Positions 1 to 64,000 of a DNA stretch of 64,000 bases are shown piece after piece. This stretch comes from Heliocidaris erythrogramma (Eukaryota; Echinodermata; Echinoidea; Camarodonta; Echinometridae), in NCBI GenBank assembly GCA_025617745.1, contig CM046853.1, forward strand, positions 1,732,873 through 1,796,872, read 5' to 3'. Both the position numbers and the translations under genes were made by a program. Under the pieces are notes generated by a model that worked only from the letters and a program-made list of their open reading frames with translations, did no database searches and was not told the origin of the DNA. How positions within the stretch are numbered: position 1 is the stretch's first letter; each line of letters begins with the position of its first letter.

Positions 1-150
1 GGAATATGTGATATCATTAGAAAGGGTGGGAGATTTTGTACACCACATTTTGTCATATAAGGCATGGTTAGCCTAAAGAGTGCAGGCGTCGATAGGATTG
101 GTCGCGTTCTGGAAAAATCTTGAAACTTACACTTGGTCAGCAAGAGTTAA

Positions 151-757
151 AGGCCAAGTCCACCCTGACAAAAAGTTGATTTGAATAAATAGAGAAAAAT
201 CCAACAAGCATAACACTGAAAATTTCATAAAAATAGGATGTAAAATAAGAAAGTTATGGTATTTTAAAGTTTCGCTTAATTTCGCAAAACAGTTATATGC
301 ACATCCTGCTCAGTATGCAAATAAGGGAACCAGTGACGTCACCCACTCACTATTTCTTTTGTATTATATTACATGAAATACGAAATATTTTAATTTTTTC
401 TTGTTATAATGTGAAACAAGGTTTGATTCCTCGCTGAACATGTGTAATTGCCATTGTTGAAACCTATACACAATTCAATGAAAGCTTCCTAATTGTGAAA
501 TCTGCAGAAATTAAAATATTCTATATTTCACATAATAAAATACAAAAGAAATAGTGAGTGGGTGACATCACTGGTTCCCTCATTTGCATACTGAGCATGA
601 TGTACATAATTATAACTGTTTTGCGAAATTGAGCGAAACTTTAAAATACCATAACTTTCTTATTTTACATCCTATTTTGATGAAATTTTCATTGTTATGC
701 TTGTTGGATTTTTCTCTATTTATTCAAATCAACCTTTTGTTAGGGTGGACTTGGCCT
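151..757. mobile_element. TTAA-flanked palindromic MITE, copy 1
   Basis: The element starts AGGCCAAGTCCACCC and ends with the inverted copy GGGTGGACTTGGCCT. TTAA lies directly on both sides (147-150 and 758-761). The two halves are inverted copies of each other over roughly 200 bp or more, so a transcript would fold into long double-stranded RNA. Two more copies lie at 30024-30471 and 41858-42462, both also between TTAA pairs. TTAA duplication is the hallmark of piggyBac-class insertion. No transposase is encoded; the ORF inside it is incidental. Confidence 0.85.
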
Positions 758-869
758 TTAAAGCATCATCATCTTCCTAGTACAGCGACCTATTACTAAT
801 AGTATTAGTGTGAGTCTCTAACTGAAGAACTATGTCACCTGCCCGACTAGCTATGTATTTTTTACGCGA

Positions 870-1038
870 CTTGCCCCCGGACAACTACCCCAAAATCCGC
901 GGGGTAGTTGTCCGTCCGGGAGTAGTTGTCCTGAGGGTACTTGTCCTGGGGTAATTGTCCTGGGGGTAACTGTCCTAGGGGGTAGTTGTCCAGGGGGTTG
1001 TTGTCCGGGGGTAAATTGTCTAGGGGGTAGTTGTCCGA
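870..1038. repeat. Short-period array around GTAGTTGTCC (foldback-like)
   Basis: About ten degenerate 14-17 bp units built on GGGTAGTTGTCC. One short inverted unit (CCGGACAACTACCCC) sits at the left edge, so the array can fold back on itself. The reverse strand reads as a Pro/Gln/Gly-rich ORF, which is an artefact of the repeat. Confidence 0.6.
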
Positions 1039-1272
1039 ATACGGAATAATGTATTACTTTCCAAAAGTAGCCAAAAGATATTGTCAGGATTATGTAAACG
1101 CACCATCTGACAAGACAATTTAGCAGCTTGCTTGGTATTTGTGCAATTAACACATGAATATTGTAGTACATTTCAGCCTGGCAGTCTATAGGATCTCTAT
1201 GTGTCTTTTGTCAAATAGGTGAAGATCGAGAGACAATGGGTGTGTTTACATCATCCTGACAATATTTTGAGT

Positions 1273-1499
1273 GGGGTCCGCTCGCCGCTTCATAAGGACC
1301 GCTATTCATAGAAAACCGCTATTCATTTAACACGCGTTATGAATAGCGGTCCTTATGAATAGTTTTGAATAGTGCAGGTCCTTATGAATAGTTATGAATA
1401 GCAGTCCTTATGAATAGTTATATGAATAGTGGTCCTTATGAATAGCAGTCCTTATGAATAATTATGAATAGCGGTCCTTATGAATAGCGAGGCTACCCC
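1273..1499. mobile_element. Small foldback element with TATGAATAGCGGTCCT units
   Basis: The left end GGGGTCCGCTCGCC followed by CTTCATAAGGACCGC is matched, inverted, by the right end ...ATGAATAGCGAGGCTACCCC. Between them are repeated units of 13-25 bp built on TATGAATAGCGGTCCT. The left arm is short and the right arm long. I could not find a clean target duplication. Confidence 0.5.
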
Positions 1500-2279
1500 T
1501 TTTTGGCTGCATTTGAGAAAGTATACATTTTTCACAATTACATAACTTATTAATCAAAAGACCAATTAACACCGAATTGCATCTCAAGAAGATTATACTC
1601 AAAATTATGGTGTGAAAATTTGAATTGAATTAAATATAACACTTTTGAATTATCATAATCAGGGTATGATATTTTTTTTCTTTACATAGAGCGCATTTGG
1701 GGGGCAAAGCTTTGTCAAAGGGTACTTTGGGGTGGTGCCAGGTAAAAATGCCAGAGGAAAAAATGCCAGAGGTAAAATTGCCAGAGGTAAAATTGCCAGA
1801 GGTAAAAATGCCAGAGGTAAAAATGCCAGTGGTAAAAATGCCAGTGGTAAAAATGCCAGAGGTAAAAATGCCAGAGGAAAAATGCCAGAGGTAAAGATGC
1901 CAGAGGTAAAAATAATGACAGAGATAAACGCGCGATGGGTGATGTCAGGAACAAAAAGTAAAGAGGCAAAATATGCCACCTGCATACTAGGAGAATATAG
2001 GTGAAAAATCAAGAGGTGAAATATAAAGAAGGTCAAGAAGCAGACCTGACATCTGCTTGTATTTTACATTTTAGCCTATTTGGTTTGACCGCGTTTTTCT
2101 TGTCGAACTGTTGGACTCTGGACTCCAGATCGTAGACCCGGCTTTTTTTTAACTGACGTACGATTTCATTATCCCGAATGGAATTTGGAACGAGAAGGAA
2201 GTCTGCAACTGAATTTTAGGTTTAGAGAAGGGAAAGGAGGTATGCAAAATGACATCACCCTAATGTGGGACAGTCCTTT

Positions 2280-2425
2280 TGTGGGTATATGAACCTTTTC
2301 GGAATTATGAACCGTTGGATAAACGAACCTTCGGAATAATGCAACAAATGTTCGGAATTTTGAACCCCCAGGCATGGGAAATTAGTGTTTCGGAAATACG
2401 AACCTTCGGAAAAACGAGATGCCCC
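2280..2425. repeat. Degenerate TTCGGAATTATGAACC array
   Basis: Six or seven degenerate 16-17 bp units built on TTCGGAATnnTGAACC. It is the same short-period style as the neighbouring arrays but with a different unit. It lies inside the 1734-3659 element. Confidence 0.5.
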
Positions 2426-2670
2426 CGCATCATAATAGTAACTGTATAACTGAATAGTTTGCTTTTCGTTATCTGTACTTGTACCTGCACTTTTTTTTCT
2501 TCAGTTCTCCCTTCTTCAGCAAATGTACAGGCCGTCACACAAACATCGAGCATTACAGCCTCGTCAGGGGGGGGGGGGGGGCTCATGCACATTAGGTTAT
2601 AAAGAAGATGCCGATATATTCAAACTGAATTAAAAGTGAAAAAAGAATATAATATTGAAGTGTTTAACAA

Positions 2671-3402
2671 AACAAGAGCCCCAGGGGGCACGACGCTCAC
2701 CTGAGGTGGATCAATTCACATCTGGTGCATGTTCTCTCTAGCACATGAACAACTTTCATTCTTCATCTATAGAGGTATCTCTATACACAATACCAAGTCT
2801 GAGCTTTCTACCAAGTTCGGTTAAATTCCAATCATGGGTTTTGGAGAAGAATCTGAAAATGTAAACATTTTATGGATGGCGGACAACTTGCCCCACCCCC
2901 CCCCCCCTCCAGTATGTTACCCCCACAGACCCCCTATAGGGCCACCCAGAAAAAATTCATGAACAACTTTCATTTTTCGGCTATAGAGGTATCTCCATAC
3001 ACAATACCAAGTGTGAGCTATTCCTGGTTCTGGAGAAGAAGATGTTTGAAATTTACATAGCTTTTATAATTGGGGGCCCTCCCCCTGGGCCCCCCTGGGG
3101 GCCACATGTACCATTTTAGCAACTTTGGATCCCCTACCCCTAAGGATGATTCCTACCAAGTTTGGTTGAATTTCGATCATGTGTTTTGGAGAAGATCAGA
3201 ATGTACATTTTGCCTGGCAGCGCCCCCCCCCCCCCCCTCCAGTATGTTACCCCCACAGGGCCCCTATAGTTTGGTTGAATTCCGATCATGGGTTTTGGAG
3301 AAGAAGATGAAAATGTAAAAAGTTAACGGACGACGGACGACGGACGACGGACAAATTTCCATCGCAATAGCTCACTCGAGCCTTAGGCTCAGGTGAGCTA
3401 AA
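2671..3402 (+). repeat. Dispersed C-tract repeat, copy 1
   Basis: It opens with ACAAGAGCCCCAGGGGGCAC then GACGCTCACCTGAG, and closes with GCTCAGGTGAGCTAAAA, so the ends carry a short inverted repeat CTCACCTGAG/CTCAGGTGAG. Inside are roughly 300-400 bp internal repeats (CCAAGTTTGGTTGAATT..., CCTGGCAGCGCCCCC..., CCAGTATGTTACCCCCACAG) and a GACGGACGACGG microrepeat near the 3' end. A second copy starts at 63421 and runs off the window. Confidence 0.7.
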
Positions 3403-3668
3403 AAGGGTCGTCAACTGAAGCGAGTGGCAAACAATACATGCATGTTATATCCGGGCCGGGGGGGGGGGGGGTACTAGCATTTTTTACCTCTGGCATTTTT
3501 ACCTCTGGCATATTTACCTCTGGCATTTTTTCCTCTGGCATTTTTACCTCTGGCATTTTTTCCTCTGGCATTTTTACCTCTGGCATTTATTCCTCTGGCA
3601 TTTTTACCACTGGCATTTTTACTTCTGGCATTTTTACCTCTGGCATTTTTACACCGAACCTTTGGGGT

Positions 3669-4337
3669 TTCATTTCAGGGGTCTGACACCCCCTTCCTGA
3701 TGGACAATTTTGTCAGTTTTTATATTTTTTGGAATGTAAAAGTGAGTGAAGTACAATTACAGAAAGTATCTAAGTATAGCTTATCAAAGTATTTGTTTTA
3801 GTTCCAGATTTCTGTTCGATTTCCATGAACAGAGAGTCACAGATGACTTCCTCAATGGCAAAATATTTATGTATATAGTAAAAGACAACACGTCGTAAAA
3901 TTACAAAGCAACACCTGTTCAGGGGCGGCGTTCCGGGGGGCAGGGGGCACAGTGTTCCCTCTCCCACTTTTTCAATTACCTCAAAAGTGCCCTTTTTATT
4001 TCTGAAAAATGCAACCTTTCTCCCTGATAAGTGCCCTTTGTTTTTACTACTCTGACAGTATAATGAAAGCAAGCAGATTGCATAAAGTATGTTATAAAAA
4101 TTATATCGGTGTAATCCTAAAGAGAACGACAGGGTTATGTACAAATTAAAAGATCATTCGGCATTCCCCAAAATGAATTTGCTGCTGTCATTTTCATTAT
4201 ATCGCTGTAAATAATGTACGTCTCAAGGACTTCAGCATTAGCAAAAGGTCCGAATTTTTTTACTCGCTCGCTTCGCTCTTTCGCACATGAATCGTTAGAC
4301 CATTACACACTAAACAGGGAAGCTGAAATAGTGACCA
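3669..4337. other. No gene seen
   Basis: Intergenic sequence with G-rich patches near 3920-3960. The minus-strand ORF at 3770-4144 has no recognisable domain and biased composition; I do not call it. Confidence 0.5.
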
Positions 4338-4756
4338 GGGGTGGTATTCTGAAAACTATCAGGGGCGGATGCAGGATTTTTAGAAAGGGGGGGCGCACAC
4401 TGAGGATCATCCGTTTCACGAAGCCAAACGGCCATCTAGGGGATCCGGGGGTATACTTTGTCAGACAAAACGGGGGCGGGGGCGCACGCGCCTTGCGCCC
4501 CCCTCTGGATCCGTGCCTGACTATGTTATCTTTTAAAAACTATGTTAATTGTCATAACAAATTGAAATTGCGTGCAATAAACACTAATCATTGGTGCTTG
4601 CGCCGGCTTGCGCAGATGTCTCGTTAACTTTATACGCAAGCACATGCCATCTTTGCGCAATCATTAACCAATGACTTGTCCTGATTTTGATTTGTTATGA
4701 CAATTAACATCGTTTTACTTACATAAAAGATAACATCGTTTTCAGAATACGACCCC
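4338..4756. mobile_element. MITE with GGGTnGTATTCTGAAAAC ends, hit by another MITE
   Basis: The left end GGGGTGGTATTCTGAAAAC is matched, inverted, by GTTTTCAGAATACGACCCC at the right end. At about 4359-4520 it is interrupted by a second element whose ends (CAGGGGCGGATGCAGG and inverted CTGGATCCGTGCCTG) are also inverted repeats, with CTAT on both sides. Its right edge abuts the next MITE. Confidence 0.55.
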
Positions 4757-5416
4757 AGGGCCCCGTTGCATAAAACTTACCATTAATTTTTCACGTTCAC
4801 TTATTGTACAAAGTCATTTTGAGAGGACATTGCCCTTTATACCATGCATGCAGCAGTCACAACCACCCCTATGTTATCACATTTATCTATCAACAAGTGG
4901 TCAGCTGCATGGCCATATCGCCATGCCCATCGCACATTAGTGACTCACCCTCAATTCAAGGATTTTCAACAATACTCCCTTTCTTCTTCATCCTGCTACA
5001 CTAGCAAGGGATAAGAAAAAACAACTTTTCATCTCCATCTCTGCTAGACACTTCTCAAAGTTTTCTCATCGAGTTAACACGATAATTTGAGGATGTCATC
5101 TCTCATTGTCTCTTCACTTCTGAATTTGTTTCCTGCACTTCAATTGGAGCAATTTCTACAATTCTCTACCTCACATTCTATACTCCATCATCTCACCTGC
5201 AGAAATTTCTATTTCATCATATTATTCTCTGCAATTCACTCAGAGAACAGTCCAAATCTCGCTTGTGATAGCCAAGTAGTTTTGGGATCATTCTGCTATC
5301 AGTGGTAACTACCATGGTAACATCACTCAACATCCAATCAAAATCAAGGTTTCCATGGGAGTTACCATTGATGGCAAAGTTACCATTAATGGTAAGTTTT
5401 ATGCAACGGGGCCCTG
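4756..5416. mobile_element. MITE with CAGGGCCCCGTTGCATAAAAC ends
   Basis: Left end CAGGGCCCCGTTGCATAAAA, then CTTACCATTAAT; right end is the inverted copy ATTAATGGTAAGTTTTATGC followed by AACGGGGCCCTG. It is about 660 bp with no transposase. Related ends (GGGCCCTGTTTCATAAAACT) occur near 52188, so the family is dispersed. I found no exact 8-bp duplication. Confidence 0.6.
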
Positions 5417-6611
5417 CAGAAGAAACACATGATAATGTATGGAATGTACTAAGTAAGAAGATTGGAATATTGTATAGATTAAGACACTTCGTGTCAAGAA
5501 AAATAATGCTCATGTTATATAATTCTTTTATTTTACCCAATATAACGCATGGATTAGAAGTTTGGGGTGCTACATGTAAGACAACTCTGAATCCTGTCCT
5601 AATGCTTCAGGAACAAATGGCCAGAAAATTTCTTTCAAAGGTTCGAGATATCACTCTGCTCCTTTATTTTATGATCTTAACAGTGTCTTAAAGTGCTAGA
5701 TATTTTCAAAGAATATTGTTATATGATTGGTATTTTTATGCATGATAATGTATAACCGTCTGCCTCATACTTTAACTGATTATTTTTCAGTACTAGATCA
5801 CCATTATCATACAAGAAACATAGAGAAATCTAATTTGATTTTTTCAATCAGTAATACGAATCTGGGGGAAACAATCAATTTCATATTCAGGACCTGTTAG
5901 CCAGTTAGCTGGAATAATTTGCCAAACAGGTATATAACTGGTCGCAGAAGTTTTGGATGCAGTGGCTTATCCAGGGGGTGGCGCAACAGGTGTATCCCCC
6001 CCCCTTATTGGCCGTCGTAAAAATTAAAAAAACTAGCAAAAAAAAAAAAAGTTGTTCATTAAATAGGCTTCAAAATTGGTTACATAATTATAGGATTATT
6101 TTGCATCTCAGCCCTTTTCCAAAGGGAGGGGGCACCCCCTCACCTTAGACCCCTCCCCCAGGACGGCGATCAATAATGCCTGGCGCCCCCCCCCCTATTG
6201 GGGAATCCTGGATACGCCCCTGGGACGGGCATTACAAGAATACTTAAATCTTAATCAATTGGAGAATATCAACTTGAAAATCAATTTTAGAATGTTCATG
6301 AAGATCATGATCAATCATTTTATTTATTGTAAGCTCACTTGATATTCGTTATTATTGTTGTTATTATACAGTTATATCGTTGTTATTACTACTTTTATTG
6401 ATTGTAAATAATGTATGTGTTGTTAGAAGAAAAAAAAAGATATGAGATGTACATTGCAATTAATTTGATTTATGTAATCAATTTTACGGGGCTAACCTCG
6501 ATTAGCATATGCTGTTTGTTAGATCCCTTTACCAAGACGTTATTGTGATTTTTACCAAGATGTATTGTGATTTGGTAATAAACTAATTCATTCATTCATT
6601 CATTCATTCAT
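5417..6611 (+). mobile_element. CR1/Jockey-type LINE, 3' end fragment
   Basis: The plus strand at 5420-5690 reads VLSKKIGILYRLRHF, then LMLYNSFILPNITHGLEVWG, the typical C-terminal reverse-transcriptase region of CR1/Jockey-superfamily LINEs. Further scraps (YNRLPHTLTDYF, PVSWNNLPN) continue in shifted frames up to about 5960. The 3' UTR ends in (ATTC)n at about 6585-6611, a microsatellite tail typical of this group. The endonuclease and most of the RT are missing. The copy is 5'-truncated, frameshifted and split by a MITE at 5960-6222. Confidence 0.75.
5960..6222. mobile_element. Small MITE inserted in the LINE
   Basis: Left end CAGTGGCTTATCCAGG and right end CCTGGATACGCCCCTG are inverted copies. 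LINE coding-like sequence resumes directly after it. The flanking pentamers GGATG and GGACG differ at one base and may be the decayed target duplication. The inside is dominated by C and G runs. Confidence 0.6.
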
Positions 6612-6689
6612 AAAAATTATATGAAACTTACATTTCCCCCCCTGGTGTGGTTTCTCAAAGATACCCTACTTTATGCCAAGATTCAACCT

Positions 6690-6944
6690 CGTGCGATCCA
6701 GCTCATCCCTTCCGGCCGTAGCTTGCTTCTTTAGCCAGCTCCAGCGGCCTGGGTAACTGCTGGGCGCAGAGTTGTTTGTTGCGTTTATGTTTTTGTGTAC
6801 TGTGCATGTATACCCAGCACGTTGCATTCATTCGGGGCAGCAACAACAACATAACACTAACACAGTTCAAAGCATCATCTCTCCTGTAACCAGTTTAATC
6901 CCGGCAACAAGCCAACAGAGACGAGATCGTACCCAGAGGGAAAG
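6690..6944 (+). promoter_or_regulatory. Possible promoter and non-coding first exon of the Tudor gene
   Basis: A locally GC-richer, CpG-containing stretch that ends in a good splice donor (AAAG|GTGAGA at 6944/6945). It has no long ORF. The first coding exon at 11424 begins at an acceptor site, so an upstream non-coding exon must exist, and this is the best candidate I see on the correct strand. The transcription start is not visible. This is inference only. Confidence 0.25.
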
Positions 6945-7289
6945 GTGAGAATTACTTCGGATTTTGACTTTGGTTTGACATGTTACTTTGAAGTTTGACT
7001 ACTTTGTTTGAGTTTGAGTCAGTTAAGTTAGGCATTATCTTACTGCGGCAGCCCGAACACGTAGTGTCAGCGTCCCGGGGCTAGCTAGGCATTATCATGA
7101 TTATCGTGAAATCTGTCACCGGAGACAAAAAGTCACTACAGATTTCTTCTGACAAGCGATTAGTCTCAACACTGGGTCTGAACAAGGAGACTTGTACTTG
7201 TGCCAAGCGATCTTTTCTCGCTTATCAGTATCACATTGTCTTATTTTGTCAGTCGAATGAAAATTGAATTATTCTTGTTTTTAAATTTA

Positions 7290-7420
7290 CAGTACCAGTC
7301 AGCATTCATTGACTACACTTTAACACTATTCAGCCCAGAACAATAGATTTTGTCCAATAATCCCATTGTTCTGGCTTGAATAGTGTTAAAGTGTAGTCAA
7401 TGAATGCTGACTGGTACTGT
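7290..7420. repeat. 131-bp hairpin with long near-perfect arms
   Basis: ACAGTACCAGTCAGCATTCA at the left is repeated inverted as TGAATGCTGACTGGTACTGT at the right. Pairing is perfect over about 44 bp and continues, with a small bulge, through CAGAACAAT/ATTGTTCTG to a loop of about 20 nt. It is most likely a young MITE; if transcribed, it would give a long RNA hairpin. Confidence 0.75.
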
Positions 7421-7528
7421 AGGTTCCCTCCTCTTCAAAACCACTCTGCCACTTTAGTTTTAGACAGTTACCTATTCACGCAATAGACATGTATTTCATA
7501 TCGAGATCACATCTCTATAATCACTGTA

Positions 7529-7619
7529 ATACTTATCGTCTTTTCTGTCACCAGCGTGTGTTAAAGCATTGCAAAAACCCATAGGCATGATAGGCGGAGA
7601 CAGAAAAGATGATAAGTAT
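7529..7619. repeat. 91-bp hairpin
   Basis: ATACTTATCGTCTTTTCTGT is repeated inverted as ACAGAAAAGATGATAAGTAT, with one mismatch in each 20 bp or so and a loop of about 45 nt. Confidence 0.6.
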
Positions 7620-8520
7620 ATTATAGTACATGTATTATGGATTATGATATTAATTGGAGAGTGAACATGATGTCAAAGCATTTATTGTCCCATGTCCGAG
7701 AGACTTGTAACGGTGAGTGAGAGAGTAGCTGATAGCTAGCTGGGCAATACGCTCGTTTCGCATCGAACAAACATGACAAAGAGATCCATTGAAAATCAGT
7801 GAACCGCAGTGTGTGTGTGGAAATTCAGGTACGGAATACTTTGTCTCTAGAGACAGATTTCACGATATGGCCGTCAGTTACTTTGAATTTTATTGAAGTT
7901 TGATGGGCGAGGTACAAATACCAAAGTCGACCTCGCCCATTAGTATGGCTAATCGCATCGCTTAATTTCGGCAGGTAAGATAGAAATTTGTACTTACATT
8001 TCAAGAGAATTACTGTAACTATCTAGACGGCCCTTTGATTTTACGATTTAACGATTATTTCAATGAAAAAAAATGGAATCTTTCCCCGTACTGTACCGTC
8101 GATTCAAATGACTCGATCGCACTGTGTGATTGAGTCAGTGACGGTATATACGGTACACATTACGCACATTACGCACGCTGCGCGTTGGAGCTCCCTGGAG
8201 TTAGGTAATAAGATGATTTGTCAGAGCAACTTGCCATTAAATTTGGGTTTCCCTGTAACATGATTATGTTGACTTTTTCAGTGGTAGAAAATTAATGAGA
8301 AGATTGAGTTCTGGTCCATGTAGTGGTGCATTTTGAAAAAAAAAAAAAGTCTAGCATTGGGTTAGAAATTATTGGGAATTGTTGATTATCACTAGACAAT
8401 TACTGGTACATATTCTGAATCTGAAGAGATACAGCTCGACACTCCTGCAGAGTAAAAGAGTCGGGGGGGGGGGGGGTTAGTGAGCACCAAAAATAATAGT
8501 CTACTATTATTATAAAGTAA

Positions 8521-9678
8521 GGCGAGGCATCATAAATCAGGCTATCAGCTGGCTGCAGCCAGCTGCACTTATGCGTCCGGCTGCATTTTTAAAATTAGCT
8601 CAGCTGGCATGCCGAAAGTATGCGCAGGCCACGGCCTCCCAGATGGAAGCCAAGCCTCAGAAAAAGCGAGAAAACATTAGCTCAGCCGGCTGCAGCCGGC
8701 CGCAGATCAGCAAGTATGCGCCGGCCGCAGCCTCCCGAATGGAAGTTGAGCGTCATAAAGCTTTGTCTCAATTAGGTCGTCCAGCCGCGGCCGGCCTAAA
8801 CGAAACAGCCACCCTGCGGCCTGCTGCATCGCTAAACCCGGCCAGACGATACATTATACATCATACATTATTCTTTCCAGACTAGACATAATGGGCTTCT
8901 CTCCTCTATACCAAAATCTCATGTAAACCATCTACAGCGCCTGCAGAATTGGGCTGCACGTCTTGTTTTTGAGGTTGGCAGAAGTCATTCTTCCCAACCT
9001 TTACTTCGCTCCTTTCACTAGCTGCCCATTCACGTATCATCTTCAAATTAGTTCTTTATGTTTATACATCTCTCAATAACCAGGCTCCAGGGTACATATC
9101 TGAATGCTTAATCCAAGGGATTCATAGCGGCATTTATTGACAAAAAGGGTTCAAGAAATGTTTTGGAACTATCCATCCTTTTTCTCGCGCAAAAATCAGA
9201 CTTGAAAAAGATATGAAATATCAAGAAAAAAGGAGACATCTTTTCACGTGTTATACCTATGGCGAAGGTATTTTTCCGAGTCTGTTTTTAACACAGCAAT
9301 TTACGCCTCCAAAATGTACTACGGAAGTAGGTGAGAGTAATCTGTCATCTGTTGATACTATAATAGTCTTTGGCTCAGTACGCTGCAGCCAGCTGCAACT
9401 TCAAGAATCTCCGTCCGGCTGCAGCCAGCTGCAACTTCTAGCATCTCCGTCTGGCTGCAGCTGGCTGAGCAAATTTAGGAGTACATCACATGGGCAGGCT
9501 GGGGGAGGACGGGCCAATTAAGATTCTGGGTTCAAGCGCAGAGCCCAAGCTGGCCTCAGCTGGCTGGGCTAATTAATGCAAAGTAAATGCCCCGTCCGGC
9601 TTCAGCTGGCTTTGCAGCCCCAGTCAGCCTTCGTGTGAGGCTGCAGCCAGCTGATAGGCTGATTTATGATGCCTCGAC
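8521..9678. mobile_element. Harbinger-like non-autonomous element with CAGCTG-rich ends
   Basis: Terminal inverted repeats of about 40 bp start GGCGAGGCATCATAAATCAG at the left; the right end reads CTGATTTATGATGCCTCGAC. TAA flanks both ends (8518-8520 and 9679-9681), fitting the 3-bp TWA duplication of PIF/Harbinger elements. The subterminal regions repeat GGCTGCAGCCAGCTGCA, so they are full of PstI/PvuII palindromes. The interior holds a LINE fragment instead of a transposase. The Ala/Gln-rich ORF at 8571-8885 comes from the repeats. Confidence 0.65.
8885..9115 (+). mobile_element. LINE reverse-transcriptase fragment
   Basis: The plus strand reads HVNHLQRLQNWAARLVFEVG followed, after an in-frame stop and a frameshift, by RIIFKLVLYVYTSLNNQAPG, then YISECL. 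This is the thumb-like C-terminal region shared by CR1/Jockey LINEs (LQxxQNxAARL...LHWLPIxxRIxFK). It is a pseudogene relic caught inside the Harbinger-like element. Confidence 0.7.
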
Positions 9679-9885
9679 TAACTGCTGTTGCAGTTTAGCT
9701 TGAACAGTTAGCGGTTTTGAATGTTTACTATGGTTATATTAGCTAATATGCCTAGTAATCCTCAAATTGGCAAAAATCCTACGTAGGATATCGAAAAAAC
9801 AGTGAGCAGAACAGAGGTACTGAATTTCTATAGAGTGGAGGTATAAAGCCTTAAGATGAGCAACGAGCTGTACCGGTACCGTCAA

Positions 9886-9962
9886 CTGCTCGTGGTCTAG
9901 TGGTAAAGAAAACTGCATGGTCGAAGTAACCTTATACTGCACGTTCTACAATGTTGCTGGTT
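9886..9962 (+). repeat. tRNA-like sequence, probable SINE head relic
   Basis: An A-box-like TGGTCTAGTGG and a B-box-like GGTTCGAATCC are spaced as in a tRNA gene. The acceptor stem does not pair, so this is not called a functional tRNA. The A-box matches the SINE head at 60356. Confidence 0.35.
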
Positions 9963-10384
9963 CGAATCCTGCTCTTCTTGACTGATATTTTTTCAGTTAT
10001 GAATTAACAATAGCGTTTATTCCGTTGAAAATGATCAGAATTTTAATAATAAAAACACAAGAAACTTGACTAAATATTCACTTGGTCAGGCGGATTTAAT
10101 GGTGGCTGGGCATAATAACGAATTTGGCCTTTACTTTTGAATGTTAGACTGGATCCTAGTAATTAGTATGGATTTTGGGATCATCAAACTGATAATCTGA
10201 CTTGGTCTTCTAAATATCACAGTGAAAGTGCTGACAATTAGCTGACTTTGTTGTGCTGAAAGAGGAAACTTTTTTGAATTGTGTGTACTATTAAGAGTGT
10301 AGAGGGCAGCAAGTTATAGTTTTCACCATGCAGGTAAATTATATATTGGCTTAGGTCAGGGGTAAGAGATTAAAATTAAATATA

Positions 10385-10558
10385 CAGTTAACTTTGCATT
10401 GAATTAAATCTGTTGGGACCACAAAAAATAGTTCAACTTTAGCAAAATTCGACTTAAGAAATGCAAATAACATATGTTTTGCCTGGTTTGGTCAAAAAAA
10501 TTAAATCGACTTAGGGAAATATTGACTTATATGACTTTGAGTTATGCAGGGTTAACTG
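10385..10558. mobile_element. TA-flanked MITE, CAGTTAACTTTGCAT family, copy 1
   Basis: The ends CAGTTAACTTTGCAT and inverted ATGCAGGGTTAACTG frame about 174 bp. A better-preserved copy lies at 57765-57942 with TA on both sides, consistent with a Tc1/mariner-type insertion. Non-coding. Confidence 0.7.
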
Positions 10559-10716
10559 TGTTATACATTGGATGAGTGGATGAGTGTATGAGGCTAGAGC
10601 AATGCGTCTTTCTGCGACATTGCTAGGCCGTCCTGTAGATTCTGAAGTAAATGGGAGAGAGTGCTCTATAGCCAACTGTAACTCTAGGACACTGGAGTAT
10701 GAACGTAGGACATTGG

Positions 10717-10811
10717 TGTAGCATATATCGTGTGCTGAGAGCCAGAAGGGCGTTAACTCATATGTTTTTACACAGAGTTAACAACCTTCTGGCTCTCAAC
10801 ACACGATATGC
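10717..10811. repeat. 95-bp hairpin
   Basis: GCATATATCGTGTGCTGAGA and the following GCCAGAAGGGCGTTAACTC are repeated inverted as GAGTTAACAACCTTCTGGCT, then CTCAACACACGATATGC. Arms are about 38 bp with a few mismatches and the loop is about 18 nt. Confidence 0.6.
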
Positions 10812-10896
10812 TCTTTTGTTTATGTCAGAATCCGCAGGATGAGGCATCGATAGTCATCCCCATGGGAATAAAGAGATTGAGAAAGCTTTCAAATTA

Positions 10897-11048
10897 TTAC
10901 CAGAACTCAACCAGAGTGTTTCATCAAGTGTTTTGTCAGTGATTTTTACCGACAACTGTTATAAGTTACTGAAATCCTTGCATCTGATTGGCTGAGAGCA
11001 TATTTGTCGGTAAAAATCTCTGACAAAGCACTTGATGAAACGCTCCCC
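10897..11048. mobile_element. Palindromic MITE fragment, GTTTCATCAAGTG family
   Basis: GTTTCATCAAGTGTTTTGTC and TGATTTTTACCGACAA recur inverted as TTGTCGGTAAAAATC and GCACTTGATGAAAC. The internal GATTGGCTGAGAG motif recurs at 52258 with the same TTGTCGGTAAAAATC neighbour, so the family is dispersed. Confidence 0.55.
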
Positions 11049-11423
11049 AGGTTTCTCTTTGGTAGGCATTGTACAGTGCACTAATTGTGTGGCTTTAAGG
11101 TAAAGACACACACCACCTCTTATGCCTCTACACTCTACTAATGTATACAACAACGAGCAAACACAATCCTGTAAGCATTTTTTTTTCAAGAGGAGCAGTT
11201 TAGAATGTGAGCTCCTATCAGCTTTTCATGTCATGTTTACAAGTAGAGTGACCCCCAGCCATGAGCCCATGAATATAAGTCAAATGTTAGAAGGGACACA
11301 ATACAGCAGTGCTGTCAATTTGCAGATTATAAATTTGTCTTTATGTAACATTCTTATTGTTAATATCTTTAGTAAACGGTCAATTATTATTCTTTAATTT
11401 TCCCTTTCTTCTTCTGCACACAG

Positions 11424-14400
11424 TAGACTGTTGTGATGGTAGAAGACATGCCCATACCAGATAGTCATCATGTCATCATCAAGGAAAAAACACATTGTGG
11501 CAGAGATGAAGAAGATTCTGGAGCAGAGAAAAGCAGAACTGGAATTCAATGAAAGAGAAATAATACAGCATGTGAAATATATTTCTGAAGAGGTAAGATT
11601 ATATGATCTATGTATTGTGTTTGCAAAGTAAATGTATCAAGTCCCTAAATGATGTATATTGTTCATATTTGTATTGACAGCATATTCTGGTCTCTGTATA
11701 TGACACTCCATTATGAGAATCCATTAAACTTGACCCAAAGGTCATGTGTCACTAGTATGACCTACGTGATGATGATGACCAGCCGATTGTTAGGCTGTGT
11801 CTATATAAAGTGAGAGCTTTGAATAAATGGAACTTGTATGCCCAAAACCCATACAGTCGACATCTTACTCTTTAGAGCACTAACACTAATGATTTTAAAT
11901 ATTGGCTTAATACTTATTATTGCATAGATGGCATAAATTACACAAGGTTATCCAAATTTAAAGCTTGGAAACATTTGAATTAATGATTATTATCAATTAT
12001 AAAACGGTAAAATACAGCCCCCGATATAGCAGCTGAAAAGCTCCTTGAACGCTGCTGAGATGTGTGACGACACAAGAGGGGCGAGTCCTGTCTAAGCAGA
12101 CGATGTCCCATAACATTATACACATTTTTCAGTGCCTGTTTTGTCATCTCCTCTTCACTTATTTCTCTTACTTGACTAGCGTCAGTCTTAATGTTAGTCT
12201 GTTGCCTCACTCTTAACTTCGTGTATGGTATTATTTTGATGAAAAATGCAGCGTTAAAAAAATAAAGGAATCAGTCACTTGTAAACAAAATAAGACGCCA
12301 TTGTATTTTCAGCTGCTTGCACCGCGGCATGTTCGGCGTTTCAAGAGGGAACGAATACCACCCAGCTATTATTCGCAGGGCTTTTCAATTTGAAAATGGG
12401 GTTTATTTCATTGATCATTGACCCTTCTCCTGTGTATTTACAATCAAACAGTTTTAGTTATCAGAATCAGTTCACTTTCCCTTTTAGAATGGTGTGAAAT
12501 AAGGTCATGTTTAAATGTACTAAACTCTTTATAATTTGATAAATAATTGCATTGCAATTACGTTCATTCATTATAGGACGTCGTCTGCTTAAGCAGGATC
12601 GATCCCTCGTATGACGACATCAAAACATCGCTATATTTCTGGCGAATCCTCGGATATTCCACATGCTGAGAAGAGCTTTTATTTATGTTGTTTTTATAAT
12701 CATCATATACGCAGTTGACATAAAACTTATACGATTGCCATCTGTAAGCTTCCCAATTTCTAGTGATACATTAATTGCCATATATGTGTTCTACTTTAAG
12801 AGTAAACGAAATTAGCGACGAGGATGAAGCCTACTATTCGGCTTCCACTGAGAAGGAAGGGAAAGTACTACTACTAGGCATTTAGCCTAAAAAAAGGGAG
12901 AGGATAAGAGTTATGCCAGAAAACATACGGCATAGGAGAAGGGAATTTGATAGAGAGACTGAGCTTCGAGTTTAGAGAAAGATGGATCTACCCCCACCAT
13001 TTATATTTCGCTTGTGCGAGACAACGCCCCGTTCGCTGGAGTGGCTGGGAGGATTCCAGAATTATCTGCAAGCATCAGGGGTAACATTAGCTAGTCAGAA
13101 GTTTGGACTATTGCTGTATCTTAGAGGAGACGCCCTCCAAGATTTGTTCAAGGAACTCGCTCCCTCAGTTAGCAGCCAGGACGGCCACGACAACTACGAG
13201 GTGGCAGTGAAGGCTTTTTCGAACTATTTCAATTCAACACCAGCTGTCGAGGAAGAATCTCTAGTTACCAGCTATGACGGCGACGACGACGACGACGAGG
13301 TATATTACATTAATTACCCCCTGTCCAGGTCATCTATCGAAGCCGAGAATATCTCCGAAGTCAGCAGCCATGAAGGCGATGACGACTTCAAAATCAAAGA
13401 GCACGAGCGCCTCTGCGACGGCCTCGACCAGGACTGCCAGCTAGAGCCAGAAGCTGCGCAGGAGACTGACAACCGGTATGAAGGTATGTCGGAGCACGAT
13501 GACACCGAGCGCCATCACGACGGCCTCGAGAAAGACTGCCAGCAAGAGTTTGACGCTGCGCAGAGTATGCTTTCACTCCTCGCGAAGCATGAGAGAGAGC
13601 CACCAGGCAACTCCAGAGATGAGGATATCGAGCGCCAGCGCCACTGCCTCGATGACGACTGCCAGCCCAACACAGCTGTGCAGGACGATCTGCTTCCAGA
13701 GAAGCAGGATCCAGAGCCCCCAGATATTCCAGACCATTTCAAAGTTCCAGAGCCAGAGGTCGACGATATCGACATGATCGAACGACAGTATGACAGCCCC
13801 GACGACCGCCAGCTAGACGCTGCGCAGATCCCACTTCCACCTAGGAAAGGTGACGACGTGAGCCGAAACCTCAACAACATCTACAGAGAAGATGAATGGG
13901 CAGACGATAGTAACGCCACACCCAAGCGACATCCAGATTCCGCTCCCGACGATGAGCAATCTACTTGTTCAGTGCCCGAGATCATCACGACCCGTGATCC
14001 AACCATCGATCCGCGATCACAGACGAGAAACCGAGCTTGATTTAGCGATTATAGCAGTCAGCGTCTCAGAACGTATGTACCGACAATTTACCTGATGACA
14101 TGGACCTATCCACGACCACGATTAGCCGAACCCTAGATTTTTCTTCTCTCGACAAAGGAAACAGATAGAGTCACAGAATTGATTGTGAAAATTAGCATGT
14201 ACACTAGCTGTTTTCAGTTGACCCCAGGAGGATTTTATACATGTACTTTATATCGTTTTGTGTTGATCATAACATTCTTACAATGAACCATTATCGTGAA
14301 CTTCTACAATCGAACAATAAAGGGAAATGCCAGATTAAAGCGAACAATGAACTTAGTGAAAAGATTTGAACAATTTTAATGCTTTACAATTTTACCAGTC

Positions 14401-17400
14401 TTCTGCTTATCGTTTTAGTCATCATGCATCAGTCATAATTATTTTTAGAATCAGATGATACCAGTCTTGTAGAGTCGAGGTACATGTAAGCAGTCGTTCA
14501 GTTCATTTTTAGTTGTTTTGTATTCTTGGAAAGAAAAGAGAGAAAGAGAGAAATAAGCCTTAAATCCTTTGTAAATCAATCAGTTTCTATATTCTTTTTA
14601 AAGTTTCATTTTTACTTTTGTTTACAGTCAAGGAATATTCTTTGTCAGTCATGTGTCAGTCGCATGAGACTACTATACTTTGTCACGGTCACCTGTTTAC
14701 TTTTATTCAGAATCGACACACTTCATGCATATTAAGTTCTGCAAGGAATATTGTCATGCCATTGATTATTGTTGCCACAGACAGTCATTTATAACTGTCT
14801 AAATTGTTAATTAGCAGTCAGTTTCATTCATAGATTTGGATATATATCTTGATGTACTCAGTATTTTCTTACAAGAATTTAAACTTTTTAAGAGTTTGAG
14901 AATAGCTGAATAGTGCATTGCAGTCAAAGTTAGTCGACAATATTTTTGCTCATGGTCTTCCGATAAGATCATTATAATATTCAGATCCTACCACCAGGCA
15001 TTTTTGTATTAATGCATGTGTATTGAAGTTTATGACGATCAATCGATTTATCGTGATCACTATGTTTCTGGTTAAAAGGAAAACTGGAACAGTTTGATTG
15101 ATAACTGATTTCATGTATATCGGTAGTTTGTTAATGTTATGTTGATTGTTTGGTCAATCAGGATCAATACCACTGGGTTGATAAAACTCTTTGGAATCGA
15201 TTGATGACCAGGTTCTCAAGTTGCGTGTCCTTTTCAATTACAGTTTAACTAGAGTAAATTTATTTGATAGCAATTAGTTGCTCTTGTTCAGTGTTTCTAT
15301 AAATTTATGTATTTTCAAGCTGAGCTATGTGATTATCACTATTAACCTTCTATCAATCTATATATAGTATTCGATAAGTTAACAGTTTTATTTTTTCTAT
15401 TTCTCTGTGGTTATTCAGGAATGTCTAGAAACTTATAAGCTCTTATATTGCATAGCAGAGCTTGGATAGTATGTATTTACATGTATACCTCATTTGTAAA
15501 GCATGAAACATTTTGTAGTTAGTTGACTCTGAATGATTTAGCTATTGTTTGCATTTTATATTTGTTTCTAGGGAGTTGTTGAGTCTGCACAAGTAATTAT
15601 GATTCTATAAAATTCAGTTTTCAGATAATTTGTTTCAAAGGTGAACAAATTCCAATTCTTTAATTTACTGTATACTTCCAACAGCCTGTAATTTTTGCAA
15701 GTGTACAGAAATGCATAATTTCTTTAGTTTTGTCATAAGGTACGATTTTTCAATTTCAAGAAAGGGAGGGATATTGTGTTTGCAAAGTAAATGTATCAAG
15801 TCCCTAAATGATGTATATTGTTCATATTTGTATTGACAGCATATTCTGGTCTCTGTATATGACACTCCATTATGAGAATCCATTAAACTTGACCCAAAGG
15901 TCATGTGTCACTAGTATGACCTACACTACCGTGATGGTGACCAGCGGATTGTTAGGCTGTGTCTATATAAAGTGAGAGCTTTGAATAAATGGACACTTGT
16001 ATGCCCAAAACCCATACAGTTGACATCTTACTCTTTGTCATTCTTAAGAGTATACGAAACTATGTTTACAGTGTAGTATAATTTTAACATTTTTATAAAT
16101 CTATTGAAGGACAGTAATTTGAAGTCCAGAATATGCTTTTTTTTGCTCATGCTCCTGAATTTATTTATGCACTTATATCTGTTTTGGGGCATTTAAGATT
16201 AATTGATTCTGCTAGGTGTCATATATTTGGGTATATGCAAAAGCAGTTTGCTGGAGTTTGTACTTTCAAAGATATTGAGTAGTTTCATACAGTAAGAGTG
16301 GTCCCTTTCAGGTAACATGATTTCATACCAAGTTTTCTAGTTCATATTTTCTTTTCTTTTCCAAACAAACTTTGTACATGATAATTCAAAGAGATTAGCT
16401 TTCACACCTGAATTTCTTCTTTCTTTATGGCTTAGACATTGGGGCAGCTGAAGTCCTTGTTGAAGGAGACAGACAAGAAGAAGTTCCTCAAGGCTTTTCC
16501 TAGTGTCAGTGTCAAGATGGATAAAAGTCTAACAGCGCTCATGATGATCAAAGCTTCTCTCCCAAGCTTGGAGTCAGGTATGCTGAAGCCTTGAGTGATG
16601 ATATTCCATTTTGAAAAGTTTATATTTGTTTTTTCACAATAGTTATTATTTTTAATGGTTTTTGTGATGAAAATATTTAATCTGATGACAATATTCACGC
16701 GTAATACATCATTTTTTATTCAAGATTGTGTGGACATGAGATCTTTGTACAATTTGTAAGATTCTCTATACAGTAAAAACAGTAAAAAAGTTTAAAAAAA
16801 AACAGTAAAAACAGAATATGATAATGTAGTTACCAAATAGTCATGTCAAAGCATAATGTTATTTCTGAATCCGTGAGAGTGAACTGATGTTCGAACTTGA
16901 AAGGTCATTATCAGTCAGCAATAACTTGTTCTGGAGAAAATTTTGAAGCAGTTTCCACTTGATCAGTTGAAAGATATCCCATTCATTTTTTACTCCTATC
17001 CTTTGCTTATCAATCGGAAAAGGATTGGTAACTTTCTATTTGGTATTTTCATTGAAATGACTTAGATGAAAGTTCTACAGACGGTGCATCGGATAGAGAC
17101 ACAGCAGAAGCCTGTGACACTCCTACTGTAGGAGACAGGACTGAGGATTCTACCACAGAGATAGAGCAGTCTCCATCTTCTCTTGTTACTCCAAGCAGAG
17201 AGAATGAAGCATGTGGGTCAGTCACAAAGAACCAGGTGAGTGGTGATTCACACAGGTACAATGCAGATTCTCTATATGAACTTTATTGGGGTTTTACTCA
17301 AGAGATCTAATTTTAGAAAGACTGGTAATGATTATTCTTAGACTATCTATAGCATTAGCAGCTCCAGGATATGTTTTGGGCTAGTCCAAGTTATTTAGTC

Positions 17401-20400
17401 CCATACATTGATTAATATTATCATCATAGCTTTTAGTTTTCCCTATGTTTCTATCCAGTTGACAACCCTTCTAATGCTTAGATCAGGACAAGTATGAAAA
17501 TGAGAGCTGCATTGTTATTTTGTCTTCCCTTTTCTTTGTACCTGGTGATATACTGGACAGCAAATGACCATTATGACCAAATACATTTTATACATTTTCT
17601 CAAGTTTCTTTGGTCATGTTGTAGATTACTAAAGAATCCCTGATATTAAAATCATGTTTATGAAATTTTCTAAGTCATATTATAAGGGGATAATTTCATT
17701 CCAATACTTCAAAGCTAGACATGATATTTACTATTTTAGAAGAACATCTCTGGAATCCAAACCGCCTGAAACTACCCGTTTAGTTAATCCTCAAACTGCC
17801 GAAAACCGCCCGAGAACGCCTGTGGACTTTGACCCGTTTAAGAACAAATGTAGGGGATCAGGCACAATAAAAGTGTGTGTATGCTATCTTTAGATATATA
17901 CTGTTTAGAATCTGCATTGCAACGACGCATTGCTGCAGAGATATTTTGCATACAGCAGAGAGACTATTGCAAAAGATGGTTAACTGAGGGGTGGTGTGAG
18001 GAGTAAATGACTACAATCTCCAGACTCTTCAAGTGCTAAAGGGTTAAACAGTTCATGTTTTCAAGCTTGTCACTCATTCTCATGTGCATTAGTGCTAAGG
18101 ATTGAAGTATGAAAACAGAACACAAGAAATGAACCAATGTGGATTTTTTTTCCAGGCTATCAGCATTGACAAATCGTCACATGGAAGCACTTCTACACCA
18201 TCATCAAGCTCTCATCAGTCTGTATCACCAAGCAAAGAGTCTAACTCATCATCAGTGAATAGTGACACATCTGGGCATGTGGTTAAGAATAAAGAGAAAG
18301 CTCCACTTCCGGCTGCATCCGATGATCAAAAAACTACGGCAAGCATTCCAGCAAAGCCACAGGAAACTGCACAGGTAATGCAGCAGGCAAACCAAACGGT
18401 TCAGGAGATACTGGTATGGATGAAAATGCTTTTGTTTACTTGATCCATATGTTTATAGAGATTTGTGTGTAATTTTGTTACGAGTGTAGGTTTACATTTA
18501 ATATTTTGGAGTATTATGTACATATATTTATAAATATTTTGAAGTAGAAAACTACTGAAAGTCCTTGAAATTTAACTTTTTCTCAACATTATTGCACACT
18601 GAATATTTGTTGTATGACAATTGGAGGTATACAGTGGCAATAGATCTCAAAAACTCATTACTGTGCATTATTTTTTTTATTTTTCTGATCAAAGCTTTAC
18701 TGATTTCTTTGATGGATTTGTAGGAAAAGATGGTGCCACCTACAGTGTCAGCAGCAATGCCTTCATCGATGCCTAGAGAGATCATTCCTCTAGTTCTTCC
18801 CGTTGGTATGAGGATTGAGGTAGTGGTTAGTGAAGTGGTTTCACCTTCTATCTTCTGGATTCAACCAACACAATCTAGGATTGAAGCCCTAATGGAAGAG
18901 ATTAGGTGAGATTATCAAGATTTTCTCTGAAGCCAGTTTTGCTTCTAGATGTCAATCTGTGTTCAAATTTCCTTTAATTGTTCTGTTCACATTTTAGTGT
19001 CTTTTCCTTTTATTGAATAATACATAAACCCTTTTTAACCCTTTGAATCCGGAATTATTTACATATTTCGTGAGCTATACTCTGAATTATTTCATGAAGT
19101 ACGCATATTTTACTTATGTCAATAATACGTCAAAATTTTTGAAAGATGACCACTTATATTCCATCGGCACACTGACTATGATATATCCCGCTTGTTCTAG
19201 GGTGGAGGTGCATAGGTACCGCTAAATTCACCAACGCAGCCCTGCAACCTCATCTTCCGTATCAATTTCACCCTCAAAATCACTACTCTGACAATATTCT
19301 AAGTCATCAATGTCTTCCACGGAATCTCCCAGTAGTATTGCACGAGCCTCATCGGCTGTGCATGTTTTTCTTGCCATTTTCCCCAGATTCCACTTTTCCA
19401 CTTTTTCTTTGATCAAAATTCAAGAAAATTACGCCTGCAATATCAAAAGACCCAGGTGATCGCCTGATCAAAAACGGGGTCATGCAAACTTTCAAGCCTA
19501 GCTGAAAAGAAGTCACATGATTTTTGGACGGTAAACGGGCTTTTCGGGTTATTTTACTTTCTCGGCGCGGCCGGAAAAGCGACCTTTCGGGTTCAAAGGG
19601 TTAACGTATAAACAAACATGAAAATGTTTCAGTTAATAAGAAATATCATGCTCATTTAGTGTATTAAGAGAGGAAATTTAAGTACTTTTGTTACCTTACA
19701 TGTACATGCATTTGTATAATGGATGTAGAGAACATAACCTGCTATATGTATATTCATTTATACATATCATAGCTCTCTTGATGAACTTGCTGAATTGGTG
19801 CAATCCTTGTATGATTCCAGTGCTGAGCTTAGAGAAAACAAACAACTATTGTAGATAGGATATATATTTAAGATAGGAATCGGCAGTCTGTAGTCATTAA
19901 AAGTTGATACCAATGCATATTCCTTCTTAAAAGAAATCATATTTCATTGTTGTTGAGTAGGATGCAGATAAGCTACATGATCAAGGATTTAAGAATTGAT
20001 TTTATCTTTCAGGAAATATTACAGTAGTGTAATGAAGCTACCACCCTTTCAACCTAAGGTTGGGATGTACTGCTGTGCTTGTTTCACTAATGATGACTGC
20101 TGGTATCGAGCACGTATCATAGGTTTGTCAGATCAGTCACATCTCTTCATCTTAATCTTAATTTTCTGTTCTGCATACTAACAGCATATGAGCAGCAAAC
20201 AGAAATTAAAGCAAATTGTACATGAATTGGCAGATGGTTGTCGATTTACTTCCAATCATGGTTTCTTTAAGATATACAATTGCATTTCCCCCTCCCTCTC
20301 TGCACCCGCTGTTTGTTTAGAATGTGGAGTATAATATGAGAAAAAAAGAGAAGAGGCAATTACTTCATTCATGAACATATCGTGGTTCACCCCCTTGAAT

Positions 20401-21240
20401 AATCACTTCATTCTTGTATCTTGTATTAAACACACAAAGAAAGTAAGGCATTTGTCTTTTCACTTCCGTAAAAAAATATTTTGCCATTGTTTACTACATC
20501 GTGTGAACGCAATGCCTCAGAATTGTGCATATTTAATTTGGAAGAGGATATCCTCATCTTTGTTTTTTCTCTCTGATGTAGCCATACACCTGAGTCCTAC
20601 AACTTCAGTGTTAGAAGGAGTTGGTGTACATGTTGATGTGATCTATATTGATTATGGTAACAGGGAACGCATCGCAGTCTCTCGTCTACGTCCCCTTCAT
20701 CCTCGCTTCATGACTGACCCTGCTCAGGCTGTATGCTGCAAGCTAGCTAGAGTAAGAACATCTTATCACTTATCTTTGATCATGCATCATGCATTTTGGA
20801 AGCCATCTTAAGCTGGAATGTTTATTATTTGCTTCAGACTACTAATTAGTATTTATGGCCAAGTTTAAGACTTCCTAGTTTCTCATCTCTTGATCCGGGT
20901 TTGTCAAAAATTGGAGGACTCCTCCTCACAATTTAATTCTAGTTTCTCTATGAAAGTCGCAAACATTGGAGAATTTTAAAGTTCATACAATATCATATCA
21001 CTGCTACTACATATATTAGCTACTTTGTTTGATTATTCTTATGCATTTAATGTGAGAAAGAATGATAAACATTGATAAAAAGGCAGAACTGAGAAACTTG
21101 TTATTTTACTTGGCCTAAATTTGTTAAAATTTTCTTTTGTTTGTGTGATGTGTTTTTTCTGCATCTTTGCTATCCCACCTCTTTATGATCTCCATTACTC
21201 TGTCATAGTCTTACTTTTTTTCTTTCTCTCTCTTTCTCTT

Positions 21241-21277
<37 letters not shown>

Positions 21278-24200
21278 AATGATGTTATCTACAATGAATA
21301 CCAAAAGTAGAATATAAATTCCTCAACAGAGTAGCAATTTAGATTTCAAACTAATGACTAGTTTCAGTAATATTGTATGAATTGATGTCTAGTGAATCAA
21401 ATTTCAACTACTTTCTTGTTTTAGAATTGATAAGGATATGTGTCATCCTTTATTAGCTGTACTTTCCTGTTAGGAAGCAAGTTTGTTGATATGACAATGT
21501 GTATGGAAAATGATTGAATACAAGGTAATCAGTTGTTGGTCAAATGGGTTTGGTAGCTCTATTTGATTGCGTTTGCTGTGTAATGTATGCAGTCTGGCTA
21601 GAATTATAGATGATAGTCTTCAGATCACTGGAGAGATCACTGAAGGTGTCTTCGTTATCATTTCAGTTAGGCAAAATCTTTGTACAAGTACCCTATATTT
21701 TTATATTTCAAAAATTCTCAATCTGTTTTTAGTTTGAGAATATCAATCTGCTGAATACACATATAGCCTTGGTGAATTAGAACCTCAGAAAGAGCTGTGT
21801 CCATCTTTCTATATAAGTTAGTCTTAGATATAATGTTCTTTGTTTGTATATTTACCCCCCCCCCCCTCCCTGAAAATGTTAGCTAATCAATTTTAACTTA
21901 TTAGCAATTTGGCTTACCTTTTAAATGTCAAATATGTTTGGTGTCCTGGTATCGAAAACTGTTTATAAGAAATTGTAAGTTGTATTGTGTACATATTTGT
22001 GGATAGTTTGTGCTGTCATAGAAAGTGATGTAGATTTGGTCTGATAATACTCAAATCCATTGATTTGATCTCACCAGAAGATTGTTTCAAGAACAGAAGG
22101 AGTCTTCCAGCTTGCTCTTATGAACAGCAATATAAAATCGCTTCATGCAAGGGACACAGGAAAAATAATCTTCCTGTGCAATGAAAGCGTAGGTATTCTT
22201 GTATACCTCGTTCGTCCACGTTCACCTAATACATGTACATGTTTTTGAAGTCCACTGGAAATGGCAAATTATCCCTATAATTTTTTTGGGTGTTTCATGC
22301 TATGATTTCAACATTATGTGCAAGTTGTAGGTACGGTAAGAGTTAATTTTAGAGCATTTCAGAGCACTTTCTGCACATTTGGTTTTTTAATTTCATATAA
22401 TTGTGATGGTGAATCCCCTTCCCTGTTGAAGGACTGTTGAAGGAAACATGGTGGAGCTGAAAATTGAGAGCAGTGAATTTGTGTAGGACGTGTTGCTATT
22501 ATTTTTACTCCTATTGCAAAATCACTAGAGGGAATATTTGTCCAGGTTTTCTTTTCTTCCATGTAGCATTGTCTGGATATTCTTGTTTACCCTAAAAAAA
22601 ACAAGTGAAGTTATTCTAACCAAATTTGGTACAAGTTTGTATGAGCATGGAAGGATGAATGAAGTAACTTTTGGGTTCCTAAACCTAGTCTCTCCAGTTA
22701 TAAAACATAGTTTCTTGGATAGAACTTAAAATCATGTAGGTCCTTGGTGTGCTCATCTACCAATATTTACTTCAGTCTCTTGCATCCAAGATAGAATAAG
22801 AATCCATTTGTCATGGAGAAGAGCAATAAGCATTTTTTACTTCCGTATACGGTGATCAGTCAGGAGCTAATGGTTAGGTGTCATTCTTCCCCCTTCTTTC
22901 TCCTTCATATTCCTTCTTCGAATTCTTCTTGTTATACCCTTCCATTTTTCATTTTCATCACTTTCTTTTCATTTTCTCATTTTCTGTGTGTTTTGTGTTT
23001 GTGTATGAATAACATCCCAAGCTATGATTAATAGACTTTTAAAATGTTAGCTCTTACCATTTCTGCTACATTTTGACTCACTACATACATGTATTTGTGT
23101 TATAGTATCTAAAATGATTAACAAACTCTTGATGCCAGAAATCATAGTGCAGCAAATCGAAATGGGTATGATATATATAATATCGTATACATTTCTTATT
23201 AATTTCATTTAAATATTGATCAGTACTGCAGACTACTGCAGTCTCACTTTACCTAGATCAGGCTTACAAAATTATGAAAAAAATATGTCTACAAATTAAA
23301 TCACTTACAGTCAACCCAGATTTTTCCCAGATATGGTTGTTGTGTCACAAAGTTTTGCTAAGCTATCATGAAAGCTAATTTACAGTGGTTGAAAAATAAA
23401 TATAAATCATTTATATTGATGTAATATTGAAAGAATATTTAAATGTTTTAAAAATTATAACATTTCTTTGTGTTGATACTGATTCACACATATCCCTAAA
23501 AGAAATCCCCAACATGATGTACTCTTCATTGAGCATGTACATATCCCAGAATGGCACTTGATCTAGCTTTGCTGTGCAAAATATAAAACCATAAAATGTC
23601 AAAAGAAAGAGAGATAGAGAAAGTCATTTTCCAGTGGACCAAAGCTGTGTTACTAACACCTGAATCTTCTCATATCTGCTTTATCATTTATTTTGCATGA
23701 GCTTTTGCATGATAAAATGTTACTGCATGTTTGAAGGTTTTGTGGTAGGATTTTCATCCCGGTTGGGTCCGTAAAGTTAGGCCTTAGAAATGTGTTCCTA
23801 TTCTGGAAGCCCGAATCATGTGCATTCTTTTTAAATCATTGAGAGGAAAAACAGAAACATTTAGAGCCAATAATCCTGTAATTCCAACATTCTAATATGT
23901 GAAGCAATAGTCAGCATAGAAATTTTGGTTAATGGGGACAATTTATTTTGTATAATTTTCTGCATTTGGTTAATATGAAGTCCAGCCGCATTTGATATAA
24001 TATAGTTTGAATCAATTCATTTCTCTTCTTTGAGTGTAATGCAGAATAAATTCCTTTATGAGACCTTGTAAAAGGTGATTCCAAAGTTTTTTTGTTTGTT
24101 TGTTTGTTTGTTTTTTTTGGGGGGGAGAGGGTCATCTTAACTTTGATTGAATTCTAAGGCCTACTAGGACTTCCTCATCCATGAAAGTACCCAGTTTGGA

Positions 24201-27200
24201 ATGTTCTTTGAACTTTGTTGCATGATAAAATATAAGCAAGTACTGATCATTCAGGTAGATGTCATGAAAATATATCAGCCGATATAGCTAAAAAGTGAAG
24301 GAGATATATTAGACTTCACTTTATTAGAAGCCGACATTGCAGTATTCACTTAAAAGAACATTTAAATCACACCCCCCCCCTTTTTATTCAGAATACTGAG
24401 AAAAATTCTCAATACGTTGATTGATACCATGCATCATTTGTTTAAAAACAGACAAGATGATGGTTGCAACAACCAACTTGACGTGCTTGACTTACCTCAT
24501 ACAAAAGAAAGAAGAAAAATTTGATTTGATTTGATTTCTTACATTATAAATAAATAGTATTCTCATGAAGGTAAATATCACAGTAGCCTTAAAATGAATC
24601 TCTGTCTGTTCAAGAGTTCATTTTGTTTTTGTTTTGTCATTTTATTTGATTTTCTCCTTCAGGTCAAGCCAACAGGGAAAGGAGTTAGCCACTGGTCTAC
24701 TGAGGAAACAGACTTCTTCACCCAAATGACGTTTGGTCGTAAGCTTACTGCCATAGTAGTTCGTCAAGCAGGAAGTGATACCAGCAGCTTTGATCTACCG
24801 GCAGTGGACTTACTGTTTGATCATTACATCAATGAAAAAGAAACAAAACTGGTAAGAAAACCTTGTCACAAAATGTCTTATATTGTTGGCTTCCAAGGAG
24901 GCTTTTGTGTCTTCCTCGTTTAGTATAAATAATAATGATAAAAGCTGTTTCTTATATAGCGCCTTACCAGTTACAATGTAATCGACTAAAGCGCTTGCAG
25001 TATTACCCCGGTCACTGGATTCAGTTGCGATTCTGCACATTACCATGCACGTTCTCCACTCCAATGGGGAGCATTCCAGCCAGTCGCCCGTTTTCCAAGC
25101 ACGCACATGCAAATCCAACCACAATGACGTTCGCATCCTACCGGGTACCCATTTAACACCTGGGTGGAGAGGAGCAATGTAGATAAAATGCCTTTCTCAA
25201 GGGGATAAGTGCCGTGCCGGGGTTCGATCCCACGACCTTTGCATTCCCAGTCAAGTGATTAAACCACTCGACTATAACTACGACTTCATCTTTTAAAAAT
25301 GTTTTATTGAATTTGCTGCAGCAATACCCAAGAGTTGTTGAATACATATTAAATGGTAGGTGGGAGACTTTGTGTTAAGTCCTAACAAGGAATTTCACTA
25401 CATAGTGTGACAGTGATCCAACATTTGCACCAGGTTTTATGTGATGCATATATTTATTGTTAGGGCTTAGGTTGCATCATGGTTTAAGGCTAGTGTTTGA
25501 TTTTGGGTTAGTTCTAGGTTAGGTTTAGGGTTCAGTATAGGTTAGTGCTTGGTTCAGGGATGAAGTTCAAAAAGTGTTAAACGGTAAGGGCATTGTCATG
25601 GTAGCATGTGAATTATAACCTGCAACACCCACTTACTATATATTATTTTGATTTTTGTAGATCCATATTTGTTAATAATGCAAAGCCGAAAAGTTATTGG
25701 TTTGTGCTAAATGGGGAATATAGTGGTATTGTTGACTGTTAATTGTGCTCAATGTGTTGTTTTTTTTAGCAGCTTCTTTTTTTTCAAATCTGGGCTGATC
25801 AATGAACTACTTTTGATAATTTGTCTCATTTATATTTGGCCAAGGTTGATGTTGCCAAGTTGATGGTGAGTCAGAAATGTGCCTTGCCAGATGATCAGTG
25901 TTCTACCACAGATTCTTACCACTCTCAGACAACACACACCACTGACAGTGATGTCTGCCACTCACCAAACACTGCCACAGGTAAAACAAAGGAGGACCAT
26001 GTACAAAGTCTTACTGACAGAAAAGAAAATTTATAATTGGAATATTTGCAATAAACAATTGTAGAATAGTGACTTGGTCATACAGGAAATTTTCTGGGTT
26101 TTTTTTTTTTTACTCCTATTACAGTAAAGACATGAGCATTCATAAAGTATTATAAGGAAATCTCCTTACAGCTAGTGTATTAAAGTTTATTGCAATTTCT
26201 TTGTAATCGGGCCCAGCTGGAAAAGGCCAGTTGTCTTAAAGGACATGTTATTCCTGGATGGACTTTTGATATGATATTTTTATGCAAAAGATGATTAAGT
26301 TGATAATTTTCTATTATCTTTCAAAATTTACTTTAGATATCTCCCAACCTACAACACCTCTTCAATCACAAGAGCAAGGCAAGGTTAAGGAACATGAAGA
26401 GGGGCAGCAGGGAAGGAAAGAAAGTGGATCATCAAGTGGTAAAAGGAAGAAGAAAAAGAAGACAAAAAGATCCAAGAGACCCCATGATCATCACATATCA
26501 ACTGAAGACACAGATGCTCCTTATGAAGAGGGTAGAGATACCAGACGTCTTGCAAAGGAGGAGTCTAGGAAGGAGAGCACCTCTGATACACCTGTCTATG
26601 AGAGTGAGTACACCACTGAGAAAAGGGTCCCAGGTCTGTGCAGGACACCTGAGACCAGCTGCACTGAGACTGAAGACAGGCAGTTAAGTCCTGATCCACC
26701 TGCAGGGAAGGCATCACCGGTTGTCATGACAACTGGACAGACCACACCCAAAGATATGATGGATGGAGGGATAAAGGAGACTGAGAAAGGAAGTCAAGAT
26801 CAGCAGGTGACCTGTGGGTCTGAGAGTGCAAGGAGCAGTAGTCCTAATTCTACCAGTGGTGTGTCTTCAGCTAGGAGTTCAACCTGTGTGCCTCAGAAGA
26901 ACATCAAGGACCCTACCAGACCTGGTTTCATCTCTTTCAGTAGGAAGCAAGGAGAGTCCAACATTCCCAACTCACAGAATATGACTAGTCAAGAAGGCAC
27001 CAAAGACAAACCCATGATTGTTGAAACGGCAAAAGAATGCAGTAAAGAGACTGTGACATGCATACCTGCTTCTGCTGAAAGTGACCGTCTCACAGACCTA
27101 ACTGATCAGTTCTTCACATGTGCTGAAGACGCCAGTGAGGCTGAAAGTACTGATCATGAAGTCGCAAAATCCAAGTCTGATGGCCAGCCGAAGTTACCCC

Positions 27201-30200
27201 CTGTTATCTCGAAGGTGGATGTTATTGGCAGAAGGTATGTAGCTCAGAGAACCCTACAAGAAGGAGAGCAAATCCAGTTTGCAATGTCTCACATTGTTTC
27301 TCCTCAGGAGTTCTACATCCATCTGGTCACACCCGATGCCAAGAAAATGGATTACCTGCTTGAAGAACTCAACTCAGCCTACTCAGGCATTGAGGAGGCA
27401 GGTGTCTACAAACCACCAGTCTCGTGGATGTCAATCGGTGCCATCTGTTGTGGGAAGTTTGGTGAGGACAACAGATGGTACAGAGGTGTGGTGGAGGATA
27501 TTAGGGGTGTGAGAGGAGTAGAAGATGGAAGGCATGTCCTGGTGAAATATGTGGACTTTGGCAATGAAGAATGGATTCCAGAACACTTGTTATACCCTCT
27601 AGAGAAGCTTTTCTGTAGCTTAGCTCCTCTAGCTTTCAGGTGTGGACTGGCAAAGATCCTGCCACCGAAGATGGATGATGAAACAGAACAGATAAACAAG
27701 GACAACAAAGGTAATGAATCTTGTAAAGTGAACTAAATGTGACACACATTACCAGGCATATTCATGCAGTATTACATGTTCTAATTGGCATTTCAACATT
27801 ATCATTCATGAAACGAAGCAGACGTTTTCTTTTATCTTTGAGAAGAAAATATTTTCAACCACAAAATAGACCAATGAATTTATATCAGAATGAATATTCA
27901 ATTCAATTCATTTATTTTCCACAACAATAAAATACATCATAGAGTACATAAAAGTACATATCAAATAAACAGTGTATATATAGTATATATAGTGTATATA
28001 TAGTATATACAGTAAATATATAGTGTATGTCATGTCACACAAATGACTCATTGTATTTTGACGCATTAAAGAAAATGGTGTTTGCTCATTTAAGAGAGGT
28101 GCTGCCAGAGACTGAATCATAGCCTTTTCATTCAAAACCTTAAAAATAGCAACTGGAGGTCTTAATCCTCAATTTTCCAGGACCTTGGTGACACGCAGCT
28201 GTGCATGTCCCTTTTTAATATGTCATGGTCTTTATATAATGCTTATTAAACAAGACTTATGAGCCATGTTATAATAAGTTACAAGTTACTACATCATACC
28301 ATGAGTACAAGCATTGTAGGATGTTTGTATAATTGTGTTGAGTTTATTCATGACATTATACTTGATCATTTCTTTTAAATGATTTTAGGTTCATCATCTG
28401 AGTGGTCAGAGGAGTGTAAACGTTCCTTGATTGAAATGGGTCAATTTGAGAAGCTACTTACTGGACACGTCATCCATGTGGGAGGAACGTGGAAGTAAGT
28501 TATCTAACTTGACAAAAATTATATATTAACTTATTACTATTTATGTTTTTGGAAAAATAGTGCTTATATTTACAATACTATAAAAGAAAAATTCATTTGA
28601 TTTAAAAAGTGGCCAAGGAGCATTAAAGAAATGGAATGTGAAATTGTCAAAGATCCTGTCTGGTAGTGTGCATCAGATTTTAGATTATCCAATGTCATGG
28701 GCAGAACGTCGCCTTGATTGTGAACTACAGTCTGTACAGTTCTTTACCCCCCAAAAAAGATCAGAGGTGAAGGTGTAGTGATTCAGTGTACCAGTTTTAG
28801 AGTGTTTAGAAAATATAAATGTTCACTGTAATGAATTCCTTGTAGAAAGTGTACCTGGCTTGAAGTGAGAGACAACTCAGAAGGAGAAGGGGTGTGTCTT
28901 AACCAGAGACTTGTTGATCTAGGACTGGCTTCTTCACATTACTATAAGAAGCAACCTCTTCAAGAACATGGTAAGTGTTTTTTTTTTTTTTACTAAACCA
29001 TAAACATCAGTATCTTATGTCAATTGCTGAGGGTCATTGCATTTCAAGAATGTATGCTTTCCAGATATCCTTCTGAATGTGGGAATGTAATAATGAGATC
29101 TTCTTGTATTGATCAAAAAGAGCACTTTGCTTTTGTTTATCTGACACCCACATTCATCATCAGAAATCTTCTTCCTTTGCTGAAATGAGAAGCATTTATA
29201 ATTTGATTGTTTAGGTCTCTAGAGGTAATCTATTTTGAAGCTTGGTCGTGAGATTCATGTATATGCCAAGGAAGAGCTCTTGTCAGTAATGGCATTAAAA
29301 ACTACATAAATGTTTTTGTGTAGATATGACAGAGAGAGTTTATAGAATGTGGAAGATGATTGTTGATTTGAATGATCTGTATACTAGAAGCTATCCAGCC
29401 TGAACCTTCCCAGTTAGATGGCCCTGATACTAAAGAGCCTGAAGAGGAACCAAAAGCTGAGATGATGGATAATGAGCTTCCATCCCAGGAGGAGGAGGAG
29501 GCAGCAATTCCTGATGACTGGAATCCAATGGTACAACACTTCAGCTCAGAGAGCAATAGTTATGGAGTAGACATGGATGATCCTGGTGTAGCTACAACTG
29601 GAATGAGTGAGGATTGTCTATACTCAAATACATTCTTGGGCCATTCTTTTTATGCCTCCACCTACCGAAAGGTGGTCCTGGAGGCATTATGTGTTTGGGT
29701 TGTCCATCCCCTTTTCTCTTTCTCGATATAATTCAAGAATCACATGACGTATGAACTTCAAACTTGGTGCTAGTATGTATCACCATAGGAAGACGATCTG
29801 ATTAGATATTGGGGTACATAGGTAACAGGTTAAAGGTCACAGAGGTCAATTTCTGAACTTGCAGGTTTTAGCCTTGTTAATGCTATGTCTCAAGAACCAT
29901 ATCCATTAACTTTGAACTTGTTTAGTATGTATCACCATAGGAAGATTATCTGATTAGATTTTGGCAAATGTAGGTCAAAGGTCATGGAGGTCATTCTAAA
30001 ATTGCAGGTTTTTGCCTTGTTAAAGGCCAAGTCCACCCTAACAAAAAGTTGATTTGAATAAATAGAGAAAAATCCAACAAGCATAACACTGAAAATTTCA
30101 TCAAAATAGGATGTAAAATAAGAAAGTTATGCTATTTTAAAGTTTTGCTTAATTTCGCAAAACAGTTATATGCACATCCTGCTCAGTATGCAAATGGGGG

Positions 30201-33200
30201 AACCAGTGACGTCACCCACTCACTATTTCTTTTGTATTTTATTACATGAAATACGAAATATTTTGTTTTTTCCTTGTTATAATGTGAAACAAGGTTTGAT
30301 TCCTCGCTGAACATGTGTAATTGCCATTGTTGCAACCTATACACAATTCAATGAGAGCTTCCTAATTGTGAAATCTACAGAAATTAGAATATTCTATATT
30401 TCACAGTGTTATGATTGTTGGATTTTTCTCTATTTATTCAAATCAACTTTTTGTTAGGGTGGACTTGGCCTTTAACACTCTCTTGAACAATTTGAGCCAT
30501 TAAATTCAACTTGCTTCCTAGTGAGACAAACTGATTAGATTTTTGTTCATGTAGGTCAAAGGTGACAGGTTATAGAGGTCATTATATATGAAATTAATGT
30601 TTTTGTACCTTGTTATCACCATATCTGTTGAAAACAAAGCTACAATCAAGCCGTTGTTTAATTTTGAAGCTACATAGATTTTATCATTGAATTCCTAATT
30701 TATAAAGCAAATAAAAAAATGTGTAAGACCAAAGTTTTATCAGTACCTTCTTTATCCACAATATCCTAAATGTTTTCTTTTTCTCAACTTCTAAATCATA
30801 GAATCTACTATTGAAGGGAGAGTGTGCAAATATTATGCAGCCGGCAAACGTTGCTATAAAGGACCCAACTGTCCCTTTGAACATCCAAGGCGTGGTAAGA
30901 CAAGTTTTCAACACAAGAATTGCATGAGAGAATCATCCTCAGCCTTGCCTCAATTTTTGCCTGTATCTTTTGATTGATATTTATTCATTTTCATGTTCAG
31001 CGCTTGACAATTTACTAATATATTACAGTTTACCAAAATATATGCATTGAATTCCCTTCTAGATATTTATTCCTTGTTGAATTTTCAGAATAACAATTTT
31101 GGTAGGTTCTGTTCATTAACATTATTGAGTTCTGTTGAAAATCTGTTAACCCAATGCTGCATGTACTTTAACTTGATACAGCTAGCACATTCCAAGACCA
31201 CCGCCAGCAAACTCCTCCCTTCCTGCACGATTGGAACCACTCAACACCCTGCTCTGATCCTCCCCGGCTACACCATTCCCGTCCCTACCACCACCAATCC
31301 CCTCACTCTCATAACCATTCCCCTCCCTACCATAACCCTTCCCCTCACTCTCATAACCATTCCCCTCCCTCTCATAACCATTCCCCTCCCTCTCATAACC
31401 ATTCCCCTCCCTACCACCACCAATCCCCTCCCTACCACCACCAATCCCCTCACTCTCATAACCATTCACCTCCCTACCACCACCAGTCCCCTCACTCTCA
31501 TAAACATTCCCCTCCCTACCACCACCAATCCCCTCACTCTTATAACCATTCCCCTCCCTACCACCACCAATCCCCTCACTCTCATAAACATTCCCCTCCC
31601 TACCACCACCAATCCCCTCAATCTCATAAACATTCCCCTCCCTACCACCACCAATCCCCTCAATCTCATAAACATTCCCCTCCCTACCACCACCAATCCC
31701 CTCACTCTCATAAACATTCCCCTCCCTACCACCACCAATCCCCTCCCTCTTATAACCATTCCCCTCCCTACCACCACCAATCCCCTCACTCTCATAAACA
31801 TTCCCCTCCCTACCACCACCAATCCCCTCAATCTCATAAACATTCCCCTCCCTACCACCACCAATCCCCTCAATCTCATAAACATTCCCCTCCCTACCAC
31901 CACCAATCCCCTCACTCTCATAAACATTCCCCTCCCTACCACCACCAATCCCCTCAATCTCATAAACATTCCCCTCCCTACCACCACCAATCCCCTCACT
32001 CAAATAAACATTCCCCTCCCTACCACCACCAATCCCCTCACTCTCATAAACATTCCCCTCCCTACCACCACCAATCCCCTCAATCTCATAAACATTCCCC
32101 TCCCTACCACCACCAATCCCCTCACTCCCACCAACAATCCCCTCCCTACCACCACCAATCCCCTCCCCTCAACTCTCAGCCCCCTTCCAGTCCTTTGCGT
32201 AGGTCCCTAGACGCAATCCATTGGAAACACAATGTCCCACATTTCATCACAACCCATGGAGAGGGTCCCGACTCCCTCACATCACCTTACTGTCATGGTC
32301 CTTCCAGGTTCTCATCGCCCCAAGGTTACCAGTCACATACCACATTATCCTTGCTCAACTCATTATAAAGACACCTGCAACAAAAGAAAGAACCAGCGGT
32401 GTTTCAGTTTGCTAGAGAGAAACCTAAGCATGTTTTGGGCAAGTGGTTTCTTACGCCTCCTACTCAAAACTATGTCCCACCCATGCTAAAGCCTAGAGAT
32501 TATTTCTTCTCGTCTCATGCAATACAGGACCATTACCATTCTGGTCCATCGTACCATCTTTTCTAGAGCAAACTTATACGATAGAACCTACCAAAGAAAG
32601 ACTTTTTAAAAATTTTGTTCTCTACTTTTTGTCTTCAAAATTATGAATAAAAAGGAAGATATAAAAGAGAGAATGTAGACTCTGATATCACAGTCTATAG
32701 ATGAGTTTGCATGAATCTGAATATCTGTTTTCTGTAATTGTTTCACTATAGTTGCTTCATAAATTTGATTTACAAATGACACTTTTGTAAGAACAAATCA
32801 TGCCAAACTGTAAAAATGCAGCCTTTATTTGTTTATTTACACTGGAAATAAATCTGTTAACACCAACATTAAACAATTATTTATCATTTCCTGTTATACT
32901 ATCTCCTGCAAATTAGATTTTCACTTCAACGATATTTTCACCTTCTGTCTCTGGCCTCCTCAAGACTTCCCATCACACTTCCCCTTGGGTGTCTTAGATC
33001 TGTCCTGGGAGCTAACAGGGTAGCAAAACCCACCCTAAACCCCTTGCTGGGGTCCTCAGAGCTGACTTGGGTGCACACATGCTAGAATATTTTGCCCCTA
33101 CACCATCCCTCCCTGTGATTCTTCTCAGTTGTCCTTCGTGCCAGTATGGTAGCTATACCCACTCCCCCTCCCCTCTGGGTTTCTCTGCACAATTATGGAT

Positions 33201-36200
33201 ACTAGCATGGTAGCAAGATCCACATATCATCCCTCCTCCCCTCCCATGGGTTCCTTACAGCTGTCCTGGGTGCCAGCAGGGTAACAAAACTCTTCCTACA
33301 CCCCTCTCTTGTGGGTTCATTAAAGCTGTCCTGGGTGCCAGCAGGGTAACAAACCACTCCCTCCACCCCTCTCCTGTTGGGTTCCTCAGAGCTGTTATGG
33401 GTGCCAGGTTGTTAGACCCACCTGTCACCCCTCCACCCCTCCTATGGGTTCCTGTCCTGGGTGCCAGAAGGGAAGCATGAATCTGCTTTTTGCTCCCAGT
33501 CTGGTATCCAGGTAATTGTTGGTGTTGTAATTTGTTGTTTAACTTTTTTGCATTTTTTGTTGCTTTGCTTTTCTTTTCTATTGCAATGACACAATGTTTG
33601 TTTTGAAGCAACAAATGTTTTCAAGCACTAGACATACTGATCAAAGAAATTTGTCTCATCTGATGGAATATTTTTACATTTCTGTGCTTTATGGAATGCT
33701 TTTTAATGTCCTTAAATAGTTTGATTTATTGTAATTATTTTATTCTGAGACTTTCTAACAAATAAATTAAAACTGCCAGTGTGCAGATACCTACTTTTAA
33801 TTGTGAATGTTGTCTTATTAATAAAAAGAGAAGATTGTGTTTTGTGCCCAACTGAAAGTTGCCAAGAGGGATGGAAGCTTGATCACAAGAAAAGTTTAAC
33901 CTTTCCTTGCCTTCTTAGCAAGATGTTTGAGCAGTAATTAGAAATGGGCTAGAGCATTATGTTATGAGATTACAAATAGCTACATGATCTCATTACAGGC
34001 AAAGAAAATCTGGAGCAGACTGAAGTGTTCTGGTGCAATACATCTGTGAGCTTACCTAAGGCGGGTCACTGGGTGGCCTTAGAGGTGACTGCTGTACATA
34101 CATCAATCCATTTCTGGGTCCAGTTACCATTTGGTCCTAAGCCACTAGATCAGGCCCAGAAGGAATGGAGTACTTTGAACCAGCTACCAGAGGAGAGGAA
34201 GGATGATGGAGAAACACTTTCAGCTCTTCAAGATTCTATTAAGTATGTATGAAGGTGGTAGATTGAAAGTAAAGAGGACCAACATAATGTGAACTTTCTT
34301 TCTTTTGAAGATTATTCAGATTTATTCCCATTTGGTATCTTTAACTTTGTCTTTTTGACAAATTAAGAGGTGTGTAGATTTATTTGTTACTTGTATTGAA
34401 AATTTTCAATGATTGTATAATTTCTTTCCAGTCATTTATATTCAGCCAATGCTTTGTATCCGTTGCAAATATTAAAACATTTCCTCTTATCTGGCAATAT
34501 TCTATGTAATGACTGATAAAATACATTTTTGACAGTGATATCTACCAGAAGTCATACACACGTCGTGAGGATTTATCTCTGCTGGCGTTAGGAGAAATAG
34601 TTTGTGCTCAGTTCAGTAAGGACGACAGCTGGTATAGAGCAAGGGTCGTTGATGTCGATGCAGAGGCTAACACAGTACAGGTAAGAAAACATCACTTGCT
34701 AAGCTTCAAGTCTAGCATTAGTGTAACCCCATCATTCCATTATTGTCTTGTTATCATATTCATATATTCTTTGCTGACGTTTCCTTTGTCCTTGATTCCT
34801 TCTCTTACTATTTGTTATTTCTCTTATATCTTTAAATCTCCCACCACCCTCATTCTATATTCCATACCCATGAAATCATTGGTGATAAAATTTTCCAGAT
34901 TTCAAACCTTGTGTATAATTTTAGCTTACAAGCTTGCACATCTTTTTCTGAACCTAGAGGTGTTATATAGCCTGAAGACAACTTTAATATTGTTTTATTT
35001 TGTCGGTATTCTATGTTGCCTATGGTAAATACTGTAAACATGGAATATTTCGCGATGTGGAAATTTTCGCGCATTTCGCGCAGTATGAAATGTGCGCGAA
35101 AATAAAAACATGCAAATATTTTTGTTTATGTATTCTTTTGCGCATGAGCCTAGCGCATCGGCGAAATTAAAAACACGCGAAATTCACTTTACTCAGCCGA
35201 ACGCGAAAAATTAATCCCGCGAAAATTTCCACTTTTACAGTAAATGGTTGGTCAGATCAAATCCATCCAGCTTTGCCTCAGTTTCTCCATCTACCATTCT
35301 TTGTAGGTATTCTATGTGGACTATGGTAACTGTGAGTGGTTGGTCAGATCTAGAATCCGTCCAGCTATGCCACAGTTTCTTCACCTACCATTCCAAGCTG
35401 TGGAATGCTTCTTGGGAGGACTAGAACTCGTCAAACAGACTTCACTCAAGAATAAAGATCTTGATAGGTAATCTCCATTTTCTATTTTATCTACATGCAT
35501 AAAGTAATCAAACACCAAATGAAAAGTGTAGCTCAAATAAGATGAAACTTTTACAAATTACAGCCCTTTTTGTCATTGTATATTTTGTAAGTTAAGTTAT
35601 AAAACAAGGAAAGCAAATTACATTTCTCTTTTCATGTTGTTTGAAAACTTTGTTTTGATAGGTTATCAGACCAAAGTGTTGAATAGTACCTTTGAATGTT
35701 ATGAGTAGACATGTATCTTTCAATTTAACTCAAAACACTATCTCATCAGTTATATTTCAAGATTAGTACCAATGTAGTAAGTTCGGAAGTGGGTTAGGCC
35801 ACAAAAAGGGACGGACACAGATTGGTTGTAGTTGTTGATATTTATTTTGTCGTCACGACAAAAAACCCTGCAAAAAATAATTGTAATACATTTGATTAAT
35901 ATCAACTCGTAATCATTTACATTATCATTTTTTATTAAACCTCATCGGTATAGGAATGGTGGGCACCACACCAATCGATTAGAACCCTATGCTCTACTCG
36001 GCTCATAGTTCCGCAACCATTTCTACACCCATGAGGTTTCACAAGACATTTGCAGGTTATTCTCAATCTAACTCTTTACAATAAATCAATTTTCCTTCAG
36101 CCATCAATTTTAGACTCGTACTCCTCGCTAATACTCGTTGAATTTAATCAACTACAATTGAACTCTACTCATGATACATTGTGATAATTTGGGATAGAAA

Positions 36201-39200
36201 ATTTAAATAAGAGGAACTTTCGGTTTTGTCATCTTGAATCTATCAATTTTTAGAGATATTTTAATAAACTTGCAAATAAATGAGGAATGGATGAAATACC
36301 CTATGGAGTAATGGAATATCCAATATCATTTCTAAATCTAACCTTTTAACAGAATTTAGTTAGATCTTTAATGTAGTAATATATTTTGTAACCTAATATT
36401 AAAGCGACGGTCCCCAAAAGGGGACCATAGCTTTCATGATAATTTAAAGAGCGAATTTCCTGACATGCACATTTTACAAGCGAAGCGGTTCAAAAAGTGC
36501 ATGGCATAATATCATCCTTAAGATAATCCTGACAATTTAGAAGTATCAATCACTTCAGATTTCAATTCAAAATACAATTCAAAAATAAAACTGAGCTTTT
36601 CCTCATTTTTCAATAGCAAAGAAAAAGCAAAGAGGAGGACATTAATATTAGTATCTCATGATGGTTCCACGTTAGAGTGAGCGTCATGAAATACATATTT
36701 GATAATATGCAAAAGATTGTTCAAAAGACAAAGGACAAAGACATACATATGAGTTTTCTTTATAATGATCCAGGGTAAGATATGACCTGAATATTTATCA
36801 AAAATAAATATTTGGACATTAATATTTGTATTTCATATTTTGAAATACTTCATCATACATAGTTCGAGATTTGAACTTTGTCAAAGGTCAAGTAAAATCA
36901 AGCTTAATGAAATATCTTTGATAAGGTAATTAGGGAACAATTATCATACAAATGGTTCCGCGTTCCCACAATGCAATGAATAGGGCAAACGTACAATAAA
37001 ATAGAAAAAAACCATTATTAAATAAATGTGAATTGCAAGTAATGGATAATAAAAATTAAGTTGATAGAACTTGAATATTTGTAACAAAATAATCTAATAA
37101 ATTCAGCATTAAGTGTATCACCGGGAAAAATTACACAAGTTCTATCTACATATAAGAGTCACCGTGGTCAGTTTACCAAGTGCATCCTTATCCACTCATT
37201 CGTTCCGCCATACGGAACAGAAGGACGACCGGCAAAACGGGAACATCGTCATAATTCTCTAACAGATGACATACAAATCCCATACTTGTAAGATCCCTCT
37301 AACCACAACCTCCGCCGCCTCGGCGGCATACCCCTCGAGGCAAATGTATAGCCCCCCTCACTATACCCTACACTGTGCTTCTAACAGCATACCCCAGGGG
37401 ACACGCCCAGAATCTCTTATAAATCATCACAACCTAAGTTAATCAAATAATCTTAGTTAATCAAATAATCTAAGTTAATCAAATAATCTAAGTTAATCAA
37501 ACCAATTATATTCGGGTTGATGGTGCATATCCAAGTAGTCCATTAATTAATTATAATTTAATCATTACATCTGTAAGCAAGGCTTACCCAAGATAAACCT
37601 GTCCCTCGGACCTCTCAGTACCAAGGACCATCGACTGCAAGCCCTCCAATCTCAACTGCTGTAAATAAATTCAAAATATCAGTCAATTCAACTAAAAATC
37701 TCAGTAAGTAACATCATCAAACATTAGCAGCCGACTCGTAACTGAATAAGCATGGGCAATCGACTTCAAATTATAGAATTTGTCACAGGTTACACATGGG
37801 TACAATATTTTATAATCGTGCCGAAATATTCTATATAACATACACCTGAATTTGTTTATAGATTTATGACATAGACCTGCACCTGACAGGTTACACATGG
37901 GTACAACATACTTGGAATTAATTGTTTTATCATCGGAACGTCTCTTTAGACATCGTGTATTCACTATTTTCCATTGAGATACAAGCGTTTCCGATTTCCG
38001 GAACGCAGGCACATAGAAAGGTACTGTATATTAATACATAACATTTACTGTTGTACATACCCATTATTGAAAAACCCAATCGCCAAGTCCATCAAATATA
38101 TCCCAGCTCCATCGTAAGTAATGATACTTTGAATATACTTTGAATATACATTGAAGAAAAGAAAGGCACGAAATATCTGTTGCAGAAGGGCACCTTGAAT
38201 CCGCCTTAACCGTCAAGAAAAATTATTGAGAATGATTTCCAACATGGCGAAGCCCTAATGTAACTCTCTCCTAATCATTGATGCGAGGCATAATTCTAGA
38301 TTGCCAATTTGCGGTGCAATGAGAAGTCTCCAGTAAAAGGCGACGCAACGTACAAGGCGAATAGGGCGTACTCACGCCGCGCCAATAAATTATCGCCTCC
38401 TCATTTCATCATCGCAAATTGGCAACACTCTACCTCGTGTATTACAATCAAACCTACTCACCCCACCACAAAAATTATTGCGCTATGAATAATTAATGTC
38501 AGCCAATCAAAGGAAAGGAAACAGAATGGCCACCCCCTTATTTCCCTGCTAAAAGGCAGGATTACATCACTACACGTAAGGACATTAATGTACTGAGGTT
38601 CTCTACTCAAAAGACGTAAAAACCCACGCTTTGGGCTATTCAAAATGTTTAACAGCCCATCCCAAGTTATATAGTCACACCTGCATCATAAAATTGTCTA
38701 CATTCCTTACTTAATCACCAGAGGTGCCCAGGGCCAATAGTCCCAGGGACTTTCATAAGAATACAAAGAATACTCCACTTTCTACATTAAAGCCAAAACC
38801 CAACCCCCCATTTTAAGGAAAAAACCCAACTTTCCACACCAATATCAATCCAGTATCAATGGCTTATATTTTTCTTGAAGCGTTGCAAACGACATATGTT
38901 CCCTTTGTCATCATGGTCACCATTGTAATCATATTTTTAAAATTTCTTTTTGCAGGAAATTATTTGAAGAGTTGATGATGGACAAGGTTCTTGTTGGACA
39001 TGTGATTTCTAGGTAAGACTGTTTCTGATGATCTTTGAAGATAGAGGTTTGCCTGGTGGTACTGATAACGTGGAGAAGGTTTACGGTTCACCATGTGGTT
39101 AGTCCTGAAAAGGACTATTGAGTAAGAAGAAGAAAGTGGAGAAAAGTTGAGAGGAGAAGAAAAGGAAAGGCGAGATAGAAATTCAGAGAGTGAAGAAGTA

Positions 39201-40159
39201 ATCTTTCTTGAAAGTGTGAAGTCCTGAAAAGGACTGTAAACCAGATGAGAAGGCTGAGAGTGGAGAAGACTCGATGTTTCGGACAGGTTGACTCTCCGTC
39301 ATCAGGAAAGATTACTTCTTCACTCTCTGAATTTCTATCTCGCCTTTCCTTTTCTTCTCCTCTCAACTTTTCTCCACTTTCTTCTTCTTACTCAATAGTC
39401 CTCTTCAGGACCAACCACATGGTGAACCGTAAACCTTCTCCACGTTGAAGACTATTTCCTTTGTGCTCTGTCTGTCAATCAATATTAATAGCTGTGGATA
39501 GGTACAGATTCAACCAAGTTGCATTTGAAGTATTCACTTGTGTAGGAGGGGATGAAAGAACTACATGTTCATATTGTAAATTGTAGAACACAATACCATT
39601 TCCACTGCAAGCTCATTTATATCATGATTTTGGTTCATAATACAAATTCTCTTTCAGCCTTACACATGTACCACAGCATATCATAAATGAACTATAATTT
39701 TAACATTACTGATCTGTCTTGTTAGCCATTTGTTTATGTTCTACGCTTTTTTTACATTTAAACAGATATACAATTTTCTGTACAGCTCTTAAATACTCTT
39801 ATTTTATTGGTTCCTGGTAGTTATGAAGTGGATCAAAGGTGACTAGAGGAAGCACATAAACATTACTAATTGACTCAATCAACTTCTGTTTGAATATAAT
39901 TGAATCTGTTGATATTCCTGTACATCATAAAATTTTGAAGAATACATAGATATACTTCAAGATGCGCAACACATATGACATAACTTTGTTTTTCTTTTCT
40001 AGTGATGGAGATATCCTTCATGTTGAAATGTATGACACGATTAGCTCCAAACATGTGAACATTGGGGATGCTCTAGTGAATGCTGGCTTTGCAAAACGCA
40101 CCCAGACTCACCAGACAACAGAGCGATGTGCTACTACGCAGGATATGGCTAAAAAGTAA
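11424..40159 (+). CDS. Multi-Tudor, CCCH zinc-finger protein (whole gene, about 19 coding exons)
   Basis: The exons join without phase conflict: 11470-11592, 16436-16577, 17066-17235, 18156-18374 (or 18413), 18724-18905, 20013-20122, 20582-20751, 24663-24851, 25845-25980, 26337-27710, 28389-28494, 28846-28970, 29388-29606 (or 29585), 30802-30894, 33999-34242, 34536-34680, 35307-35467, 38956-39012, 40003-40159. The product is about 1,373 residues: coiled coil (1-90), Ser/Thr-rich linker, Tudor 1 (about 240-470), Lys-rich basic stretch (about 516-529), Tudor 2 (about 777-1010), acidic linker, CCCH finger (1097-1116), Tudor 3 (about 1125-1360). Each Tudor is the extended type with a flanking SN-like fold. 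Such proteins bind dimethyl-arginine tails of Piwi proteins in germ granules. Coiled coil + CCCH + Tudor recalls Drosophila Krimper. No RING or MYND was seen. Seen: domains and phases. Inferred: piRNA role. Confidence 0.85.
11436..11552 (+). promoter_or_regulatory. Upstream ORF overlapping the Tudor start codon
   Basis: An ATG at 11436 opens a 38-codon ORF in another frame that ends at the TGA at 11550-11552, beyond the main start at 11470. If the 5' UTR is as drawn, ribosomes must leak past it. It could lower translation of the main ORF. Confidence 0.4.
11470..11592 (+). CDS. Tudor gene, coding exon 1 (N-terminal helix)
   Basis: The exon begins at an acceptor (CACACAG|T, 11424). The frame has a TAG at 11440-11442, so ATG 11470 is the first usable start: MSSSRKKHIVAEMKKILEQR, then KAELEFNEREII. 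The sequence is a charged amphipathic helix suited to a coiled coil. The donor is GAG|GTAAGA, phase 0. The next intron is 4.8 kb because it holds an LTR element. Confidence 0.75.
11875..12793. mobile_element. DNA element inserted in the 5' LTR
   Basis: About 919 bp that interrupt the LTR. CTTTA stands on both sides (11870-11874, 12794-12798), and the LTR sequence continues across the gap. The element ends show a weak inverted match (TAGAGCAC / GTGTTCTA), and an internal pair of imperfect inverted copies (AAGCAGACGATGTCC at about 12096 and its partner around 12577-12620) adds foldback character. The minus-strand ORF at 11980-12210 has no known domain. The class is uncertain. Confidence 0.5.
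12982..14040 (+). CDS. Gag-like protein of the LTR element
   Basis: The first 90 residues or so resemble a retrotransposon Gag/capsid N-terminal region, with a pattern of short helices (SLEWLGGFQNYLQASGVTLA, FGLLLYLRGDALQDLF, YEVAVKAFSNYF). The rest is unusually acidic, with Asp runs and a loosely repeated ERxxDGLxxDCQxxxDAAQ motif. No zinc knuckle, protease or polymerase was seen. It is part of the 11613-16059 fossil, not a host gene. Confidence 0.6.
   Translation: MDLPPPFIFRLCETTPRSLEWLGGFQNYLQASGVTLASQKFGLLLYLRGDALQDLFKELAPSVSSQDGHDNYEVAVKAFSNYFNSTPAVEEESLVTSYDGDDDDDEVYYINYPLSRSSIEAENISEVSSHEGDDDFKIKEHERLCDGLDQDCQLEPEAAQETDNRYEGMSEHDDTERHHDGLEKDCQQEFDAAQSMLSLLAKHEREPPGNSRDEDIERQRHCLDDDCQPNTAVQDDLLPEKQDPEPPDIPDHFKVPEPEVDDIDMIERQYDSPDDRQLDAAQIPLPPRKGDDVSRNLNNIYREDEWADDSNATPKRHPDSAPDDEQSTCSVPEIITTRDPTIDPRSQTRNRA
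16436..16577 (+). CDS. Tudor gene, coding exon 2 (coiled coil, end)
   Basis: It encodes TLGQLKSLLKETDKKKFLKA then FPSVSVKMDKSLTALMMI, continuing the charged helical region from exon 1. The acceptor is CTTAG|A and the donor TCAG|GTATGC. It ends in phase 1. Confidence 0.8.
17066..17235 (+). CDS. Tudor gene, coding exon 3 (linker)
   Basis: Low-complexity acidic Ser/Thr linker (DESSTDGASDRDTAEACDTP...). The acceptor is CTTAG|A and the donor CCAG|GTGAGT. Enters in phase 1, leaves in phase 0. Confidence 0.75.
18156..18374 (+). CDS. Tudor gene, coding exon 4 (Ser-rich linker)
   Basis: Ser/Thr-rich linker (STSTPSSSSHQSVSPSKESN...). It has two possible in-frame donors: CACAG|GTAATG at 18374 and ATACTG|GTATGG at 18413. 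The longer form adds 13 residues (VMQQANQTVQEIL). Both leave phase 0, so both keep the frame. Confidence 0.7.
18724..18905 (+). CDS. Tudor gene, coding exon 5 (Tudor 1, first strands)
   Basis: It contains LPVGMRIEVVVSEVVSPSIF followed by WIQPTQ, the conserved opening of an extended Tudor domain (V.V..V.SP..FW.Q). The donor is GATTAG|GTGAGA, phase 2. Confidence 0.85.
19039..19600 (-). mobile_element. piggyBac derivative with remnant transposase N-terminus
   Basis: Bounded by TTAA (19035-19038, 19601-19604), with ends CCCTTTGAATCCGG and inverted ...GGGTTCAAAGGG, the CCC...GGG start typical of piggyBac. It is 562 bp, much too short for a full element, and lies in the Tudor gene intron after exon 5. 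Confidence 0.75.
19228..19376 (-). pseudogene. Truncated piggyBac transposase N-terminal ORF
   Basis: It reads MARKTCTADEARAILLGDSV then EDIDDLEYCQSSDFEGEIDT, matching the basic-start, acidic N-terminal style of piggyBac transposases (MxRRxxTxEEAxxxLxxSDSE). The ORF is open through its own stop after about 49 codons, and no catalytic DDD domain follows. It is a deletion derivative. Confidence 0.6.
19773..19850 (+). other. Cryptic or alternative 78-nt exon inside Tudor 1
   Basis: It lies between an acceptor (ATAG|C) and a possible donor (CTATT|GTAGAT). It is 78 nt, fits the phase-2 junction on both sides, and encodes SSLDELAELVQSLYDSSAEL then RENKQLL, a helix much like the one that follows the first Tudor strands. 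Tudor 1 is already canonical without it. Reading past the donor meets TAG at once. Confidence 0.35.
20013..20122 (+). CDS. Tudor gene, coding exon 6 (Tudor 1, barrel start)
   Basis: It encodes RKYYSSVMKLPPFQPKVGMY then CCACFTNDDCWYRARIIG. The motif C.A.F..DD.WYRA is the signature of the Tudor barrel. The donor is ATAG|GTTTGT, phase 1. Confidence 0.85.
20582..20751 (+). CDS. Tudor gene, coding exon 7 (Tudor 1, binding core)
   Basis: It carries VDVIYIDYGNRERIAVSRLR; YIDYGN holds the aromatic-cage and Asn positions that bind methyl-arginine in Tudor proteins. It ends with QAVCCKLAR and donor GTAAGA, phase 0. Confidence 0.9.
20752..24662. other. 3.9-kb intron, no gene seen
   Basis: AT-rich intron with a (CT)n microsatellite at about 21220-21275, a C-run at 21846 and short GTTT repeats near 24090. 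The stretch 22078-22188 can be read as an exon but is not needed for the protein. No clear transposon was seen. Confidence 0.6.
24663..24851 (+). CDS. Tudor gene, coding exon 8 (Tudor 1, SN-like part)
   Basis: It encodes VKPTGKGVSHWSTEETDFFT then QMTFGRKLTAIVV, the usual W...A..FF segment after a Tudor core. It joins exon 7 directly in phase 0 (donor CTG|GTAAGA). Confidence 0.9.
24925..25287 (-). mobile_element. tRNA-derived SINE, minus strand
   Basis: Read on the minus strand it has a tRNA-like head (GTCGAGTGGTTTAATC, then GGGATCGAACCCCGGCACGG), a body with GTTAAATGGGTACC and GGAATGCTCCCC, and a tail GGCGCTATATAAGAAACAG followed by AT-rich repeats. It shares the body motifs and tail with the SINE at 60356-60725. 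It sits in a Tudor gene intron. Confidence 0.75.
25845..25980 (+). CDS. Tudor gene, coding exon 9
   Basis: It encodes VDVAKLMVSQKCALPDDQCS and a Ser/Thr/His-rich linker. The VN..L...G.A-like start closes Tudor 1. The acceptor CCAAG|G has a weak polypyrimidine tract, so the boundary is less certain. Ends in phase 1. Confidence 0.7.
26337..27710 (+). CDS. Tudor gene, coding exon 10 (large; basic linker and Tudor 2)
   Basis: This 1.37-kb exon is the largest in the gene. It begins with a linker holding a Lys/Arg cluster (GKRKKKKKTKRSKRP), which may be a nuclear-localisation or RNA-binding patch, then a long Ser/Thr/Glu-rich disordered part. It ends with Tudor 2: IVSPQEFYIHLV, then CCGKFGEDNRWYRG, and VLVKYVDFGNEEWIPE. 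YVDFGN keeps the aromatic and Asn positions. The donor is AAAG|GTAATG, phase 1. The plus-strand reading continues upstream of 26337, but the splice phase argues for the start given. Confidence 0.9.
27896..28145 (-). repeat. AT-rich repeat, possible LINE 3' tail on the minus strand
   Basis: GAATTGAATTGAATATTCAT-like sequence (minus strand) next to a degenerate TATATAGTG array (about 27970-28028). It resembles a LINE 3' tail in the reverse direction. Family not identified. Confidence 0.3.
28389..28494 (+). CDS. Tudor gene, coding exon 11 (Tudor 2, SN-like part)
   Basis: It encodes GSSSEWSEECKRSLIEMGQF then EKLLTGHVIHVGGTW. The acceptor is TTTAG|G and the donor GGAA|GTAAGT, phase 2. Confidence 0.85.
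28846..28970 (+). CDS. Tudor gene, coding exon 12 (Tudor 2, end)
   Basis: It encodes KKCTWLEVRDNSEGEGVCLN then QRLVDLGLASSHYYKK; LNQRLVDLGLA is the standard closing motif of an extended Tudor domain. Donor CATG|GTAAGT, phase 1. Confidence 0.88.
29388..29606 (+). CDS. Tudor gene, coding exon 13 (acidic linker)
   Basis: Glu/Pro-rich linker (EAIQPEPSQLDGPDTKEPEE...). Two phase-1 donors are possible: CCTG|GTGTAG at 29585 and ATGA|GTGAGG at 29606. The second fits the donor consensus better. Confidence 0.75.
29647..30640. repeat. Tandem 130-160 bp intronic repeats split by a MITE
   Basis: It starts with a hairpin-like ATGCCTCCACCTACC...GGTGGTCCTGGAGGCAT, then repeats with shared blocks (AGTATGTATCACCATAGGAA, TCTGATTAGATTTTGG, AGGTCAAAGGTCA.GGAGGTCATT, GCAGGTTTTTGCCTTGTTA). 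Three units are recognisable, the last two separated by the TTAA MITE at 30024-30471. Confidence 0.65.
30024..30471. mobile_element. TTAA-flanked palindromic MITE, copy 2 (internally deleted)
   Basis: Same ends as at 151-757, with TTAA at 30020-30023 and 30472-30475. It is 448 bp because most of the right half of the palindrome is missing, so it is less able to fold. Inserted in the tandem repeats of a Tudor gene intron. Confidence 0.85.
30802..30894 (+). CDS. Tudor gene, coding exon 14 (CCCH zinc finger)
   Basis: It encodes STIEGRVCKYYAAGKRCYKG then PNCPFEHPRR. The four zinc ligands are spaced C-x8-C-x5-C-x3-H, the standard CCCH type that usually binds RNA. It ends in phase 1 (CGTG|GTAAGA), which allows two fates: splicing to 33999 (Tudor 3) or to 31182 (repeat exon). 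Confidence 0.9.
31182..32368 (+). CDS. Alternative 3' exon of the Tudor gene: His/Pro/Ser/Tyr-rich 14-residue repeats
   Basis: An acceptor at ACAG|CTAGCAC (31182) fits the phase-1 donor of the CCCH exon and opens a frame beginning ASTFQDHRQQTPPFLHDWNH. Then come about 17 copies of a 42-bp repeat encoding SPPYHHQSPHSHKH with Asn, Gln or Tyr variants, then SPPLNSQPPSSPLRRS..., to TAA at 32366-32368. The frame stays protein-like for 65 more codons after that stop (to TAG 32564-32566), and a poly(A) signal AATAAA lies at 32646. The simplest reading is an isoform that keeps Tudor 1, Tudor 2 and the CCCH finger and replaces Tudor 3 with a low-complexity tail. A phase-neutral donor (TTGC|GTAGGT, 32198) would instead allow a 339-residue cassette. 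Confidence 0.6.
31285..32165. repeat. 42-bp minisatellite
   Basis: The unit CTACCACCACCAATCCCCTC plus ACTCTCATAAACATTCCCCTCC recurs about 17 times, with shorter variants at the start. Since 42 is a multiple of three, all frames on both strands stay open, which explains several overlapping ORFs. The minus strand is rich in G runs (GGGGATTGGTGGTGGTAGGG), so it could form G-quadruplexes. Confidence 0.95.
32646..32651 (+). terminator. Poly(A) signal of the alternative 3' exon
   Basis: AATAAA about 80 nt after the TAG at 32564 and 280 nt after the TAA at 32366. It supports transcripts ending here. Confidence 0.45.
32985..33475. repeat. Degenerate 65-75 bp tandem repeat
   Basis: About six units built on GTCCTGGGTGCCAGCAGGGT, AACAAA and CACCCCTCTCCT.TGGGTTCC. 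It lies in the intron between the alternative 3' exon and the Tudor 3 exons; no coding role is seen. Confidence 0.65.
33999..34242 (+). CDS. Tudor gene, coding exon 15 (Tudor 3, first strands)
   Basis: It encodes GKENLEQTEVFWCNTSVSLP, then GHWVALEVTAVHTSIHFWVQ. V.V..V.....FWVQ opens an extended Tudor domain. The acceptor is TACAG|G, phase 1; the donor is TTAA|GTATGT, phase 2. Confidence 0.88.
34536..34680 (+). CDS. Tudor gene, coding exon 16 (Tudor 3, barrel start)
   Basis: It encodes DLSLLALGEIVCAQFSKDDS then WYRARVVDVDAEANTVQ, the C.A.FS.D..WYRA Tudor signature. Donor CAG|GTAAGA, phase 0. Confidence 0.9.
35006..35306 (+). pseudogene. Decayed duplicate of Tudor 3 core exon, split by a MITE
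   Basis: GTATTCTATGTTGCCTATGG at 35006 and, beyond the MITE, AATGGTTGGTCAGATCAAAT at about 35243, then CCATCCAGCTTTGCCTCAG and CATCTACCATTC, closely match the start and middle of the real exon at 35307. The duplicate reads VFYVAYGK where the real exon reads VFYVDYGN, so the cage Asp and Asn positions are lost. It is broken by the MITE at 35032-35240 and would be out of use. Confidence 0.75.
35032..35240. mobile_element. TA-flanked palindromic MITE with CGCGAAA-rich arms
   Basis: CTGTAAACATGGA and TGGAAATTTTCGCG at the left pair with CGCGAAAATTTCCACTTTTA then CAG at the right. TA lies on both sides (35030-35031, 35241-35242), as for Tc1/mariner-type elements. It sits inside the duplicated exon. 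Confidence 0.75.
35307..35467 (+). CDS. Tudor gene, coding exon 17 (Tudor 3, binding core)
   Basis: It encodes VFYVDYGNCEWLVRSRIRPA then MPQFLHLPFQAVECFLGGL; FYVDYGN is the methyl-arginine-binding core. The acceptor is TTGTAG|G; the donor GATAG|GTAATC is weak, phase 2. Confidence 0.9.
35468..38955. other. 3.5-kb intron, no gene recognised
   Basis: It holds a four-unit 18-bp array (AAGTTAATCAAATAATCT, about 37434-37500) and a GC-richer patch near 37300-37400. Sharp composition changes suggest an old inserted element, but I could not identify its ends or any domain. The minus-strand ORF at 37701-38012 has no recognisable motif. Confidence 0.5.
38956..39012 (+). CDS. Tudor gene, coding exon 18 (short)
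   Basis: 57 nt encoding RKLFEELMMDKVLVGHVIS, the F.EL..DK.LV..V. segment of the SN-like fold. The acceptor is TTGCAG|G and the donor CTAG|GTAAGA, phase 2 to phase 2. Confidence 0.85.
39067..39446. mobile_element. Foldback element with arms of about 140 bp, in the last intron
   Basis: The left arm starts AACGTGGAGAAGGTTTACGG; the right arm is its inverted copy ending CCGTAAACCTTCTCCACGTT. Pairing continues through a purine-rich stretch (left) and pyrimidine-rich stretch (right) almost to the centre, with an insertion of about 30 nt near 39210. It carries no transposase. Confidence 0.75.
40003..40159 (+). CDS. Tudor gene, last coding exon
   Basis: It encodes SDGDILHVEMYDTISSKHVN then IGDALVNAGFAKR, the closing motif of an extended Tudor domain, and ends TTQDMAKK with TAA at 40157-40159. 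The acceptor is TTCTAG|T. Confidence 0.9.
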
Positions 40160-40934
40160 ACCAACATCCTAAGGTTTCTCTTCCTCCAGGAGTCTATCGC
40201 CTCAGTCTTTCTCTATAAAGGAATATCTTTAGGTGTGTGCCAAATCAATATACCATCGTTATGTTCCCCAAATCTGTATTTAGTCAACTCAGTATTCACT
40301 CTGTGTGACTCGTTCCATTTCTTGGGCATTACAGGTTTAGGTGGTATTAAAGTGCAATTTCTATGCAAATGCTTTATTCAAATTGTTCCTTCAATTAAAT
40401 AGCATATCCATTGCTGGTTGAGCCATGACTTAACACATTTGCTAAAAGAAAACATAACATCTTAAGAGTAAAATCTAGTCTTTAGCATAGTTGTATGTTA
40501 CATCTTGTTTTTTATGAGAATCATCTGGTAGAAGCTTAAGGATGTTGAAGAGGGTGAATTTAAGAAATGACTATAGTTTAGGTATCTTGTCATTCAACTA
40601 TTGATTGCTGGGGTCAAGGGTCATATTAGAAAGCAGTGTCATTGTTATCATGAACAGAAAATATGATATGTAAACAAAATTTCATTCTTAATCTTGTTAG
40701 ACATATTTCAAATGTATAGCAACATACGATGGATATTGATGTGTGTAAGCTTTAGCTGCATCTTCTTAAAAGGTTGTATATTTGAACTCAACAACCAGCT
40801 CTCGAGTATTGTGTTTATAATGGGATTTATAGAATTCTTCCACAATCATGACAAGGAGATTTGATATTTTCGAAGACAAAATGCTAACAACTTCAAGTTT
40901 TAAATTGAGATTTGAGTACTGGTCATGTTTTGCT
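40160..40934 (+). other. 3' UTR of the Tudor gene, end not determined
   Basis: No coding signal. An ATTAAA variant signal lies near 40395; no canonical AATAAA was found in this stretch. The transcript may extend through the minisatellite that follows. Confidence 0.4.
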
Positions 40935-41322
40935 TAGGGTTAGGGTTAGGGTTCAGACTACGTGTAAGTTAACCATATAGCATGTACACTATATCACTTT
41001 CATGTAACAAAGAAGGGTTAGGGTTAGGGTTCAGACTACCTGTAATTTCACCATATAGCATGTATACTATATCACTTTCATGTAACAAAGAAGGGTTAGG
41101 GTTAGGGTTCAGACTACGTGTAATTTCACCATATAGCATGTATACTATATCACTTTCATGTAACAAAGAAGGGTTAGGGTTAGGGTTCAGACTACCTGTA
41201 ATTTCACCATATAGCATGTATACTATATCACTTTCATGTAACAAAGAAGGGTTAGGGTTAGGGTTCAGACTACCTGTAATTTCACCATATAGCATGTATA
41301 CTATATCACTTTCATGTAACAT
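40935..41322. repeat. 78-bp minisatellite with telomere-like GGGTTA motifs
   Basis: Five units of 78 bp, each starting GGGTTAGGGTTAGGGTTCAG and continuing ACTACCTGTAATTTCACCAT, ending in ACAAAGAA. The units differ at only a few bases. Both strands read as ORFs, because 78 is a multiple of three. Confidence 0.95.
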
Positions 41323-41857
41323 TGCTCCTATGACGTTCTTCCAAAAAGAAGGAAAAAGCTCATAAATTATTTGTCACTTTTACCAGAACTAAACTTTGTC
41401 TTTAAATCTAGCCTTTTAAAGGATTTTTTTGTAACCTAGGGTAACTCTTGATGGAAAGAAACCCCTTTATCTTCAATACCACATCCTTTTAGGTACTTAA
41501 ATGAGATAGTTGATTCAGAGTTCTTTATTGTTTTGTTGATATTTTTCATATTGCCAAAGTTAATCATTGGTGCAGCTGATTTTTTGAAATATATTTGCCA
41601 AATGTACTTCATAATGTTTTCCTCAGTATTATTTCTTTTTTCTTGTTCATTTGTTCAGCAGTGCATGCTGGTAGAAAATAATAGCCAGTTATTTCATAGA
41701 TTCATACACATGTAAAGAGACTGCATTTTGATGTATATTATTTGATATCAATTTTTTCGTGCCACAAGCGAACTTGCCTATATCACTAAACAAATGAGGC
41801 TACAAGATATGATACAACAATCATTGCAGAAAGAAACTTGTCTAAGTTGTATCTTAA

Positions 41858-42462
41858 AGGCCAAGTCCACCCTAACAAAAAGTTGATTTGAATAAATAGA
41901 GAAAAATCCAACAAGCATAACACTGAAAATTTCATCAAATAGGATGTAAAATAAGAAAGTTATGGTATTTTAAAGTTTCGCTTAATTTCGCAAAACAGTT
42001 ATATGCACATCCTGCTCAGTATGCAAATGAGGGAACCAGTGATGTCACCCACTCACTATTTCTTTTGTATTTTATTACATGAAATACGAAATATTTTAAT
42101 TTTTCCTTGTTATAATGTGAAACAAGGTTTGATTCCTCGCTGAACATGTGTAATTGCCATTGTTGCAACCTATACACAATTCAATGAGAGCTTCCTAATT
42201 GTGAAATCTGCAGAAATTAAAATATTCTATATTTCACATAATAAAATACAAAAGAAATAGTGAGTGGGTGATGTCACTGGTTCCCTCATTTGCATACTGA
42301 GCAGGATGTGCATATAGTTAACTGTTTCGCGAAATTAAGCGAAACTTTAAAGTACCATAACTTTCTTATTTTACATCCTATTTGATGAAATTTTCAGTGT
42401 TATGCTTGTTGGATTTTTCTCTATTTATTCAAATCAACTTTTTGTTAGGGTGGACTTGGCCT
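41858..42462. mobile_element. TTAA-flanked palindromic MITE, copy 3
   Basis: 605 bp, with ends as in copy 1 and TTAA at 41854-41857 and 42463-42466. Near full-length palindrome. Downstream of the Tudor gene. Confidence 0.88.
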
Positions 42463-42466
42463 TTAA

Positions 42467-45233
42467 TAAACAAGAAATTTGATGACGAATGTGTTAAAAA
42501 AAATATAATGTGAATAGATGAAGGATTTTTTATTTTTTTGTGTTCATTTGCAAGAAAATCATAAAAGAGTTTGGGAGAATTTTCTATTGGTGATTGTACA
42601 TGTACAAAGCAACCAACAATAATCAGTGATATTCAGAAAATTTTTTGCTTTATTTATTTTTGAAAAACCAAACTGAACACCTTTATGGTTAATTGTGAGA
42701 TGATTATTATTCATCAAGAGGATATGATATTTTGTTGACCTTAAAATGTTTTAAACTTAAGTAGATGTACGGGTAAGTGACAACATGTGTCATTTTCTTT
42801 CACTCTTTGAATACATGTAACAGACGTTACCTACACTGCCTTACTAAAATGCAATAAGTTTACTGTTTGAAAGTTTGTTGACTTTGTAGATACCGGTATG
42901 TGATTACTTTTGAAAACTTTTGTACATACATATGCCAACGAAACGGACAAAACTTACCCTGATTTGAACATTTAATTGATATTATCTGTATGTATTTCAT
43001 TCTGGTTTGTTTTTCCTTGTTACATGTGAAAAGGTTTACTTCTGTGTATGTCATGATTATGTCAGCTTTATGTACATGAAATCACACTATGAAATAGTGG
43101 TGTTTGTAAAATATATCTACTTCTTGAAAGATGCTTGGTATATCTGTTTATGTTGTGCTAGGAACCTAAGAGATTTGACATTTTAGTCTGCTAATAAGAC
43201 TATGGTATTAACTATAATACACTTTCTTATTGTTTTCGTTGGTGTAGTATCAGTCATGTGTGTCTAGAAATACTCATTTCCTTGACCTGTAATCTAGCAT
43301 GTGCATGTTGTGTGTTAGATATCTGATATATGCATTTACACCATTAGAAGTTTAAGAGCTTCTATAATTGTGTATGTAGAGATTAAGAAACACCTTATTT
43401 GTTTGATATGTCAAATTATGTTTTGATCAATTTCTTTGTTTTTCAGTATTATTTGTACATTCTAAAACAAAATCTTTCATATGTACTCTAAATTTCCTTT
43501 TTTGTGTCGGAAGGAGAAAAGCAACAGCGGTGCTCTTTATTAAATATATATATTCTTGAGTTTTCAAAAAAGTTTCACAAAAGTTGTTTGTATTGTTGTT
43601 CACAGCAGTTGGCTTTGATTTATTTTAGATGTGAGAAAAATAAGCCCAGATATTTAACATAATAGTAGAATAACTACAGTACAGCCCACATTGTATCAGT
43701 CCATCGGTAGAGTAGTAACCTGTGCAAAAAAAAGTCCACCAAGCGATGTAGGCCTTTACATCACTGCAGGGGTGAGGTATTTAATCTTTTAAATGGATGG
43801 GAAGAGGGTTTGTGATAGGACATGATGAGAGGAGATAGTGGGCACTTTTGGGAAGGGAGAGAGGTGAAGTATGATAGAGGGAGAGAGAGAGAGAGGGAGG
43901 GAGAGAGAGGGGAGTATAGAAAGGATATGGAGTAAGTGGGAGAAAGAGACACAGGAGATAGATGGAGGAGAGAAAAAGAGGGAGAAATTGACGGAAGAAA
44001 AAAAAATACATCTTTGTCAACAGCAATATATTTTGCAGGATTTCACATCAGACCCTTCTCTTCAGGTCCCATGATCATATCGAACTTTAAATAACTAAGT
44101 CCTCATTGTGATGGTAAATAAAAATGTTTTATATTGGTACTCAATAAAATTATATCAATCCAGCTCAAATTTCCGAATTTTTTTGATATATAACTTTAGA
44201 TAAGGGAGGAATGAGCAGTTCACATAATCTAGCATTTTAAGTACACTGGTATCAGTTGTAGTAAAATACAAAACATTAAACATTGGCCAAAATATCGGTA
44301 GATGGAGCTAGAAACCATTAACAATCTGAGGAAGCCTCCCCTTGGCTATGCCAGTAACAGTAATGTCATCATACCTGGCGAGAAGCATCCGTAATGTGCC
44401 AATTATCAAGCAGACTATCTCGCAGAGCAGGAATTCAAAACCACTCATAGTGATAACGACTTGGGGAACGCCCTGATAAAATGTCAAAGGTCAGAGACCC
44501 GATTGCGCTCCCATCTGCGATAATGCATCACTGTGATTATTTGCATGCACAGAGGCTATAAGAAAGTTGGTATTTCACAATACAATCCAAAAACAAATAT
44601 TTCTTGGCCCCTGTCTTTACGTTTACCGTTGAAACGAAGAACTAGTAACTGGTGATCGTGAAAATATATCAGCCCGGTTTAACACGATATCTTCGCTTGT
44701 CAAAAAGCAAATGAATTAGGAATAGTGAAATCCATTCTACTGTCCATCCAAAATACCAACTTCAAAATGATAGGCTATATAGATCAAGGAGTTATTAGGA
44801 GGGCTACACAGACTCAGATAAACAGGTCAATGCCATGTAACATATATAAAATTTAGGTGTTTGGAAAATGGAAATTATAAGTGATGAATATGCACATCAA
44901 ATCTCTTTGACTTATAATAACTTATTATTTTGTATGTATTCGAAACACAACTTCTGTTTATATTCCTTTATCAGACATACGTATCATATACTAGATAGCT
45001 TGCATTCCTCGTGTATTCGTAATGTAACATTCACTGCTCCAAAACAAAAACATTCTTCTCTTAAAGGAATACGACATTTTATTTTCAAGAATTTAATTAG
45101 GTCTCCGCGACCTAGTTGTTTATGATATCATAATAGAATTTAGCAATGATTTTGTATAAAGAGAATAAGCAGTTAGCAATCAGCTCTCAGCCATTCAATC
45201 CATCTCGTCACACTTTCAATCAATCAGACCATC
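42467..45233. other. Intergenic, no gene recognised
   Basis: AT-rich, with a GA-rich purine tract at about 43870-43990. A short stretch at 44320-44470 reads protein-like on the minus strand (CEIVCLIIGTLRMLLARYDD) but has no recognisable family or clear splice sites. Confidence 0.5.
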
Positions 45234-45413
45234 ATGGGGTGGGGTTCGGAATTTTATGAAGCTACCAGTCTCAGGAATGCGGAGAGTTCACCGGATTTTA
45301 CTACTCGGGTCGCGGCTGTTTTGGTTACCATGGTAACGCTCCCGTCTGTACTCGTCAAGGATTTTATGACGATGCTTGCAGCGGAGAACCGAGACGTGTA
45401 TCTGTGCCATTAG
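45234..45413 (+). CDS. Possible 59-residue ORF in a GC-richer island
   Basis: ATG to TAG, reading MGWGSEFYEATSLRNAESSP then DFTTRVAAVLVTMVTLPSVL. Local GC and CpG are higher than the surroundings, as in a promoter or first exon. No family recognised; it may be non-coding. Confidence 0.2.
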   Translation: MGWGSEFYEATSLRNAESSPDFTTRVAAVLVTMVTLPSVLVKDFMTMLAAENRDVYLCH

Positions 45414-46352
45414 TATAGGGGAAGAAGAACATGGGTAAAGTGTTAGCGTACAATCTGTTGGGTGTGATAACTCATTGAATTAACTAGTAAGTCAGCATCA
45501 CCAAATGTAATATTGCCATCGTCATCATTATCATTATCAATTATATCTAAAATATTGGAGGTTGTCAGGTGTCCATTTGAATTAGGTTTATATGCCTGCT
45601 CATGTATATCATGATATCACGAAGTCGAAGATTGGAGAACTTACGTTCCTTTCAATATTTTAAAAGCATAATGACGATGCGCTCGGATTATTTATTTTAG
45701 AAGTCTCTTTGTTGATCATACTTGTACAATGAACCCATGACATTTAACCGATCGAATAACTACCATTGCTAGACACTATCAAAATGTATTTAAAAAGATC
45801 AAACTATGTGGGGTTTTGATAAAAAAAGAACATACACATTCTGAAAATATCTTGTTCTTCGACTGAATTTGTTGCATTCCTGTTGTCCAGCGGTATTTAC
45901 AGGAGAAAACCTGGCTGAAAATAGCATGCCGCACCCTGATCACCTTGAACTGATGAGGTCATGACCCCGATTCGTGCGTCATAAAAATACCTGATCCCAC
46001 CACACCAGACGAGACGACATCTGTCACCTGACTGAGGTCATGTGGGGTCAATTAAGGTCAGTCATCATCTCCTCCTGATTCTTAACCTGTTAACTACCTC
46101 GTCTGTCATTAGGTCTGTACTTTATTGATCTTATTAAATGTAAGCTGAAATTGAGTCCCTGATAATATAATACAGTGTGTTGGATTTTTAAAATAAATTC
46201 TAGGCCTACATCATGCACATGTATACGTAGGAGGTTAGGCGTTATATTCGACATGAGAGATCCATAAACAGGAGAATTGCATCGAGAAAGTGAAATGTTA
46301 CACTTACAGAGAATTATACCCAACAACAGGAATTAAACTTTATCGAAGTCAT

Positions 46353-46515
46353 CAACATAATCAACATCATCATCTTCGTTGTCATCACATCGCCATCATC
46401 ATCATCAGCATCATCGTCGTCGTCGTCATTATTATCACCATCATCGCCATCACCATCAAATCAAATCAGCTTCATTCATCATAATCGCTATCATCATAAT
46501 CGCTATCATCATCAT
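46353..46515. repeat. ATC/GTC trinucleotide microsatellite
   Basis: Imperfect ATC repeats with a CGT run. His- and Ile-rich ORFs across it are artefacts. Confidence 0.85.
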
Positions 46516-47471
46516 CGGTTTGATCATAAAGTGTCAATCAAAAAATATTAAATCCTTCATGTTAATTCCTCCAGTCCCCTCCCTCAGTTTCTCTTCTCTA
46601 ATGAATTCCAAGATTCATCATCAAGATCTCAAATATACTGATTTTAAAAAAAGTACCATCAGAAAGTTCAAGTTGGGGAATGGTTTTCATTACCTGAATA
46701 TTTTCATGTCTATTCCTATTCATCATAATTGGGTAATGACCGAGTCGAAATCAAAATGTTCAAGAGAGGAAATAAATTCTTGACAAGAAAAAAAAATCCT
46801 GTTTGTCACCCTGAGGCCAATTCCTGAGGGAATTAAAGTATTCTAAAAGGCCATTTTATAAAAGCCCATAATATTACAGGTTTCGAAAGTGTAAACCAGA
46901 CCCGAACCAGACCCGCAACATATGTGTTTGTTGGAAAGTTTTATTTCGCTACAGACTTGCCTTGTATGCAGGAGAGAGAAATAAAAATATCTTTTCGCAA
47001 CAAGTCCAATCAGTGACAAACTCCACCCCTTTCTTTTTTATTTATTAATGTAAAATATTATTAAACAGATGACTTGATGAAAGGGTGGGCAGGTTTGTCT
47101 CATATTTCTGCATTATGTGAGATTTATGAAAACAAATCATTGTTACTTCTGGGGTAATGAGATTTTCACGGCCCACTGTTGTATCTTGTGTCAGTATTGT
47201 ATTTTTTGAGTTTGGGTCGAAATTGAATTTCGTCTGGATTAACGAGGATAACCTCGTTCCAATTTATGACTTGGGTGAAAAATCACTCACTCACTCAGTG
47301 AACCAAGACATGTCCTCTATAAGGAAGCTCTGGATGTATCTTTCATGGTAAACATGTCAAAACAAGGAGTATAACTTCTGGTCAAAATAGATGGCTGGTG
47401 TGTTTGTGTCAGAGGAGCGTAAAGGGTATTGCACGTTTGGTCATTCTCAGGAATAATGCGTTTTGTCAGAG

Positions 47472-47505
47472 CAAGGAGTTATCACAGACCTGTGATAACT
47501 CCTTG
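47472..47505. repeat. Perfect 16-bp palindrome
   Basis: CAAGGAGTTATCACAG, two-base spacer, then CTGTGATAACTCCTTG. It lies close to the left end of the next foldback element. Confidence 0.8.
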
Positions 47506-47531
47506 GTCAGAGCAGCAAGCCAAACCAAAAC

Positions 47532-48568
47532 GGTAAATTGCCACTTGGTCTAATGTCAACTGGTCTAATAGCCAAATGGTCTAACATCATTCGGTATAAC
47601 AACACTTGGTCCATCACCAATTCGTCTAAACCCATTTGGTCTAAACACCACTTGGTCTAATTATCAGTTCATCTAATGTTCACTTGGTCCAATTTCTATT
47701 TCGGCTAAAACCAGTTGGTCTAATAACCATAGTCTAATCATCATTTCGTCTAATAGCCAATTTGTCTAAACCCAGTTGGTCTAAAACCCACTTCGTCTAA
47801 TTACCATTACGTCTAATCATCATTTGGTCTAATTCTCAGTTCGTCTAATAACCGTTTGGTCTAATGTTCACTTGGTCTAATATCCATTTGGTCTAATACT
47901 ATAGGCCCTACATACAAATAGGTTAGCCTGTCATAAAAAAAAATTGCATGGGCCGTGGTACCAGGGCGGGGAGGGGAGGGGGGGGGGGGGTTATAGGGCT
48001 GGAGCCCCTTTAGGCGCGTAGCCAGGGGGTGGTGGTGGCAAAAAAATATTGAGAACGAAAAAGCGGTGTGGGGGGGGGGAGAGAAAAACCTGTTATCTTT
48101 CAGTTATCTTTCTGTCAAAATTTGCTAGAACGTCAAAGTTTTCTTGCTTTGCGCAGGAAGGGGGAAACTCCCCCCCCCCCCCCTCACCCACCCCTGTTAC
48201 ATACAGTGCAGTATTTAGGGGGGAATCCTTGTTTTGTGTCTAATATGCATAACATGCAGGGCACCCATTAAATGCGTGTTGGAAAATGCCATACCCGCAG
48301 ACCCCCAAAATACGGGTCTCCCATTTTTTTTATGCTTGTCAGATAATTAGGCTATAGAGGGAGACTGGACCCGCCCCCCCCCCCCAAAGAAATTTGTTTT
48401 GGTCATTAGACGAAATGATGATTAGACCAAATGGTAATTAGACCAGATGGCTATTAGGCCAAATGACAATTAGACCAACTGGTTATTAGAACAACTGATA
48501 TTAGACCGAATGGTGTTAGACCAGTTGGCTATTAGACCAGTTGGCATTAGACCAAGTGGCAATAAACC
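47532..48568. mobile_element. Foldback element with 15-16 bp arms and an 8-bp target duplication
   Basis: Ends GGTAAATTGCCACTTGGTCT and inverted AGACCAAGTGGCAATAAACC. ACCAAAAC flanks both ends (47524-47531, 48569-48576). The left arm (to about 47900) is a degenerate array of TTGGTCTAATnnCCA units; the right arm (from about 48400) is the same array inverted. The centre is rich in G and C runs and carries no transposase. Structure and duplication size fit the TU elements known from sea urchins. Confidence 0.8.
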
Positions 48569-48576
48569 ACCAAAAC

Positions 48577-49440
48577 CAGTACATTGTGAGGCTATGTAGA
48601 TTCATGCTTTTACGAAAGGTGCCAACAAACAGAAAACTCTGAAGTCAGCCAAAGATTTTGAAGAAATAAATAACTTGAGCAAACTTTTGAATAGTCTACG
48701 AATGTATTATTCACCCAAATTTAACTAGAAAGTAAAGAATTTTCACATACTCTTTGGCCAAACATAGTAAGCCTACATGTAAAAGGCAAATAAGATGTGG
48801 TCATTGTCCACTGTTAGATCAGGGAATATAGGCCCGCGTGCGTTGACATTTCCAAAAGCAATAATATAAAGGATGGACAGGCAAAACAAAAGTGGAAACA
48901 AAAGCCAACTTATATCCATTTATTTCACTTACTTTCTGGGATGATAATAGTATCTTGTTATTAATTAAAAGCAAAGAAGTCAGACCCGACTCACCAAATC
49001 TTGACAGGCTAGTGTGGAAACATGTAGCAGAACTTACCAAGAGAAAACCATACTATTGAAGTTTCTCAGCTATCAGTATAGAAGGTAGCTTTTCCTCTGG
49101 GTATGAGTTCCCCCCACCCCCAGCTGGGGAGGAGTGAGGGAGCACGTATAAGTTCAGGACATGTTGTTATATATGTACTTCACTTTTCCTTTTCTTCCTT
49201 ACTACAGGCAGGACAGAATGGAAATATGGACAGAGAAATAATGGTCATAATGCACTCCTTTCTCATCTACAGCAGTTTCAATTTTTACTTATTTTATCCC
49301 ATTGTATAAATTCTTGTGTGAAAAAGAAATCTCTTTCTTGATTTTTCATCAAGGGTTTGGATTAGGAAAGTGAAATTGAACAAAGAGAGACAAAAAAACA
49401 ACAACATTTCAACCATTATCTTCACAGATTCACTGATATC
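48577..49440. other. Intergenic, no gene seen
   Basis: AT-rich, no repeats or ORFs of note. Confidence 0.5.
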
Positions 49441-49722
49441 TTTATTAAGCAAAGTGCATAACTCACCAATTCAAAATGCTCTAACAGTCAATGATAATAA
49501 TCACAAAAGATGGCAAGGTGCTTGCTACATGAAGCATATAAACACACTGGGCACAAAGAACAGAATTCAAAGAGAGTTAGCCTATACAAGTACATTCATT
49601 TGAGCTTTGTTACAGCTTCAACAACAAGAGCATAACTTTTAGTACTAATGTAAGAAACTTTCATCACAATAGAATCAAACATAGAAGCTTAGAGCATAGT
49701 TACCGTACTCTTAATAACATTA

Positions 49723-50083
49723 TTATCATATACATTATATGGATTTAAAAGTACAACGGTTGGGTTTGGACGATGAGGAACATGATAACATTATCATATA
49801 CATTATATGGATTTAAAAGTACAACGGTTGAGTTTGGACGATGAGGAACATGTACTCATAATAAAGAGTATAGAACCACCTCCATTGTCAGTAGCATTAA
49901 GACAAAACTATGTTCCTTTCATTCTATTAGTATTACTATTACATCATAGGTAATAGCATTAAGACAAAACTATGTTCCTTTCATTCTATTAGTAATACTA
50001 TTACATCGTAGGTAATAGCATTAAGACAAAACTATGTTCCTTTCATTCCATTAGTTATTACTATTACATCATAGGTAATAGGA
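49723..50083. repeat. Short tandem duplications (65-bp x2, 63-bp x3)
   Basis: A block with ATTATCATATACATTATATG, GATTTAAAAGTACAACGGTT is doubled at 49723-49852; a block with GCATTAAGACAAAACTATGT, TCCTTTCATTC occurs three times at 49893-50083. Both are nearly identical copies, so recent. Confidence 0.8.
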
Positions 50084-52187
50084 AATGGAAATTGCAAGCA
50101 AGCTAGTGAAGAATGTCTTAATGTTATCTTCAAAATCTTATTATAGTTTATCTATGACATATTGCTAATATATCACAATGCTCAACGAAATTTAGAAAAA
50201 AAGAGAGAAAAGTGCAAATAAATCACTGGGACAATGACTAAAGGTCAAAGTACATACCGATCTCCTGTTTAAATGATTAGAAAGCCATTTCTCTTTATCA
50301 TCTTAGTACTGTCCATTGATATGGTACCGACTGTTCATATCATTCATACTCTTTAAACTGGAGGAAAAATCAATGTGGCTTGTGAATGTCAATTTGAACA
50401 AAAATATTGAGTAATCAAGGAAATTGTGTTATTTTATACGAAACTCAGATATACTTCTTTTTAAAATGTGACAGACTATATCTCCTTGTCATAGCCTCAT
50501 ACTGATGCCTAGTAATTTATCTAAATATTTGTTAATATATGGTAAAAAGAAACAAACTAAACAAGATACATACAACATTCTGCTCACAAATTATTAAACA
50601 ATTCAGCACAACAATTCTCAGTCTCAGAGCAATCTTATATCAGCCTCAATATTGCTTTGCCTTTCATTTTAATACTATTTACATGTGTTTTCTTTTGTTC
50701 AATCACCTTTCTACACCCGATTCCATTAAGCTTTCTTATAATTTAGTTTAGCAGCAAGTTCATGGTGTCATTTTTCTTTTTGTAAACATATATTAACTAT
50801 AATAAAGTGTAGATCCCATATGTAGCATGGGATTACATACTGATCTCTTTGGGTGAAATACTAGAGAAAGTTTATTTCTGTAGAAAGAATAATGCTTAGC
50901 AAGTCAACATAAGCCTGGGTACAAATACTGATACAGTTAGGCACTTTCTGGTTTGGCAATATTAGGCTTTTTTTCTCAAGTACATTCTACATAAACACAT
51001 GAGGGGACTTTTACCAATTATGAATTGATCATACAATCTATGAACGTTGAAACATACAGTTACATTGGTATCATTTCTTCCATTTTTTCAAGAGTATACA
51101 TGTAATTGGTTTGTTTTTAAAGAGAAATAGAAATTGGACATTTGTGCATACAAGATAATGAAACATAACTAGGAATATGAATAATTCTCTATTTCAGATT
51201 TCTTACACTTCGTCCTTTCCTTGGTTTCTTTAACATCAATGCTAGGCATAGCTCATGCTATTCTATTACAGTTATTTGGCAAGAGAGTTTGGCTAACTGA
51301 GTTGAACACATAACTGTAAGAACAACTGTTAAACACTCAATAAATGCTGAATTGACAGTGGGAATACAAACATGCATTTAAAAGTTGTAAAAGAGATAAA
51401 TGGATATCTCATGCACCCAGTGTTTATCTCCCTCTTTTTACTAAATGGATGTAATGTCATATAATTTTTCAAGAATATCTTTCTTGGGCAAGAGAATAAT
51501 TAGGTAAGATTTAAATTGGTTAGTTTTGGCACATTTTGCAAACCATGGATACAATGTTTCTTCATTTCACAATACTGTACATTGTAATCAAGGTAATTGA
51601 TTGATTGATTGATTGATTAATTGATTTCATTTCTGCATTCAATAGCTACAAAATATAGTAATACATGTATTACAGATTTAAAAAATATATAAACATATTG
51701 TCAGACATTAACAATCTTGAATACAAAGAAAATATGTATGCAATATGGGAAATTAACATTTTACAATTAACAGGATTTGTGAACGCAGGAGACCGTCATC
51801 ATGACAAATTACACAAAGAAAAACAATTCTCTACATTTATCTTATGAATGTACAATTCTTTGTTTTATAACAGCTAAATGAATCAGTCTGTTGAAATGAA
51901 CAAGTGACTTTAGATATCAAAACAAATAGTAGGGTCTATGGCAAGTGAGAAATCCATTACTTGTTGATTAAAAACACAGGAAAAAAGTGTTTTGATAGGC
52001 ACATAGTAATGAAAAAAAAAATATTGTCCATTTACTATACAAATACACTCCAATGTAAAAATACTTTCCTGTTGGCGGCAGCTCTTTTAGGACTTGGGTG
52101 TTGTTCATAGCGCAACTTTCTTATATATTTTTGTTTCAACAGACTTTTTTGAGCTTTCCAGAGCTAAACCACTCACCACTCTTGGGC

Positions 52188-52312
52188 CCTGTTTCATAAA
52201 ACTTGTCATCAATGACATGTTATAAGCTACTGTTATAAGCTACTGAAATCTTAGCATCTGATTGGCTGAGAGTAAATTTGTCGGTAAAAATCCCTAACAT
52301 AATACTCTTTAA
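52188..52312. mobile_element. MITE fragment (GGGCCCTGTTTCATAAAACTTG family)
   Basis: It begins GGCCCTGTTTCATAAAACTT, then carries CATCTGATTGGCTGAGAG and TTGTCGGTAAAAATC, shared with the element at 10897-11048 and related at its end to that at 4756. Confidence 0.5.
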
Positions 52313-53982
52313 AATTCAAAATATAAGCTATAGACATAACATCACAGACTGGAAGCTCCTCTAATAGTACCAAAGCTTGGTCACAAAATGCAATACTGTT
52401 GTTCGATAAGAGTACTTTGGTTTCAGGTTGATATATGGACTGGAAGTTCAAGACAAAAAAAAAAAGAGAGTCATCATGCACTTTGCCCATTCATTGTTAG
52501 GGCTTCTATCAAAATGGTGATGTGATTTAAACAATTATCAAATATTACTACATGTAAATGTAAATGAACTATAATAAGAGCAGACTCTGTACCTATACTA
52601 TTTATATCTTGGTTGAGTTTGACGATATATTTAAAAAGAAAATAAATTAGTACAAATACATTATTTCATACAATAAAAGTGGGCCTGCCACATACAAAAC
52701 TGACCATGGCCCAGTCCTTCTCCATTACTTAGCTTTACATTTGCACTCTTTTGCAAAAAATAGTTAAAAAACCAAGACTCTAAAAATGATAAAATTACAT
52801 ATCAATGTTGTTTACAGTGCAAACATAAATGCAATGTAGCGAGACATATACCATATTAAAATTTTGATGAAATTTAAAAGTTAAGTACTACAATTCATTC
52901 TTTCAAAAGACTCAACGTATCTACAAGAGTACATACTAAAACTACATGAATAAACTCTATTTACAATCACATACATATATATATAGTGGAAGGTTTAGAT
53001 GATAGTAAGGAATGCTAGTACAACATAATACATGGAAAATCAGTCAAGGAAGATATAGAGGAACTTTGCATATACCATTTTACTGCCATCATTCAAATTA
53101 AGATCTTTAAAGATTTGAACATTATATGCATGATGATGATACAGGGTAAGATATGACATAGTTCATGCAAATTCCTTTAAAGGAGGCTAGGACAGGCTCC
53201 GATCATATACTGATTTCAAGGAGAAGAAATAGCAGTTTAAAAAAAAATATACAAACAAAATATACAATGTGTAAATTGCATAACAGAATACAAAGAAATT
53301 CCCAGTATTCTCTTCTCTCTCTCTCTCTCTCTATGTCTGATTATTGTACAAAACACAAGTCTGAGTAAAGTAGTGTTCAAAGTGATTATTTTTTTTCTTC
53401 CTCTTTTATACAACTACAAGTACTATTATCTTTGGATATACTGTACTCTATAAGACCCTTTGCTTGAAGGGTTAGTAAGTGAAAAACAAGCATACAGATC
53501 AACTAAGATTCATGTAGATTCAATTAAATTGTTCACACTGGCATGTTTAGTCTAAGAGAGACAATATAATCATAGTTGTCATGTATTTACTTCTCATTAA
53601 TGAAAAACAAAGGGAAGAGCTGTGTAGTGAAACTCTTCTATTCAAGATGCATTTATAAAACAGTTCATCATAACATTTCAGACTTTGGAACTTTTTGTTG
53701 TAGCATTTCTTTTTGTTCAGAGAATCATGCATTACATCATACATGCCCACTGGAAGCACAAATTTCCAGGAGTTTCCTTATATTCTTCTTATAAAATATC
53801 TGGTATTGATATTACTACTCACTACAGCATGTTTTGTTGTTGCTAAAATGCACATGTAATGGCAAACTCGAAAACAAACATTGCTTGAAATACCATCTTC
53901 TCATCATAACTATTTTGGCATCATAACAAATCATTAGCTCAAACATCCAAATTCAAATCTGATGCCATCAAAATTCATTCTT

Positions 53983-54666
53983 TTACAAATGTGTATCTTC
54001 CACCTCATAATTCATCAATTCTTCTTGAGTAAAGTTATCATAGGGTACTATCATGTCCGATTCCATCTCCCCCTTAATGCTTGATAGGTGGTTACCATTC
54101 GACACATTCTTGTCATTTTCCGCCATGACAGGATTGTCAAAACCAAGCTCCAGATCACTGTTCCGTGGAGTATGATTGGTAATATACTCACCGCTCCTTC
54201 CTCGTCTTCTATCACAAAGGAGATAGATAAGACCAACAATGATGATGATGATACTCACTGTAGCTATCACTACCAAGGAGATGAAGAGACCTGGGTTGCT
54301 AAGGAAACCAACTGTTGGTGGAGGTTTACGTGTTGTTGATGGTTCTTGGCTGATGTCTGCGGTAGTGTTTGGTAATGTTGGTAGAATGAAGTCAGGGAGG
54401 TCTGTGGTGATGTTTGGTAATGTTGCTAGAATGAAGTCAGGGAGGTCTGTGGTAATGTTTGGTAATGTTGGTAGAATGAAGTCAGGGGTGTCTGTGGTAA
54501 TGTTTGGTAATGTTGGTAGAATGAAGTCAGGGAGGTCTGTGGTGATGTTTGGTAATGTTGGTAGAATGAAGTCAGGGAGGTCTGTGGTAATGTTTGGTAA
54601 TGTTGGTAGAATGAAGTCAGGGAGGTCTGTGGTAATGTTTGGGGCTTGTGATATCGGAATCCCAAG
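53983..54666 (-). CDS. Single-pass membrane protein, last coding exon
   Basis: After the acceptor (TTTCAG, reverse strand) the reading is LGIPISQAPNITTDLPDFIL, with six units of PNITTDLPDFILPTL, each with an N-I-T glycosylation site, then a Pro/Thr stem (STTRKPPPTVGFLSNP), a transmembrane helix (LFISLVVIATVSIIIIIVGL), a basic stop-transfer (CDRRRGR), and a cytoplasmic tail of about 70 residues ending YEVEDTHL. The C-terminal T-H-L fits a class I PDZ-binding motif. The fold of the ectodomain is encoded upstream and not in this window. Family not recognised. Confidence 0.8.
   Translation of the reverse strand, partial: LGIPISQAPNITTDLPDFILPTLPNITTDLPDFILPTLPNITTDLPDFILPTLPNITTDTPDFILPTLPNITTDLPDFILATLPNITTDLPDFILPTLPNTTADISQEPSTTRKPPPTVGFLSNPGLFISLVVIATVSIIIIIVGLIYLLCDRRRGRSGEYITNHTPRNSDLELGFDNPVMAENDKNVSNGNHLSSIKGEMESDMIVPYDNFTQEELMNYEVEDTHL
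54362..54640. repeat. 45-bp coding minisatellite
   Basis: Six 45-bp units encoding the 15-residue repeat above. The plus-strand reading is also open because 45 is a multiple of three; it is a shadow. Confidence 0.9.
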
Positions 54667-55685
54667 CTGAAAGAAATACAATGGCACATTGTGAGATTTT
54701 TTTTTTCAATCGTTTTCATATCTAATTTCTGATTATTAAGAACCTTTCCAAAAGAAAAACATTCAAAGTACTTTAAACACTTTTTTTTATACCTTCTGTT
54801 TTTAGAAGTTAGAAATATTGTCAATAACATCAATTCCCCAACATCTGCACAAAATGATAACTTACTATCTGCTGTCTTTTGTGCATTGTAAGGAAAAATA
54901 GAATCTTCAGTTGTTTTTCCAAACCTGCAAATCAACTCTTTGGTACTGTTTATTTTTAATTTGTCAATTTTCCATTCATACAAAAATTTGAGCACTTGGC
55001 TTTGATCAGTACTGATTTGAAACAAACATAAGTTGGCTCTTAGAAAGACACCACACTGTTAAAGTGCAATCAGACCTTTGTAAAAAGCTGATATGCGTGA
55101 AAGGAGGAAGATAAGAGAAACCAGAAGGTGAAAGTTTGAAAAAAATAAGAAAAAGAATAAGTTATGAATGTTTAAATCTCAAATCTCAAATTGGCAATTT
55201 GGTGAATCGTTTACGACATATTCACTGGTCAACTCTCCCATTTGTGGTAATCAAAATCATTAAATTCCAGTTTTCTCCTGAGCACCTTTTCCCTCAGGGC
55301 AGTACTAAAAATATACTGTAGATCTAGCCTATTGTTATACATGTAGGTCCTCTGAAAATAAAAAGATCCTACTGAGTTATACATTTTGAAAAAGTGAAGT
55401 TTTAGTCATTTTGTGTGTAGGAGAGAATGGGAAAGTTGACCTGCTACAATGTATCACAATGACTGTATGGCAAATTTCTTTCAAACGTTCACCATCCGGA
55501 TTTTATTTTTCTCCTTTCACTCAAATCATCTAATTACCAAGGTTGGATTGCCCTTTAAGATTTCAAGTTTTCAACCAATCTTCCAATCATGTGATAGAGG
55601 TGTCTGCCACCAGTTTCAACAAAGATATCATCACCCTTTCAGAATTCTGAAGAGAAAAATCATTGAATGTATTACATATACTTAC

Positions 55686-55759
55686 TGCGCCTGTCAAAGC
55701 AGTCAGATTGCTAAGTGCTCCAAGTGTTTCATTTAAGGGCACAACTGGCATCGCTGATC
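55686..55759 (-). CDS. Membrane-protein gene, upstream exon
   Basis: 74 nt between TTCAG| and |GTAAGTA on the minus strand, encoding SAMPVVPLNETLGALSNLTA then LTGA. It ends in phase 0, matching the phase-0 start of the exon at 54666. It contains two N-glycosylation sequons (NET, NLT). Earlier exons were not found. Confidence 0.6.
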
Positions 55760-57764
55760 CTGAACAAAAATATCAGGGAAAGATTGTCAAAGAAGAACAT
55801 TGAACTTTCTTATTAGGAACACTAGGTATAAAAGAAGAGCTGTAAACCACAGAGTAGCATTGAGAATTAACCAAAGAAAGACTCTTTGGCTTAATTTAAT
55901 ACTTCATTCCACAAATTGCAACATCTAGGTCTCAAAATATTTATATGTATGGTTATAAAGAGAAATAACCAAAGTAAAAAAATACTAATATGATGACGTG
56001 ACGTGCCCTCCCCCCCCCCCCCACCCCATTGCAATCATGCTGCAGATTGCAATGTAAGGTGTTGCGAGTATATTGGGTTAATCATTTTAGTGAATCCCAG
56101 ATGTCAAGCCACTGGGTGATCAACCACTACTCCTGGATTGTGAGACATGACACTGAACTCCTTGATATTAGGGCCAAGTTCTTAGTACTAATAATGGAAA
56201 AAATAAAAACATGAGGAAGATCTAACCTATTTTGGCCATGACCAAATATCAGGGGAATTATGCTAACCAATAAAAACAAATGTGACACAAATCTCTAACG
56301 GTAGAATATCAGCATTTTTGGTACTCAAACTGTTAAAAACTGTCTGGGAATGATAAGTACAATAGTTTTCGTGACCATTAAGGCACGAGACCAGAATTCA
56401 GTAAATATAAGGAGCATAAAGTGTAAACAAAGTTTTGACATTTTTGGCTACCCATAGTTAAACCACAGATTTAAACCATGGTTTAAGTTAAACCGGAGTT
56501 CAGAATACGGGCCAGAGTGATAACTTCCCATAATTATATTAAGTATTAATTTTTTTTCTGTTTCAATGATAAAGTAGATTCTTTTCCATGATACTTTATA
56601 AGAGTCTACATACTTGTAATCTTACATTTCCTCTGCAACATTTCAGTTCCATATAAAAAGTGAAGAAAGTAGATACTCTGAGTAATTTTCAAAACAGATG
56701 GGAGATTCTCCCTATCACACATACATTACATGAAGACATTACTGGCAGGAGATTCCCAGTTATTTTAGTCATCCCAACTCCAAAGTCATAACTTTCTTAA
56801 TCTCAGGGCAATTTTTCTGTTTCAAATCTTGCCAATTTTCCCCAACCAAACAGATAGTCAAACTGTACCTGGTATACATACAGTCACTGATATTCATTTT
56901 ACAACCATAATTGGATAACACTATGGGATAGCGAATCATAGCATTGCCTAAATACTTGTACATCTACTGACATATTTCATCATCCTGTACATGTTCAGCA
57001 GGCACATCTTACACTTTCTATTTTCCTTCTCTGATTTGAGATGGTCTGACTGCATTACAAGCTCCCTCAACAATTGAATGAAAGCCTACTGGCAATTATC
57101 ACACTGTGCATGTTGGCCTACCATTTAGTTTTCTTCTCTGTACCTCTAATGAGACCAAGTTCCAATTTTCTGTAACTAATTAAGCTTACCCCCTACTGAG
57201 TCTGTATTATAATTGATGTTATGTGTCAATACAGAGAAAGAAATATAAGAACTGCGGTCCTTCATAATCCGCTCATTAATGATGAGGCAACATGGGCTTC
57301 AAACATACAGCATCCTGCATGTATCAAATGATGCATCTCAACAGCTTTTTACATTAGCTGTAACGTTATGACAAATGAATCAAAACTCTAATACACTGTA
57401 ACCTTTCATACAACTGACTTGGGCTACAGAAGTCTCCAGAATAATCTTGTTCACAAACACAATTTACAAATATGTAGCAAGGTAAGAAATACTTGGACAT
57501 GGTTTTAGGCTACATGTAGTTGAGCTTAATCTATTATATTGTTTCTTCATTAGTATTGTGATATTTGGGCAATGTTCATTCACAATTTTGTTATTTCAAA
57601 ATCAGAAAAGAAAAATACATCACAGCAATTCAACCATTCAACACTTTTCCATACAACAATATTATAAGAAGTAAGAAGACTTTATTTTCAAAGCAAGGTT
57701 ATAATTCTTTTATTTTTTCTTAAATAAATGTCTGTTTTTTTATTGTTTTTTTATTCTATTACTA
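55760..57764. other. No gene seen (intron or intergenic)
   Basis: AT-rich; a C-run near 56011. Could be an intron of the minus-strand gene, but no further exon was recognised. Confidence 0.5.
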
Positions 57765-57942
57765 CAGTTAACTTTGCATAAGTCGAATCTGTTGGGGCCA
57801 CAAGAAATAGTTCGACTTATGCAAAATTCGACTTAGGAAATGTAATTAACATGTTTTGCATAGTTTGGTCAAAAAAATTGATTCAAATTAGGTAAAGTTC
57901 GACTTACAGTGTATGCGACTTCGAGTTATGCAAAGTTAACTG
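57765..57942. mobile_element. TA-flanked MITE, CAGTTAACTTTGCAT family, copy 2
   Basis: CAGTTAACTTTGCATAAGTC and inverted ...GAGTTATGCAAAGTTAACTG; TA on both sides (57763-57764, 57943-57944). Copy 1 is at 10385-10558. Confidence 0.85.
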
Positions 57943-58420
57943 TATTATATTTTTTTCTTGTATTTTCCAGCTAATAAATGAAAAAATTAAAAAAAAAAAA
58001 AAAATAAATGAAGCTGGCAGAATAATCTTTATCAAGGACCTTCATAGTACAACCATGTCTTTACAGTGTCCTCCTCCAATAGAGATTTTAGAGTACAGTT
58101 CAATTCATTTCAACATTGCATGGGAAGCAATCTTAGGGTAAAGGTCAATTTTCATCTCATCTTATCATCAACTCCATTCACCTCAATGAACTCTTCTACC
58201 TACACCTTATGACCCAATCACATACATCACTGTATTCTTAGTATAGGGGGTGGATATTGGTTTGTTCAAAATGTAAACCATATTGGCAGATACATGTAGA
58301 CAAGTCCCCAGGTGTTCAAAGCACATTGATTATATGGACAAAATGTGTGTAATCAACATTATCATTCCCTAAGATTACCATTTTAAGGCAATTTTTAAAC
58401 TTTAAAGTGAAAATTAAAGT

Positions 58421-58745
58421 GCTTAATAATAATAATAATAATACATGCTATTTGTAAAGGGCCATTATCCATTTTAGTTAAATGCTCAAGGCGCTTCAGA
58501 GCAATGAATTGAAAAGAAGTGGACGAGACAAAAAGTGAGATGTCTGTGTTCAATAAGCACCATTGAATAAATATGTCTTTAGGTTGCCCTTGAAGGAGCT
58601 CAAAGAATTTGATTTTTTTGATAGTATTAGGAAGAGCGTTCCACCGAACGGGCCCCGCATGAGCAAAGGCCCGATCCCCCCACTTAAATTGATATATGAA
58701 ATGTCTGGACTACCTGAAGAAACATTGGAAAGTTTCCTATTAAGT
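58421..58745 (+). repeat. Dispersed repeat remnant (AATAAT start, AKGPIPP-type scrap)
   Basis: It starts with an AAT microsatellite and has a fragment reading SIRKSVPPNGPRMSKGPIPP in the plus frame, which looks like the degraded consensus of a repeat family. Not called a gene. Confidence 0.35.
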
Positions 58746-59343
58746 GATTGTTGTTAATTGTTTGTTAATTGAACGTGTAAATGCTACTGTCATCTTGTTA
58801 ATGGCTGGCATTTTCAAATGTTATGCAACATTCAACAATTAATGAATTATTTTGACTATATATTTGTTATTTTGAGTATTTAAGCACTGTGTCAAAAAGA
58901 TGAAGATGTTTAGACCCGTGAACATCTCTTGAAAACAAAATGACATTTTATGAATAATGAAGAATTTCTTGTTCCTTGTTTCTTTACTAATATGCTATAC
59001 CAACTTTTAGTTGAATTATGCTTCTTACACATGGCAAAAATTGGGCAAAAAAATCCAGATTTTTAACACTAGTGATCAGTTATTATAAAGGAGAGCAGAG
59101 ATATGAGGAAGGTATCTTTGGAAAGAAGATAATTTTTCCTCTAACAAATTCATCTTTGACAAGGAAATCATTATTTTTGCAAAATAAATAGGAGAATTGA
59201 ATAATTATGCATTAAAACACACGGGGATGAAAGGGCAAGTGGCGTAGCTAGGATTTTTTATTTATTTATTTTTATTTTTTTCGCGTGACCTGTTAAATAC
59301 CGGTTAAATATTGTGAAATTGTGTTACAGACATGTGCTGACGA

Positions 59344-60120
59344 ATGTATGACATTTGCTCCGGCGGCAATTGCTCCTGCGACAAATGCTCCGTCGACATT
59401 TGCTCCTGCGATAATTGCTCCGACGACATTTGCTCCTGCGACAATTGCTCCGTCGACATTTGCTCCTGCGATAATTGCTCCGACGACATTTGCTCCTGCG
59501 ACAATTGCTCCGTCGACATTTGCTCCTGCGACAATTGCTCCGTCGACATTTGCTCCTGCGACAATTGCTCCGTCGACATTTGCTCCGATCGAGCGACAAT
59601 TGCTCCGCGACAACTGCTCCATCGATAGAAATGCAAATATGCGACAATTGCCCCTGCGACAATTGCTCCGCGACATTTGCTCCGATCGAGCGACAATTGC
59701 TCCGTCGATAAAATGAATATATGTGACAATTGCTCCGTCGACATTTGCTCCGATCGAGCGACAATTGCTCCGCGACAACTGCTCCGTCGCTAGAAATGCA
59801 TATATGCGACAATTGTTCCTGCGACAATTGCTCCGTCGACATTTGCTCCGATCGAGCGACAATTGCTCCGTCGATAAAAATGAATATGCGACAATTGCTC
59901 CGTCGACATTTGCTCCGGCGACATTAGCTCCGGCGGAAAGCACTCGATCCGCCGACATTTGTTTCATTCGAGCGACAATTCCTTCGCGACATTAGCTCCG
60001 TCAAATAAAATGAATATGTGACAATATCATTGCTCCGCAACAATTGCTCATGCGACAACTTGTCCGCCGACATCTGTTCCGTCGGCCGTCGTTAATGCTT
60101 ATGTATGTGACAATTGCTCC
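59344..60120. repeat. 15/30-bp array of GCTCCGTCGACATTT and GCTCCTGCGACAATT
   Basis: At least 30 units of about 15 bp, alternating GACATTTGCTCC and GACAATTGCTCC phrases, with CAATTG and GTCGAC palindromes and CGATCG variants. The array is regular at the left and breaks up toward 60120. All reading frames remain open, giving many Arg/Ser, Cys/Asp or Ala/Thr ORFs on both strands; none is considered a gene. GC and CpG are far above the local average. Confidence 0.85.
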
Positions 60121-60296
60121 AACGACAACCTTATATAAAATCCTCATCAAAAGCGAACACAACGAATTCAGAACAATAGCTGTTGTTGGTGTTTCGGGAT
60201 TTGGAAATAAACCTTTTTAAAGATTTTTTCTACCACTTTCCCTTGTGATTTTGCCTATACCTATTAATTATTCATCTATATGTTTTATTATTTTGT

Positions 60297-60329
<33 letters not shown>

Positions 60330-60355
60330 TTCTTTATCTTGGGCATTTTTTAGAG

Positions 60356-60725
60356 GTGCTGTGGTCTAGTGGATACGTCACCGGACTGTGGATCGCATGG
60401 TTCGCGGTTCGAGTCCCACCACGGCACTAACGTCCTTTGGCAAGACATTAATCTACATTGCCACTCTTACCCAGGAGATAATGGGTACCTGTGAGGATTG
60501 CCAAAAGTCAATGTGACTGTATTTGCCATTGCCCTACATGCATGCATGTGAACGGTGCAAAATGGTAGGAATGCTCCCTAAGGAGTGGAGATGGTGCACA
60601 CTTGTGTGCAGGCTTGAAATCCAATGACCAGGGGTAATAACAAATAACATTGTAAAGCGCATTGAGGTGTTCACGTAATGCGCTATATAAATGTAACATA
60701 TTATTATTATTTATTATTTTTAACA
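60356..60725 (+). mobile_element. tRNA-derived SINE, plus strand
   Basis: A 72-nt head (60356-60427) with A box TGGTCTAGTGG, B box GGTTCGAGTCC and acceptor-like GTGCTGTG/CACGGCAC pairing, then body motifs ATGGGTACC, GGAATGCTCCC and AATCCAATGACCAGGGGTAA, and tail GCGCTATATAAATG with AT repeats. It shares these parts with 24925-25287. Confidence 0.8.
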
Positions 60726-60914
60726 CAACTGAGTAAATGATGGCGAACATTTATTTCTAAATTATAGCCATTCTATCTACTAGTCATGACACTTGCTGGT
60801 GGGGAAAACAAGCCAGTCCTGTGTGTGGGTTGTTGCGAATTGCTAAAGTTCATAGGTTCAATTTAATATTGTAATAGTGAGGGGAAGGGAATATACGCCC
60901 AAAATATGGGGAAT

Positions 60915-61420
60915 TGGTGGAATTAAGTGTTCGCTCCCGGGCCTCCCGCCACGTGGAGCTTGCATAATGCCTCGCAAACAAAACAAATTGACATATACAT
61001 GTATTATACTTATTAATATGGCACTACTCTATCAAACAGAAAATATCATAATAATTTCTCTAGCTCCCTGACTCCCCGATGCAGAACTGCATGGTTTAAA
61101 TATATATATATATATATATATATAAACAAAAATAATACAAACGTGAAAGATAGAATAATTTATACCAGTAATACAAGGTACGACAATCATTCTGGGTTGC
61201 CAAGTTCAACTTTTTAAACTGGTCAAGCGGGGTATTAAGTGTTCGCTCCCGGGTCTCCCTCAGCGTGGAGCTGACAAACGCCTTGCAAACAAAAACAAAC
61301 AAATATTGACTAAACTGTACAGCTTTCTTTTTCTCTCTCTAAGCTGGTCATAATTATGCCTGGAACCAGCTCCCCGGCTCCTGCCGCGCTGAGCTGGTGT
61401 CGGCTTATTAAGAACAAAAC
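60915..61420. repeat. Duplicated TTAAGTGTTCGCTCCCGGG segments
   Basis: Two similar blocks (60925 and 61232) start TTAAGTGTTCGCTCCCGGG and carry CCTCC..C...GTGGAGCT.. and CAAACAAAAC; a weaker third lies near 61363. An (AT)n microsatellite lies at 61099-61124 between them. Confidence 0.6.
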
Positions 61421-61559
61421 TATAAAAAAAAACACACACACAGAAACAAGAATCAGAGCAAACGTCAAACGTATGGCAGTGAAAGGAAATATATAAACCA
61501 TGATAAAGTAAAAGAACAATCAAAATAAAAACATGCAAAGGCCTATGTACGTGGAGTCC

Positions 61560-62450
61560 AGTGGCGTATGGGGGGGGGGGGGGGGGACTTGTGGATGTGT
61601 CCTCCCCCTCAAAACTTGCCGTTGGTACTAGTACTACAATGCCCGTGTCGGTATGCATTCGGCTGTGCATGTGGAAGAAAATATGAAGGAAGAAAGAAAG
61701 AAAAGGGCAAGGAAGAAGTCAAACAAAAAAAAAAAAAAGAAATGAAGAAGGTGCGTCGAAGATCCTGTGGTGGGGGGGGGGAGGGGGCAGTTGCTACCCA
61801 CCATGAAAGTAATATGGACGAAAGTTTGCCCACCCCCATTAAATGTGGTTAATAATGGGGTAAAAAATAAAACGTAATTTTTTTTTGTGACATCTGTCTG
61901 AATATGCTTGTCTTACGGTTATTTGTAAAGCGAAATTAATTACAGAGTACAAAGAAACATATGCTACGACCCAGGAGGCTGTGGGAGACTTGAAAATTAA
62001 TGATATTTATGGCCATAGAATGTGATATTTGGGTAAAAAGTGTGATAATTGGACCAGAAAATGTCATTTTCGGGCAAAACACCTCACCCCCCCCCCCCCC
62101 CCCCCCGAACATGGATTCTTTAAAAACATCTAAATGCAAAGAGAAAATGTGCACACTAAAGGTTAAAGGACTAGATCAAAATATATTGTACACTCACCAT
62201 CTTCACTTTTTTGTGCGGGGGGGGGGGGGGGTGCCCAGGGCTGATTGTCAGAGCCCCCCATTCGCCCCTGTCTAGCCATAAATACATTTTTAAAATAATC
62301 GCTTGTAGAGGTGGAAGAAGGGTGAATGGCGTGTAAAAAATATACCCCCAATTTTTAAAGAAGAAATAATAATGGAAAAGAGAAAGGAAAAAGAGGAATG
62401 ACAATGAAGGGAAAACCTGAACGTGGCTGTCAAGACAAACCCACAAGGGT
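61560..62450. other. Homopolymer-rich, no gene seen
   Basis: Long G and C runs (about 61570, 61770, 62085-62106, 62217-62231). ORFs here are low-complexity Pro, Gly or Lys stretches. Confidence 0.6.
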
Positions 62451-63420
62451 TTTTATACAGCAACCAGGTTCCTATTTTTATTGTCAGTCTTTTTTATGTT
62501 TTAATAATTACATGCAATTTAAATGACTATATCATAATTTCTTGCATGTTAATGTTAATGATACTCTTTTATATATGAATCTGAATAAAGCTGAATTGAA
62601 AAGAATTGAATTTAATTTAATTTAAAGCGTTGCTCGCTTCGCTCGCTTGATTTCACTATCTTAACCTATGCCGGTTATATTTATATTATCAAGAAAGGGA
62701 ATAGGTTTGCATCTTGTCTTTTATCCAATATTTATGCTTAATTCTTTAACTCATAAAGTGATAGTTATGTCTGCAAGGATTCGAGCGGCAAGTTGACCTA
62801 AAATAGATGAATTTTCAGGACATGACCGCCTGTGACCATTAGCCTATTCATATCATCACACCCTGATCATACTCTCTGTGTGAACGGAAGATGCCAATAA
62901 ATGTACGTTACTAAAATCACGAGAAGGGATTGTAACAATACACTTAAACCTGTTCTTAGTATTTTAAAAAAAAATATCAATATTTGCCCGCTTATAAAAT
63001 CTAGAAACAAGACGTTTTCGATTAGCAATCATTTTTATTCCAGCAGCGGATGCCCGCATATCATAATATTTTTCGCTGCGCTCACTGAAAAGCTAGAGTG
63101 AAACTTATTGGGAAGGCAAACAAATTGGGCATGCAACGGGAGGCGGACGAATATATTTTAGAAAGGTTATAGGCCTGTGGTGTATTTTGATGACGAAATG
63201 ATACTTTATCCCCAAGAGAGTGCGTTTTCCTTGCTCGCAATGTTTAGAAACAGTGTGGTTTTGGACAGCAAACATTTGCAACAGCGAAGTATGTAATATT
63301 TGGCAGTGAGGTAACCAAATATACCATTTAAATATCTTATAAGTCCAGAGTGTATTTTGACAAAAAAACGAGACTTCTTTTAAGGCAAGATATGGTAATT
63401 TTTGGCTCGCTCGCAAAATA
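62451..63420. other. No gene seen
   Basis: AT-rich sequence ending at the C-tract repeat. A short GAATTGAATTTAATTTAATT run lies near 62600. Confidence 0.5.
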
Positions 63421-64000
63421 AACAAGAGCCCCAGGGGGCACGACGCTCACCTGAGGTGGATGATTCCTACCAAGTTTGGTTAAATTCCGATCATGTGTTT
63501 TGGAGAAGATCAGAATGTACATTTTGCCTGGCAGCGTCCCCCCCCCCCCCCCCCCTCCAGTATGTTACCCCCACAGGCCCCCTATAGGGCCACTCACAGA
63601 AATTTCATGAACAATATTCATTCTTCATCTATAGAGGTATCTCCATACACAATACCAAGTCTGAGCTATGCCTGGTTCTGGAGAAGAAGATGTTTGAAAT
63701 TTACATAGCTTTTACAATTGGGGCCCTCCCCCTGGGCCCCCCTGGGCCCCCCTGGGGGCCACATGTACCATTTTAGCAACTTTGGGTCCCCTACCCCTAA
63801 GGATGATTCCTACCAAGTTTGGTTGAATTCCGATCATGTGATTTGGAGAAGAAGATCAGAATGTACATTTTGCCTGGCAGCGCCCCCCCCCCCCTCCAGT
63901 ATGTTACCCCCACAGGGCCCCTATAGGGCCACTCAGAGAAATTTCATGAACAATATTCATTCTTCATCTATAGAGGTATCTCCATACACAATATCAAGTC
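63421..64000 (+). repeat. Dispersed C-tract repeat, copy 2 (cut by window end)
   Basis: Same opening ACAAGAGCCCCAGGGGGCAC and internal blocks as at 2671-3402, but with the internal blocks in a different order and number. Confidence 0.8.

What the first reader, a model, noticed from the sequence alone, without database searches (positions are those of the whole stretch)
31182..32566. Alternative 3' end of a Tudor/CCCH gene built from a minisatellite
The splice phase of the CCCH exon fits this exon exactly. Only that frame gives non-repeat flanks that look like protein (QDHRQQTPPFLHDW..., SSPLRRSLDAIHWK...). The repeat tail is rich in His, Pro, Ser and Tyr, the composition of condensate-forming proteins, and it would replace Tudor 3 in a protein family that builds germ granules. 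A 42-bp repeat can change copy number without breaking the frame, so tail length may vary between individuals.
Basis: partly seen in the sequence, partly recalled or inferred. Interest (0 to 1): 0.8.

Follow-up and report, generated by a model that had tools for sequence, protein, structure and literature searches.

The report
Intronic minisatellite inside a Tudor gene

Summary
The array is real: a 42-bp unit, 20.3 copies, 93% matches, 0% indels, 31314-32165. It lies in the intron between a CCCH exon (30802-30894) and exons of a Tudor domain (from 33999), which join directly in phase. The phase-1 fit is true but weak. Acceptor 31182 outscores 4 of 7 acceptors of the gene model, yet ranks 16th of 108 AGs in the intron, and acceptor 31063 opens 382 codons through the array in another frame. 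Three of six frames are open across the array. The flanks up to the TAA do not score as coding; the post-stop segment 32369-32563 does, marginally. Repeat variants show a marginal silent-site excess in frame A (P 0.036 raw, 0.099 cleaned). GC edges near 31179 and, in one segmentation, 32556 look exon-like. Most likely this is an ordinary, very strand-asymmetric intronic minisatellite (0.57). A real or former exon is not excluded. No RNA or animal genome was available to decide.

The parts
28389..28494 (+). exon completing Tudor 2 (first part)
   Evidence: acceptor score 8.0, donor 7.59; in-frame translation
28846..28970 (+). exon completing Tudor 2 (second part)
   Evidence: acceptor 4.66, donor 9.8
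29388..29606 (+). acidic linker exon
   Evidence: coding-like (0.41), acceptor 3.37, donor 4.87
30802..30894 (+). CCCH zinc-finger exon, ends in phase 1
   Evidence: Pfam zf-CCCH_4 E 1.8e-6, 28 bits, above its cut-off when scanned alone; 22.4 bits, below the cut-off of 24.6, inside the spliced protein; PDB CPSF4 E 2e-4
31182..31270 (+). non-array 5' flank of the array, open in frame A; GC-rich from about 31179 on
   Evidence: 31184-31288: codon score -0.66, reached by 96% of noncoding windows; open by chance 0.46; GC edge
31271..32165 (+). minisatellite, 42-bp unit built of two 21-bp halves; almost no G on + strand
   Evidence: TRF; blocks; 2 G in 895 bases, 692-bp G-free run
32166..32368 (+). 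3' flank, frame A open to TAA 32366-32368
   Evidence: not coding-like
32369..32566 (+). post-stop ORF in frame A, ends TAG 32564-32566; marginally coding-like
   Evidence: codon score 0.026, reached by 1.5% of all and 5.7% of GC-matched noncoding windows; 0.038 with other training; no Pfam match, best PDB match E 1.6
32646..32651 (+). AATAAA, possible poly(A) hexamer
   Evidence: chance of A(A/T)TAAA within 300 nt is 0.41
33247..33407 (+). second minisatellite (65-bp unit) in the same intron
   Evidence: TRF
33999..34242 (+). exon starting Tudor 3, joins the CCCH exon in phase 1
   Evidence: acceptor 7.39, donor 3.31; spliced reading; Pfam TUDOR E 7.5e-24 on the spliced protein
34536..34680 (+). 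Tudor 3 exon
   Evidence: acceptor 3.71, donor 11.02
35307..35467 (+). Tudor 3 exon
   Evidence: acceptor 9.07, donor 4.72
40003..40159 (+). probable last exon, end of Tudor 3 region, stop at 40157-40159
   Evidence: in-frame spliced reading; its acceptor was not scored; TDRD1 structure match of the spliced protein E 1.6e-20

Best explanation
The region is an intronic, noncoding minisatellite in a multi-Tudor/CCCH gene. The array grew by unequal exchange or slippage of a 42-bp unit (inferred from its structure). It appears open in several frames because the unit is a multiple of three and nearly free of G, which makes stops rare (shown). The usual transcript joins 30894 to 33999 and skips it (shown in silico only). 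Any effect would be on transcription or splicing of the long intron (inferred, weak).
For: The direct 30894-33999 join gives a CCCH finger followed by a Tudor domain in one open reading. Three of six frames are open in the array. The 5' flank and the 3' flank up to the TAA do not score as coding. The acceptor ranks 16th of 108 and a near-equal one opens another frame. No good donor lies in the block: best of 26 GTs 2.96, against 3.31-11.02 for the seven donors of the gene model. A TAA lies in frame. Another GC-rich minisatellite lies in the same intron. Zero indels is shared by other arrays of the window, such as 3481-3652, 40936-41321 and 54355-54642.
Against: Acceptor 31182 (6.21) outscores 4 of the 7 acceptors of the gene model. 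Distinct repeat variants show an excess of silent changes in frame A (P 0.036; 0.099 after removing block hybrids) and of third-position changes (0.113 corrected). The post-stop ORF scores within the exon range: best + frame, best of six frames, tied with one - frame. The GC block starts at the acceptor (31179, interval 31143-31201) and in one segmentation ends at 32556 (32487-32603), near the TAG. The very low codon score of the array itself does not count either way: the likely coding 45-bp array also scores low (-0.63).
Confidence: 0.57

Rival explanations
1. Alternative 3'-terminal exon, but ending at TAA 32366-32368: the CCCH protein gains a 395-residue H/P/S/Y-rich tail and lacks Tudor 3; repeat copy number sets tail length.
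For: Phase-1 fit and 395 open codons; acceptor better than 4 of 7 of the gene model; AATAAA at 32646; marginal frame-A bias of repeat variants.
Against: Acceptor 16th of 108; flanks up to the stop not coding-like; another AATAAA inside the array at 32003 and hexamers common by chance.
Confidence: 0.2
2. A former or currently disrupted terminal exon 31182-32566: the frame once ran to TAG 32564-32566 and is now cut by the TAA at 32366, or the TAA is an assembly or allelic difference.
For: Post-stop 65 codons open (chance 0.026) and exon-like in codon score; GC edges at 31179 and 32556 near acceptor and TAG.
Against: 3' flank before the TAA not coding-like; 20% of 310 noncoding 398-bp windows with GC of at least 0.43 have a frame with at most one stop; the recursive segmentation puts the right edge at 32326.
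Confidence: 0.15
3. Internal cassette exon 31182-32324 (phase 1 in, phase 1 out) inserting a 381-residue disordered linker between CCCH and Tudor 3 without losing Tudor 3.
For: GC change point at 32326; GT at 32325 leaves phase 1, as exon 33999 needs.
Against: Donor CCCAAG|gttacc is weak (2.85; weakest donor of the gene model 3.31); the edge is not stable between segmentations.
Confidence: 0.08

Closest known systems
Intronic (noncoding) VNTR / minisatellite
   Same: Tandem 42-bp unit with hybrid blocks in an intron; a second array nearby
   Different: Extreme strand asymmetry (692-bp G-free run); copy-number variation not tested
Exonic coding VNTR such as MUC1 (60-bp unit; passages of PMC12776774)
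   Same: Unit length a multiple of three, long open frame, P/S-rich product
   Different: No evidence of expression; flanks up to the stop not coding-like; in-frame stop before the supposed end
Krimper (single extended Tudor plus CCCH) and TDRD1 (multiple extended Tudors plus MYND), as listed in PMC12147562 (passages)
   Same: Host gene combines a CCCH finger with TDRD-type Tudor domains; Tudor 3 best matches a TDRD1 structure
   Different: Several Tudors with CCCH between the second and third; MYND not specifically looked for; orthology not tested

Membership tests
Coding VNTR exon | Repeat unit a multiple of 3 with no frame-breaking indels | tested here: met
   42 bp, 0% indels; also true of other arrays in the window
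Coding VNTR exon | Coding-like non-repeat flanks in the same frame | tested here: inconclusive
   5' and 3' flanks no, post-stop segment marginally yes
Coding VNTR exon | Purifying selection among copies in that frame | tested here: inconclusive
   P 0.036 raw, 0.099 cleaned, 0.113 corrected column test; low power: the likely coding 45-bp array gives 0.96
Coding VNTR exon | Present in spliced RNA or protein | not testable with these tools
   no RNA or proteome data
Alternative terminal exon | Functional acceptor and poly(A) signal | tested here: inconclusive
   acceptor 6.21, above 4 of 7 of the gene model but 16th of 108 in the intron; AATAAA 32646, chance 0.41
Minisatellite | Head-to-tail array of roughly 10-100 bp units | tested here: met
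TDRD-type gene | Tudor core domains | tested here: met
   TUDOR above cut-off in 20335-20808, 26270-27733 and the spliced Tudor 3 (E 7.5e-24)
TDRD-type gene | SNase-like extension of the Tudor core | tested here: inconclusive
   Pfam SNase 14.1 bits, below cut-off 21; TDRD1 structure matches over query 99-245
Krimper | Orthology to Krimper | not tested
   no animal protein collection available

The most novel reading that the evidence does not exclude
A germ-granule-type Tudor protein has an alternative or cassette exon made of a 42-bp minisatellite, so a copy-number-variable H/P/S/Y-rich disordered segment replaces or precedes Tudor 3 and could tune condensate behaviour.
Probability: 0.2. Interest if true: 0.6.

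Novelty: new member of a known kind. Interest (0 to 1): 0.22.

Why it matters
If the exon were real, it would show a minisatellite recruited into a piRNA/germ-granule-type scaffold, with length polymorphism that could be genotyped and tied to condensate assembly. As it stands it mainly shows how a multiple-of-three, G-free array yields long open frames in several registers and can imitate an exon.

Tried and rejected
Exact pattern scans for a dispersed repeat of the gene's introns (genome contigs; viral contigs) and for the 42-bp repeat (viral contigs) gave 0 matches. Relative searches in viral contigs with the post-stop peptide and the first Tudor 3 exon gave 5 and 1 pattern matches, none confirmed. 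By their descriptions these collections hold viral, bacterial and archaeal DNA, so this says nothing about conservation in animals. No whole genome is held for the window. Rfam: 0 matches at gathering score. Bacterial promoter/terminator scan: uninformative here. Antisense reading: the - strand ORF 31182-32168 is open but no better supported. Short introns that would remove the TAA: the best frame-keeping pair scores 3.57 in total, rejected as weak. Flanks as decayed repeat copies: 31274-31287 aligns to the unit (P 0.04); 31182-31267, 32171-32300 and 32210-32566 do not (P 0.32, 0.19, 0.42). Codon score of the array as evidence: dropped, because a likely coding array also scores low. Splice-site matrices were approximate, human-like and recalled; codon training used 798 or 1091 codons of exons I judged real, so scores are rough.

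Paper searches. Only the listings were read, as titles and starts of abstracts, and some were capped (for example 12 of 176 and 10 of 8,649). None of the listed entries pointed to a Tudor gene with a minisatellite-encoded tail; this is not a claim that none is in print. Passages were seen in PMC12925329 (not used in the argument), PMC12147562 and PMC12776774.

Changed on checking: I added the acceptor comparison, the sub-cut-off CCCH score and the low power of the selection test, weakened the claim on frame A in the flanks, and added. These cut both ways, so I left the odds as they were.

Full report
What is there. Tandem Repeats Finder gives a 42-bp array at 31314-32165, 20.3 copies, 93% matches, 0% indels. 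Each unit is two related 21-bp halves, reading mostly HHQSPHS and HNHSPPY or HKHSPPY in frame A; a few blocks look like hybrids of the two halves. In 31271-32165 the + strand has 2 G in 895 bases, and 31487-32178 is a 692-bp run without G, the longest such run in the window.

Host gene. The CCCH exon is well supported: zf-CCCH_4 at E 1.8e-6, 28 bits, above its cut-off when the exon is scanned alone. In the spliced protein the same model falls to 22.4 bits, just below the cut-off of 24.6. CPSF4 zinc fingers are the nearest solved structures. Tudor matches lie upstream at 20335-20808 (E 4.8e-8) and 26270-27733 (E 1.7e-21). Joining 30802-30894 directly to 33999-34242, 34536-34680, 35307-35467 and 40003-40156 gives one open reading, with TUDOR E 7.5e-24 and TDRD1 as best structure match, E 1.6e-20. 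So the finding lies in the intron 30895-33998. I modelled only the 3' half of the gene. The species is not identified, and orthology (TDRD1, Krimper or other) was not tested.

An acceptor precedes 31182 and phase 1 leads into frame A, as stated. The acceptor scores 6.21. That is above 4 of the 7 scored acceptors of the gene model (3.37, 3.71, 4.66, 5.11) and below 3 (7.39, 8.0, 9.07). Among the 108 AGs from 30955 to 34000 it ranks 16th. Acceptor 31063 (5.78) also fits phase 1 and opens 382 codons through the array in another frame; 31197 and 31186 open 390 and 341 codons. The 26 GTs from 31182 to 32700 score at most 2.96, against 3.31 to 11.02 for the seven donors of the gene model, so a terminal exon is likelier than a cassette if there is an exon at all. 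AATAAA occurs at 32646, but a hexamer AATAAA or ATTAAA lies within 300 nt of 41% of positions, and one AATAAA lies inside the array at 32003.

Is openness informative? Little. Three of six frames are open across the array, and 0.997 of 5000 shuffled units have at least one open frame. By chance the 5' flank would be open at 0.46, the 3' flank at 0.10 and the post-stop piece at 0.026. Of noncoding 398-bp windows, 4.1% of 2212 have a frame with at most one stop, rising to 20% of the 310 with GC of at least 0.43; the piece 32166-32563 has 1 stop in frame A and 2 and 4 in the other + frames.

Codon content. A codon model from 1091 codons of this gene's exons scored left-out real exons at -0.15 to 0.41, median 0.16, in 24 windows; in 2 of the 24 the true frame was not the best + frame, so the method is fallible. 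The 5' flank scored -0.66, a value reached by 96% of 2820 noncoding windows. The 3' flank up to the TAA scored -0.257, reached by 34%, or by 56% of the 594 windows with GC of at least 0.42. The post-stop piece scored 0.026, reached by 1.5%, or by 5.7% of those 594. Frame A was the best + frame in three of the four pieces scored there; in 32210-32404 another + frame was slightly better. With training on 798 codons, frame A was no longer best in the 5' flank, while in the post-stop piece it stayed best of all six frames (0.038). In an earlier version that skipped stops, some minus-strand frames scored higher in the 5' and 3' flanks and one tied in the post-stop piece. In sliding 120-base windows frame A leads the + frames in those starting at 32164-32224 and 32374-32434, and not in those starting at 32254-32344. 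The array itself scores very low (-1.62 in frame A), but so does the 45-bp array that I think is coding (-0.63), so this is no evidence.

Selection among copies. Of 17 distinct variants in 41 blocks, 6 are silent in frame A where 2.94 are expected (P 0.036); the other five frames give P of 0.33 or more. After I removed variants explained by block hybrids, which was my judgement, 4 of 11 are silent against 1.98 expected (P 0.099); one minus-strand frame then gives P 0.13. A column test gives 11 of 20 variants in the frame-A third position, P 0.113 after correction for three phases. The other six arrays tested gave no signal (P 0.33 or more), but had 0 to 6 variants; the likely coding 45-bp array is among them (0.96), so the test has little power. 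The two commonest variants (N/K and H/Q) change the amino acid.

Composition edges. Recursive segmentation puts GC edges at 31179 and 32326, with a second island at 32939-33512. Local segmentation puts the left edge at 31179 (31143-31201) and the right edge at 32556 (32487-32603). The left edge coincides with the acceptor. The right edge coincides with the second stop in one segmentation and with a weak phase-1 donor (32325) in the other. This is the most exon-like feature and keeps the exon readings alive. The second island in the same intron shows that GC-rich blocks occur here without an exon being argued.

Verdict. The array and the phase fit are real, the end coordinate is wrong, and the evidence for coding is marginal. 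I favour a noncoding intronic minisatellite (0.57) over a terminal exon ending at 32368 (0.20), a former or disrupted exon to 32566 (0.15) and a cassette exon (0.08). Condensate function, replacement of Tudor 3 and variation between individuals are inference only. Coding VNTRs with frame-preserving units are known (passages of PMC12776774), so even the positive case would be a new member of a known kind.

Noticed in passing
31487-32178: 692-bp run without G on the + strand, longest in the window; by eye the - strand unit carries runs of G that could form two-tetrad quadruplexes (not computed).
   Followed up: partly
1740-1913 and 3481-3652: Two 15-bp arrays whose units are reverse complements of each other, about 1.6 kb apart (units, complementarity by eye).
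   Followed up: no
53983-54705 (-): 240-aa ORF in which a 45-bp array (54355-54642) encodes PNITTDLPDFILPTL repeats before what looks by eye like a membrane span and cytoplasmic tail; CD34_antigen E 0.0018, below cut-off. The unique part scores -0.003 in that frame, best of six. A better candidate for a truly coding minisatellite.
   Followed up: partly
about 30030-30475 and 41900-42480: Dispersed repeat whose copy in the intron before the CCCH exon has inverted ends (aaaggccaagtccaccctaac...), like a MITE; seen by eye.
   Followed up: partly
40936-41321: 78-bp array, 4.9 copies at 98%, containing AGGGTTAGGGTTAGGGTT, a telomere-like motif.
   Followed up: no
3070-3318 and 63709-63999: Two near-identical ORF stretches (GPPGGHMYHFSNFGSPTPKDDSYQVWLN), a dispersed repeat (by eye).
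   Followed up: no
12976-14040: 354-aa acidic ORF without a Pfam match, upstream of the Tudor gene.
   Followed up: no
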